This document shows, piece after piece, positions 1-64,000 of a DNA stretch of 64,000 bases (within the stretch, counting starts at the first letter, position 1; every line of letters begins with the position of its first letter). Both the position numbers and the translations under genes were made by a program. The stretch covers positions 160,279,052 through 160,343,051 of the forward strand of contig CM060977.1 in assembly GCA_030765065.1 (NCBI GenBank), in the 5' to 3' direction. The notes beneath the pieces are model-generated. The model had not been told where the DNA came from, ran no database searches, and was given only the letters and a program-made list of their open reading frames with translations. Source of the DNA: Deroplatys truncata. Its lineage: Eukaryota > Arthropoda > Insecta > Mantodea > Mantidae.

Positions 1-1559
1 AAGATTCGAGCTACAATCCTCTGAACGCCCTTTTATTAATTAAGGTAATGATATAATAATATCAATCATCAATTTCTCATTAGGAATTAACTTTTGATTA
101 CAGTAAGAATCGAACACCGATCTATGGATATCCACGCAGAGGTTTAATGCATGTAATGAAATGAATATTAAACGCTTTTTCGGAGTCGCTGCCTGAAATG
201 AGCCAAACAGCTGGTTAACTATGCTCGGGTATATTCGTAGGATTTCGTAAAACATCGGAGAGAACTCCCTCAGGGCAAAAATCATGATGTCTGACTCTGA
301 CGTTGTTTACGTAGAGCTGGTAAACAAGCTTCTCTCTCTTTCACGCGAACAAAGACAGGACGAGCATGAAGCCACCTTCAGATTCTTTTGTTAAGCTACC
401 AGGTCCTGGAACAATGGAAAGGGACCGGCTCTGTTATGGGGCAGTGGAATGAGAAATAAGGGCTTGCCCCGGACAATAGAACTTGTTTCTGTTTTGTCAC
501 GACCCTAATTCATCATGGGCTTTGTTCATTTTGACAGCTGAAGAGTAAGCATTGTTCTTTTGTTAAAAGCTAGTGGAATGAGTATGCCTGAAAGTAGCCT
601 TGCCCCGGACAATAGAAAGGCACACAATAGAAATCCCTTCCTTTGTCCAGCAAGCTCTTTGGTCCCGCACGTGTTCGAGAAACAATGGAAGTGGGGGTGG
701 GTAACTGCAACAGGTGCAGAAGTGGCGCGTGTGGAATTGGGGTAGGAAAAGCATCTCGCCTTTGTTACAGAACCTTAAATTTATGACCCCTTTGTTCGTT
801 TTAACAAGTGAAGGATAACCTTATTTGCTTAACTGTCAAGCTTCCATTGTACTCAACAAGATTTACGACCACAGCTGCAACTAAAACTACCAAGGCACTG
901 CGGGGGGTGGGGAGGGGGCGGGGCTAATTAGCATATTAATTGCACATTCCTGCATATTAAGTGATACAGAACGCCCATTTCCCTACTACTGGCACTGAAT
1001 TTTTTCAGTTGTCTGATTCTACCTTTCCAACCTTGTCCAACACACGGCTTGTGTGGAAGAACAATTAATTCCGTCAAAACAAGTAAGTGATTACTTATAA
1101 AAATATAGAAAACATATGCTTTTTTAAAATAATTTGCAATTAATGCATTTATATTCGATACTACTTGAAAACCTTTTTGACGGTTTAATAAGTAGTACAT
1201 CTGAAATTATTGATCTATTTAGCAAATAATAAAATCGGTTTGTACAATATTTTCTCACACTTTGCAATTTATTGCCAATATGTTTCATTTTCCCAACTCT
1301 ACTTCTAGCAGTCGTGAAGGAAGGTTATACATTATGAAATTTTCTTTTGTGTTACAATACTTTTTATTGCAATTAACAGTACATAATCTTGCTGAGCGAT
1401 TTTTAACAGTATAGAGTCACGACAAAGAAAGACATAGAAGGACTTGATTAAAAAGATTTTGGCTTTTTAATAGTTTTGGTTCTAATTTCATATTATACGA
1501 AACTTCAGCAATAAAATACAGTTTGCTAAATCTGTTTTATGTTGTAAACTACTATTTTT
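1..1559. other. Unassigned stretch, intron or 3' side of Amt
   Basis: No gene is recognised here. The strand and position place it inside or beyond the intron that follows the last Amt exon in the window. Bases about 390-530 and 660-830 resemble each other (both hold a 'gaacaatggaa'-like stretch, then 'cctttgtt' and 'gaaggataa'-like stretches), so an old imperfect tandem duplication is possible. A minus-strand frame at 40-285 has no feature I recognise. Confidence 0.4.
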
Positions 1560-1973
1560 ACTTTCTCTACTACGTACAGTAAGTAGGGAAAGTAAAGCAT
1601 TCCACCCAAAAAGTCGATACCGAGATTTCACCGGAAATACATGTTTTGAGACCTCCTGAATCCAAAAAAGTATTTTTGGAAACATGTCCGTATGTGTCTG
1701 TGAACACATAACTCAGAAACGAACAGTCGGATAAACACCAAACTTGATATTCAGGTTCAGTATCTTCCAGAGATACGACACGAAGGTTTTCAGGAAAATC
1801 CCCCCACCCCAGATTACCCTTTACATGGTACATTTTTCGAAAATTTTAATATTCTCAAAAATGGCTCTAACGATTTTGATTGAAATATCGTATGTTTAAG
1901 ATATTTTCATGACAAATGAAATGTATATCTTAAGCGATAGATACGAAAGAAATTGTAATGCAAGGAGGAATAA
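1560..1973 (+). repeat. R870 repeat, truncated copy
   Basis: Begins with the family's left end (ACTTTCTCTACTACG) and follows the family through the 'ttcaccggaaatacatg' and 'ggctctaacgattttgat' blocks. It stops after about 410 bases where an oppositely oriented copy begins. R870 is a non-autonomous repeat defined here by comparing copies within this window. It codes for nothing. Confidence 0.75.
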
Positions 1974-2852
1974 GAATATGGTGTGTTACATACACATAGT
2001 TTTTTCTACCTTTTATCGTTTATTCTTATATAGCTTCTACACACCATTTTTATGAAAGTTTATTTGTGTATCTTCTTCATTTAATGGAGATACATCTTTG
2101 AGGAAGTAATTTCAATGCACATTTCGATATATATGAAGGTACAAGGAGATAGAGAAAGCTGAATCGATTCTCAGAGGTGTAAAAACAGGGTCTCTATAGT
2201 TGGCCTAGAAATTCCATACTGTTTCCATGATATCGCGAGGAAAAACTGAATAGTGACAGTGCTTTAACAAATGACAAAGGAATTGAGAAATTCAAACCAC
2301 AAACAGCATATATCTCGGAAATTTCCACTAAAAAGGTCATTTGAAATAAATTGTGTATTTTAAAGATATCTACATTTTTGTGTAATACGATTTTGTCTAT
2401 CTCTTACGGTTAACCAGTTATACATAATTATGTATAATTCCATCCGAATGAAAAAAGACTTCACAGGGTATTCCCAGAAAATTCAAGATATAAATTTCAT
2501 TTGCCATGTAAATATCTTAAACATACGTACTTTAATCAAAATTGTTAAAGCCATTTTTGAAAAAACTTTAAAAATAATGAAAAATGCTCCATGTAAAATG
2601 TAGTTTGTGGTTGGAGAATTTTCTTGAAAATCTTGGTGTCACATCTTTGGAGGATGCTGAACTATATACCAAGTTAAGAATTTATGGGACATTTCTTTTT
2701 TGCGTTATACTGTTGACAGACCCGCATACGCTATACACGGACCTTTTCTAAATTTTTGGGGGGTTCAGGGAACTTCAAAACATGTCTTTCTTGTGCAATA
2801 TTGACATCAAATTTATATATACACTTCTCCTACTTACTGTAGCAGAGAAAGT
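1974..2852 (-). repeat. R870 repeat, diverged copy
   Basis: Reverse-oriented R870 running from a degenerate 'tggtgtgttac' end to 'agcagagaaagt'. It is clearly older than most copies, judged by many substitutions and small gaps. Its end lies only 55 bases from the downstream edge of an Amt exon. Confidence 0.7.
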
Positions 2853-2907
2853 AAAACATACAGAGAAAAAAAAAGCTTTCCTAGAGGTCATTGTTCAGTT
2901 TACTTAC

Positions 2908-3019
2908 TCCTCAATCGCAGCATGATAAAGTGCAAGGCGATTACACAGGGCGCGCAGGTTAGTCCAGCCAAGAAGCTGGCCCACAAGGAGTACATGTCCG
3001 CGGCGGCACAGGTACACAC
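2908..3019 (-). CDS. Amt: Ammonium transporter, internal exon (D, TM8 region)
   Basis: Fourth and last Amt exon in the window, 112 bases. On the minus strand the acceptor reads tttgtgcag before GTGTGTACC, and the donor is gtaagt. It enters in phase 0 and leaves in phase 1. The peptide reads VCTCAAADMYSLWASFLAGL and then a hydrophobic run ending in MLRLR. In Amt/Mep/Rh-type transporters this follows the GGM at the end of the previous exon and forms the 'G-D-Y-W-A' loop and the next membrane helix. The exon carrying the second pore histidine should come next and lies outside the window. Amt proteins are plasma-membrane trimers that conduct ammonium or ammonia. R870 repeats sit 55 bases (3' side) and 73 bases (5' side) away. 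Confidence 0.88.
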
Positions 3020-3092
3020 CTGCACAAATAAATGGGTCATTATAACAAAAAAGATGTTATACAGCAATTGATAGTAAAACAAGTACTAAAAA

Positions 3093-3765
3093 TCTGATGT
3101 GTTACACTCACATGACTTTCTCTACTCTTGTACAAACTATTTTTACAAACGCTTATTCTCCATATGCTTCATGTTAATCGAGATATCGAGATGTTAATCT
3201 TATTGCTAATTTTCTTGTAGATGCAAGGGGAATTGGTAGGCTTTAAGCGATAGTCAAATATTTTAAGAGCTGGTTGCTATGTGGAGTATTCCATTCTCTT
3301 TGCATTACCAGGACAAAAAAACAAGAATAACGAGTACTGGAAAATTTAAGGGAATAACAATAAATATCTTGAAAATGGTTCACTCAACAAAAAAAAAAAT
3401 GCATTTGACATAAATTGTGTATTTTAACGCGATCTACGTTTTTTGTGTAGTAAAATTTTGTCTATCTCTTATGGTTTACAGTTATGCAAAAGTCGTTCAC
3501 AATGAAGAATACTTTTGGAGACATTCCTAGAAAATTCAAGATATAAATTTCATTTGTCATGAAAATATGTTAAACATATGATATTTTAATTATAATCGTT
3601 AGAGCCATTTTTGAGAAAATTAAAATTTTCGAAAAATGTTCCATGTAAAGGGTAATGTGGGGTGGGGTGATTTTCTTGGGAACCTTCGTGTCGCATCTCT
3701 GGAAGATACTGGACCTAAATACCAAGTTTGATGTTTATCCGACTGTTCGTTTCTGAGTTATGCTG

Positions 3766-3817
<52 letters not shown>

Positions 3818-3936
3818 GACATGTTTTCAAAAATACTTTTTTTGGATTCAGGAGGCCTCAAAACATGTATTTCCGGTATTGAATTTTTGGGTGGAATACA
3901 ATACTTCCCCTACTAACTATACGTAGTAGAGAAAGT
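3093..3936 (-). repeat. R870 repeat, near full length with (CA)n
   Basis: Starts TCTGATGTGTTACACTCACA and ends GTAGTAGAGAAAGT, flanked on both sides by A runs (AAAAA). It contains a (CA)n run of about 24 units at 3767-3815, at the place where other copies have shorter (CA)n/(TG)n. It lies within Amt intron C-D. Confidence 0.85.
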
Positions 3937-4500
3937 AAAAACTCAGATATTGAACAAGAATGGATATTGGACAGATTATTAAAATAATTTCTAGCAAATA
4001 CGTCCCCTTTTGAGAATAAAAAGTACAGTTTACTTAAGTTTTACATTATATTGTCATTAAAGTACTTTTTCATGGAGAAATTGTTTTATTAGTTATATAT
4101 TTTAATTGGACAAATGATTCCAATAATTTCTAGTAAATCTGTTCTCTTTGGGAGTAAAACGTATAACATATTTCAGTTTCACATTATGTTGTCATTAAAA
4201 TATTTTTCGTGGACATATTGTGCCAAACATGGTTTTATTTAGTTATATATTATTTTAACATGGTCATTTTAAGTGATAAAGCTATTGGTCAAAGTTATAT
4301 ACTGATATGTGAATAATCTAGAACTGGACGACACTGCATACGCGAAAAGGCAAACAGACGCACCTCCTCCTTGTTATACATACCCAACTGTGAAGGGCAA
4401 TAGAATGCCTCACAAAGCTGCGGGGACGGCATAAATGGAAGTCAGTGTACATCTGAGATGTGAGAACATTTTTTTACATTCACATCAAAAGCTGGCGTGA
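3937..4500. repeat. AT-rich stretch with a two-copy tandem duplication
   Basis: Bases about 3980-4120 and 4122-4265 are an imperfect direct duplication with a period near 142. Both start with 'aataatttctag' and both hold 'cattatrttgtcattaaa'. Nothing else is recognised to 4500. Confidence 0.55.
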
Positions 4501-4935
4501 ACCAGAAGCTCGTAACCAGCTGTTCACTTCTGATTTATCTTCGTCACGGTGTTAAAGTGCTTACCTCCAAGATGACCTTTGAGTCAGGGGAACATTTGAA
4601 GATCGCTTGGGAAAAGATCTGGTGAATATGGAGGATGCGAGAAAACCTCCCAGTTGAATCTTCTGAGCTCCGCCTGGGTCAAAATTCAACTTGCAAGTTT
4701 TCTCGTATCCTCCGTATTCACCGGAGCTTGCCCCAAGTCATTTTCACATGTTCCTCCAACTTAAAGGGAAGCATTTTAACACCGATGATGAAGTCAAATC
4801 ACTGAACAGCTGGTTGCGAGCACAGGGCCCGACCTGGTAACAACACTGGCTTGGAAAAACTTGTGTCACCCCAAAAGTTCTAGGAAAAACATGTTGACTA
4901 TGTAGAAAAGTAACAGAAGGATTGTACAATATAAA
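4500..4935. pseudogene. Inverted duplication of mariner-type transposase C-terminus
   Basis: The two halves pair as a large hairpin: about 4514-4680 is the reverse complement of about 4684-4832 with mismatches. Read outward from the centre, each half encodes the catalytic C-terminal part of a mariner transposase. The right half (+) reads YSPELAPS-F then GKHFNTDDEVKS and NSWLRAQGPTW. The left half (-) reads YSPDLFPSD and then LGGKHFNT. This corresponds to the 'YSPDLAPxD' third catalytic aspartate and the following region of DD34D transposases. Neither half has an open frame over its whole length. It is a different mariner lineage from the copy at 7.0-8.3 kb. Confidence 0.65.
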
Positions 4936-5585
4936 TAAAATTAATTCAACGTGGTCAATTGGGTGTAATTGTTTTTTTTATAAAATAGGGAAGTTTACTT
5001 ATTAGACGACCCTCGTATTTTTTCGACAATATTGAATAATAGAAAAGAATACTTACATATAAATGAATACTTTGCTAACACCTGTTGTACATTGTGGTTC
5101 CAGTAAAAAAGTCACCAACATTAACCTTGGTGATAAACTGGCGATCTATTATGCAATGGTTGTTGACCTTAAAAAATTAATAACTTGCAGCTCATATTTA
5201 GCTGCCGCATGAATTAAATCCTATATAAGTATTAACAAATAAAAGTAAGTAAATATCCAGAAAATATTTAAACTGTAAAATTTAACTACCACATATGATA
5301 GGGTATATTCCTTGTCTGAAGTTATAGATATATCTACAGTAAGAGGAGAAATGATCATGGTTAATGTGTTTATGGTGACCACAGATCTTCTCCACGAATT
5401 AAAGAGCAGTAGAGGGCCATAAAAATGAGATGTTCCAGCATGGGCAACAATAAAGTCCTGCGAGTGACTTCATGGAGCTCTCCACTGTCATCAGTCGAGG
5501 CCTTTGTTACGGTATGGTCGGCGTTTAACCTCATTTCAGCCAAACATACAATTTCTCTAAAATGCTTACTCTGTACTTAAACAAA
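4936..5585. other. Unassigned intron sequence
   Basis: AT-rich with no open frame of note and no match to other repeats in the window. Confidence 0.4.
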
Positions 5586-6274
5586 TCTGTGTGTTGCTCT
5601 CGCAAGTCTTTCTCTACTCTTGTACAAACTATTTTTACAAACGCTTATTCTCCATCTACTTCATATTAATCGAGATAAACATTTGCAGAAACTATCTTAT
5701 TGCTAATTTTCTTATAGGTGCAAACGGAATATGGTAGGCTTTAAGCGATAGTCAAATCTTTTAAGAGCTGGTTGCTATGTGGGCATTCCATTCTCTATGC
5801 ATGTCTAGGACATTAAAATAACGAGTAACGAATTCCCATTTGAGAAAAAGTATAAGCATTGGAAAATACAAACAAATAACAAAGAATATCTCGAAAATGG
5901 TTCACTCGACAACCATACAAAAATCTATTACATAAATTGTGTGTTTTAACGAGATCCACATTTTTTGTGTAGTAAAAGTTTGTCTATCTCTTACGGTTTA
6001 CCAGTTATGCGAAAGTCATTCAGAATGAAAGGACTTTCGGGCACATTCCCAGAAAATTCAAGATATACATTCCATTTGTCATAAACATATCTTAAATATG
6101 TGATATTTTAATAAAAATTGTTAGAGCCATTTTTGAGAAAATCAAAACTTTCGAAAAATGTTCCATGTAAAGGGTAATCTGGGTTAGGGGGATTTTCCTA
6201 AAAATCTTCGTGTGGCATTCTTGGAAGATACTGAACTTAAATATCAAGTTTGGTATTTATCCGGCTTTTCGTTG
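5586..6274 (-). repeat. R870 repeat, truncated copy
   Basis: Reverse orientation. Begins at a diverged 'tctgtgtgttgctctcgcaagtctttctctactc' region and follows the family to 'atttatccggcttttcgtt', where homology stops. The left-end part of the family (the 'ttcaccggaaatac' block) is missing. Confidence 0.75.
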
Positions 6275-7024
6275 TAGCGGTTCCTCCTTGGTAAGACCCC
6301 ACTACGTTGATGACATTGGATGCTATATTACGTACCTGTAGGTCATCTTGATGCCCGTATTTTTGTATCTTGATGTATCTTGAGCTCCTCGTAGACTGGA
6401 ATATGATGATCGTAAATCTGTACTCTTGTGTGTGCTAGGATGTTGTAATTATTATTTTATAATTGTGCCACGGCTGTTGTATTTGTGTCGGAGAGCACTT
6501 GTGTCTTGTCGTGTTGGGTATGGAGAAGGGTAAAATATTTTGCACACACGTATTCTGTTAACTATTTCACTTGTATTTTAGATAAATCACATGTAAATAT
6601 TCACAATTCACTATCAACTTTTTATCTTAAAACATATATAGGTAACTGGTAGACTTTAAATACGTAGTTTTAGCGTCTATTTAGAGACGAGTTTATACAC
6701 GGCCTTCCTGCTCGAAGTCTGACAAGCTTCTGTTAGCGTTCCCTTCAACCGTTTTCTTAGCGTAAGTATTTGAATTATAAGCATGTATCAATGTACCTGA
6801 TTCATGATACTATCCGATAACAGTTTATGTTACATATATATGTTTACAGACTTCCATTATTTTAATTATGAATCCAAGGTTCGTTACATGCTGACGTAGA
6901 TACTACTGCATTTCTCGTAATTTTATATTACTAGTTATATAGCTAGCAATGGCCTTTCCCTTTTATATCATATTTTATATGTTTTAACGTTATATACTTA
7001 TTCTCTACCAGCGTACATTATGAA
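6275..7024. other. Unassigned intron sequence
   Basis: AT-rich sequence between a truncated R870 and the mariner. No coding or RNA feature is recognised. Confidence 0.4.
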
Positions 7025-7026
7025 TA

Positions 7027-8292
7027 CTTGGGGCACTAGTTATATTTTGAGCCTTGGCAACCCTGAATGTTGTAGGTGCCATCTGACGTTTCCAATGGAA
7101 AGTTTGACATTTTTTACCATAATCTACTTCAAACATTTTGTCAATAGAGCGTCATTTGTTTTGTTTACACTAACTTAAAAATTGTGTGTCAACAAAAACA
7201 TGGAATTAACTCGTGAAAATGTTCGTGCAATGATTTATTATGACATTCGAGGTGGATTATTAAGACAAGAGTGCATCGATCCACTAACTTCCACATTTGT
7301 CGACGAAGCTCCATCCTTTGCCACTGTGAACGCTGGTATAACGAATTTAATCGTGGCCGCCGTTCGCTCAATGATGAAGTTCGTGAAGGCTGTCAAAATT
7401 AGTTCTTGTGCCAGAAAATAGTGATGCTGTGCAAAAACTAATAATGAAAGATCATCATGCAACATATTGTGAGATTGAGGCAACCCTAGGCATTAGTTCC
7501 ACCAGCATATATAAAATATTGCATGATTAATTAGCCGTGAAAAAGGTTTTCTCTCGTTGGATCCCACATAATTTGACGCAATCTCCAAAATATGCTCGTG
7601 TCGATTGGTGTACAAAAATGCTCAAGAAATACAATGATGGTGCCTCAAAAGACGTATATAAGATTGTAACAGGTGACGAATCATGGATCTATGCGTATGA
7701 GCCGGAACGTAAACAGCAGTCGACTGTATGGACGTTTCAAGATGAAGCAAATCCAACAAAAGTTGTTCGCACTCGAAGGAAATGGTCGCCTGCTTTTTCA
7801 GCAAAACTGGCCATGCGGAAACATTGCCTATAGAGGAATGTAAAACGGTCAATGCCGAATGGTACACAACCATTTGTTTGCTGGAATTCTTCGGTGAAGT
7901 AAGGAAAACCAACAAGAACCGTAGGATCGTTCTTCATCAAGGTAATGCGAGCGCACACACATCTCGTCTAACAACAGAGTATTTGAAGGCTCAAAAAATC
8001 GAATTGATTAGTCATCCGCCATATAGTCCTGATTTGGTACCCAGTGACTTCTTTTTGCTCCCGAACATCAAGAATAAATTGCGTCGTCAAGGATTTTCGT
8101 TGTCAGAAGAAGCCGTTGATGTCTTCAAAAACCATGTTTTGGAGTTCGGAATAAATGCTTTGACAAATGGTTCAAACGGATGCAAAAGTGTATTGATCAT
8201 AAAGGAGAATATTTTGAAAAACAATAAAGCAGTTTTCAATCAGAAATTACTTTGTTTTAATTATTAGGCTCAAAATATAAATAATGCCCTCC
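7027..8292 (+). mobile_element. Mariner element with terminal inverted repeats
   Basis: The ends are inverted repeats of about 26 bases sharing 'ttatattttgagcc', at 7034-7053 and, reversed, 8271-8288. TA dinucleotides flank both ends (7025-7026 and 8293-8294), as expected for mariner insertion. The length of about 1.27 kb is normal for the superfamily. The same end (GGCACTATTTATATTTTGAG) occurs at 63399, so two members of this family are in the window. It lies in Amt intron C-D. Confidence 0.88.
7201..8267 (+). pseudogene. Mariner transposase (DD34D), frameshifted
   Basis: The reading frame starts MELTRENVRAMIYYDIRGGL at the ATG of 7201 and is broken into three pieces. The N-terminal helix-turn-helix part is at 7201-7421, with a shift after about residue 50. 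The middle part (7537-7833) carries TGDESWIYAYEPE with the first catalytic Asp. The C-terminal part (7782-8267) carries VLHQGNASAHTS, where the usual Asp of 'HDNAS' has become Gly, and SHPPYSPDLVPSDFF with the third Asp. The loss of one catalytic residue plus the frameshifts and a stop near 7530 make it inactive. It has no functional relation to Amt. Confidence 0.88.
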
Positions 8293-8496
8293 TATATGTG
8301 TGTTTAACATCCTCTTATTTATTATACGTACGATATTATCAAAGAAAATACATAACACGTAAAAGTATCTTTAATAAAAATATTAAAATTAAAGAAAGAA
8401 ATTATTAATGTGTTGATGCTGAGAAGCTGTGAATTAGATATCTTATTACATTAATGATTTATCGTATTAGTTTGTCCGTGACTAATACTGTATGTT
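8293..8496. other. Short unassigned spacer
   Basis: AT-rich with no feature seen. Confidence 0.3.
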
Positions 8497-8672
8497 GCTT
8501 CATCGCTTTTGTGTTATGCTGTTCAAGACTGACACACACAGGGACATGGTTCCAAAAATGCTTTATTTGGATTCAGAGCACATTAAATCATGTATTTGCG
8601 GTGAAATCTCGGTATCGAACTTTTGGGTAGAATACAATACTTGCCCTACTTACTATCGTAGTAGAGAGAGTA
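8497..8672 (-). repeat. R870 repeat, terminal fragment
   Basis: Only about 175 bases of the left-end region remain: 'gttatgctgttca', a short CA run, 'gacatg', 'ttgcggtgaaatctcggtatcg' and 'cgtagtagagagagt'. Confidence 0.75.
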
Positions 8673-9513
8673 ATAAGGCTCTTAGGGCTACAACATCGCA
8701 TCTTTCGAGTATTGTTTTTCTCTTATTTATTGTCTTCAACTCAAATCCGAGATCATGGAGGATCTTGTTCAAAGAGCTAAGGCTTCCCTGAAACAGGTCT
8801 GCTTCTTTTAGTTAAGAAATAAGTTTGCGTGTGGTAGATTGCTCACTGCGGATGTAGTAGCCAGAGACACTCAAGGTGTCCAATTTGAGTTTCTCTGGAG
8901 TTAAAAGCAGTAATAACTAACAAAGTAGGCTGACAACACAAGAAGTAAGTTAATGCACAAACAGCATTTTCAGGATACCAATAAGGCAACAACCGACCTG
9001 AGAGGTTCATAAGTCACTAATGTAAGCAAATAAACTAAACCTTGAAGAAATACTCCTGTTTATAAACGTGATACTTATTGTAGAATACCTGATCCGCACG
9101 GGGTGTTTTGACAATCGTCAATAAGAATCGCATCCAAATCACTCTGGAGCTTACTTGTCACCAGTTTCATAACAAAGAAAGTCTCCAGAACGTCCAGAAA
9201 ATATGGTTCATGCTTTAAGATTTTGCCGTCCCTAAAACCTGCCCTGGGGGTGATAGGCTCGACCCCGCTTGAGCTGGCCCTGGAACAGGGTATGGTTTAC
9301 GATCAGTTAATTATATTAGTCCATTTATGATAGTTTTCAACATCAGTATTGCATATTCTTGGCTGATGAGTAGAACATATTTATGTACAATTAAACACTT
9401 CTGCATCCTGTTGGTTTAAAAGCAATGTTAATAAAACAAGTAATCAGAAGATTGTCCTGCGGTTGAGTGGTCTTTTGTTCCAAGAGACCCGGAAGTATTT
9501 CTTTTTCTTTTTT
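8673..9513. other. Unassigned intron sequence
   Basis: No coding, RNA or repeat feature recognised over about 840 bases. Confidence 0.4.
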
Positions 9514-10369
9514 ACTTTCTCTACTACGTATAGTAAGTAGGGGAAGTATTGTATTCCACCCAAAAATTCAATACTGAGATTTCACCGGAAATACATGCTT
9601 TGAGGCGCTCTGAATCGAAACAAAGCATTTTTGGAAACATGTCCAAGTGTCTGTCTATCTGTGTGTATCTGTGAACAGCATAACTCAAAAACGAAAAAGT
9701 CGGATAAATGCCAAATTTGGTATTTGAGTTTAGTATATTCCATGGAAGCGACACGAAGGTACTCAAGAAAATCCGCCCATTCCAACTACCCCTTACATGA
9801 ACATTTTTTGAAATTTTTGATTTTCTAAAATCTGGCTCTAACGATTTTGATTAAAATACCACATACGAAAGATATTTACATGAAAATAAAATTTACATCT
9901 TGAATTTTCTAGAATAGCCTAGGAAGTCCTCTTCATTCGGAAGGAATTTTGCGTAATCGTATATAACTTGCAAGCATTAAGCGATAGACGAAAACATACC
10001 ACATAAAACATGTAGATCTCTTTAAAACACACAATTTACTTAAAATAAGTTTTTTGTGGCATAAGCCGTTTCTGAGATATCCGTTATTAAAGGTTCGAAT
10101 TGTGCAATACTTGTCATTAAGTCCCATCAGTTTTCAGCGGTTTATCACGATTGCATGGAAAGAGTATGGAAATTTAAGGACAGCATAAAGCACGCAGTTC
10201 TTAAAAATTTGACCATTACTGTTTCGTTTGTATTATAACCAAAGGTTTGCAAAGGTTTGTTTAGATTAAAATGAAGTAGATAGAAAAATAAACTTTAGTA
10301 AGAATAGATTGTATTCCCATTAATAAACGATAGAGAGTAGAGAAAGTTGTGTGAGTGTATCACATCAGA
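9514..10369 (+). repeat. R870 repeat, full length, diverged
   Basis: Starts ACTTTCTCTACTACGTATAG and ends CACATCAGA. Flanked by T runs at both ends (TTTTTT and TTTTT), which fits a T-rich target duplication. Confidence 0.85.
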
Positions 10370-10522
10370 TTTTTTAATTACCAGGTACATTATATGCATT
10401 AGGATTTTGTACCCAAGAATGTGTGTCCAATTATGTGTAGGCATTTGTGTTTAATTGAAAGAAATCAAGACGCCCCTTCAAGGACAGGGTAGTTTACTTT
10501 CTTAAATGAACCAGTGCTTTTT

Positions 10523-11390
10523 ACTTTCTATACTACGTATAGTAAGTAGGGGAAGTATTCCATTCCACCCAAAAATTCGATACCGAGATTTCACCGGAAA
10601 TACATGTTTTGAGATCCCCTGAATCCAAAAAAAGGATTTTGGAAACACGTCCGTGTGTGTGTCTGTGTGTGTGTATGTGTGTGTGTGTGTGTGTGTCTGT
10701 GTGCCTGTGAACAGCATAACTCAGAAACGAACAGTCGGATAAACACCAAACTTGGTATTTAGGTTCAGTATCTTCCAGAGATGCGACACGAAGGTTTTCA
10801 AGAAAATCCCCCAACCCAGATTACCCTTTACAAGGAACATTTTTCGAAAATTTTAATTCTCTCAAAAATGGCTCTAACGATTTTGATTAAAATATCATAT
10901 GTTTAAGATATTTTCATGACAAATGAAATGTATATCTCAAATTTTCTGGGAATGTCTCCAAAAGTATTCTTCATTGGGAACGACTTTTGCATAACTGGTA
11001 AACCATAAGAGATAGACAAAGTTTTACTACACAAAAAATGTAGATCGCGTTAAAATACACAATTTATGTCATATTCATTTTTGTTGTTGGGTGAACCATT
11101 TTCGAGGTATTGCTTGTTATTGCCTTAAATTTTCCAATACTTAATACTTTTTCTCAAATTCGTTATTCATTTTTTTGTCCTGGTAATGCAAAGAGAATGG
11201 AATGCGTCACATAGCAACCAGCTCTTAAAATATTTTACTATCGCTTAAAGCCTACCAATTCCCCTTGCATCTAGAAGAAAATTAGCAGTAAGAGTAACAT
11301 CTCGATTAACATGAAGCATATGGAGAATAAGCGTTTGTAAAAATAGTTTGTACAGGAGTAGAGAAGGTCATGTGAGTGTAACACATCAGA
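10523..11390 (+). repeat. R870 repeat, full length
   Basis: A representative copy of 868 bases. It runs from ACTTTCTATACTACG, through a (TG)n tract at 10647-10705, to ACACATCAGA, with TTTTT on either side. Its end is 58 bases from the 3' splice donor side of an Amt exon. Confidence 0.88.
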
Positions 11391-11448
11391 TTTTTTGTGT
11401 TTAATATGCTTAATAATGGTTAAGATCTACTTAGAGTAATACACTCAC

Positions 11449-11682
11449 CATACCCCCAAGGGCAGCGTTGAACGTCATCGTAAAACTCCAGACCGGAGGA
11501 CCGAAGAGGCCCAGTCTATAACCAACTAGCGCGAAGATGGCCGCACCACTGCCTCCCAGCAGACTGTTAATGGCGATCTTTGCGACTACTCCACCATCCC
11601 CTGGCTTTGTGACTGAGGCATATGTTCCGGCGTTGAACGACAGGAAGCCGACGGTGATCAGTAGCCCACCGATTCCAACAAG
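11449..11682 (-). CDS. Amt: Ammonium transporter, internal exon (C)
   Basis: 234 bases, phase 0 at both ends (78 codons). On the minus strand the acceptor is tactctttag before CTTGTTGGA, and the donor is gtgagt after GGTATG. The peptide starts LVGIGGLLITVGFLSFNAGT, continues through KPGDGGVVAKIAINSLLGGS, and ends FTMTFNAALGGMV once joined to exon D. This is the Amt stretch that follows the 'GHS-P' loop: a glycine-rich membrane helix, the 'FN-G-S/T' motif, then the helix that ends 'N..L.GMV'. No stops or frameshifts are seen, so the exon looks functional. Confidence 0.93.
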
Positions 11683-12154
11683 CTAAAGAGTAAAATATAG
11701 CTTTAAATAGCGTGTTGTTATGGATTGTTCACAAGATGGATATGGGAATTTGTTTCTCCTCTAGTGCAATTCTAAGTGACAAGTTTGTTTCAAGAGCCTA
11801 CATTAGTGTGATCGGTATTAATGACGCGCTTTCCTAGATCTTTGCTTTCAGGTTTCTTGCAACACTCCTGTATTAGGCTTTTTCCGCGCAGTGGCGCTCA
11901 TTTCGCGAACAAGGATGCCTAAGTATACCCATAAGTGAATTTTCTAAAATCCGCAATTTATGCTCGATTCATTTGAAATGTTAACGTATATACTTAATGC
12001 ATAATATATATTGCGAAACATGTATATTTAAGGATACTTTTAAATTAGTTCCAGATATATTGATTATTTATTATTTTTTACTGTTTTGATAAATTGCATC
12101 ACACGATACACTTATGTTTTGGAAAAATTAATAGGAGGTATATTCATTTATAAA
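11683..12154. other. Unassigned intron sequence
   Basis: AT-rich with no feature recognised apart from the splice acceptor at the left edge. Confidence 0.4.
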
Positions 12155-13205
12155 ATTAGTTTTTACGTTCTATACCATGTACATAGTAGATAGAGAGGTA
12201 TTGCATTTCACCCAAATACTCGATGCCGAGATTTCACCGGAAATACATTTTTTGGGGCCCCTTGAATCCAACAAGGCATTTTTAGAAAAAAAATCCGTGT
12301 TTGTGCCTGTTAACAGGCTAACTCAAAAACAAAAATTCCGATAAACACTAAACTTGATATTTATATTCAGTACCTTCCAAAGATGCGACATGAAAATTTG
12401 CAAGAAAATCTCCCCATCCCAAACTACCCTTTACATGGAAGGTTTTTCGAACTTTTTTATTTTCTAAAAACACCTCTAACAATTTTGATTAAAATATCAC
12501 TTATTAGAGATATTTACATGGCAAATAAAATGTACCTATTTATTGAATTTCCTGGGAATAGCCTAGAAATCCTCTTCATTCGGAAATAATGTTGTATATT
12601 CCTTTATGCTCGACCATGCCAAAATGTAGTATTTATACGACTGATAATACTTTAATGGGCCTCATTAAATTACACCTGTTTATTAAAGTATTGGTATTCG
12701 ACCAATCAGAAGTAGCCGCGTAACATTGTGAAAACGCAAGTATCGATTATTCTGTGTAGTACGTCTCACAACGTTAGCAACTTTGTTTGACACAGGTGCT
12801 ACAAGGTCATTTGTATTGTAACCATAGATAAAGGAATAACGATGTAACACACCACTCAAACCAGAAACGAATACTTAGGAAACCTTTAATTTAGATACAT
12901 GGTCGAGCATAAACAGTCGTATGAAACTTGACTATAATGGTGATTAAAACGCTCGTATGATAATTATTAACCTCGCTTCGCTCGCTCAGTTAATAATAAT
13001 ACTGTCGTTCTAATTACTACCATTATAGTCTCGTTGCATAATATGCTATTATAGCTGGTTAATGTTAAGCGATAAACGAAAAAGTTTTACACAGAACATG
13101 TAGAACTCATTAAAATACACCATTTATTTAAAATAAGATTTTTTGGTGGTAATTCTGAGGTATCCGTTATTAATGGTTAGAATTGTTCATCACTTGATAA
13201 TTCTC
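12155..13205 (+). repeat. R870 repeat, old copy interrupted by a palindromic insertion
   Basis: Family sequence runs from about 12160 ('tttacgttctatacc') to about 12593 and resumes at about 13050 ('tagctggttaatgttaagcgataaacg'). It is cut again on the right by the Harbinger element at 13209. The break falls at the same point where intact copies read 'cgtatataacttgcaagcattaagcgatag'. Confidence 0.65.
12600..13049. mobile_element. MITE-like insertion with a hairpin-forming tail
   Basis: Two nested palindromic parts. The first is 12603-12913, bounded by a 16-base perfect inverted repeat (TTTATGCTCGACCATG at 12603 and its complement at 12898-12913). The second is 12931-13029, where about 40 bases pair with their complement around a 'cgcttcgctcgctc' loop. 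No coding capacity. Its position inside R870 shows it arrived later. Confidence 0.55.
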
Positions 13206-13695
13206 TTGGACCCAGTTGCATAAAAGTTAATCTGGATTCAACACCTGAAATTGAACTAAGTTCATGGCATCTTGATCTAAGATCAAATCTGACTGGTGAA
13301 TTTTCTCCGGTTAACTTGATTGAACTTCGATCAGCAGAATACAGAAGCTACATACCAGCTGTTTTTTTTAATAAGGAAGAAATAAATAGCACAGCTTTAA
13401 ATAAAATGGTAAGTAATGATTTTTTTTAGTTATTTGGATAATTGAATGCCTGACAAAGAAGGGGTTATACCACACAATATTCAATATTGATTTACTTTTG
13501 TAAAATATTATTCACATAAATTTGGTTTTAACAATTTTCCCAGACACCCAGATTACATTCAAGAGAAAATTAGCCATTAGTTAACATTTTATGTATTTTG
13601 TATTTTAATGAAACTCCGAGTTTTTCTCAAAACTCAGTTTATCTCTTCGTTTTAAAATTGGCTTGGTAGGATGCATTGTTCTGCATTTATAACCT

Positions 13696-14710
13696 GTGCT
13701 TACATGTTATTATTTTCAGGTGTCAGATTACTCTGATATCTCCGACGATGAGAATTTTGAACTTGAAAGGGTTCCTCGTGTTTTTCAACATAGAAGGAAT
13801 CCCATCTTAGAACTTAACGAGAGCCAATTCAAAATGACGTTTCGACTATCAAAGCATGTAGTCGAAAAACTGGAGTATAGGCTACATGCACAATTAAGGA
13901 CATAAACCCTGAGGAATTATGCACTTAATCCAATGTTTATGCTCCTTCTCACATTACGGTTCTATACAACTGGTAGCTTCCAGATGGTGATTGGGGATAT
14001 CTTAAATGCACAAGTTACAAATGAGATTGTAGCCTTAAGACCTTATTTCATCAAGATGCCTAGGGAAGAGGGTGAAATAAGAAGGCTTATGCGAGAGTTT
14101 TAGGCGCAATAGACTGCACAATATCTAAATTATATCACCTGGTGGGAATAATGCTGAGATTTACAGAAATCGCCATGGTTGGTTTTCTTTAAATGTTCTC
14201 ACAATTTGGCTTCCAGAATGTTGTTGCTAGATGGCCAGGCTCGGCGCATGGTAGCAACATTTTTAGAAATTCTAGAATTCATGCACAGTTTGAAGCTGAA
14301 GAATTTTCCCGAGGTGTGCTCCTAGGAGACAGTTACTATCACTGCTGGCATTACTTACTCACACCAATACATGAAGAAACTCCTGCAGAACGGGTATATA
14401 ACAGGGCTCATAGACAAACAAGATCAGTTATTGAAAGGTCTTTTGGCGTTGTCAAAAGGCGATTCCCATGTTTAGGAATGAAATTAGCTGTGAAATTACT
14501 TCGAGTTCCTCCTATAATAGTAGCTACATTTGTATTACATACCTTGGCCATAATGTAGAAGACGACACTCCTGACGTAGACGGTGCTGTATACAGAGAAA
14601 GGAGAATTTACCAGGAACTGCCTATACTTGATTTAAATCAGAGAGATAGAAGGGAAAACACAGCACTGAGAACTGCACTAATTAACAACACTTTCAGGTA
14701 TTCACTTTAA
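13696..14710 (+). pseudogene. Harbinger (HARBI1-like) DDE transposase, broken
   Basis: The N-terminal part is at about 13730-13905 (NESQFKMTFRLSKHVVEKL, then a stop). The frame then reads NYALNPMFMLLLTLRFYTTG, typical of the HARBI1 N-terminal domain. Around 14100 the 'GAIDCT'-type first catalytic motif is split by stops. An open stretch at 14193-14558 holds VARWPGSAHGSNIFRNSRIH, LLGDSYYHCWHYLLTPIHEE (second Asp in GDS) and VIERSFGVVKRRFPCLG (catalytic Glu in ERSFG). The C-terminal tail continues in another frame to 14710 (VEDDTPDVDGAVYRER). At least three disabling changes make it inactive. The family cuts and pastes DNA together with the Myb/SANT partner. Confidence 0.85.
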
Positions 14711-14742
14711 CTTTATTATTACCTAATCTCATTTTCAACCTT

Positions 14743-15139
14743 TTACGTTTTTCGTGATCTCTTCATTTTCAGTTCATGTTCTTCTAAACATTCCAACCTC
14801 CTCTCGTAGAACTTTTCCCTAATGTCTTCTTTCCTCTTCTTTCCAGGGAATGACGTGGTTCTGGGTGTACCTGCATATGAAGATGTTGAAGGACCTGGCT
14901 CCACAAGCTGCATTTCACCCACTTGTGAAGTGCAGACCTCCAGTTGGACATGATTTACAATGACATCTTGCGGTGAACTGCAGACGACTTCCATACCCAC
15001 GTCCGCAATTTCTTCGCCATGGAAGCCCACATCGTCGTCGAAGTCGCAAGTAACTGGCACAAACTGCAGCTTGAGTGCTGCAATGAATTTGTGACCAGTT
15101 TCATTCAAGGAGGACGGCACAAACATACCACCTCCTGTT

Positions 15140-15175
<36 letters not shown>

Positions 15176-15440
15176 ACTTTGTCTTCTGCATTTATTTTCT
15201 TTGTGTGCTTTTTATGTTTTCGTAACACAGTTTCAAACATTTGCAATGCGTGCAATAAAACTTCTTGAATTAAATTCCGAAGTTATTTCCTTCCACGACT
15301 CCTCCTTTTTCCTCGTGGTGTTGCTGTTTTTTTCCTGTTATATCTTTATAGTTTAAAACAATTTCGACTAGCATATCCTTTTCTTCACTTTTAAAATTGG
15401 CAGAACGCGATTTTTTCCTTCACTGTACTTCCATTTTATG
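14743..15440 (-). pseudogene. Harbinger-associated Myb/SANT-like DNA-binding protein, broken
   Basis: The C-terminal half is open at 14743-15126 and ends with the charged helical tail KKRKEDIREKFYERRLECLE typical of these partners. The N-terminal SANT-like helix is recognisable further upstream on the minus strand at about 15340-15440 (RSANFKSEEKDMLVEIVL). It is separated by stops and by a (TA)n tract at about 15139-15175. In active Harbingers this protein helps the transposase enter the nucleus and bind the ends. Confidence 0.65.
15139..15175. repeat. (TA)n microsatellite
   Basis: About 37 bases of alternating TA with one C interruption, inside the Harbinger element. Confidence 0.85.
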
Positions 15441-16029
15441 GTTATCCATTAATCTGTGGGTTATGCTTTCCAAGTCACAGTGTTGCAAACAGACGAAAAT
15501 AAAAAGAGGTATATTACACATTTAATGGAGATAAATTAAGCGAAATAACTTTTTTATGAATATTTTAATTTTGAGTACACTTTTATACTTTCCATATAAA
15601 ATAACGCTATTTTTGCTAGTAAAAGCCATAAAGAGAAAGTTTCATTTCTCAAAAAACATGGTTTTTGTTATGTCTATATCGACTGCCCTGTGCAGTTGAA
15701 TCAAACGGAGTCGAATGGTCCCGATGATTCTCGAGCCCTTTCGATACAATACGACAGTTGCCACATGTTTGGCGACGTTGCCACATTTGTTTTTGTGTTC
15801 TCGGATCAACACTGAACGAAATTCATCTGATGTAAGATCAGCATTACACAACCCGCGCCGGGAAGCAAACTAAGTTCATTTCTGATCTTCGGTTATAAAT
15901 GAAGTGCAGTTGGCAATTTTTATGCAACCGGGCCTTGAAGTCCTGTCAACATTCAGTTGTTTCTAGCTATTACATTTTACAATTACATATATAAAGACCT
16001 AACAACTTGAACTTGTTTGTCCTGAAATA

Positions 16030-17110
16030 ATCGTATCCCATCTTTCAGTAATGATTTTAAAGCACACTGTGAAGATGTATGTTTCTTCAACTTGCAGATA
16101 GTAGGTTGCGTAATTATTTGCAGGAGTTTGCCCCACAGTTGTACGCCAATTTGAAGAAATGCAATTTGGCGATGTTTTTTATATTTGAATTCCCGTGTAT
16201 GTGCGTCACTTACGAAGAAGTTATTTAGGTTACGTAATGAAGATACACTTTGATGTTGTTTGATTTTTAGGACGCCAAACTTTATAGTGAAGATGATGCT
16301 TGTTTTTACGTAATATTATTAAAGTTATTTGCCTCGGCTGCTTTCAGTCGCACTATAGAAACACGAGTTCTTGTAGGGTTGTAATAAGACTCAAATTATA
16401 AGACGCCACACAATTTACTTTTTAATTTTTTACTTCTTTTTATTTCACTTTATATTTGCACATTTTATAAACACAACACTTTATAAAGTAAAACTGTGAG
16501 CACTTAATACTTTTTGGCGGAGAACACAAATTTTATCATTTATACTTTACAACATTTTTACCCACAACTTTCACGTCTACTCTCTACAGCTTCATGTCCG
16601 CGACCCTTACGTCTATTGTTTACTACATCTTGCCCGCGACTGACTAGATTCAACGGTAAAAACATTTAGCTTCGGTAATGCCATTCTCTTATTGGCTAAT
16701 TCTAGTCCAATAGAATTTAAGTATTTAAACTAAAAATCTTTCTTTACTTTTGATTGGCTAATTCCAAACTGTAAGCGAAATTACGTTATTACCGATCTTT
16801 TCATAACCAGTATTTTTTTAAAACTCCAGACACACTATTGTCACCAAAATTACATTATTACCTCATTATTAACATCCTAAAGCATATTATTCACACAGTT
16901 TTTGCTCTATTAGAGTGTATAACATTTACATATCACTAATAAATAAGTTTACAATAAAAATAAGTATTTACAATGATTTTACACACAATAAAAATAATAA
17001 TTATATACACATTGCTTTCTAGGTGGGCTGTTATTGAATTTAATTAATAAAAATACAATTAGTATCATTTAGGCATTAAAATACTGCCTCAATTGACTTA
17101 TGCTGTGTTA
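16030..17110. repeat. Second interspersed repeat family, copy 1
   Basis: Shares ordered blocks with 38255-39005: 'tttgcctcggctgc', 'gattggctaat' then 'ccaatagaat', 'ggcgggctgttatt'-like, and 'taaaatactgcctcaat'. The identity is patchy, so both copies are old. No open frame; the class is unknown. Confidence 0.55.
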
Positions 17111-17453
17111 ACTACATTAGACTGTATCTACCTGCTCGTTTTTGAAGGGCAAACTGGCACGGAGTCGTGAACTGGGGGTCTGTAGTTAAATCCCACAAGG
17201 ATCGTCCCTCACGACTGAGTTTTCTTCTTTTTTTTTCCAGGATGTGCTTAGTTCTCATAATTGAAAAGTGCCACGGAGGAACGTTAAACTTCGACCAGAA
17301 GACTTGCTTCTCAAATTTCCTTTCCCAATTATCATTTCAGTTCATGTATCATCAGTGTCCACCCATGTGGTGCCGTATGAGCAGACGTATCTTTCAGCTC
17401 GTCGATGGCAAGGAAAGAAGCTGTTGCAGTAATTGAAATTAATATGTACTTAC

Positions 17454-17668
17454 CGGCATGGAATGTCCTACAATGTCCTCCACTACAGCATCGTCATTTT
17501 TCTTTGGGAAACGTCCTATGCGAGGTCCAGTGAATAGCGCAGCAACGAAGGACATGCCTCCTGCAAGCAGATGTAGGGGACCACATCCGGAAAAGTCGTG
17601 GAACCCCATACATTTTAACCATCCATTCTCACCCCAAGTCCAGCGACACGCAACGGGGTAAACGAAGC
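17454..17668 (-). CDS. Amt: Ammonium transporter, internal exon (B, first pore histidine)
   Basis: 215 bases. On the minus strand the acceptor is ctatatcgcag before GCTTCG, and the donor gtaagt follows ATGCCG. It enters in phase 1 (the codon G|GC is shared with exon A) and leaves in phase 0. The peptide reads GFVYPVACRWTWGENGWL, then FHDFSGCGPLHLLAGG and GPRIGRF, ending VVEDIVGHSMP. This is the Amt signature region. The Asp of 'DFSG' and the His of 'PLH' match the conserved Asp and the first of the twin pore histidines of bacterial AmtB. The exon is free of stops. Confidence 0.95.
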
Positions 17669-17814
17669 CTGCGATATAGAGCACGTAAGTAAATATTTGT
17701 AGACATAACAAGAGTGTAATACAAATTCTCTGGATAAACAGATGTCATTAATTGCATAATTAATAATTGCATATTCTGAAATTAGCATTTAAATGCTTTG
17801 TTGGTATGGTTGTT

Positions 17815-18072
17815 ATCCATCCACAAACCACCCATCCATCCAACCATTCATCCACCCATCTATCCGTCTGTCCATCCATCCATTTATCCATCCATCCATT
17901 TACCCGTCCATCCATCCATCCATCCTACGTCAGTCCACCCATCTACCCGTCCGTCCATTCATCCATTCCTCCTTCCGTCCACCCACCCATCCACTCACCC
18001 ATCTTTCCCTCCATCCGTCCGTCCATTCACTGGTCCATCCCTCCGACCCCCCATCCATCCATCCATCCATGA
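17815..18072. repeat. (CCAT)n tetranucleotide repeat
   Basis: About 255 bases of imperfect CCAT/CCGT/TCCA units. All three forward frames stay open across it and give His/Pro/Ser-rich peptides, which are artefacts of the repeat. A short (GA)n run follows at 18070-18085. Confidence 0.9.
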
Positions 18073-18178
18073 GAGAGAGAATGAGAGAGCTTTCCATCCA
18101 AGAATATCTGCTATGGAATTTGTTATATACATAGTATACATTAGGTCCCTCAGAGATGTGGCATTGGGCTAGAAAAAA

Positions 18179-19024
18179 TCTGATGTGTTACACTCACATG
18201 ACTTTCTCTACTCTTGTACAAACTATTTTTACAAACGCTTATTCTCCATATCCTTCACGTTGATCGAGATGTTAATCTTATTGCTAATTTTCTTGTAGAT
18301 GCGAGGGGAATTGGTAGGCTTTAAGCGATAGTCAAATATTTTATGAGCTGGTTGCTATGTGGAGTATTCCATTCTCTTTGCATTACCAGGACAAAAAAAA
18401 TGAATAACGAATTTGAGAAAAAGTACAAGTATTGGAAAATTTAAGGGAATAACAAGCAATATCTCGAAAACGGTTCACTCAACAAAAGAAATGTATATGA
18501 CATAAATTGTGTATTTTAACGCCATCTACATTTTTCGTATAGTAAAATTTTGTCTATCTCTTATGGTTTACCAGTTATGCAAAAGTCCTTCACAATGAAG
18601 AATACTTTTGGAGACATTCCCAGAAAATTCGAGATATACATTTCATTTGTCATGAAAATATCTTAAACATATGATATTTTAATCAAAATCGTTAAGAGCC
18701 ATTTTTGAGAAAATTAAAATTTTCGAAAAATGTTCCATGTAAAGGGTAGTCTGGGGTAGGGGGATTTTCTTGAAAACCTTTGTGTCGCATCTCTGTAAGA
18801 TACTGAACCTAAATACCAAGTTTAGTGTTTATCCGACTGTTCGTTTCTGAGTTATGCTGTTCACAGACACACAGACACACACACACACACACACGGACAT
18901 GTTTCCAAAAATGCTTTTTTGGATTCAGGGGGTCTCAAAACATGTATTTCCTGTGAAATCTCGGTATCGAATTTTTGGGTGGAATGCAATACTTCTCCTA
19001 CTTGCTATACGTAGTAGAGAAAGT
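18179..19024 (-). repeat. R870 repeat, full length
   Basis: 846 bases from TCTGATGTGTTACACTCACA to GTAGTAGAGAAAGT, with AAAAA immediately on both sides. Contains a short (CA)n at 18866-18893. Confidence 0.88.
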
Positions 19025-19972
19025 AAAAATTGAAATGCTTCACTTGCTGAACTTTGTAAACAAATTTACATTACAAAATTTTAAGGACATACTTTTTCTC
19101 GCAAGTTCTGTTATGAACAACATTTTGATCCAACGAATGTTAACAAAATTACACCAGTGTTTCTTGTATTACTTTATTCCATAAATCTGTTTAATATAAG
19201 TCTGGGAATTTTATTGCCGCTTTCTGTTTGCACTGGGCAAGAGTATAATTCAAGGCGCATAAGAAGTATAAGGAGCAAGTACAGCTTGTGTAACTTATGC
19301 CTACTTATTTCTTCTTCTTTTTTAGCAAGTTTAATGCGCTTTAACACGGTAGGTCGTAACACACATTGGATGAACGAAATAGTTGAAATGATGCTCAAAT
19401 GAACCTGGATGCATAGTACTAAATGTTACCCCGCACCATTTTTTACTTATATTTTGTTTTACTTACACCTCAGGAAAATGCTTTCATGAAGTTTTTGATC
19501 ACATCTCCAAGGATACATATAGAAGAGAAAGAAGGAGAATGACTTTCGCATTTGATACATTAAAGAGGGCAAGTATTATTCTAGTTTAGGAACTGAATTG
19601 CGTTGAAAACAGTCGCTTCTTTATGAGGTTCAATAGGCGATTAAATTTATTCACACTTTCCCACACAGTAATGTTACTTTTTGAGTAATGTCTGTCGATA
19701 TACTTGGTAATTGCGCCAGTCAGGTTTAGCAACTGCACATAACAGCATAGGAATATAACTGTCTGAATGAATACTCTGAATCAATAATATTGCCATTACA
19801 GCGTCATCAACACTACTTCATTAAACGCTTTTGCTGCAGGTATAGGTTTATTTTGTATTTGATGGGGAAAGTATTTGAAAATTAATATGTTTTATATATA
19901 GTCACGAGAAGCAGTATTAAAAGTGATGCTAGCTCCTTGTAAAACGCATTATGTCATCATTTTTCTGACACA
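19025..19972. other. Unassigned intron sequence
   Basis: Short frames on both strands around 19160-19400 overlap each other and show no recognisable domain. Confidence 0.4.
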
Positions 19973-20281
19973 TTACAGGATTCCAGTTGATGTTGGAATT
20001 GTAGAAATGTTTTCGGAATGTGAATCCATTCCATCCTCAGCTGAAGGTTGATTGCAAAGCACGTCTCTCTTGTGCCCAGTATAAGAAGTGAAAGACGAGT
20101 CTGCTGCCCTCTGGTGTAACCAGTCACTACTCGGATCTGTTTCTTTTGTTTTCTCCTGAATGGAAATACTGTCTGTCCTCTGAGACGTAGATTGAGAACT
20201 TCTTTGTCTCTTCTCCCCTCTCTTATGAGCTGATTGGATAAATTGCATTATGACATCATATGGTGGAATTTCAAAGTTCAT
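19973..20281 (-). other. Unrecognised open frame next to Penelope remnant
   Basis: A 102-codon minus-strand frame rich in Ser, Gln and Lys (MNFEIPPYDVIMQFIQSAHK at the start). It lies downstream of, and in the same orientation as, the Penelope fragment, so it may be the tail of that element. I cannot match it to a domain. Confidence 0.3.
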
Positions 20282-20439
20282 AATGTTGTTAATGTTATTA
20301 ATGTTATTATAAATAAATACTTTTCCCCATATATCCAGTTGTGATGGGGTTTGAATCAGCTTCAGTAACTTAATTTTGGTTTGATATCCAAAAATGATTT
20401 ATAACAGCATATTTGTGTATTCGTTTTAATATAATATTT

Positions 20440-21150
20440 TTTGGTGTACACTCAAAAGAGTTTTCAAGTTTCTTTTCGTTCTATCAATATAAATTCCATC
20501 ACAGGCTTTGCAAATCCATCTGGTAAATTCCTGATTTTTTAAAGTTATCTTCAGTGTTACTTAATGGTGTATTCAGTACATATCTGAAATAAAAGATGTT
20601 TTGAAGTTCAAGTTGAATATTATGAGTTCTAAAAATATTCTCAAACTGTTTGAACATAGTTGTATGGTAGGTAAATTTGTTATAAACCATATTATGTTAT
20701 ATTTGAGGTATGCAAGCACTGAAGTTTTGTATATTCTGTTTTTATTGTACTTTTAAGTAAACTGTAATTTGTAGATTGAATCCACAATAGCTACATTTTC
20801 AATAGCTGCATTTTTAATATATTGAATTCGTTATTAAACTCCTACTTTGTAAGAGGTACAGTCAGCAACCTGTGAATCAAGCCGTAAAATACTGCATGTT
20901 GATGGGAAATAGGATTGCTATTGTTATTCTATTATGTAATTATCCACATGATTCGGTTTTCTATAAATTCCAAGTTTTAGAGTAGCTCTATTCCTTGTTA
21001 TTACTAAACATAAAAAGGGCAACATCTGATATTTTACTATTTCCACAGTAAATTTGATGCTCCTATCTTGTACAATCACGATGTTCAGAGTAGTGTCAGT
21101 AAATTGGCGAGGAATAACAACAAACACATCATCCAATATCTGTAACAAAT
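20440..21150 (-). pseudogene. Penelope-like retroelement fragment (RT end to GIY-YIG)
   Basis: Reading right to left, the fragment opens at LDDVFVVIPR, which matches the catalytic 'YxDD' block of the reverse transcriptase. It continues IKFTVEIVKYQMLPFLCLVI and LGIYRKPNHVDNY, the conserved Penelope 'FTxExE...LPFLDvlv...YRKPTHTDxY' block. After a gap with stops it reads NNFKKSGIYQMD-like sequence (20499-20690) and then CKACDGIYIDRTKRNLKTLL at about 20450-20510. That is the 'C..C...YIGQTKRxLKxR' start of the GIY-YIG endonuclease. It is 5' truncated and carries several stops. Confidence 0.7.
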
Positions 21151-21309
21151 GTTGAAAATTTCTGGGTAAGATGCAATAACTTATTTAAAAAAAACATATA
21201 GAAATGCGCTGGCATCTGTATGAATTAACAATGAGCTACAACAAATGCAGATCTTCTTACATCTATGAAGTGCTCATAGTGTAGCATTTGCTATTATTTA
21301 TTACTATAC

Positions 21310-22310
21310 TGTACTGTTAAGAGCTATTGTTTGCAACCATTTTTGCGGGACGAGAAATTGCACGTCGAGTTAATATCGGGAACCCCTTTTTATAGTCTGC
21401 TATTTTGTAATGTGCGCATGCACATCATTAAGCCGGCGCGAGTTAGCAAGAAATTGAGTTTTATTTATGGACGCTCTTTAACTGCTGTGGCTGTCAGCGT
21501 CCCATTCTATATTGGGCTAATTTGCTCAGAGGTCTCTGTATCAGGTTTGAGGTTCTTTTACGTTCCGTAAATCTACGATACGCTACCACCGGTTTACTTC
21601 CCTTCCGAAGGAAGCCATACTAGAGATTTTTACGCCCGAAAAAATCCATCGCCGGGTTTGAACCCGCGACGTCGGGAACTAGAGGCTAGCATGGTAGCCA
21701 CTACACCATGGAGGACGACGCGCGAGTTAGCATGAGAGCGCGTCAGTCAGCTAGCGAAATTCTGCGAGAGTGTGACGAGGTGACCTCCTGGGAAGTGAGG
21801 TAACAACCATGGCAGTAAACGAGGTTAGGTGGGACCCAATGCATCTTAGCATGTAAATTTTGAAGGTGAGAAAATTGCTTAATAAATCCCTTATGTGAGT
21901 GGCTATACTTTTCAAACTATCTTTCTTTTCATTCTTCCCTATGTGTGTGTGTATGTTCAGAGCTTCAAGCTGTCTATCTCTCCATTCTTTCCATGTGAAT
22001 GTCCAGATCTTACCGCTATCAACCATTTTATTCTTCCCTTTATACGCAATTTCAGGTAAATTTCCTGGAAAACCTCAGCATGCCAAGCGAGAACTCGTGA
22101 CGGTGATGCAGGTGTCTCTATGTTTCCTGCCCTAGCTTCCCTAGGAAATGATGTAAGGGTAGCCAAGTAGGCATTTTCAGGTCTCGTTTTTTTCTGAACC
22201 GCAGACCAGATGCTTCTGAGTCCTACGTCAGGACTGCAGGTTAAGAAAGCTTCCCCCTTTCCTCTTCATGTAGCATCACACTTACTCCGCAATTGCGGTT
22301 TCATTTAACG
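21310..22310 (+). repeat. Repeat family R3, copy 1, split by a SINE
   Basis: Its left part (21310-21435, with 'ttgcacgtcgagttaat' and 'tagtctgctattttgtaatg') matches 27545-27690. Its right part (21733-22310, with 'gaggttaggtgggacc', 'cttcatgtagcatcacactta') matches 29463-29990. SINE-A sits between. No coding function is seen; short frames such as 21899-22135 are not conserved between copies. Confidence 0.75.
21449..21719 (-). mobile_element. SINE-A, full length, 13-base target duplication
   Basis: A 271-base tRNA-derived SINE on the minus strand, flanked by a perfect direct repeat GCGCGAGTTAGCA (21436-21448 and 21720-21732). Its head reads TGGTGTAGTGG (A box) and GGGTTCAAACCC (B box), an intact RNA polymerase III type-2 promoter. 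The head resembles a Glu/Gly/Val-class tRNA. The body contains TTTTACGCCCGAAAAAATCC (shown on the plus strand) and the tail is A-rich. Copies also lie at 35031, 54553 and 57030. Confidence 0.9.
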
Positions 22311-22624
22311 TGGTTCGCTACATGGTGGAGTGGCACTGTGTTGCCTGGTTCGTTTATATGTTATTATTTCTAATATTTTTTGGTAATTTATTCACCCTTT
22401 TGTTCTGTTTAAGAATGTGATGTATTGGCACGATTCTACATATGGTGGAGTTGCGCCGTGTTGTCTTATCTCTGTTTTGTTCCCACTAATTATGATAGTT
22501 CTTTTTCAGCCATTTGTTCTCTTTACAAAAAAGTGTTGCATTTGCGCTTCACGCTACAACCAGTGCACGCGTATGTAGGCAGCCATCATGGCGTCTTCTG
22601 AGGTAGCATGAATAAAATCTAAAC

Positions 22625-23014
22625 TTGTCTTTTTGCCATCCGGTACATATGTCAAGCATCCTACTTTCTTTTCACTGTTATATTATGAGTGTATGGTGTA
22701 TGGTTTTTATTTTACACGTTTTCTTATTCTTTCATGCTTTCACGGCTATCCAAAGGAATACAGAGAGAACCCAACGCAAGAAGGCAGCAGCTCCACAGCA
22801 ACCTAGTCGGGGCACGGAACCGGAGGCAGGAGGAAGTCAGTGTGTGGAGGATGGTGAAGAAACACAAACAAATAGCCAGACTGTAATCGTTAATATCAGT
22901 GATCGGATCATTGCCAACCACGAGGAAGAAGAAGCCAATGAAAACTGGGAAACTATCAGGAACAGGAGAGAAAGGAGGAACTTCAGAAAAGTAACCATGA
23001 GAGAAACCGCATGA
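22625..23014 (+). pseudogene. Possible LINE ORF1 N-terminal region
   Basis: A 129-codon frame. The first 35 residues are hydrophobic and probably 5' leader read-through. The rest is highly charged, with AAAPQQPSRGTEPEAGG and NENWETIRNRRERRNFRK. It lies just upstream of the endonuclease in the same orientation, the usual place for a LINE ORF1. No zinc knuckle is visible. The assignment is from position. Confidence 0.4.
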
Positions 23015-23289
23015 AGAAGGTGATCTGAAAGGAAAGCATGGCTGTACGTCGGGAGATTAAAGCAATCAGCAAAGGAGGATGAAATGGTGATGCGAAGCAT
23101 TACAATCAAGAGGCAAAACGGAGGCGTTTAAGGTGGGTATACCTTTTACATCTCTGGAATGGTAGAAGACCCGAAACTCGCGAGCAGGAGTCATAATGAG
23201 GAGATCCATTTTTCGGAGATGGGAGAACAGAATCTTCAGAGCGACATTACTCGAATAAGCAAATACGCAAGACAACAAAGATAAAGGTT

Positions 23290-23820
23290 ATGAACTGGAA
23301 TATTGAAGTATTGAGAGGGTTGATAAGCAGGACGTCAAATAATATTTTCAGCGAATTTTATATATGCATTTTAACGGAGACTCTTTATACCAAGAAACAT
23401 ATGTCGACATTAGTGAGTTCTACATTTTCATGTTTTTGCAAAAAAGGAGAGGAAAGACCAGCAGAGGGGGTGTCGTGCCTCATCATGCCTAGCTTGGCCC
23501 GCTAGAAATAAAATTCAGAGACGCAGATATGCTAGTGATAAAAACGAAACTAGCAACAACTATAGTAGCTTATTTTAACCCAGAAAATAGTGCAGAAAAT
23601 ATAATTCAATCAACAGGAAATGTAATAACTGACATCCCAAGCGATGAAAATATTATATTAGCAGGGGACTTGCCCAAAACACAAAAGCAATAAAAAAGCA
23701 GATGCAGTTACAAGCTACATGAGAGATGAAGGACTACAATTATTAAATAAAAGACATGAGTGGACATACATATGTTACAACGGAGAAAGCACATTAGATC
23801 TCATATTTATCAAGGGATGC

Positions 23821-23859
<39 letters not shown>

Positions 23860-23860
23860 C
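23290..23860 (+). pseudogene. LINE apurinic-type endonuclease domain, broken
   Basis: The frame opens MNWNIEVLRGLISRTSNNIF, continues YICILTETLYTKK (the 'ETxx' metal-binding motif), and after a frameshift reads IILAGDLPK, with WTYICYNGESTLDLIFIKG further on (compare 'GDxN' and 'S..DL..'). These match the exonuclease/endonuclease/phosphatase fold of non-LTR elements. A (GA)n run at 23824-23858 interrupts the sequence. Confidence 0.65.
23824..23858. repeat. (GA)n microsatellite
   Basis: About 17 GA units inside the LINE. Confidence 0.9.
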
Positions 23861-24469
23861 AGAATCCTGGAAGATGAAGGAGGCTATTCCACGTAAACAC
23901 ATACCAGTAATAACGTTCCTAGAATTTGAAGACAGGGGACTAATGAAGGCTACAAACGAAACAGAGGATAGTAAGATAGGCACAAAAATGGATATGATGA
24001 AGATAAAAATTCAGCAGCACATACTGTAGACATTCCAGAGCTCAGGAATGTACAGATGATGCAGCGAAAATGATTAGGGAATGTATAAAAACAGAACAAT
24101 ACAAACACTGACGAAACGGAAGTCGAAGATATGATCTGACAGTGAATGCTACCAACAAAGGAAACAAACTTTGCAAAGACTACATAGAGCAAGAACAGAA
24201 CAAAGCCAGGAATCTATGGAAGAGCTTCATGTAGCCAAGAAGATATATAAGGACATAATCTTAAGAAAAAAGAAAGTATACACCAAAACGTCACACGAGA
24301 AGCTATTACAAGAAATAGAAAATGATTCCTTCTGAGCACAGTGGCCCAGGAGAAAGAAGTACAATCAAATATATCAATGGACGTATGGGGAGAGCATAAA
24401 AAAGGTGCTATGTGGGAAACAAGAACAGTATACATGCCACCCAATGGAAAAGAAACACAGATAAGCATA

Positions 24470-25740
24470 TCATTACAAGACGTTAACGGGGCCATTAGGA
24501 GAGGAAGAAATAATAGGACGCCAGGGCCAGATGGGATAAAGAATGAACGCTTTAGGCAAACAGCGGCAAACTAACCGAAATATGGACAGAATTATCTAAT
24601 AAATGCTTGAAACTAGGGCAGATACCAGAAGCTTGGAGGAAATCCACTGTAAGAAGATTATATAAGGGAAAACGGGATACAAACGAAACGAACTCATACA
24701 GAAGACTGGCTCTTGAATCATTATTGCGGAAACTGTTAACGAGAATTTTGACAACTAAAGTAAATATGTTAATGGAACCACATCTTCCTAAATACCAATT
24801 TGGGTTTAGGAAAGGACAATCAACGGTAATGGCAGTTGAAAACCTCCTTAAGTGCATACAATAGAATTTAAAGAAGACAAAGGGAAATTATGTCTTTTTG
24901 TGGACTACTCCAAGGCTTTTGACCTCATTAACAGACAACTTTTATCAAGAAATCAGAAATTGTGATTGGACAATCAACACCAACGAAACTGATATCTTAA
25001 AATATTAGCATACAACGAAATACAAATTGATGACATTTTAGGGAAGTCCAATTGGATCGAGCAAACAAATGGTGTTTTACACGGAGACCCTTTAAGTCCA
25101 GTACTTTTTAACGCTTTCACCGCGGACGTAGGGGATAAGATAAGTGAAGAAAGAGATGCAAGAGTATACATCTATGCTGACGATATGGCTTTAGCATCAG
25201 AGGATAGAGAAGAACTACAAAGCGCTATGGATATGCTCACAGACTGGGCAAATCAAATGAGATTCAAATAAATGAGGAAAAAAGCAGAATTGGTAATCTT
25301 CAGGAATGCAGGAAAGCCACCAAATACAGGCGGAATAACCTATAAAGGAAAAAAGGGTTACGACAATCAAATAGTTTCAAGTATCTAGGGATAACAATGC
25401 AACATATTATCCCTACGTATTAACAGGAGAAGGTTTCCTTATTGAAGATATACGATTCCATTTAGTTCTAAGAGCCACCAATAGTTACAAAGAAGTGCTT
25501 GGGAAATTAGAACAGAACAGAAAAGGGAGGAAATAAACGAAAAGTTTTTTCTGTACCGAGGCTGTATGACGAACCAGAACTGGAAAGATACAAACTACTG
25601 AGACACCTGGTGACAAGAATGGCCGTACATGGGTTCCATTTCAAGGTTTGCAACCTAAAGAAAATGCAGAGTGTGTATGCATGTTGTGAAATAATAGCTG
25701 CGAAAGACATCATATATTGAAATGCAAGAACAGGTTAAAG
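24470..25740 (+). pseudogene. LINE reverse transcriptase and C-terminal knuckle, broken
   Basis: Ordered RT motifs are visible across frames: NNRTPGPDGIKNE (24510-24545), IPEAWRKSTVRRLYKGKRD and YQFGFRKGQSTVMAVENLL (24620-24850), LCLFVDYSKAFDLINRQLL (catalytic Asp, about 24890), TNGVLHGDPLSPVLFNAFT (about 25065-25120), and VYIYADDMALAS (catalytic YADD, about 25165-25200). Downstream are LVTRMAVHGFHFKVC and a C-C-H-C cluster, CENNSCERHHILKCKN in a shifted frame. Both active-site blocks survive as sequence, but stops near 24575, 24865 and 25270 break the protein. Confidence 0.85.
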
Positions 25741-25790
25741 TCTATAGTGGAATACGCCAAAGAAGATTAAAGTAACATTCATGCATGAAT

Positions 25791-27544
25791 GTACGAATTT
25801 CTTATATCTAATGATTCTTTCATGCTTCAGATTAATACTCTTTACTATTTAATTCCAATTTTTCCTAAACATTCACTTGTTGGCGGCCATGTCGCTAGCA
25901 TATGACAGCTGTTCCAACTAATGTAACCACCCCTCACAGTAATTGTGTGGCACATATGAAATTTTATCCATAACGTTGTGCATGAATTTCACTACCAGTT
26001 ATTTAGGAAAGGATAGTATTGTGTAAAATCTGTGCGATTCTTTCATTTTCAGTGAATTTATACCGTGTGGAATCTGTAACATTCTTTAACTTGCGTGAAC
26101 TTGCACTGCGAGCGACATGTGCATCTCGCGCGTTTTCTTACGTAAGCAATGTGTTTGGTTTTAATTTTTGTGAGTGCGTGCATTCTGCTACTGTTACCAC
26201 TTATAAAACAGTGGTATTGTGAAGCATGATATATTTGGTTTTACGTGCAAAATCTGTCAGGTAAGAAAGTGCTATATTTTCACCTGTTTATTATTAGTCT
26301 TGTGGTCAATGACCCTTGTGTGTATGTATCTACTACGTCGATTGGTTTCAGCGTATGCTAACCTCAGATTTCATTCATTTTGCGTGTGCATTTTAGTAAA
26401 TCTGCTTTACGGTTGCAACTGCACAGAGATTTTGATCTTCTGTTTGAGGTGGTGTGATATGCTGTTTTCGTCGTGGGCGCTTAATGTTAGTTAATATTAC
26501 GAACCTTACGTGTTCATAGGGTATTGCTATTTTTTTAGTGTGAGCGTCGTCCCTGGGTGAATTTATTGGCCGATCGTTATGGCTACTCTTAAATAGTGAT
26601 ATTTCTAGTAGAATCATTTCCCTTCGTGGCCGTCAGGCCAAAACATTTACTCTGGTCTGGTGTATTTATTTTCATGCATACCTCATAAAAACTAAGGTAT
26701 ACCCCTTCCCAGCTTTCCTATCTAACCTTTTTATTCTTACTCAGTGGATGCCTCCCCATTTTCCCACTGAATAATTTAAAAGCACAAATATTTTCTCTTT
26801 TTCTCAGTGATTTAATTCTCATTTTAACATTTTTTAGGCCGAGATGGCCTTACCATAGAACACGCCTACGCAATACTTAGGTAGGGCGTTTCCACGGAAT
26901 ATACAGCTTCATGCAAACCAAAGGCATCTGTTATCGTTCTCTTTTATGGAATATAATACTCTGATATTCTATACTTTCATTTTCGCTGTTAACAATAGCG
27001 TTGGTACACGTTACTGGGCAAAAATTTCGCTACTATGGTACAGTGGCAATGTGTTCTGTAGCTGGATTTGTGAACTATTTATTTTGCATTAATGTGTCTA
27101 TTTGTATTCTAACCTCTTAGTGGTGTATAATTTGTATATACATATATAGTATATACATATATACGTATGATTTACTTTTGCTGTGACCTTTTGGTGTTCT
27201 AATCTGTCAAGATGCCTAATCAGAAAACTAAATAGCCCTCTGACATGGCTACTACGTCTAATAGTGTTTTACCCTAAGTATCAAATGATGATTTATTGAA
27301 TATTGTGAAAACTGCTATTTCTTCTGCTGTATCTCATTTACAAGCCACTATGGCTAAACCTCACCTTTAACCAGGTACACAAGCAAACTGTGGTTTCTTA
27401 AGGCAAGAATAGAAGAGCACGTATGCTTTAGGTCTTGTGCACTAACTTGGTCCTCTTTAATGAGTCTGTTGATTATAACATTCCTTTTATTTATTTAGAC
27501 GTCGAGTTGGGCCGCGGGGAGATCTAGCATTTGTGTCGTTTATT
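25791..27544. other. Unassigned intron sequence
   Basis: Short frames at 26019-26494 are not recognised. A TA-rich run lies at 27126-27172. At 27212-27360 a broken frame (MPNQKTK, then DLLNIVKTAISSAVSHLQAT) might be the start of a retroelement gag-like protein, but the support is weak. Confidence 0.35.
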
Positions 27545-27862
27545 ATTACAGTGTATTGTTAAGAGCTATTGTTTGCAAGAGTTATTGCTGAACGCGGAAT
27601 TGCACGTCGAATTAATGTCGGGAACCCTTTTGATAATCTGCTATTTTGTAATGCATGCATGCGCAGTGATTAAGCCCCCCGCGCATGAGAGCGCATCAGT
27701 CAGTAAAGGCGGGTTAACCTAGCGGCGCACTTCTTATGTCGCGCGTAGTTTAAAACGCCGACCTTAAACGCATCACGTAATGCGCTGCGTTTTGTGTTTT
27801 CCTACGAACGGATAAAACCTGGCTTATCGCAGTAACTCTCCAGTTGAGAACAGATTAAAAAA

Positions 27863-28695
27863 TCTGATGTGTTACACTCACATGACTTTCTCTACTCTTC
27901 TACAAACTATTTTTACAAACGCTTATTCTCCATATGCTTCATGTTAATCGAGATGTTAATCTTATTGCTCATTTTCTTGTAGATGCGAGGGGAATTGGTA
28001 GGCTTTAAGCGATAGTCAAATATTTTAAGAGCTGGTTGTTATGTGGAGTATTCCATTCTCTTTGCGTTACCAGGACCAAAACAAATGAATAACGAATTTC
28101 TATTTGAGAAAAAGTATAAGTATTGGAAAATTAAAGGGAATAACAAGCAATACCTCGAAAATGGTTCACTCAAAAAAAAAATGTATATGACATAAATTGT
28201 GCATTTTAACGCGATCTACATTTTTTTGTGTAGTAAAAGTTTGTCTATCTCTTATGGTTTACCAGTTATGCAAAAGTCGTTCACAATGAAGAATACTTTT
28301 GGAGACATTCCCAGAAAATTCGAGATATACATTTCATTTGTCATGAAAATATCTTAAACATATGATATTTTAATCAAAATCGTTAGAGCCATTTTTGAGA
28401 AAATTAAAATTTTCGAAAAATGTTCCATGCAAAGGGTAATCTGGGTTGGGGTTTTCTTGAAAACATTCGTGTCGCATCTCTGGAAGATACTGAACCTAAA
28501 TACCAAGTTTGGTGTTGATCCAACTGTTAGTTTCTGAGTTATGCTGTTCACAGACACACACACGGACATGTTTCCAAAAATGCTTTTTTTTTTATTTAGG
28601 GAGCCTCAAAACATATATTTCCGATGAAATCTCGGTATCGAATTTTTGGGTGGAATACAATACTTCCCCTACTTACTATACGTAGTAGAAAAAGT
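27863..28695 (-). repeat. R870 repeat nested in the Harbinger-type element
   Basis: Full-length copy from TCTGATGTGTTAC to GTAGTAGAAAAAGT, with AAAAA on both sides. It post-dates the Harbinger-type insertion. Confidence 0.87.
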
Positions 28696-28819
28696 AAAAA
28701 TGAATTGTGTGTCAAAACAGAAAAAACTGTCCTTATTGTGGCTGTTAGAAGATTGTGAAGATATAAAGACGAAATTGATTATGTAGTTGATCATTATTGT
28801 ATAGTAAGTCTGTTAGTGA

Positions 28820-28995
28820 AGTGTTTTCTTATAAGGAAAACGAGCGAGTTTTTAAAATACTAATTAAGAAACGCCTATTAGAAGACGATGTAAACTTTAA
28901 AGCATACTTCACATTCACCCGAGAACAGTTTAGTTTCCTGGTTAACCTAATATAAGATGATTTGTATACAAAAACCATACAATCGAATGAAAATG
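28820..28995 (+). pseudogene. HARBI1-like transposase N-terminal remnant
   Basis: In broken frames it reads ENERVFKILIKKRLLEDD and then NFKAYFTFTREQFSFLVNLI. The 'F..R...REQF.FLV..I' pattern is the N-terminal HTH region of HARBI1-like transposases. The catalytic domain is missing, so this is a deletion derivative. Confidence 0.5.
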
Positions 28996-29063
28996 CCCAT
29001 TTCACCAGCAAATTATCGTAGCTTTCTTCATTGTTGACCGTGGTGCCAGATGAGTAATGAGGG

Positions 29064-29321
29064 TTACCAGTCCTGCAGTGATGAATCCTTCTTTAAAGTG
29101 TTTTTGAAGTCTGCATTCGCCATATTCCACAAAATGGAGTGCTCAGCAACCAATTCAATTAGCTGTTCGTCTTCTACAGCTGAAAATCGAACAGTAGGAG
29201 GTGTCATTTTGTAACATGCACGATGTGTATCAAATACAATTTCACACACAAGGCGTCTTTCACGCAGCGCACAGCGCACTAGACTCCTCTTGATGCAGTA
29301 GGTCTGTCGTGCCATGCGCAT
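29064..29321 (-). pseudogene. MADF-domain protein fragment of a Harbinger-type element
   Basis: The minus-strand frame reads MTPPTVRFSAVEDEQLIELV, then AEHSILWNMANADFKNTLKK, and ends at a stop (DSSLQDW). The 'F...EDE.LIELV..H..LW' pattern is the start of a MADF (Myb/SANT-like) domain. It stops after about 50 domain residues. It lies convergent to the transposase remnant, as in complete elements. Confidence 0.6.
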
Positions 29322-29990
29322 TATGCTGGCGCAAGACGAACTGCGCAGTTTAGGAAAACATTTCCATTATTTTTCACTGTTTGAGTCTGCTACGTATTGC
29401 GCTCGACGTGTTACGTTGCACGCGGCGTAGAATGTGCGCTGCTAGGAAAACCCGCCTTTAGTGAAATTTTGCGAGATTTGGCGAGTTTACTCCTCCTCGG
29501 AAGCGAGGTTAGGTGGGACCTTATGCATCTTAGCATGCAAATTTTGAAGGTGAGAAAATTGCTTAATAAATCACTTATGTGTGTGGCTATACTTTTCAAA
29601 CTATCTTCGTTTTCATTCTTCCCTATGAGTGTGTATATTCAGAGCTTCAAGCTGTGTACCTCTCCATTCTTTCCATGTGAATGTATAGATCTTATCGCTA
29701 TCAAACTTTTCATTCTTCCCTTAAACGCAACTTCAAGTAAATTTGCTGGAAAACCTCAGCTTGCCAAGCCAGAACAAGTGACGCTGATGCAGATCTCCTT
29801 ATCTTTCCTGCCCTGGCTTCCCTAGCAAATAATGTAAGAGCAGCCAAGCAGGCATTTTCAGGTCTCGTCAGTTTCTGAGCTGGAGACCAGATACTCCAAG
29901 GCTCGACGACAGGACTATAGGTCAAGAAAGCTTCGCCCCTTTCCTCTTCATGTAGCATCACACTTACGCCACAATTACGGCTTCATTAAC

Positions 29991-30686
29991 GCTCATGTAA
30001 CTCCTGCAACCTATAAATGAGGATAAAATGCGCCAATTATTATTCTCTTGGCTTAATTATACTGTTTTCTCTAAACGCCCGCGCTATGTCAGTTTTCCTT
30101 CCTCCTGTCTGGATTCGGTTGTTTTGTCTTTGAAGCACTGGCCGTCGCTGGCCGCTTTATTGTGGGTTCTTGATTCTGAGATTTGTATCAGGCTGTCGCC
30201 GATTAGTAGCTCGTCTTGACATGTGGTGAGTGTTACGCCTTTTTATTTTATTTTCCTTGGTAATTCTAATGATGTAACAGGCACTTGGTCATTACTCTGA
30301 CTGCCGTGGATTTTCGGGGTTATTTCAGAGCTCTCTTCTTCGGGATGTGTTTGCTATCCAGTCTATAGTTTTAAACGTTTATTATAAACAATTATGCCGA
30401 AAGTGTGGGACATTTGTTTTCGTGTGTTATATTGCTTAATTGTGCTGCATGGGAGTTAAGAGCTGGTTAGTGTATAGTTACCCGTTTTATAATTTGGTAA
30501 TTAAATTTATTCAGGCATATTGTCCAGAACCCTTAAACTAAACTGTGAGTGTATTATTATTTTGTTTTAATGCTGCAAGATTAGATTTTGTACATCAAGA
30601 GATGTCAAGGTTTATTAAGAGTATGACGCAATACTATGGATCTTATGTATAATGCATCCTCTCGGTAAATAAATTGTAGAATCATA
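29991..30686. other. Unassigned intron sequence
   Basis: AT-rich with no domain recognised. Short stretches resemble the 5' region of the LINE at 22.3 kb only weakly. Confidence 0.35.
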
Positions 30687-30688
30687 TA

Positions 30689-31928
30689 CACTATGTGATC
30701 AAAAGTATCCGGACACCCCACAAACATACGTTTTTCATCTTAGGTGCATTGTGCTGCCACCAACTGCCTGGTACTCATTATCCGTGACCTCAGTAGTCAT
30801 TAGACATCGTGAAACAGCAGAATGGGACGCTCTGTGGAACTCACGGACTTCGAACGTGGTCAGGTGATTGGGTGTCACTTGTGTCAGAAGTCTGTACACG
30901 AGATTTCCACACTCCTAAACATCCCTAGGTCCACTGTTTCTGATGTGATAGTGAAGTGGAAACGTGAAGGGACATGTACAGCACAAAAGCGTACAGGCCG
31001 ACCTCGTCTGTTGACTAAAAGAGAACGCCCACATTTGAAGAGGGTCGTAAAGAGTAATAGGCACACATCTACCCAGATCATCACACAGGAATTTCAAACT
31101 GCATCAGGATCCACTCCAAATACTATGACAGTTAGGCGTGAGGTGAGAAATCTTAGATTCTATGGTCGAGCGGCGGCTCATAAGCCACACATCACGCACG
31201 AAAATGACAAACGACGCCTCGCTTGGTGTAAGCAGCGTCAACATTACACGATTGAACAGTGCAAAGCGTTGTGTGGAGCGACGGTACACAATAATGTGGC
31301 GATCCGATGGCAGGGTGTGGGTATGGCGAATGCAGTGAACGTCAGCTGCCAGTGTGTGTAGTGCCAACAGTGAAATTCGGAGGTGGTGGTGTTATGGTGT
31401 GGTCGTGTTTTTCCTGGAGGGAGCTTACACCCCTTGTTGTTTTGTGTGGCACGATTACAGCGCAGACCTACATTGATATTTTAAGCACCTTCTTGCTTCC
31501 CACTGTTGAAGAGCAATTCGGGAATGGCGATTGCATCTTTCAATACGATCGAGCACCTGGTAATACTGCACGGCCTGTGGCGGAGTGGTTACACGACAAT
31601 AACATCCCTATAGTGGACTGGTCTACACAGAGTCCTGACGTGAATCCTATAGAATACCTTTGGGATGTTTTGGAACGCCAACTTCGTGCCAGGCCTCACC
31701 GACCTACATCGATACCTCTCCTCAGTTCCGCACTCCGTTAAGAATGGGCTGCCATTCCCCAAGAAACCTTCCAGCACCTGATTGAGAGTATACCTGCGAG
31801 AGTGTACGCTGTCATCAAGGCTAAGAGTGGGCTAATACCATATTGACTTCTAGCATTACCGATGTAAGGCGTTACGAACTTGTACATCATTTTCAGCCAG
31901 GTGTCCGGATACTTTGGATCGCGTAGTG
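30689..31928 (+). mobile_element. Tc1-type element with inverted ends and TA duplication
   Basis: 1,240 bases. The ends share 'agtatccggacacc' and begin CACTAYGYGATC, about 29 bases with four mismatches. TA flanks both sides (30687-30688 and 31929-31930). The ends and length are typical of Tc1. It lies in Amt intron A-B. Confidence 0.92.
30822..31813 (+). pseudogene. Tc1 transposase (DD34E), frameshifted
   Basis: The start ATG at 30822 gives MGRSVELTDFERGQVIGCHL. Two N-terminal helix-turn-helix motifs follow (VHEISTLLNIPRSTVSDVIV around residues 23-42, then the GRPR hook and a second HTH). Near 31270-31360 the first catalytic Asp region is garbled by shifts (ALCGATVHNN where a 'WSDES' block is expected). 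The frame resumes with VPTVKFGGGGVMVWSCFS at 31360, FQYDRAPGNTARPVAEWL (second Asp) and QSPDVNPIEYLWDVLERQL (catalytic Glu). A premature stop lies at 31739. It is inactive but young enough that every block is still readable. Confidence 0.9.
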
Positions 31929-31930
31929 TA

Positions 31931-32168
31931 TTTGATTAGGGCTACCTATGCTAGTTATGAGATTGTCCCACAGGTAATGGGACACACGGTATACCAAAAT
32001 TTAAAGGATTAGCTTCATTATAGTCACCTATAGACTGTTGTAATGAAACAAGAAAAAAAATAGTAACTTTCCGATTACATAATACAGCTAGCAGTAAGTC
32101 CGTAGAGAACAACATAATACACACTCGAATTTAAGTCAACTCTGCCAAACGCACACGGAGATACTAAC
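31931..32168. other. Short unassigned intron stretch
   Basis: Nothing seen other than the Amt donor at its right edge. Confidence 0.3.
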
Positions 32169-32396
32169 CGCTTATGGCAATGCTGTAAACGATATAAGTA
32201 ACGAAGGTAGAGCGCTCTGCTATAGCCCCGGATACGATGGTGGTCGCTGTGGCTGCAAATACGAACTGGAATATCCAATCAGGCATTAGGTCCTCTCCCA
32301 GGCCAGCCCCGGCCCAGTACGTGTAGCCAAAAACACCGTTTCCTTCGCCGAATGCTAGAGGATAGCCAAACAGCCAATAAGCCAGAACACTCAAAA
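32169..32396 (-). CDS. Amt: Ammonium transporter, internal exon (A)
   Basis: 228 bases and the most 5' Amt exon found. On the minus strand the acceptor is tttctttttcag before TTTTGAGTG, and the donor is gttagt after ATAAGCG. It leaves in phase 1 and joins exon B as S-G-F. The peptide reads [20 protein letters not shown], later [20 protein letters not shown], then [10 protein letters not shown]. 'YW.FGY.LAFGEGN' and 'F.FAATA.TIVSGA.AER' are hallmarks of eukaryotic Amt proteins; the Phe of 'FAATA' corresponds to a gate Phe of AmtB. It enters in phase 1, so an upstream coding exon must exist. I did not find one in 32.4-64 kb. Confidence 0.95.
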
Positions 32397-32545
32397 CTGA
32401 AAAAGAAATAGTCAGATTATTTCACAGATCTGGAAGCCATAGTACATATGCATATCAAAAGCTGTGTTTGAATGTCTAACACAAAGGAAAGAGAGAGAAA
32501 AAATGAAAAAGAAAAAATAATTTAACTACACGAGAAAAGGGATGG

Positions 32546-32913
32546 GGGCGGCGCCGTGGCCGAGTGGTTAGACCGCTCGCCTCTCACCGAGACGGCCCGG
32601 GCTCAGACCCAGGGACCCGCATGTGGGATTTGTGGTGGACGAAGCGGCGTCTGGGCGGGTTTTCTCCGGGTTCTCCGGTTTACCCCGCCATTCATTCCAC
32701 CAACTGCTCCATCATCACCTTTCCTTCCATCCATTTCGCCTTCATTTCGTTTCATCTACTTCCTTCATCCCATACCGGGCATCGGGCTGAACACCCATCC
32801 TGGTTCTTCTGTCTGCTCCTCGACGGGCCTCTGACTCCGGGCACCCCTCTGTAAGTCCTGGCGGGTGTAAGTCCTACATAAGATGAGGATAAACAGTGAA
32901 TGAATGAATGGAT
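32546..32913 (+). mobile_element. SINE-C, full length, 14-base target duplication
   Basis: Flanked by a perfect direct repeat GAGAAAAGGGATGG (32532-32545 and 32914-32927). The head has TGGCCGAGTGG (A box) and GGGCTCAGACCC (B box, slightly off consensus) and resembles a Leu/Ser-class tRNA. The body is C/T-rich and the tail is (GAAT)n. A frame of 92-96 codons runs through it by chance. Confidence 0.9.
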
Positions 32914-32929
32914 GAGAAAAGGGATGGTA

Positions 32930-33210
32930 GTTTGATAGTTGCCAGATAAATGCATAATTTCACTTGTACTTATGCTCAAGGTTTAGACCTGCTGTAGCTT
33001 AGAGCATGCTAATCCCTAGTGTGGCAGATTGGTCTCCCGTCCAAAAATGACAGCAAAAACACATACAGCTTATTTATGCCAATTGATGTACAGGTACATT
33101 ATTTATTCTGGCCAGAGAAAACGTTTTTTGTAGTTAGCAATTGAACGATTAAAATATAAAATAATTTTAAGAAAAATTAATTTATTTATTTTAATTGGAA
33201 AATTCCCTTT
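32930..33210. other. Short unassigned spacer
   Basis: AT-rich with no feature seen. Confidence 0.3.
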
Positions 33211-33735
33211 CCGCTAACCGAGCGGGATGGCTACATATATAGCCCGCATTCGGGAGGTCCCAGGATCGATCCCCGGCGACCACCCACTCTGGCCCACGTG
33301 TTTTTCGTGATTTTTCATGGTTGCCAGGCGAATGCTTGGGTGGTTCATCTACCACGACTCTTTCCTCTCATTTACTTGTCATCTGTTTCAGGATTGCAGG
33401 AACAAGCAACGGTGTTCGGCGACAGCTGGGCAGTGGCTTGAGCTTCATAAAGGTTTCTTCCTTGGCGTCACTGCAGTACCGCTCAATTAGGTCTCCCTTC
33501 AGTAGGACCCGAGGTTGGTGCTTGTGGGAAGGGAACGTGCGGAGTCGTATACATTCTATCTGGAAAGCTAGGGACAACGTTAATGCTTGCGCCCGTCGGC
33601 ATCCGGATCTCTCCCCTCATTCTTCCCTCCCAGGGGTCACGTTGGAAGCATTACGGGATGACTGGTCTGCGAGCGATGCTCTGCTCCGGTTCTGGAGGCC
33701 CCTTCGTGATACTTACCTTTACCTTTACACACCTT
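33211..33735 (+). mobile_element. SINE-B, long copy
   Basis: The head reads ACCGAGCGGGATGGCTAC and has a B-box-like AGGATCGATCCCC. It continues with the family's 'ttttcatggttgccaggcgaatgcttgg' and a 3' body ending near 'ggaggccccttcgtgatacttacc'. Related copies are at 34640-35435, 36975-37545 and 39715-39910. No clear target duplication was found. Confidence 0.65.
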
Positions 33736-33769
33736 TCCTCTAACCATGTCTTAATTCCCATGTACAAAA

Positions 33770-34555
33770 GTAAATACGATTCTCAAACTCGTTGCCATGC
33801 AGCTCTTGATGGAGATAGATGATAGGGATGGAACCTATGTCGATGGAGAATGCGCAGTACACTTGCCTGACTTATGCCACTTCCACGTGCGATTGTGCGG
33901 CAACTAATTTGCGGATCTACTGCAACGGCAGCCAAAACATTAACTTCTGCCTCTTCTCCAGTCACTTGTTTGTTTCTGTTACGTTTTATAGGTGTTACAG
34001 TACCACTTTCACGTAATTGGTTGAAGTTTGATAAAATTGCCGAGATGGTCGACGTCTATTGGGGTACGTTTCCGCATACACCGCACAGGAACGAACTGCA
34101 TTCTTCCTACACTCTCCATACACCATGAGCATGTCGCTTTTTTTGCATTAGTAAACCCCATCTTCCACTCACGACTTACTGCTTGAACTGACACAAACTG
34201 ACTAGAAAGTTGCAATGCAATCAATGAACAGAAAACACAATGCAAACAAACAGAACAACATCGTACAATTGTTGGGATGGAAACTTTTCAAACTTACACT
34301 AGAAACCTGCAACAAAGACCATTGACATTCTAATTTGCCCTACCTTTATTCTGTTGATGTAACTAGGCATTGTTCCATTTAAAAAAAGTGTATGTTTGCT
34401 CAAAAAATACACTTTCTCAGTATTACTAAAATCTGTTTATAGGCTAAATGTACGAGCCCCTGACTACCAATCAATGCTGTGAAAGGTGCACATCAATAGC
34501 ACTTTCCATTTCCGAAACATTTGCGGTGCAAGTTTTAGGTGATCCACCCTGTATA
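33770..34555 (-). pseudogene. DUF4817/HTH-type transposable element fragment
   Basis: The N-terminal part reads VYGECRKNAVRSCAVYAETY in a minus frame near 34040-34140 ('ML.VYGE....A...Y..RFPNRR' pattern of DUF4817). After stops a helix-turn-helix frame follows at 33783-33965: EEAEVNVLAAVAVDPQISCR, then GISQASVLRILHRHRFHPYH. Proteins with this layout are found in insect genomes as mobile-element or retrocopy ORFs. The 5' flank on the minus strand begins 'cagggtggatcacctaaaac' at about 34552. No C-terminal catalytic part is visible. Confidence 0.5.
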
Positions 34556-34639
34556 TGGATGTATGTGGATGTGTGCAAGTGAATGTTCTATTCCTCAATA
34601 ATTGCTTACTGGCGATTACCTTACTTACGGACTTGCTGT

Positions 34640-35435
34640 CGGACTGGACTGGACTATACTAGTTAACGGAGGGGACACTAGCACTGCGGCCCACAAGGGA
34701 TCTATTGTGCGTACCCCCCGAGAGGAACGTTTGAGGTGAGGGAGCAGCAGGAGATATACGGCTTGCAGAGCGAAGCCGGCACAAGTGGACAGAGATGTGC
34801 AGAGTTCCCTAACAGTTCCAGGCTTAACCACCCGGCCACGGAAGGATCGCTTGGAGGCGCCTCTCCAGTGGAATCAAGGGAAAAACATTTCTAAAGTGCA
34901 AGCCTCTGCGCCATCTGCCCGACACCGACGGAACCACAGCGGCGAAATCAATCTGAAACACGAAAGTGAAATGATATGAGAGGAAATGCGGGAGAGAGGA
35001 GAGTCGTGGTAGGATAAACACTCCAGCATTGGCATCGTCCTCCGTGGTGTAGTGGTTCCCTTGCTACCTCTAGTTCAAATCCGGCGGAAGGTGGTGGATT
35101 TTTTGGGGCGTAAAAATCCTTAGCATGGCTTCCTTCGGAAGGGAAGTAAAGCCAGTGGTCCCGTGTCGTAGATTTACTGCACGTAAATGAACCTCAAGTC
35201 TGATAAGGAGGCCCCTGAGCAAAATTACCAGTCTTTCACGTCCAATATAGAATGGGGCGCTAAGGACCGCAGCAGTTAAAGAGCGTCCAAAAATAAAACT
35301 CAAATTTTATTTCTCCAACATTCTCCTATGTCAACCAGGGAAAACCACGAAGAACCCATGGTCAGACCGGGATCGAACCCGCGACCTCCCGAATGTAAGC
35401 CTCACAAGTTACCGCGGAGCCATCTCGCTCGGGGA
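34640..35435 (-). mobile_element. SINE-B, split by SINE-A
   Basis: The head lies at 35323-35435 (minus strand: CGAGCGAGATGGCTCCGCGG, then B box GGGTTCGATCCC). The body resumes at 35020 and runs down to about 34640. The break is filled by SINE-A. Confidence 0.7.
35031..35312 (+). mobile_element. SINE-A inserted in SINE-B
   Basis: The head CCTCCGTGGTGTAGTGGTTC has a good A box; the B box (AGTTCAAATCC) is weaker. The direct repeat CTCCAGCATT (35021-35030) and CTCCAACATT (35313-35322) is a target duplication with one mismatch. It lies within the SINE-B segment seen intact near 37395-37410. Confidence 0.8.
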
Positions 35436-35877
35436 CTTGCTGTGTTATGAGGACTATAGGACAAAAGTGAGGAAATTATTGGAATATAGTTTTAAAGGAA
35501 CGACTGCTTAATCAGAGCTAAAGCTTAATAGTATTGTAATATACTGTTTCTAAGCTTCTTATTTCTGAATCGAGACAAAAGTTTTCCTCTTTATAGGAAG
35601 CTGGTACCTACTACTTGTGAGCTATAAGATTGTAGTGTACTTAACGTTTTACTAAATGGGAACATACCTCTCTTTTGCTCTCTTGTCTTCATATTTGAAA
35701 TGTATATCATAACGTAAATGTACTTGGTTAAATTATTGCGGCTTCTTGGATGTTCTCCAATGATACGAATATTTCCCTGTAACTCGTTTCAATATGTTTG
35801 TATCTTCATCCTCAAAGTTACAATGTTACACTAACTGCGATACATGCCCAAAAGTTTAACTAGCTCTTACCTTTTCT
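35436..35877. other. Unassigned spacer
   Basis: No feature recognised. Confidence 0.3.
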
Positions 35878-36835
35878 ACTTTCTCTACCACGTAGAGTAA
35901 GTAGGGGAAGTATTATATTCCACCCAAAAATTCGATACCGAGATTTCACCGGAAATATATGTTTTGAGACCCCTGAATCCAAAAAAAGCATTTTTGGAAA
36001 CATGTACGTGTGTGTGTGTGTGTGTGTGTCTGTGTCTGTGAACAGCATAACTCAGAAACGAACAGTCGAATAAACACCAAACTTGGTATTTAGGTTCAGT
36101 ACCTTCCAGAGATGCGACACGAAGGTTTTCAAGAAAATCCATCACCCCAGATTACCCTTGGCATGGAACATTTTTCGAAAATTTTAATTTTCTCAAAAAT
36201 GGCTCTTACGATTTTGAATAAAATATCATATATTTAAGATATTTTCATGGCAAATAAAATGTATATCTTGAATTTTCTGGGAACGTCTCCAAAAGCATTC
36301 TTCATTATGAACGACTTTTGCATAACTGATAAACCATAAGAGATAGACAAAATATTACTACAAAAATGTAGATCGCGTTAAAATACACAATTTATGTCAA
36401 ATACATTTTTGTTGTTGAGTGAACCATTTTCGAGATATTGCTTGTTATATCCTTAAATTTTTCAATACTTATTTTCTCAAATGGGAATTCGTTATTCATT
36501 TTTTTGTCTTGGATATGCAAAGAGTATTAATTTGTGGCAAAGGGAATGGTGCTGCACATAGCAACCAGCTATTAAGAGATATGTATGTGCTTAAAGGCTA
36601 CTGTATTTCTATGTTGCCGTTGCAAATACAAAACAAGGGGAACATAGTACGCCTTAAGCGATAGTCAACTATTTTTAGAACTGGTCGCTATGTGTAAAAT
36701 ATAATTCTCTTTGCATGTCAAAAGATCGTTTCTGCAAATGTTTATCTCGATTAATAAGAAATAGATGGAGAATAAGAGTTTGTAAAAATAGTTTGTACAA
36801 GAGTAGAGAAAGTCATGTGAGTGTAACACATCAGA
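35878..36835 (+). repeat. R870 repeat, full length, with an internal duplication
   Basis: ACTTTCTCTACCACG to TCAGA. At about 36540-36720 the 'gcaaccagct...gcgatagtcaa' segment occurs twice, which makes this copy about 90 bases longer than the rest. The flanks share CTTTTC on both sides, a likely target duplication. Confidence 0.85.
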
Positions 36836-36974
36836 CTTTTCATCATAAAAAGTTCAGTAAAACATTGAATCATTATTCTAGGAAAAGTTAAATAGAGGAA
36901 ACTAAACAATGAAATGAAAAGAAAGGGGGGGGGGAATCGGACACAATTTTCAAGAGCTCTTTTGCTGTTTGCGC

Positions 36975-37545
36975 TATTGTGGGTCGCCACTTGTCTTCCT
37001 GAACGAAGGGGACTCAGCTGGATCCAGAATGAATATTGTACCTAGCCCCACGAGGGGGCGTCTTCGGGAGGAAGGATGAGGTGAGAGGAGACACAGAGCG
37101 GCCGGATTCAGAAATGACTTTACAACAATGACAGGGTCGCTAAGTTTCCAGAAGTAGGTACGCCGGCAGACAGACAGCCAAACCGGTGACCCCGCTCCCT
37201 GAGGGGATTCGAATAACCCGGTAGGCAGCCAAAAGCGGAGATTCAGTTCACAGAGAGCGTGCTTTTCCCTGCCACGCTGCACTGAAACACCATCGCCGAC
37301 ACTTCCGAACCCGATAGAGACCAACGGGATGAAGGATGAATGAAATGATAAATGGAACGAAATGAAGGGCCAGGAAATTGGGGGCTGAAAGAAACCACTC
37401 CAGCATTCGTCTGACGACCCGGGAAAATCCCGAAAAAACCCATGGATCAGAGTGAGCGGTCGCAGGGGATTGAACCCGGGACCTTCCGAATACGGGCCAC
37501 AGACGGACCTGAGCCATTTCGTTCGGTATGTGCCGCCACAGTATT
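36975..37545 (-). mobile_element. SINE-B, near full length
   Basis: On the minus strand it starts CGAACGAAATGGCTCAGGTC (A box region), with B box GGGTTCAATCCC, then 'ccatgggttttttcgggattttccc'. It has a 450-base body ending near 'gtcttcctgaacg' (plus strand) and is about 570 bases in all. Long overlapping frames through it are by chance. Confidence 0.7.
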
Positions 37546-38254
37546 GGGTCGAGAGGAATTGAGGAGGGTGGTATTTGCTTCTCCTCTTCCAAGATCTCCA
37601 CCTATAGTCTCCGATAGTTATTAACCGGGCCCATAATTTGATGACTTAAAAACTTTTGGAAAATTACCCTTAAAACAAAGATTACAAAAAATGACTTAAA
37701 ACTGAGATTAGTTTAAAATTATTAAAATAGGTACAGAGAGAGACTAATTTATGCATGGATATAGCTGCTATACGGGTAGAGAAAGTAGTGTAAGAATAAT
37801 CATGAGCAATTTATACAATTAAAATTTATTTGTTTCGTGTTCTTGCATGAAAAATCTGAAAAGAAAACTAAGAAAATTGTTTCTCAAGTAGCATTAATTG
37901 TAAAAAGAACTAACTTGAGCTCCCAGATTACACAAAATTTATTGCGAATGAAGGACTTTACAGCCTATAACACCACATAAGGACAAGTAATCTGACTACA
38001 CACTCATTAGCGCGAGTAAGGGAAAACTGACCCATCTGAACCCTAGTTTGGGACATGAATTGTGAGATTTTAGGTTGTTGCTTCACGTATGGAATGCCAA
38101 TTTAAAGGAGATTTATTATAGTTCCACTGTTGGTGAGCCAAACTTGATGAAGTAATTGCCCCACGTATTGTACAAAGTTTCCGGTGGTCTTCTCCCTAAC
38201 TTTTAGGAATCAACTTTGTATTTTTATGTTTCTTTAAATATTATATATATTTAT
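37546..38254. other. Unassigned sequence
   Basis: No coding or repeat feature recognised. It may be the less conserved left part of the family seen at 16030-17110. Confidence 0.3.
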
Positions 38255-39005
38255 GTTTGCCTCGGCTGCGTCAGTTTTAATTTGTAGAAAAATGTATCTC
38301 TTATCAAGGGGTGATGCGGCTAAAGAGTGTAGGCTTACACAAATTATAATTTTTATTTCACTCCTTTTATTAATCCTTGGCACGATTAAATAACACTTCA
38401 CTGATATAGAGAGCTGTGAGATTATTTATTAATTACTTGCACCTTTTAACACGTAAACTTTATAATATACTCGCCGTAATGAATTTTCGTCTCACACTGA
38501 ACACGTATTAAACTTCTCGAGGATGTGTCTCGCGTCCAGTTAGGAACGCTGTCTACTAGCAACTGGCTTCTACCGCATGAATTTGCAAATTTCATGTATT
38601 TTAAGTCTCTGATTGGCTAATCCTACTCCAATAGAATACTTTTATTTAACTTTTAGGTTTTCTAGTTGTTGATTGGCTATTTATAATCTGTGTTAAAGTA
38701 TTACGTTATTGTTCCAAGAATTACTAGTAGCATTATCAAAATTTCCAATTCATTATTGCCTCAAGGTTACCTCATTGTTAGCAACTTTCTATTCTCACAG
38801 CTCCTACATTATTAAATTACGTAATACGTTCACATAACATTACTATACATGTACACAATAATATAACCATAATACAATGACTGTGACATACAGTTTATAT
38901 ATTATATTATACATATATTGCTTTAAGGCGGGCTGTTATTATATATTATATAATAAATTATATTATATAACATTTAAGTGTTAAAATACTGCCTCAATAA
39001 CTGCA
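38255..39005. repeat. Second interspersed repeat family, copy 2
   Basis: Pairs with 16320-17110 through the same ordered blocks ('tttgcctcggctgc', 'gattggctaatcc', 'tattgcttt', 'gggctgttatt', 'aaaatactgcctcaat'). Confidence 0.55.
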
Positions 39006-39714
39006 GTGATACCTGCTGCCCGACAATAGCCACTCCTCCACACCACAGGCAACATTTCTGACTAACCATTAAACCAAAATGATTTTTTTTCCCAAGAAAA
39101 GTTACTCTTATTTTTCTGTTGATTTTCTGAAAGTTATCCTTATGTAAAATATTCAGTAATTGACAACTATTGATAATATACTCAATGAAAATACAAGTAG
39201 ATAAGGACTTAAAGGGCAAGAAAATAATTTAACAAAAATGCTCTAAAATAGAAAATGGTATAAAATGACCATAGTAACCTAATAAATATGCATTTACATG
39301 ATTTATGTACACAGTTACAGCGGCTGTGGAGGAGCAATTAAAAGATGACGTGCCGAATCCGGAAACTTTATGTGGAATCTCTCTCTTGGGTTGTTCAGGA
39401 ATGGCTAAGAATTACCTTGGCTAGTCAATAAGTACCTAATTTACTTTATAAACTTTATTCTTATTTACTGTATCGGGTTACAACTATATTTTCAACCCAT
39501 CATTTACCATCGCTTTAGCGGTTGTGCTTCTAAGTCAGTCTTTTCGCTTCTCACGCTTTCTTAAGTACTGTACTTTTTTATCTTTTGGCCGTTTATAGAG
39601 GCTTTTAATGTATTATTGAACTTTGAATTCACCTTGCACATCGGGACCATAAAAGACAATAAAAGTCCATCTCAAACTTAAATTGGCCGCGACTCTTACA
39701 TATAGGGTATACAA
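39006..39714. other. Unassigned sequence
   Basis: AT-rich. A minus frame at 38974-39219 shows no recognisable domain. Confidence 0.3.
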
Positions 39715-39910
39715 CGGAGGGGGACACCTCGCGCGCGACGACCTACGGGAGGTCTATTGCGGCTACCATCCCCAGGAGGAAAGGATGAAGTGAAGGAACC
39801 ATAGGAGGCTACACGCCGCTGGCACACAGGCTGCAGAGACGTGCGGAACTCCCTAGCAGTTCCTGGCTCGAAGATTGTCCCACTGCTGGAAGTGCCCAGA
39901 GAGGGCCATT
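39715..39910 (-). mobile_element. SINE-B 3' fragment
   Basis: Matches the body of the copy at 34640-34820 ('gaggaa'-type purine runs, 'cagagacgtgcggaactccctagcagttcc' region). The head is missing. Confidence 0.55.
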
Positions 39911-40455
39911 AACCAAGCACCCTCTAGTGTCCACGGGGAATATTCTTTCCTATGAGCAAGCATCCCACAAGCAAGCAAGCCAAGAAGGTAATGTTGCTGC
40001 CAGCCTCTCCCTGTCCTACGTCACGTCGCTAAACCGTACCAACCTCGCGAGGGGATATGTAGGTTGGCATGAAGGTGAGTCTGTCGGAGTTCCATACCAA
40101 CGGAAGTGACGCATGAAGGGTGGTAGTGTTTGCGGAAAGGACCGGAAGTGAACAAACGGATCGTAGAAAATTATGATAAGAATGCGCAGATAAAAGGGGG
40201 CGTACTATGGGGAACACGCCCATTACTTATCGTGCATTTGCATGGTACACGCATTACCTTAAGTTCATTTCATTAGAAATGTCGTAATTCCGTTGCGAAA
40301 TGTATTTATATACTTATTGGGGAATTACGCAAGGTTATGATTTAATGGTTATTTGAGGTTATGTGGTAACTGACCAAAGTTTATTTCATCACAATATGAA
40401 GAGGCCCTCATTTATTCTGCAATTGTACCGCGCAGTCTTGCATTGGCTAATTTTT
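39911..40455. other. Unassigned sequence
   Basis: A 60-codon frame at 39927-40109 has no recognisable domain. Confidence 0.3.
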
Positions 40456-41296
40456 ACTTTCTCTACTACGTATAGTAAGTAGGGGAAGTATTTATTCCAC
40501 CCAGAATTTCGATACCGAGATTTCACCGGAAATACATGTTTTGAGGCCCCCTGAATCCAAAAAAAGCATTTTTGGAAACATGTCCGAGTGTGTGTCTGTC
40601 TGTGAACAGCACAACTCAGAAACGAACAGTCGGATAAACAACAAACTTGGTATTTTGGTTCAGTATCTTCCAGAGATGCGACACGAAGGTTTTCAAGAAA
40701 ATCCCCCCACCCCAGATTACCCTGTACATGAAACATATTTCGAAAATTTTAATTTTCTCAAATATGGCTCTAACGATTTTGATAAAAATATCATATATTT
40801 AAGATACTTTTATGACAAATAAAATGTATATCTCGAGTTTTCTGGGAATGTCTCCAAAAGTATTCTTCATTGTGAACGACTTTTGCATAACTTGTAAACA
40901 ATAAGAGATAGACAAAATTTTACTACACAAAAATTGTAGATCGCGTTAAAATACACAATTTATGTCATATACATTTTTTGTTGAGTGAACCATTTTCGAG
41001 ATATTGCTTGTTATTCCCTTAAATTTTGCAATACTTATACTTTTCCTCAAATAGGAATTCGTTATCCATTTTTTTTGTCCTGGCAACGCAAAGAGAATGG
41101 AATACTCCACATAGAAACCAGCTGTTAAAATATTTGACTCGCTTAAAGCCTACCAATTCCCCTTGCACCTACAAGAAAATTAGCAATACGATTAACATCT
41201 CGGTATCTCGATTAACATGAAGCATATGGAGAATAAGCGTTTGTAAAAATAGTTTGTACAAGAGTAGAGAAAGTCATATGAGTGTAACACATCAGA
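40456..41296 (+). repeat. R870 repeat, full length
   Basis: ACTTTCTCTACTACGTATAG to ACATCAGA, with TTTTTA-like flanks on both sides. Confidence 0.88.
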
Positions 41297-41717
41297 CTTT
41301 TTATTTAATTAAGGAATGTAATGCATAGCAACAAGGCACTATCAAATAACAGTTGGTGTGTTGCTACATATGGCAATAAAGTTGTAATTAAAGTAAATAA
41401 TAATCGTAACTTTCAGAATAATTGTCACTCCAACGACGTGTACTTGCTCCTTTATGATGCAAATTCTAGCCTTAAAAAAGGTTGCTTTTATATCGGTTTG
41501 GTTAAAGAAACCACACAATCGTAAACTCACCGCAGTTGGCCATTTTGAATAGCAATGTCTTTTCCCGCCGCCTTCTCTCTCTCGGCGGCATGGAATACCT
41601 ACTGCCAACAGCACTCTTATTGTGCATTAATGCTACTCGTGTATTTTTAGCGATTTTTTAAGTATATAGTTTGGCAGCCTACGGTAGTGTAGGACAGGGA
41701 GAGGTTGGCAGTAACAT
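41297..41717. other. Left flank of the Polinton-type insertion
   Basis: No gene recognised. It holds a 'gccgcc..ggcggc' palindrome near 41560-41585. It ends at the target duplication TACCAC. Confidence 0.35.
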
Positions 41718-41723
41718 TACCAC
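41718..41723. repeat. Left target-site duplication TACCAC
   Basis: Identical to 54488-54493 at the other end of the element. A 6-base duplication is the rule for Polinton/Maverick integration. Confidence 0.85.
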
Positions 41724-41733
41724 AGTAGTATTA

Positions 41734-41882
41734 GTCCCGGATGAGCCAATTGTTTTAACGATAATCCTGCCGCTAGGGGCGCTCGTGTCGCTAGTGTCGC
41801 TGCGTGCGACGGCGGCGGCGGTAAGTTTGAAAAGCGCCCTGAGCGGTAGGATTATCGTTATTGCAATTGGTTCATCCGGGAC
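41734..41882. other. Hairpin-forming segment at the left tip
   Basis: Bases 41734-41783 (GTCCCGGATGAGCCAATTG...) pair with 41833-41882 (complement GTCCCGGATGAACCAATTG...) over about 50 bases with few mismatches, around a GC-rich loop holding 'tgtcgct' twice and (GGC)n. The same structure is at 54329-54477. It may be a replication-origin structure or a small captured foldback element. Confidence 0.75.
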
Positions 41883-42027
41883 GAGTTGAAAGAATTGAGG
41901 ATTAGGGTAAGGTGAAGGAAGAAGAGGAAGTGACGTGGAGTGTTTTGATTGGTTCGTTAATTTGGGTGGAAGATGAAGGAAGGAAGATGGAAGAGTATGG
42001 AGGTCGCGTGATGGAGAGGAGCTGGGT

Positions 42028-43424
42028 GGCGAGGTGTTGTCTGTGCGGAGGTCGGGACTGAAAGAGGGAAAATATGGGGGAGCGAGGGATAAAAAGTGTA
42101 ACAGAAAGTGACGTGTGAAGTTGTGATTGGTGGGAATAAGAAGTGATGTTATTGGTGGAAAGGAGCAAATGAAAGTTGTTGATTGGTAAGAATAAGAGAG
42201 ATTATGATTGGTGGAAAGAAAAAGGAGTGGGGTATGTTGGAGGTGATGGGAAAGGTAAGTTTTGCTAGCAACAAGATTTGCAAAAGCCTGTCGTGAACTG
42301 ATCAGCAATTTTTTTTGAACGTTGGATGGTAGTTTTCTTGAGTGGATAGAGAGATGGGGCGATATGAGATGCGGTGGCGAAAATGGGAACTAAACGAGGT
42401 GGTTGAGACAAGAGGTTTAAGGACGAGGAAATTTGGAGGTTAGTGGTGAACATGGCGGTCGCAAGAGGTGGGGGTAAGGAGATGCGGTGGTGAGAATGGG
42501 AACTAAAAGAAGATGGCGGTAGCAAGAGCTTAGAAGAGTAGATTTTGAGGTTAAAATAGTGGGAACTAAAAATGGCGGAAGGTCTGCGACAAGGAGATGC
42601 GGTGGGAACTAAACAAGATGGCGGTCGCAAGAGGAGGGTAAGGAGATTTGAGGTTACAGTACCAAAACACGAAAGGATATATTCCTACGCCAAGCAGGTC
42701 CGAAAAATAATTATGCGTGTGGTACTTACCTCGTACCGGTGTGGATGCGTCACCAAAAGCGCGGCACGCGACGCGAAAAAATAACAGCAAACTGTTTTTG
42801 AAAATGCTTAACCAGCTTTAAGATCAACCAACATCACTACGCACTGATATACCTAGGTTTTTAAAGCGGTACAGACACCCTTTGCAGAGGCGTAATTTAA
42901 CTATACCTAAAACCTGGTACTGGACCATCGTGATGGTCGCTAGCGTACGTAGGAGCAGGGTTCTCAAGCCGGTCGAAAGCGGTCAAAAACGTGTACGACG
43001 TAGGTGTTCACCGCAGCTGCTGTCGAGTCAACCGTCGAGGTGTGAATGAACGAGATCTGTTCTTGCCGGCAATCTGGTTGGGAGATGAGAGGCGCGGTGG
43101 TAAAAATGGGAACTAAATAAGATGGCGGAGGCATGAAGTTGAGGTTAAGGAGCGGTGAGGTGTTGTCTGTGCGGAGGTTGGGGCTGAAAGAGGGGGAAAG
43201 ATGGCGAACGAGGGATAAAAGTATAACAGAAAGTGACGTGTGAAGTTGTGATTGGTGGGAATAAGAAGTGATGTTATTGGTGGAAAGGAACAAATGAAAG
43301 TTGTTGATTGGTGAGAATAAGAGAGATTATGATTGCTGGAAAGAAAAAAGGTGTGGGAGTGGGGTATGTTGGAGGTGATGGAAAAGGTAAGTTTTGCTAC
43401 CAACAACATTTGCAAAAGCCTATT
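42028..43424. repeat. Direct duplication within the left inverted repeat (two 275-base copies)
   Basis: 42028-42290 and 43150-43424 are near-identical direct copies holding 'gaggtgttgtctgtgcggagg', four ATTGG boxes (CCAAT on the other strand) and 'ggaggtgatgg.aaaggtaagtttt'. The right arm has the mirror pair at 53041-52790 and 54160-53930. Confidence 0.75.
42330..42650. promoter_or_regulatory. Array of YY1-like ATGGCGG motifs in the left inverted repeat
   Basis: Repeats of 'gagatgcggtgg.gaaaatgggaacta' alternate with AAGATGGCGG, AACATGGCGG and AAAATGGCGG at about 42450, 42511, 42570 and 42618; another lies at 43123. AAGATGGCGGC is the known binding consensus of the YY1 (Drosophila Pho) zinc-finger factor. 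Binding is inferred from sequence only. Confidence 0.45.
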
Positions 43425-43764
43425 CAGAACTCATCAGCAATTTTAAATAACTAGTGTTTCGGGGTTTTCTCTGGTTGGTAGACGAATGCAAAGCTGTTTC
43501 TGCCATACTTATATTATCCGGCTTTTCCTTTTTTTTCTTTTTTCTTTTTGTTTTTTGGTTTTTTTTAAAATAACTAGTTTTTGGGGTTTTCTGCGGATGG
43601 TAAACGAATGCAAGCTCTTTCTGCTTTTTCATACGTTTTCCCTGGTTGGTAGGCGTTTTCTGTAGTGGTTGACGAAGCCGTTTCTAATTTTCGAGGTTTT
43701 CTCAGGTTTTTTAGCGGTTGTCCCTGCCCGGTAGGCAAATGATGAAGTTTTACCTTGTCGGCGC

Positions 43765-45554
43765 ACGGATACTAGGCACATACTCGCACACACACACACA
43801 GACAGACACACAGACAGACACACACACGGTCATGTTTCCCAAAATGCTTTTTTTTGGATTCAGGAGGTCTCAAAACGTGTATTTCCGGTGAAATCTCGGT
43901 ATCGAATTTTTGGGTGGAATGCAATACTTCCCCCTGCTTACCATACGTAGTAGAGAAAGTAAAAAAGTATAAGTATTGGAAAATTTAAGGAAATAACAAG
44001 CAATATCTCGAAAACGGTTAACTCGACAAAAGAAATGTATATGGCATAAGTTGTGTATTTTAACGCGATCTACATTTTTTGTGTAGTAAAATTTTGTCTA
44101 TCTCTTATGGTTTACCAGTTATGCAAAAGGCGTTCACAATGAAGAATACTTTTGGAGACATTCCCAGAAAATTTGAGATATACATTTTATTTCTCATGAC
44201 ATTATCTTAAACATATGATATTTTCATCAAAATCGTTATAGCCATTTTTGAGAAAATTAAAAAAAGTGTACTATCTTGTTTTCATGGGCTTTCCAAATCG
44301 GTAAGCGTTAGAATACTCTTAGAGCTTTTTTACAGGTTTTTCGCGGTTATCCCTGTCCGGTAGGCAGATGATAAAGTTTTTCTATAATGTCGTCGTTTTG
44401 GCTTGTGGCGCACGGATACTAGGCACATACTCGCACACACACACAGACAGACACAGAAACAGACACACACACGGACATGTTTCCAAAAATGCTTTTTTTT
44501 TGGATTCAGGAGGTCTCAAAACGTGTATTTCCGGTGAAATCTCGGTATCAAATTTTTGGGTGGAATGCAATACTTCACCTACTTACTATACGTAGTAGAG
44601 AAAGTAAAAAAAAGTATAAGTATTGGAAAATTTAAGGAAATAACAAGCAATATCTCGAAAACGGTTCACTCGACAAAAGAAATGTATATGGCATAAGTTG
44701 TGTATTTTAACGCGATTTACATTTTTTGTGTAGTACAATTTTGTCTATCTCATGACATTATCTTAAACATATGATATTTTCATCAAAATCGTTATAGCCA
44801 TTTTTGAGAAAATTAAAAAAGGTGTACTATCTTGTTTTCATGGGCTTTCCAGATCGGTAGGCGTTAGAATACTCTTAGAGCTTTTTTTCAGGTTTTTTCG
44901 CGATTATCCCTGTCCGGTAGGCAGATGATAAAGTTTTTCTATAATGTCGTCGTTTTGGCTTGTGGCGCACGGATACTAGGCACATACTCGCACACACACA
45001 CACACACAGACAGACACAGAAACATACACACACACGGACATGTTTCCAAAAATGCTTTTTTTTGGATTCTGGAGGTCTCAAAACGTGTATTTCCCGTGAA
45101 ATCTCGGTATCGAATTTTTGGGTGGAATGCAATACTTCACCTACTTACTATACGTAGTAGAGAAAGTAAAAAAAAGTATAAGTATTGGAATATTTAAGGA
45201 AATAACAAGCAATATCTCGAAAACGGTTCACTCGACAAAAGAAATGTATATGGCATAAGTTGTGTATTTTAACGCGATCTACATTTTTTGTGTAGTAAAA
45301 TTTTGTCTATCTCATGACATTATCTTAAACATATGATATTTTCATCAAAATCGTTATAGCCATTTTTGAGAAAATTAAAAAAAGTGTACTATCTTGTTTT
45401 CATGGGCTTTCCAGATCGGTAGGCGTTAGAATACTCTTAGAGCTTTTTTTTCAGGTTTTTTCGCGGTTATCCCTATCCGGTAGGCAGATGATAAAGTTTT
45501 TCTATAATGTCGTCGTTTTGGCTTGTGGCGCACGGATACTAGGCACATACGCGC

Positions 45555-45588
<34 letters not shown>

Positions 45589-45600
45589 TAAAATAGTAGC
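43765..45600 (-). repeat. Four tandem units carrying R870 pieces, left arm
   Basis: Each unit has 'cgcacggatactaggcaca', a (CA)n run, 'cacggtcatg/cacggacatg', the R870 left-end block ('ttccggtgaaatctcggtatc') and a shortened internal R870 block ending 'gagaaaattaaaaaaagtg'. The fourth unit is partial. They seem to have grown by duplication of one R870 insertion. Confidence 0.75.
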
Positions 45601-45887
45601 GTATAAAAAAATTTAACAAACCGTAGATTTTCAAGAAAATTCCCACACCGCAAACTACCCGTTTAGCGGAAGAAAGTTAGTTATTTTTATTGTCTTAAAA
45701 ATGGCTCTAACCCCTTTTGATTACGGTACGGTATGTTTAAGATATCTGCATGACAAATAAAATGTATAACTTCAATTTTCTGGGAATAGCTGTGAAGTAG
45801 TCTCATTGTGAATGTCTTTTGTACAACTGTTAAACCGTAGGAAACGAAGCCTTACTGTACAAGAACGTTAAAGCACACAATTTATGT

Positions 45888-45890
<3 letters not shown>
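45600..45890 (+). repeat. Diverged R870 internal segment
   Basis: Holds 'ttcaagaaaattcccacacc', 'aaaaatggctctaac', 'aaataaaatgtataact' and 'gcacacaatttatg', in the family's order. It runs into the (ATT)n that opens the 690-base tandem units. Confidence 0.6.
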
Positions 45891-45921
<31 letters not shown>

Positions 45922-46572
45922 TTTGTGGCGTTGTCTATTTACAAAGTTTCCATGTTGATTTTAATGTTTAAAAGCTTTAGACCTTTCTCACTAAAACTCG
46001 TCATTCTTTTAACTTTTCTTTTTTCATTTTCATACAAAGAGAACGGAATTTCACAAGTGAAACAGCACTGTAATAACGATACCAACAAACTATTATTATT
46101 CACCCACTGAAACACATAAAAACAATAAGTAATAATCACAGACCCAGTTTGTGGGTATTTAAATGAAACATCATGCACAATATAAGCCAATTATGTAATA
46201 AGTTGAAATGTGCAAATCTATAGATGTATTTCTGGCGAAAATCCCGGTATGGAATTTTTGAGTGCAATGCAATTTCTCCTGTATCTGCTATGTACGTCAG
46301 ACTCAACTTTCGCGCCATTCTCCGAATATCTGAGAATATTCTTAATATGAGACAAGCATTTTACCTTAAGCAAGTAGTTTTAATCTTACTTTTATGAAAA
46401 TCAGAGTTTCCTCTATATCGTTTATTTGTGACAACAACGCTAAGTTTCGAGCTAGCTATACTCACTTTCTTGCAACTATATACGTTTAAACTAATATTAA
46501 CAAATTTCTCGTAATCCCAGAATTTATTAATCATAGCTGTAATATTTTTCACAACCGCATGTAATAATATGT

Positions 46573-46609
<37 letters not shown>

Positions 46610-47264
46610 TACTTTGTGGCGTTGTCTATTTACAAAGTTTCCATGTTGATTTTAATGTTTAAAAGCTTTAGACCTTTCTCACTAAAACTCGTCATTCTTT
46701 TAACTTTTCTTTTTTCATTTTCATACAAAGAGAACGGAATTTCACAAGTGAAACAGCACTGTAATAACGATACCAACAAACTAATTATTATTCACCCACT
46801 GAAACACATAAAAACAATAAGTAATAATCACAGACCCAGTTTGTGGGTATTTAAATGAAACATCATGCACAATATAAGCCAATTATGTAATAAGTTGAAA
46901 TGTGCAAATCTATAGATGTATTTCTGGCGAAAATCCCGGTATGGAATTTTTGAGTGCAATGCAATTTCTCCTGTATCTGCTATGTACGTCAGACTCAACT
47001 TTCGCGCCATTCTCCGAATATCTGAGAATATTCTTAATATGAGACAAGCATTTTACCTTAAGCAAGTAGTTTTAATCTTACTTTTATGAAAATCAGAGTT
47101 TCCTCTATATCGTTTATTTGTGACAACAACGCTAAGTTTCGAGCTAGCTATACTCACTTTCTTGCAACTATATACGTTTAAACTAATATTAACAAATTTC
47201 TCGTAATCCCAGAATTTATTAATCATAGCTGTAATATTTTTCACAACCGCATGTAATAATATGT

Positions 47265-47298
<34 letters not shown>

Positions 47299-47950
47299 TA
47301 CTTTGTGGCGTTGTCTATTTACAAAGTTTCCATGTTGATTTTAATGTTTAAAAGCTTTAGACCTTTCTCACTAAAACTCGTCATTCTTTTAACTTTTCTT
47401 TTTTCATTTTCATACAAAGAGAACGGAATTTCACAAGTGAAACAGCACTGTAATAACGATACCAACAAACTAATTATTATTCACCCACTGAAACACATAA
47501 AAACAATAAGTAATAATCACAGACCCAGTTTGTGGGTATTTAAATGAAACATCATGCACAATATAAGCCAATTATGTAATAAGTTGAAATGTGCAAATCT
47601 ATAGATGTATTTCTGGCGAAAATCTCGGTATGGAATTTTTGAGTGCAATGCAATTTCTCCTGTATCTGCTATGTACGTCAGACTCAACTTTCGCGCCATT
47701 CTCCGAATATCTGAGAATATTCTTAATATGAGACAAGCATTTTACCTTAAGCAAGTAGTTTTAATCTTACTTTTATGAAAATCAGAGTTTCCTCTATATC
47801 GTTTATTTGTGACAACAACGCTAAGTTTCGAGCTAGCTATACTCACTTTCTTGCAACTATATACGTTTAAACTAATATTAACAAATTTCTCGTAATCCCA
47901 GAATTTATTAATCATAGCTGTAATATTTTTCACAACCGCATGTAATAATA
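45886..47950. repeat. Three tandem copies of a 690-base unit
   Basis: Units begin with (ATT)n at about 45886, 46571 and 47263 and end at 47950 (periods 685 and 692). They differ by only a few bases plus the length of the ATT tract. Identical minus-strand frames of 60 and 63 codons repeat in each copy and have no recognisable domain. A stretch at about 46211-46295 ('ttctggcgaaaatcccggtatgg') is a diverged R870 end, so the unit itself contains repeat sequence. Confidence 0.88.
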
Positions 47951-47962
47951 TTGATTTAGGGG

Positions 47963-48735
47963 GCTTTCTCTACCACGTAAAATAGTAGGTAGAGGAGGTA
48001 TGCATTGCATCCAAATATTCAATATTGAGATTTCACCGGAAAAAACTAAATACTTGTTTTGAGGTCCCCTGAATAAAAAACATTTTTAGAAAATTCTGTG
48101 TGTATGTGTCAGAGCAGCATAACTCAAAAATAAAAAGTCGGATAAATACTAAAACTTGGTATTTAGGTTGAGTACCTTCCAAAGTTACGACACAGAGATT
48201 TTCAAGAAAGTCCCTCCACCCCAAACCACCCTTTACATGAACTATTTTCCGAAATGTTTTATTTTCTAAAACTGTCTCTGACGATTTTAATTACAACACC
48301 ATATATTAAAGACATTTATATGAAAAATAAAATGTATATCTTGAATTTTGTGGAAATAGCCTGTGAAGTCCTCTTGATTCGGAAGAAATTTTCTACGATC
48401 TTGTATAACTGCTAAGGTTTGAGGAAACACACACAATTTATTTGAAATAACTTTTTTGCGACGTCAGCCATTTCCGAGATATCTGTTGTAAAATGCTTCG
48501 AATTGTACAATGCTTAGCCATTCTTTTTTAAAGGCATGTCGCTTTTCAGTTCTTGCCCGCCATGTTGATGGAAAGAATTTAGAATTTTTTTAAGGCCAGT
48601 GTATAACGGATGTGTGCAATGCAACCATTTCCCGAAAAGTTTATCCGGATTAAAATTAAGTTGATATGAAAATAAACTTTCGTACTCACCTATAAGAGAT
48701 AGAGGGTAGAGGTCATACGAACGTAACACTTGAGA
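47963..48735 (+). repeat. R870 repeat, old copy inside the Polinton-type core
   Basis: From 'ctttctctaccacgta' to about 'aacacttgaga'. Strongly diverged and without the (TG)n tract. Confidence 0.7.
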
Positions 48736-49295
48736 ATTTTTATTCAACAGTTGGTGTTACTCCTTAGAAAGGAAGTATCTGCTGCTTTCTATTTAATTCA
48801 CACATTCTACATAACACGTATGCACTGCACAACACAAAAAACACTACACACGGTACTCGTAGTTTTAAATATTGCACTGAGGCGGTGTGAAAACTTTAAA
48901 ACGCTGCTCGCTCGTCATTTCCCACGCACGGCACTGCTGATGATAAGTGTAAATCGAGCGTGAGAAAAGGATGTTTGTCAGCGTTTATGCAGCCTTACTG
49001 CCGACGGTGGCGGTCGCGCAGTGGCGGATCGTGACAGGATGACCGCGTTTTTTTACAACTTGACAATTTTGTAGCGAAATGAGGCATTTACTCTACGCGC
49101 ATGTTGAAAACAGCAGTTGCGATAAGCGAGCTTATAAAAACCCGGCGCCAAGAGCAAACGCCCGTAGTGAGAAACGGGGACGATAGCGGATTTTTCTACA
49201 AAATCGTTCTATTTGACGAAAAATAGTTTAAAATAAAAACAAAATAGCAGCAACACTTTGCAGGGAAAGAGCGATCGGTGCATTCGGACGATAAG
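48736..49295 (+). promoter_or_regulatory. Upstream region of the polymerase-like gene, with TATA box
   Basis: More GC-rich than its surroundings from about 48880. A TATA box (CTTATAAAAACCC) lies at about 49131-49143, some 155 bases before the ATG, with a possible start site near 49160-49170 by the usual spacing of about 30 bases. It is single copy in the window. No start-site data exist here, so the assignment is by motif. Confidence 0.5.
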
Positions 49296-49931
49296 ATGGA
49301 GCTGCAATCCGGGGGAAGTCGCGATGGCACCTTGCAACCTACGTTCGAAATTATAGGACACAAGCAGAGAAGGCTGCCAAAGCTTTTTTCCGGCTTTACA
49401 GAGTCTCAAAGTACCGTAAACCCGGTCCCCAGAGATGTCAACCCTGAGCAATGGGTATCGCATTTGTTTAACGATATTCTAAACTTTGCGAAAGAGAACC
49501 TGTTAGAAAACGAACCGGGGTATTTAGGCATATCCATAACAGACGAAAAGGAGACGTCCAAAGCCTTCAACATGAGCGTTAGGCGCGTAGACCAATTGAA
49601 TGCGGACGTCATTGTTGGAAGCATCGAAAAAGTAATGCAAAGTAACCAACAATTCTTGCTAAGCGGGCCTCTTCACGTGACGTTTGTGTGGACCAAGGAG
49701 GTGTCGGGTTCGTGCCACCAACCTTGCGATGCCTGTAGGGGCAATAAAGGCATTGTCGAAATAGCCAACAAAGACAACCTGTGTTTAGCAAGAGCCATTG
49801 TTGTAGTCAAAGCCAAAGTGGATCGCGACGTCAACTATAGAACGATGACGCGCTCCGACTATCTGCAAAAATCGAAGGCCGTAGCCTTGTGCGCGAGCAT
49901 CGGTCAAGGCCACGATTTATACGAATTTTAA
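49296..49931 (+). CDS. Polinton/Maverick-type DNA polymerase B N-terminal region, stand-alone ORF
   Basis: 211 codons from the ATG at 49296 (context AAGATGG, better than any upstream non-ATG start) to TAA at 49931. Residues 1-40 are basic and polar. Residues about 45-110 have an 'FNDILNFAKENL' helix and MSVRRVDQLNADVIVGSIEK, then VMQSNQQFLLSGPLHVTFVW. Cysteines follow in SCHQPCDACRGNKG. Residues about 158-176 read ANKDNLCLARAIVVVKAKVD. From memory of the family, 'NKDNLCLARAI' and the 'QSN..F.L...L.V' stretch mark the region in front of the exonuclease and polymerase domains of protein-primed PolB in Polintons and related viruses. A full PolB exceeds 1,000 residues; here the frame ends where the next conserved block should begin, and its last codons fall in the downstream tandem array. 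The frame is intact, so it may be a retained fragment or a repurposed small protein. It is the only plausible gene of the element. A different viral or mobile-element protein with the same domain is possible. Confidence 0.62.
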   Translation: MELQSGGSRDGTLQPTFEIIGHKQRRLPKLFSGFTESQSTVNPVPRDVNPEQWVSHLFNDILNFAKENLLENEPGYLGISITDEKETSKAFNMSVRRVDQLNADVIVGSIEKVMQSNQQFLLSGPLHVTFVWTKEVSGSCHQPCDACRGNKGIVEIANKDNLCLARAIVVVKAKVDRDVNYRTMTRSDYLQKSKAVALCASIGQGHDLYEF

Positions 49932-50565
49932 GCAGTTTGAAAGAAGTGAAGTAAACGCGATTTTACACTCACTAGGAGCTAGAAAATCCAATTTCTTGAC
50001 TTTTTAAAAACTGAGTATTCTTGGTATATATAGGCTTATTATGACGTGAAACAACCATTTATATGATTTTTCGAAGTTTGAAAGAAGTGAAGTAAACGCG
50101 ATTTAACACTCACTAGGGGCTAGAAAATCTATTTTCTTGACTTTTTAAAAACTCAGTATTTTTTGGTATATATAGGCTTATTATGACGTGAAACAACCAT
50201 TTATATGATTTTTTCGAAGTTTGAAAGAAGTGAAGTAAACGCGATTTAACACTCACTAGGGGCTAGAAAATCGATTTTCTTTACTTGTTAAAAATTCAAT
50301 ATTCTTGGTATATAGAGGCTTATTATGAGGTGATACATCCATTTATATGAATTTTAAGCAGTTTGAAAGAAGTGAAGTAAACGCGATTTTACACTCACTA
50401 GGAGCTAGAAAATCCAATTTCTTGACTTTTTAAAAACTCAGTATTCTTGGTATATATAGGCTTATTATGACGTGAAACAACCATTTATATGATTTTTAAG
50501 CAGTTTGAAAGAAGTGAAGTAAACGCAATTTTACACTCACTAGGGGTAGAAAATCGTTTGCACTG
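49925..50565 (+). repeat. 142-base tandem array, 4.5 copies
   Basis: Units start with GTTTGAAAGAAGTGAAGTAA at 49935, 50076, 50219, 50361 and 50503 (spacings 141-143). The fifth unit is cut at about 50562. Each holds 'acactcactagg', 'tttttaaaaactcagtatt' and 'tatataggcttattatgacgtgaaacaacc'. The array begins within the last codons of the polymerase-like ORF: its 'gaattttaagcagtttgaaag' recurs at 50349. Confidence 0.92.
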
Positions 50566-53500
50566 CACACTTTTGTGTTAAAATATATATACATTTTCAA
50601 TTTTGTCATGGTGTAGATTTTTTTTGTTAACTTTTTTATACGCTACTATTATAGTGTGTGTGTGTGAGTATGTGCCTAGTATCCGTGCGCCACAAGCCAA
50701 AACGACGACATCATAGAAAAACTTTATCATCTGCCTACCGGACAGGGATAACCGCGAAAAAACCTGAAAAAAAGCTCTAAGAGTATTCTAACGCCTACCG
50801 ATCTGGAAAGCCCATGAAAACAAGATAGTACACTTTTTTTAATTTTCTAAAAAATGGCTATAACGATTTTGATGAAAATATCATATGTTTAAGATAATGT
50901 CATGAGATAGACAAAATTTTACTACACAAAAAATGTAGATCGCGTTAAAATACACAACTTATGCCATATACATTTCTTTTGTCGAGTGAACCGTTTTCGA
51001 GATATTGCTTGTTATTTCCTTAAATTTTCCAATACTTATACTTTTTTTTACTTTCTCTACTACGTATAGTAAGTAGGTGAAGTATTGCATTCCACCCAAA
51101 AATTCGATACCTAGATTTCACCGGAAATACACGTTTTGAGACCTCCTGAATCCAAAAAAAAGCATTTTTGGAAACATGTCCGTGTGTGTGTCTGTTTCTG
51201 TGTCTGTCTGTGTGTGTGTGTGCGAGTATGTGCCTAGTATCCGTGCGCCACAAGCCAAAACGACGACATTATAGAAAAACTTTATCATCTGCCTACCGGA
51301 CAGGGATAACCGCGAAAAACCTGTAAAAAAGCTCTAAGAGTATTCTAACGCTTACCGATCTGGAAAGCCCATGAAAACAAGATAGTACACTTTTTTTAAT
51401 TTTCTCAAAAATAGCTATAACGATTTTGATGAAAATATCATATGTTTAAGATAATGTCATGAGATAGACAAAATTTTACTACACAAAAAATGTAGATCGC
51501 GTTAAAATACACAACTTACGCCATATACATTTCTTTTGTTGAGTGAGCTGTTTTCGAGATATTGCTTGTTATTTCCTCAAATGTTCCAAATACTTATACT
51601 TTTTTACTTTCTCTACTACGTATAGTAAGTAGGGGAAGTATTGCATTCCACCCAAAAATTCGATACCGAGATTTCACCGGAAATACACGTTTTGAGACCT
51701 CCTGAATCCAAAAAAAGCATTTTTGGAAACATGTCCGTGTGTGTGTCTGTCTGTCTGTGTGTGTATGTGTGTGTGCGAGTATGTGCCTAGTATCCGTGCG
51801 CCACAAGCCAAAACGACGACATTATAGAAAAACTTTATCATCTGCCTACAGGACAGGGATAACCGCGAAAAACCTGTAAAAAAGCTCTAAGAGTATTCTA
51901 ACGCTTACCGATTTGGAAAGCCCATGAAAACAAGATAGTACACTTTTTTTAATTTTCTCAAAAATGGCTTTAACGATTTTGATGAAAATATCATATGTTT
52001 AAGATAATGTCATGAGAAATAAAATGTATATCTCAAATTTTCTGGGAATGTCTCCAAAAGTATTCTTCATTGTGAACGCCTTTTGCATAACTGGTAAACC
52101 ATAAGAGATAGACAAAATTTTACTACACAAAAAATGTAGATCGCGTTAAAATACACAACTTATGCCATATACATTTCTTTTGTCGAGTGAACCGTTTTCG
52201 AGATATTGCTTGTTATTTCCTTAAATTTTCCAATACTTATACTTTTTTACTTTCTCTACTACGTATAGTAAGTAGGGGGAAGTATTGCATTCCACCCAAA
52301 AATTCGATACCGAGATTTCACCGGAAATACACGTTTTGAGACCTCCTGAATCCAAAAAAAAGCATTTTTGGAAACATGTCCGTGTGTGTGTCTGTCTGTG
52401 TGTCTGTCTGTGTGTGTGTGTGTGAGTATGTGACTAGTATCCGTGCGCCGACAAGGTAAAACTTCATCATTTGCCTACCGGGCAGGGACAACCGCTAAAA
52501 AACCTGAGAAAACCTCGAAAATTAGAAACGGCTTCGTCAACCACTACAGAAAACGCCTACCAACCAGGGAAAACCTATGAAAAAGCAGAAAGAGCTTGCA
52601 TTCGTTTACCATCCGCAGAAAACCCCAAAAACTAGTTATTTTTTAAAAAAAACGAAAAAACAAAAAGAGAAAGGAAAAAAAAGGGAAAAGACGGATAATA
52701 TAAGTATGGCAGAAACAGCTTTGCATTCGTCTACCAACCAGAGAAAACCCCGAAACACTAGTTATTTAAAATTGCTGATGAGTTCTGAATAGGCTTTTGG
52801 AAATGTTGGTAGCATAACTTACCTTTTCCATCACCTCCAACATACCCCACTCCCACACCTTTATTTCTTTCCACCAATCATAATCTCTCTTATTCTCACC
52901 AATCAACAACTTTCATTTGTTCCTTTCCACCAATAACATCACTTCTTATTCCCACCAATCACAACTTCACACGTCACTTTCTGTTATACTTTTATCCCTC
53001 GTTCGCCATCTTTCCCCCTCTTTCAGCCCCAACCTCCGCACAGACAACACCTCACCGCTCCTTAACCTCAACTTCATGCCTCCGCCATCTTATTTAGTTC
53101 CCATTTTTACCACCGCGCCTCTCATCTCCCAACCAGATTGCCGGCAAGAACAGATCTCGTTCATTCACACCTCGACGGTTGACTCGACAGCAGCTACGGT
53201 GAACACCTACGTCGTACACGTTTTTGACCGCTTTCGACCGGCTTGAGAACCCTGCTCCTACGTACGCTAGCGACCATCACGATGGTCCAGTACCAGGTTT
53301 TTGGTATAGTTAAATTACGCCTCTGCAAAGGGTGTCTGTACCGCTTTAAAAACCTAGGTATATCAGTGCGTAGTGATGTTGGTTGATCTTAAAGCTGGTT
53401 AAGCATTTTCAAAAACAGTTTGCTTTTATTTTTTCGCGTCGCGTGCCGCGCTTTAGGTGACGCATCCACACCGGTACCAGGTAAGTACCACACGCATAAT

Positions 53501-53574
53501 TATTTTTCGGACCTGCTTGGCGTAGGAATATATCCTTTCGTGTTTTGGTACTGTAACCTCAAATCTCCTTACCC

Positions 53575-53765
53575 TCCTCTTGCGACCGCCATCTTGTTTA
53601 GTTCCCACCGCATCTCCTTGTCGCAGACCCTCCGCCATTTTTAGTTCCCACTATTTTAACCTGAAAATCTACTCTTCTAAGCTCTTGCTACCGCCATCTT
53701 CTTTTAGTTCCCATTCTCACCACCGCATCTCCTTACCCCCACCTCTTGCGACCGCCATGTTCACC
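53575..53765. promoter_or_regulatory. YY1-like motif array, right arm
   Basis: Complement of the left-arm array: CCGCCATCTTG, CCGCCATTTTTAG, CCGCCATCTTC and CCGCCATGTTC at about 53585, 53631, 53692 and 53753, separated by 'tagttcccat' units. Confidence 0.45.
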
Positions 53766-54328
53766 ACTAACCTCCAAATTTCCTCGTCCTTAAACCTCTT
53801 GTCTCAACCACCTTGTTTAGTTCCCATTTTCGCCACCGCATCTCATATCGCCCCATCTCTCTATCCACTCAAGAAAACTACCATCCAACGTTCAAAAAAA
53901 AATTGCTGATCAGTTCACGACAGGCTTTTGCAAATCTTGTTGCTAGCAAAACTTACCTTTCCCATCACCTCCAACATACCCCACTCCTTTTTCTTTCCAC
54001 CAATCATAATCTCTCTTATTCTTACCAATCAACAACTTTCATTTGCTCCTTTCCACCAATAACATCACTTCTTATTCCCACCAATCACAACTTCACACGT
54101 CACTTTCTGTTACACTTTTTATCCCTCGCTCCCCCATATTTTCCCTCTTTCAGTCCCGACCTCCGCACAGACAACACCTCGCCACCCAGCTCCTCTCCAT
54201 CACGCGACCTCCATACTCTTCCATCTTCCTTCCTTCATCTTCCACCCAAATTAACGAACCAATCAAAACACTCCACGTCACTTCCTCTTCTTCCTTCACC
54301 TTACCCTAATCCTCAATTCTTTCAACTC

Positions 54329-54477
54329 GTCCCGGATGAACCAATTGCAATAACGATAATCCTACCGCTCAGGGCGCTTTTCAAACTTACCGCCGCCGCC
54401 GTCGCACGCAGCGACACTAGCGACACGAGCGCCCCTAGCGGCAGGATTATCGTTAAAACAATTGGCTCATCCGGGAC
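54329..54477. other. Hairpin-forming segment at the right tip
   Basis: Mirror of 41734-41882. Confidence 0.75.
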
Positions 54478-54487
54478 TAATACTACT

Positions 54488-54493
54488 TACCAC
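54488..54493. repeat. Right target-site duplication TACCAC
   Basis: Matches 41718-41723 exactly. Confidence 0.85.
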
Positions 54494-54552
54494 ATCGTGC
54501 AGTTGTGCACGGCGCTCGGGTGAATTTGGTTGTATGTTGCAGGGGTGTCAGT

Positions 54553-54822
54553 AGTTAAAAAAATTGAGTTTTATTTATGGACGCTCTTTAACTACTATGG
54601 TTCTTAGTGTCCCATTTTATATTGGGCGTGAAACACCTGTAATTTTGCTCAGAGGCCTCCTTATCAGGCTTGAGGTTCTTTTACGTGCCGTAAATCTACG
54701 ACACGGGACCACCGGCTTTACTTCCCTTCCGAAGGAAGCCGTGTTAACGATTTTTACGCCCGAAAAAATCCATCGCCCTCCGCCGGTTTGAAACCGCGAC
54801 CTCGGGAACTAGAGGCTAGCAC
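54553..54822 (-). mobile_element. SINE-A, 5' truncated
   Basis: Flanked by the direct repeat GGTGTCAGT (54544-54552 and 54823-54831). The head is lost before the A box. The B-box region reads GGTTTCAAACC-like with one change. It sits about 60 bases outside the Polinton-type element. Confidence 0.85.
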
Positions 54823-54831
54823 GGTGTCAGT

Positions 54832-55489
54832 GGTGGTAAAATTTTTATCAGTTACGAGTTGTGCTCTTCCAGTGTAATGGTGTGTGTGTGGTTTCGTAAA
54901 AAAGGTTGTGGTGATCCTTAAAAAGACTTGGATGTACTTCCGTCGAGTTCAATGAATGTGGTATTGAAGGCAGCGCAAATCGTTTGTTATGCGATTAAAA
55001 TTGGAGATGGCGTTTAGAGTAAACTGACACAGCATTCATATTTTAACGAAACCAAAATCCTATTTTATTTTCTTCGTACTGTACCACTGCTGATACATGA
55101 GTTAGTACATTAATAAATGAACTAAAACGCGATACAAACTTTACTGGTTACCTTGAATCCTAAAACCAGCCCTAAAATAGTAAACAGACAGGAAGTCTAT
55201 CAGAGGCCGAAATGTAAAAGATTATATGTCGGCATTCAGACGAGAGATGCCCTCAAATTTATCCATTTACCTGTATACATTTCAGAATAAAAACACACTC
55301 CAAAGATTGCAAAAATTGCAGGTCATAGAATCTAATTATGGACCGCCTATGATTGACAATTAGAAAATAAATCTTTGATTTGCTTTCGTCATCTTGAAAT
55401 TCTGATTTGATTTTTATAAATGTATAGATAGATTATTATGATTTTCAGCATTGAAGTCTGTATTATTCTATCTGTATAGTTTTAGTTAA
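54832..55489. other. Unassigned sequence
   Basis: No feature recognised. Confidence 0.3.
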
Positions 55490-55940
55490 ATAGAAATGTC
55501 CCTTTAACAAGGAATAATAGATTATTATCCAAGTTTTTGTAGGAAGATCTTCCTCTGTATTTGCCAATTTACCTTGTAAGTTGTATATTTTCCTACATAA
55601 AACTTTTCATTCGAAGATTATATGAGAAGCAGTTTCATTTTCTTCATTACATAACCTGCATATCGGTTCTTCTTTAAAGATTCCCATTGTATTTAGGTGT
55701 TTCTTTAATCTACAATAACCTATTAATAGCCAAATTATTAGGTTTATTGGGGTTATATTGAGGCACAGTTGAAGTTTCTGAATAAGCATTTTTAGCATCC
55801 GTACACAACACCTCACTTTAAATACGGTACAACTTTGTAAAGCAATCTCCTCTGTTACAATATTTAACCCTATAAGGAAGATAGCAACATAAACTTTTAA
55901 TAAATCCCGTGTATAAAAACATACTTTCATTTCCTTCATA
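55490..55940 (-). pseudogene. Non-LTR retrotransposon C-terminal remnant (second family)
   Basis: The minus-strand frame ends LLIGYCRLKKHLNTMGIFKE, then PICRLCNEENETASHIIFE. The 'L.GHC.LKKHL..MGI...P.CRLC.EE.ETA.HI..EC' pattern is common at the end of insect non-LTR polyproteins with an RNase H. Beyond the stop it continues KVLCRKIYNLQGKLANTEED, matching the 'R..YLGK....ED' tail. The upstream part is too decayed to read. Confidence 0.7.
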
Positions 55941-57029
55941 TTTAATACGGCATTTTTGACGACCAGACTGACCCATTACACTGAATAGCTCGAGTAGGAA
56001 TCATAATAAAAGTATATGCATCATCGGGTTGTATATGTAATGAATTTCGTACTTATGGTCGGCAAACTTGCTTGGGAAAATGAAATAATTTAACAATCAG
56101 AAACTCTACATATTTATTAAAGGCGAACTAAACATATAATCTTAGTCCCAGCATCTAAGCCCTCTCAAGTAAAAAACTGAAATCTCGGAAAATAGGCGGC
56201 GCTATCCAAACTTAAGAGAAAAACGGACAGCAGCGCCAGCGACCCCGCCCCTGAGAAATTTAATGCGGGGGAGATAGGAATATGTGAAACTTAACCCAAA
56301 TAATTTCATATAAATAATCTGTGCAAATTATAAACCTTAACATCGTGTACAAAATAAACTCTTAATACACTGTTACTATTCAAGTATTGCAGTTTCCGTT
56401 GTACTGCCTAAGATAAAGTAAATGGGCAACAGTCAGAAAGGAAGTTCGATTTGGTAAACATCGGAAACATTCGCTGATGCTGCGTTCACAATACAAGATT
56501 TATTACCACCCTATCATTTCAAAGTTATGCGATAAGCAGGAAGATGCCTTTCATTTTAGTTATGTGCATGGTAGCCGAGCTGGGAAATGCTTGTGTCTCG
56601 TAATTGGAACAATCTGTGTTCGCATCCTTGTTGTGTATGTTTTCTTATTATTTAAAATTTAATTTGTTAAATATATAGCAGTGCCGTATGTTTCCTATAT
56701 ACAAGGCGTCTATTAATATGTATAATTTTGAGATTCATGCATAAAAACACAAACAAATTACTTTTTCGTTTTCAAAATAAACGCTATATTGATAAGAATT
56801 CTAAAGTGGAAAACTAAACCAAATATTTAATTACCTCAATACTGGATATGCAAACCTTCTGTCCCATTCCTCAGTTATGAATGGCGCTGGCGTGAATATG
56901 CGCGCGTTCCTCATAGTCTTATAGTTTTGCATGATATGTTAACAGTTATACTGACTTTTGCTATGGCTGAGCGCTCACATAGAGACGAAGCTATAAGGAG
57001 ATCCGGCCGGCCGGCCAGTCATGCCAGCC
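55941..57029. other. Unassigned sequence
   Basis: A 61-codon frame at 56477-56662 is not recognised. A GGCCGGCCGGCC run sits at 57004-57015, beside the SINE-A fragment. Confidence 0.3.
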
Positions 57030-57165
57030 AGTCAGATTTATGGCACGTAAAAGAACCTGAAGTCTGATAAAGAGGTTCTGAGCAAAATTACCGGTCTTTC
57101 AGGCCTAATGGGGCGCTAAGGACCACGTTAAATAAAGAGCATCCATAAATAAAATTCAAATTTAT
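57030..57165 (+). mobile_element. SINE-A 3' fragment
   Basis: Matches the body and tail of SINE-A ('gcacgtaaaagaacctga', 'gcaaaattaccggtctttca', 'aaagagcatccataaataaaattcaa'). The tRNA head is absent. Confidence 0.8.
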
Positions 57166-57990
57166 TTTTTGTTAATATAGAACATACATTAATTGGAGTT
57201 ATTTTCAGTAAGAACGAAAATGAGTAGGAATAGTTGGCCTTGCTATATAAAGATGATTTACAAGGATGTATAATAATCACAAATATAAAATATTCCAAAA
57301 TTCACAAAATATGTCAGAAAATGTGATATCAAACTTTAAGAATCATACGCCATTTATAAAAATAAAGGGTCCTTAATGAAAGTTGAGGTTTTTTTAAATA
57401 AAAAATACAACCTTAGAAGCTAGACGCTAAATGAAGAGGGAGAATCTCTTCGAGAGCATCTATATATAAACAAGAAGAAGACGTGGAATTTAGGTAACGT
57501 TAAACTTTTGGTGATGACTTAGGTCTATAATATGGATTGCGCAGCCACAGATTCGCTAATAAACGTGTCGACGAATAAAAGAGATAGTGTATTAAATAAC
57601 TATGCATTAAATTCTGCATAAATATTACACCTAAAGAGCAGCCTGTGTACTGTGTAATGGGTTGAGCAAACAGACAACATTTCATTCTGCGCCATTAATT
57701 TTATGTGAGAAATAAAGCACAAAGCAAAGGAACACATATTGAAAATCACCCAAGAATCCTGAACTTGGAAATAGGAGGGCTTCTACATGCAAATTAAGTG
57801 TTCTGAGATAAGAGAGTATACATGTGCAGGGGCTGCATGCGAGTTAATTATAAAAAACTTGGATTCAAGTTACTTTAAAATGTAATTATTTATTTTACTA
57901 ATGAGTTCCTAATGCCAATTCCTCTTCTTCAACCAGAAAGAAAATTTTATAATCTGTATATTCTGCTCAAGTTGTAATTCTTTATTAGTT
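57166..57990. other. Unassigned sequence
   Basis: AT-rich with no feature recognised. Confidence 0.3.
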
Positions 57991-58797
57991 ACTCTACCAA
58001 GGTAGAGAAGAAATTGCATTGCACCCAAAAATTCGGTTTATAGATTTATAGCCTCCTGAATCTAAAACAGAAAACATTTTTAGAAAAAAAAAGAAGGTCC
58101 ATGCATGTGTCTGAGGGTGTATGTATATATGTATCTGTAAACAGCATAACTCAAAAACGAAAACTTGGTATTTAAGTTCAGTATCTCCCAAAGATGGAAG
58201 TATGTTCGAAATTTTTTATTTTCTCAAAAACGGATCTCACGATTTTGATTAAAATGCCATTTATTTAAGGTATTTATATGATATCTTAATTTTTCTGGGA
58301 ATAGCACGTGGAGTCTCATCATTCGGAACAAATTCTCTGTAATGTTGTATAACTGGTAAAGGTTAAGAGATTGACAAAAACGTACTACACAAAGAATATA
58401 GACCTTTCTTAGATGCTCTCTAAAACACTTTATTTCAAATAACTCATTTTGTAGTATCAGCTCTTTCTGAGATATCTTGGTTTATTATTGGTTTAACTTT
58501 TCAATTCTTTGATATTTTTTAAGTGTTGTAGCTATTCATGTTTTCTCGCGACATCACGTCAAGAGCGTGAAATTTCAAGGTCTGGATGTGGCCTCTCCCT
58601 TATAAACACTCGACTATCAATTCTGTTTCCTCTTTAACCCTTGTAACTTCAAAGAAATGTATAATAAAACTATTCCTGCTCAGGTTTATTCGATTAACGA
58701 ACTAGATAGAAAAATAAATTCTAGAATAGTTTGCAGAAGCAACATAAAAATATACAATAGCAGGGTAGACAAAATCATGTGAATGCGACATATAAGA
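57991..58797 (+). repeat. R870 repeat, old copy
   Basis: Runs from 'actctaccaaggtagagaag' through 'cacccaaaaattcgg', 'aacagcataactcaaaaacgaaa' and 'cgattttgattaaaat' to 'agggtagacaaaatcatgtgaatgcgac'. One of the most diverged copies. Confidence 0.7.
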
Positions 58798-59054
58798 CTT
58801 TTTAAAACAATTGTAATGGCTGTTAACTTGAACGACAAATTTCAAAAATTTTCAAGGATTGCAGCTTCGATAGTTGTGAATATTATATTACTCTGTATGT
58901 TTGTTTATAAATTTGGTATAGTGATTCTTAAAAACATGATAAATTGTTTAAAGCGATAAATAAGTTGATTTTTGAGTAGACGTAAGTAATAAAACGGATT
59001 TAGTGCAACGCGAGAAATATAATATGGGATTAACATTTAAATATATGCCTCGAG

Positions 59055-59240
59055 AATTATTAATAATAATTATAATAATAATATTAGTAGCAGCAGTAGT
59101 AGTAGTACCAGTAGTAGTAGCAGTAGTAGTAGTATAGCAGTAGTATTAGTAGTAGTAGTATTAGTAGCAGAAGTCAGTAGTAGTAGTAGTAGTAGCAGTA
59201 GCAGTAATAGTAGCGGAGTAGCAGAAGCAGAAATAGTAGT
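59055..59240. repeat. (AGT)n/(AGC)n degenerate microsatellite
   Basis: Interrupted AGT and AGC units directly downstream (in LINE orientation) of the R1-like fragment. Confidence 0.9.
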
Positions 59241-60188
59241 TTTTTTATAGTATGGGAAAATCTTCCAAAGACATCACTGTATGTGGGAGTTGGGTTTTTC
59301 CCAACTAAAAGCCCCTACTTTCTGCCATATGTGATTGCGTCTGTTGGAACTGCTGGAAGCATTACTTCAAGAGAGGATGACACTATGGTATTCACTTTTC
59401 CTGTTTACTAACATCAAGGTTTAGTTATCTCTGTTTTGATTCATTATCCGTTTATCATAGTCATGTTTCTCTTGTATAACTTCCTTAATAAATATTGCAA
59501 TGGCTTTCCATTTATTTTCGTTTTCAAGCATATGTGCAACTATATCTTCTACTGTTAACTTTCCTATTTTATTTTCCAAACACTTCCTCTTTTCTTTCCA
59601 GTTTATACATTTAAATATATTGTGTTCTGGCGTATCTTTCTCTCCACAGTGTAAGCATGTTTCACTTGAGGCTAAATCCAAACGAAGCAAAAACCTTCTA
59701 AAACATCCATGTCCTGATAAAAGTTGGGTTAAATAATACTCAGTCTCTCCATGCTTTCTGTCTATCCATTTTTAATGTCAGGTATGAGACTTTTGGTCCA
59801 TTGACCTGTTTTATCCTAACTGCCATGGCTTTAATATATTTTCTTTTACTATCCTTTTTTAAAATCCCTTTTAATCCACTCGTGTGCTTTCTTTCTTTAA
59901 CTAATAAGTGTATCAGGATCATTCCCTCAATGATCTGTATTGCTTTTGTTGAAATTATTCTATATCCACTGGCTATTCTTATTGAAATCTTTCTTTGCGG
60001 TTTTTCTATAAGCTTTCTATATATGGTTTTTTCTACCCAATCTGCCCAGATTGTCGCTCCATACAGAATGATGGAGTTCGCTACGTTACCTAGTATACGT
60101 CTTTTATCAGCTCTAGATCCTCCTATATTTGGCATTAATCGGCTTAAAGTTGCCACGATCTTTTCTGCTTTCTTTGTTACACTTTGAA
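59240..60188 (-). pseudogene. R1-like non-LTR retrotransposon, 5'-truncated 3' part
   Basis: The minus-strand frame from about 60188 to 59740 reads TKKAEKIVATLSRLMPNIGG, SIILYGATIWADW and RKISIRIASGYRIISTKAIQ, then IEGMILIHLLVKERK. This is the post-RT region of R1-clade elements ('LSRLMPN.GG', 'LYGA..WAD', 'R.ASAYRT.S..A..VIAG..P..LL..ER'). After a frame break the C-terminal knuckle follows at 59421-59690: ASSETCLHCGEKDTPEHNIF, KCINWKEKRK and DIVAHMLENENKWKAI. The 3' end is a run of seven A (59240-59246 on the minus strand) joined to the AGT/ACT repeat. The RT and endonuclease are missing. Confidence 0.82.
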
Positions 60189-60829
60189 TAGTAGTAGTGT
60201 TAGTAGTAGTGTTAGTAGTAGTAGTAGTGGTAGTAGTAGTAGTAGTAGTAGAAGTAGTAGTAGTGGTAGTAGTAGTAGTGGTAGTAGTGGTAGTAGTAGT
60301 AGTGGTAGTAGTAGTAGTGGTAGTAGTAGAAGTAGTAGTGGTAGTAGTGGTAGTAGTAGTAGTAGTAGAAGTAGTAGTAGTAGTGGTAGTAGTAGTAGTA
60401 GTAGTGGTAGTAGTAGTAGTAGTGGTAGTAGTAGTAGTAGTAGTGGTAGTAGTAGTAGAAGTAGTAGTAGTAGCAGAAGTAGTAGTAGTAGTGGTAGTAG
60501 TGGTAGTAGTAGTAGTAGTAGTAGTGGTAGTAGTAGTAGTAGTAGTAGTGGTAGTAGTAGTGGTAGTAGTGGTAGAAGTAGTAGTAGTAGAAGTAGTAGT
60601 AGTAGTGGTAGTAGTAGTAGTGGTAGTAGTAGTAGTAGTAGTAGTGGTAGTAGTAGTAGTGGTAGTAGTAGTAGAAGTAGTAGTAGTAGAAGTAGTAGTA
60701 GTAGAAGTAGTAGTAGTAGTAGAAGTAGTAGTAGTAGTAGAAGTAGTAGTAGTAGTAGTAGTGGTAGTAGTAGTGGTAGTAGTGGTAGTAGTAGTAGAAG
60801 TAGTAGTAGTAGAAGTAGTAGTAGTAGTG

Positions 60830-60860
<31 letters not shown>

Positions 60861-60871
60861 TAGTAGTAGTG

Positions 60872-60902
<31 letters not shown>

Positions 60903-61078
60903 TAGTAGTAGAAGTAGTAGTAGTAGAAGTAGTAGTAGAAGTAGTAGTAGTAGAAGTAGTAGTAGTAGTAGTGGTAGTAGTAGTAGTAGTAGTGGTAGTA
61001 GTAGTAGTGGTAGTACTAGCAGTAGTAGTGGTAGTAGTGGTAGTAATAGTAGTAGTGGTAGTAGTAGTAGTAGTAGTC

Positions 61079-61116
<38 letters not shown>

Positions 61117-61200
61117 CGTAGTAGTAGTAGCAGTAACAGAAGCAGCAGTAGTAGTATTAAAAGTAGTAGTAGTAGTGGTGGTGGTGGTGGTGGTGGTGGT
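60184..61200. repeat. Kilobase-long (AGT)n/(ACT)n trinucleotide repeat
   Basis: About 1,015 bases of AGT units with regular GGT and AGA interruptions, ending in (GGT)n at 61175-61200. Frames of 345-491 codons on both strands encode only poly-Ser, poly-Val or poly-Thr and are artefacts. One of them is fused in frame to the R1-like fragment by chance. Confidence 0.95.
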
Positions 61201-63393
61201 GAAAGAAACCAACATTACATCTTTTTGTGGATGAAGCTAAAGTCGTAAATTCACAAACAAAAGACTTTTCTAACGACATCAAGTAGTAGTGTCCATTTAT
61301 AGATCAACGCAAATGGCTTTCTAATAGTGTTCTGCGTAACTTGGCGTTAGGGTACTGCGTACGGTACATGTTGTCTCCTCTTGTAAAATTCCTAAAATAA
61401 TCGCAATTGACTTCGTCGGCAAGGGCAATCACATTATGTCGAAATGGGAAATTTAGCTTCAGAAATGTTTTCGGCTGTATCTGTTTAGAGGACAATGGAT
61501 TAGGTGGCTTATGAAACTGATACCATGCATTACTAACAAAGTATAGAGGAATATTGTAACACTCCACGCGGGTGGTTACCCCGCGGTAGGTGATTACACT
61601 TTTGGTAGCTGAGGCAGGGGATGCGTCGGTACTGGGGTGGTAGGCAGGCCAGGGTGGCGTTCTAGGATAGGGGGTATTTAATAATACACAGGGGATGCAT
61701 TGACCCAACAGATTGTATTATTGCTTTTAGTGTAAGTACATTCGGGCCCGTAACTGGGTCACTCAGTTTGGGGTGAAGCCCCGGCAAATTAGCAGAACTT
61801 AGAGGAGACTCATTCTTACCTGAGTAACTGGTGACGATGTTACAGCGGCGATTCCCGCAATGTCTCAGACAAGGGTCTCGAGTCTGATTCAACAACTGAC
61901 AACTGATCTGACGACTCTCCTGATAACTGATCGCAATTGAACAACTGACCTCGCTCGAGTCAAAACCCCGTAGTATAAATATATAGCTAAGAGCTGACAC
62001 GGCGTTCTTTAGCGTGGTCGTGTTTAGGTAACCTGATTTCGACATTTTACGAATGGTTATGTCGTATGATGTAAACCTCGGCGCTCGACCTGGTCCGCTA
62101 CTTCGGTCCCAGGTTCGCCAAATTCCGACCCGGAATTTAAAATTCAAAAGGAGGGCAAACATCTTAGGGGGTACTTAAACTGTCCACTTAGACGAGGGTT
62201 GGTAGAAAAAGAAAAAAAAATAATGGTTTGAGCCTTATACAATTGAAATGCTCGGGGGTACTCTGCTGTCCAAGACTCGGATACCAGGGACAAATTTTTT
62301 TTAAGTGTTGGTGAGTACGTTAGGGGTGGGTTCGACTGCGCACCGCAGCCTGCTGCAAATCTTTGTCTCTTCTCTGCTGATTGCTTACTTCCGTGCCCGG
62401 AGGTGAACTTTGCCTTGAATATTTGAGTGTTCTGTACAGAACTGCTGATTGACTCTGCATACGTAGCTATTTTCTTGGTAACGTAGGATTTATTGCCGCC
62501 CATGCTGCATTTCTTTGGTCAAGCAGTGGCGTTCTCTCAGAGCGCACCAATTCTTCGTGGTCTGGCGCGACTTCCGTGGTGAGTTACTGGCGTTCGTACT
62601 CTGGTGGGCACTATTCGACCTGGGTCTTTTTGTTGGTTGATTCTCTTCGGGCTGTCTCTTGGTGCGCAGCAACAGGGTTGTTTTTCGAAGATGGAGTTTA
62701 GTTCGGATAGGTGGGAAAGATTATGCGTTTTAAATTCTTACGGGATGAGACTAAACACAGCAGAGAAAAGGTAACTTTAGAAAGTGAATGGGTACCCCTG
62801 CCGATTCCTTGTCTCTCCAAATTTTGAAAAAGAGGGGAAAAAAACACGGAACGCCAGCGAAGCCGCGGGTTAAAGCTAATATAGGGTAAAGACGGTTTGG
62901 ATTTCTTAGTGTGGAAGCGGACGTGATACGAGTTAGATACCGTGCCAAAGAAGCTTTAGCTATTTTGTGCGCCATATTTGAAATATTTAGGACTCCATGG
63001 GTTTGCTAGTAATGTTTTAAAGCTTACACAGTCACCATTGTAATGCAACTCATGGGATGATTACTGCGTGTTGCATGGTAATACTCTCGGCAAGATTGTG
63101 CACGTTTTGGGACGGGATGGTGTTCACGCGGCGCGTATACATGCTGAAAATCTTAAATGCACAACTTTCTACATGCCGCTGGCATTGCGCGACATCTTTG
63201 GTGATATAATAATCATCAGTGTCTCTAACACAGTAAGGTAGGTATCGCAAAATTAATCACAGAAGTTTTGTTCCACTAGGAAGCTATTTGGTCCATTTTC
63301 ACTTATATATGCAGGATTCATGATCTAAACTGTAAATAAAAGATGAATTGGCCTGCATATATTCAAGTGAATCAAGAAGAGAAAGTAGATAAA
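61201..63393. other. Unassigned 2.2-kb stretch, partly GC-richer
   Basis: Overlapping minus-strand frames at 61304-61708, 61662-62162, 62144-62503 and 62490-62672 (60-166 codons) show no domain I recognise. A 'tggcgaacctgggacc' (minus strand, about 62104-62119) looks a little like a retroelement primer-binding site, but no paired LTR was found. Could be an unknown element. Confidence 0.3.
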
Positions 63394-63395
63394 TA

Positions 63396-63925
63396 CAGGT
63401 GGCACTATTTATATTTTGAGCCTAATGATTAAAACAAAGTAATTTCTGATTGAAAACTGCTTTATAGTTTTTCAAAATATTCTCCTTTATGATCAATACA
63501 CTTCGCATACGTTTAAACCATTTGCCAAAGCATTTATTCCAGACTTCTTGAGACACCTCCAAAACATGGCTTTTAAAGGCATCAACAGCTCCTTCTACAA
63601 AAGAAAATCGTTGTCCACGCAATTTATTCTTAATGTTCGTAAACAAAAAGAAGTCATTTGGTGTCAAATCAGGACTGTATGGCGAATGACCTATCAATTC
63701 GATTTTTTGAGCCTTCAAATACTCTGTTGTTAGACGAGATGTGTGTGCGCTCGCATTGTCTTCATGAATAACGATCCTACGGTTCTTGTTGGTTTTCCTT
63801 ACTTCACCGAAGACTTCCGGCGAACAAATGGTTGTGTACCATTCGGCATTGACCGTTTTACGTTCCTCTAAAGGCACAGTTGCCACATGGCCAGTTTTGC
63901 TGAAAAAGTAGTCGACCATTAGTAG
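63396..63925 (-). pseudogene. Second mariner copy, 3' half only
   Basis: The right end of the family (GGCACTATTTATATTTTGAG) is at 63399, next to a TA at 63394. The transposase reads from about 63925 down: YFFSKTGHVATVPLEERKTV, RRIVIHEDNASAHTS (second Asp present, unlike the 7-kb copy), YSPDLTPNDFF (third Asp), to the natural stop at 63422. Upstream of the FFSKTGH block the sequence no longer matches mariner, so the 5' half is deleted or replaced. The element, or whatever replaced it, runs off the window. Confidence 0.85.
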
Positions 63926-64000
63926 AGGATATAGGTCCATCCTGGCGCACTTTTTGCGTTTATATGGGAAAGGATATGGAATACGAGGGTATATGCGGAG
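63926..64000. other. Sequence replacing the mariner 5' half
   Basis: The last 75 bases do not match the corresponding part of the copy at 7.0-8.3 kb ('acaaaagttgttcgcactcg'). Origin unknown. Confidence 0.4.

Follow-up and report, generated by a model that had tools for sequence, protein, structure and literature searches.

A mirror-image element in the genome of the mantis Deroplatys truncata is a Polinton derivative that has lost nearly all of its genes, and we think it fairly probable that it is a non-autonomous Polinton/Maverick in which two left ends became fused head to head through template switching or joining during replication, and mobilised by the enzymes of gene-bearing relatives. 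The element lies at positions 41,724–54,487 (12,764 bp) of the window, by which we mean the whole 64,000-nucleotide stretch of DNA that was analysed, and much of its length is repeated in inverted orientation. It belongs to a family of similar copies, the existence of which means that there are non-autonomous Polintons with up to all of their length in inverted repeats. As PolB codons 1–207 are the only part of that gene present, the element is without a full family B polymerase gene. Integrase-side references produced no selected match of more than 300 bp in this element or in eight other copies. Being without any complete gene, the element was classed as a non-autonomous derivative and not as a full member of the Polinton/Maverick group. 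The first-pass annotation had likewise proposed a non-autonomous, Polinton-type element, a description that the ends, the 6-bp duplications and the PolB fragment bear out.

The element starts with AGTAGTATTAG at 41,724 and finishes with the complement at 54,487 (AGTAGT...ACTACT), and a perfect 6-bp duplication, TACCAC, is found on both sides of it; this repeat outside complementary ends had been reported from the first inspection (Table 1). The two arms are 3.84 kb long and 98.05% identical (52 mismatches and 23 gap columns in about 3,850 aligned columns), and inverted repeats, defined as matches of at least 150 bp with at least 90% identity, make up 60.3% of the element, in close agreement with the initial estimates of about 3.9 kb and about 61%. 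A 3.8-kb inverted repeat combined with an exact 6-bp duplication, together with the finding that all eight further copies are likewise duplicated, indicates that this structure is not due to chance. A folded-read artefact is also unlikely because dozens of sites differ between the arms, the duplications are exact and the two outer flanks of a copy do not resemble each other. The inner left arm consists of tandem units of ~560–640 bp, each of which contains a dispersed host repeat. This dispersed repeat is present at about a dozen further places in the window. A search of the window against Rfam gave no matches at gathering scores.

Table 1. Features of the Polinton-type element, with positions numbered from the first letter of the window
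Feature	Position	Strand	Basis
Target-site duplication TACCAC, left	41718..41723	.	Sequence read
Left arm (left-end sequence)	41724..45564	+	Alignment with right arm
Tip palindrome, one long hairpin just inside AGTAGTATTA	41734..41882	+	Folding
Three ~690-bp tandem units of left-end interior, 99.3–99.6% alike	45883..47951	+	Self-comparison
Codons 1–207 of the PolB of the family	49296..49915	+	Match to host PolB loci
Fusion junction	49915..49916	.	End of collinearity with PolB loci
142-bp tandem array, about 4.5 units, inner part of second left end	49916..50555	+	Self-comparison
Right arm, a second left end, inverted	50654..54487	-	Alignment; match to left-end references
Tip palindrome of right arm	54329..54477	-	Sequence and folding
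Target-site duplication TACCAC, right	54488..54493	.	Sequence read

Further copies sharing these tips, 6-base duplications around them and a partner with PolB and integrase had all been envisaged in the first-pass annotation, and all were detected when the host genome (4.29 Gb, 818 contigs) was searched. The 300-bp tip of the window element matched with 99–100% identity at each of 40 scored places, taken from 1,976 first-look candidates; with another tip reaching 100% at 40 of 40 places, a unique oddity was ruled out. The numbers of first-look candidates in our searches (3,092, 1,976 and 951) are unscored and are not copy counts. Eighteen of the 40 scored tips lay convergently in nine pairs, each within 18 kb and one of them being the window element, and 22 were without a partner among the matches listed. 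The eight other pairs were fetched as halves (E10, L009/L010; E12, L011/L012; E14, L013/L014; E16, L015/L016; E18, L017/L018; E20, L019/L020; E22, L021/L022; E24, L023/L024) and represent copies of 13,188–17,570 bp each. All eight have exact and mutually different 6-bp duplications, and the combination of (AGT)2//(ACT)2 ends with exact 6-bp duplications is found in nine of nine copies. The eight copies were picked because both of their tips matched a left-specific 300-bp query, and so the presence of a left end on either side is in part a result of construction; this choice does not account for the exactness of the duplications, for what the cores contain or for the differences between junctions. 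Inverted matches, with the thresholds given above, cover 77.1% of E24 and 86.6–100% of the other seven copies, the window copy being the least palindromic of the nine, although these values overstate a simple two-arm palindrome as the tandem units of the arms add to the figure. In other copies the arms reach over 7 kb.

The polymerase-N-terminal-like gene that had been noticed in the core proved to be the first 207 codons of PolB frames found in the host genome. Scoring of 150 of the 3,092 first-look candidates showed 97–100% identity to the window ORF in every case, and at 65 of these places the frame extends for at least 1,200 aa, one of the 65 with an internal stop (counted by eye). A 707-aa stretch of one long frame matches PF03175 (E 1.2e-20), and its first 207 residues match the window ORF; seven relatives of this polymerase stretch were found, including a Photinus pyralis 'DNA-directed DNA polymerase' with 28% identity. 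The core ORF (49,296–49,931) encodes 211 aa and has a TATAAAA motif ~160 bp upstream (by eye). In all 29 fetched PolB loci, similarity to the window ends at 49,915, indicating that this ORF is an N-terminus that has been cut short, with its final four residues encoded by the 142-bp array. The fusion partners share at most 1–2 nt at this point (by eye). The polymerase to which these 207 codons belong is a family B enzyme of roughly 1,280 aa. Searches with the 211-aa ORF itself yielded no match in Pfam, nothing of note in the PDB, no homologous protein at E 0.001 among 80 candidates, and no match by protein or motif in phage records, viral contigs and genome contigs; a single-sequence fold of the ORF had a mean pLDDT of 40.

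Two PolB-bearing relatives in the same genome (C2 and C16), which were read in pieces, share the left tip and outer left arm of the window element at 94–97% identity. To the right of PolB, the C2 copy encodes an integrase with rve (E 2.8e-15) and Chromo (E 5.6e-7) domains, a protease-like ORF that matches the cysteine protease S273R (E 5.1e-6) and a capsid-like ORF of 437 aa. This last ORF is 75% identical to a metagenome protein and 35–37% identical to two F54H12.2-like proteins, a name that we take to mark Polinton capsids, and had no match in Pfam. The C16 copy is 97.8% identical to C2 over 3.9 kb to the right of PolB; it stops inside the gene region in a copy of the tip, of which 63 bp align, inverted (L055 versus L056), and is flanked by an 11–12-bp direct repeat and not a 6-bp one (by eye). 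The ~690-bp units of the window core are also present in L055.

We detected no left-end similarity in 7.7 kb of C2 sequence (L058 and L059 together), and none of eight 70-bp probes placed up to 21 kb from the C2 left tip matched the left end, a sampling that would miss a terminal repeat of less than about 0.75 kb between probes or one more than 21 kb out. The absence of a long right copy of the left end concerns two relatives, with the right end of C2 not having been reached or recognised, and implies that the arms are probably two left ends joined head to head and not ordinary terminal repeats that have grown longer. The earlier suggestion that the inverted repeats had simply expanded therefore seemingly fails, since the PolB-bearing relatives share the left end and have no comparable right arm where sampled. 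An unlikely alternative is that the element derives by internal deletion from a Polinton whose terminal inverted repeats were always very long and from which the gene block alone was lost. Such an origin would accord with the variation in terminal repeats among vertebrate Mavericks (46–1,447 bp, mean 402, in the available part of PMC8097293), and the relatives were sampled short of the right end of a complete copy. Conversely, neither relative has a long right arm where sampled, and the cores of the palindromic copies contain sequence from the left end and the PolB N-terminus, joined at points that are specific to each copy. The window arms, at 3.8 kb, also differ from the vertebrate repeats in length and in both being left ends.

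Comparison of the nine copies shows how these junctions vary. Their halves map largely onto left-end references, while right-side gene references gave no selected match of more than 300 bp in the halves. On the outgoing side, sequence extends to PolB codon 207 in the window copy, 148 in E12, about 413 in E22 and 68 in E24, such that PolB coding sequence is present in four of the nine copies; in E16 it stops 12 bp before the PolB ATG. The partner point of the junction also varies between copies, and these differing junctions rule out a single fusion inherited by all of them. In E12 the likeness of the arms persists up to the fusion point, with 31 mismatches and 84 gap columns in 5.9 kb, which is the pattern expected of a fold-back switch. 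In the window copy and E24 the inner halves differ and two left-end types are joined, so that end joining or later recombination, and not a simple fold-back, is needed to account for them. Within the window copy, the outer arms and the 142-bp array are of one left-end type and the interior as far as codon 207 is of another; the 142-bp array also occurs in the arms of E10 and E20. These mosaic interiors, and a junction at which the partners have hardly any bases in common, resemble end joining and would be compatible with a fusion made in the chromosome, by recombination or repair of neighbouring inverted insertions, and followed by ordinary transposition. We consider this origin quite unlikely, as all nine copies are clean insertions with 6-bp duplications, and must have moved after fusion, for which a replicating extrachromosomal pool would be the shorter route.

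We infer both the mechanism of formation and mobilisation in trans for the double-left copies. The fusion would arise while DNA is being replicated with strand displacement, when the template is switched by folding back or when ends are joined: a protein-primed, strand-displacing PolB encoded by a relative would start at a left tip, copy inward, switch to the complementary strand or a different left end, and then copy outward again as far as a tip, generating a double-left molecule. With two usable tips, this molecule could be copied by the PolB of the relatives and inserted by their integrase with a 6-bp duplication. The 6-bp duplications and near-identical tips fit copying and insertion by these enzymes, and the Polinton-type PolB of Entamoeba is described as displacing strands in the available part of PMC3511435.

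The arms of a copy tend to resemble each other. Divergence in the outer 1.65 kb is 0.52% within copies versus 1.50% between copies, with none of 10,000 shuffles as low, while the nearest arm is the sister arm for only 12 of 18 arms. In a tree, the arms are sisters in seven of nine copies, mostly with moderate support, and are unresolved for the window copy and E24. The 18 sampled arms form a clade apart from the left ends of the two PolB copies (support 100/99), a grouping that is favoured by the choice of nearest tips. Displaced single strands may close as panhandles through the arms, which would keep the two arms alike; alternatively, gene conversion in the chromosome could do so. Copy-back birth, panhandle repair or gene conversion would each yield likeness within copies.

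Bases 11–159 of the tip fold into one hairpin (z -12.4, 0 of 200 shuffles equally good), which is formed by six of six folded tips, including two from the PolB-bearing relatives, in which one side of the stem differs. The termini of parvoviruses and bidnaviruses are hairpins, and the long imperfect palindrome at the tip of the window element is similar but sub-terminal. The systems differ in that here ten terminal bases lie outside the palindrome and the relatives encode PolB and integrase.

Adenovirus yields defective DNA in which the left end is duplicated (symmetric recombinants). The parallel would be one of protein-primed strand-displacement replication and inverted duplication of one genome end, the former known for adenovirus and here deduced; in contrast to that DNA, the mantis copies have transposed and are integrated in the host genome. 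The packaging domain of adenovirus is near the left end (PMC5033970, available part). Double-left molecules that carry their own insertion marks and vary in their junctions would be traces left by replication with strand displacement and template switching. Such replication would thereby become testable, as junctions record sites of polymerase switching or end joining and arms record end-to-end repair. For Polintons in animals, replication is deduced from the genes that they carry; particles were unobserved as of 2021 according to the available part of PMC8097293. More tentatively, these copies might possibly be remnants, fossilised in the host genome, of the defective-interfering DNA of an animal Polinton virus, self-complementary double-left molecules that were regenerated again and again, copied and perhaps packaged by gene-keeping relatives, a suggestion we regard as doubtful. 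If so, they would be integrated parasites of a parasite.

The AGT-repeat inverted termini and 6-bp duplications of the window element and the eight other copies are those of Polintons/Mavericks, with vertebrate Mavericks having an (AGT)2//(ACT)2 end motif (PMC8097293, available part), and the host genome also contains relatives with genes for PolB and integrase and with capsid-like and protease-like genes. The Foldback/Galileo elements of Drosophila (PMC3573991, available part) likewise have long inverted arms with internal repeats, and such arms could belong to a Foldback-type transposon from a different superfamily into which a fragment of PolB had come by chance. This origin is highly improbable: the same tips start copies bearing PolB and integrase, which already disfavours it, and the 6-bp duplications and (AGT)2 ends fit Polintons. 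Galileo is assigned to the P-element superfamily in the same excerpt of PMC3573991, whereas the same-tip relatives here carry PolB and an rve integrase. Among the matches listed from the open-licence literature, as far as their available parts extend, we found no description of a double-left or palindromic non-autonomous Polinton.

A second tip type may have given rise to similar copies. The 300-bp tip of C2 was 100% identical at 40 of 40 scored places (of 951 first-look candidates), a sign of a recent burst. Four convergent pairs were present among these places, and for one of them, C12, six 80-bp probes were taken. Of the six, three matched the C2 left end in inverted orientation, one matched the left arms of other copies, also inverted, one matched double-left arms in both orientations and one matched over only 21 bp. 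These probe matches suggest that C12 is a double-left copy with a different type of tip.

Among the matches listed for the host genome, the 300 bp tip of the C2 copy was found at 100% identity at all 40 scored places, which are distributed over 15 contigs, and these identical tips are a sign that this Polinton family multiplied in a burst very recently. A long sub-terminal hairpin was formed by each of the tips folded (6/6), and pairing of its stem was kept in the PolB-bearing copies despite sequence differences.

The PolB-bearing C16 copy (L055:3590-3640 and L056:3952-4006, in two fetched pieces) has as its right end a short tip copy of 63-68 bp, which is fused within the gene region. This copy is flanked by a direct repeat of 11-12 bp in place of the 6-bp duplication.

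Features of the window
Feature	Positions	Remarks
Long sub-terminal hairpin	41734-41882, 54329-54477	folding of tips
Dispersed ~600-bp repeat	10518-11152, 18418-19029, 28109-28700, 35871-36472, 40451-41044, further places	both orientations
Candidate mariner/Tc1 transposase fragment ORFs	7746-8267, 30813-31361	likeness by eye
Degenerate TAG/GTG triplet array, ~1 kb	60189-61201	

The dispersed repeat adjoins CA/GT runs in the window, and copies are also embedded within the Polinton arms, where they are tandemly amplified. Several frames are open in the triplet array.
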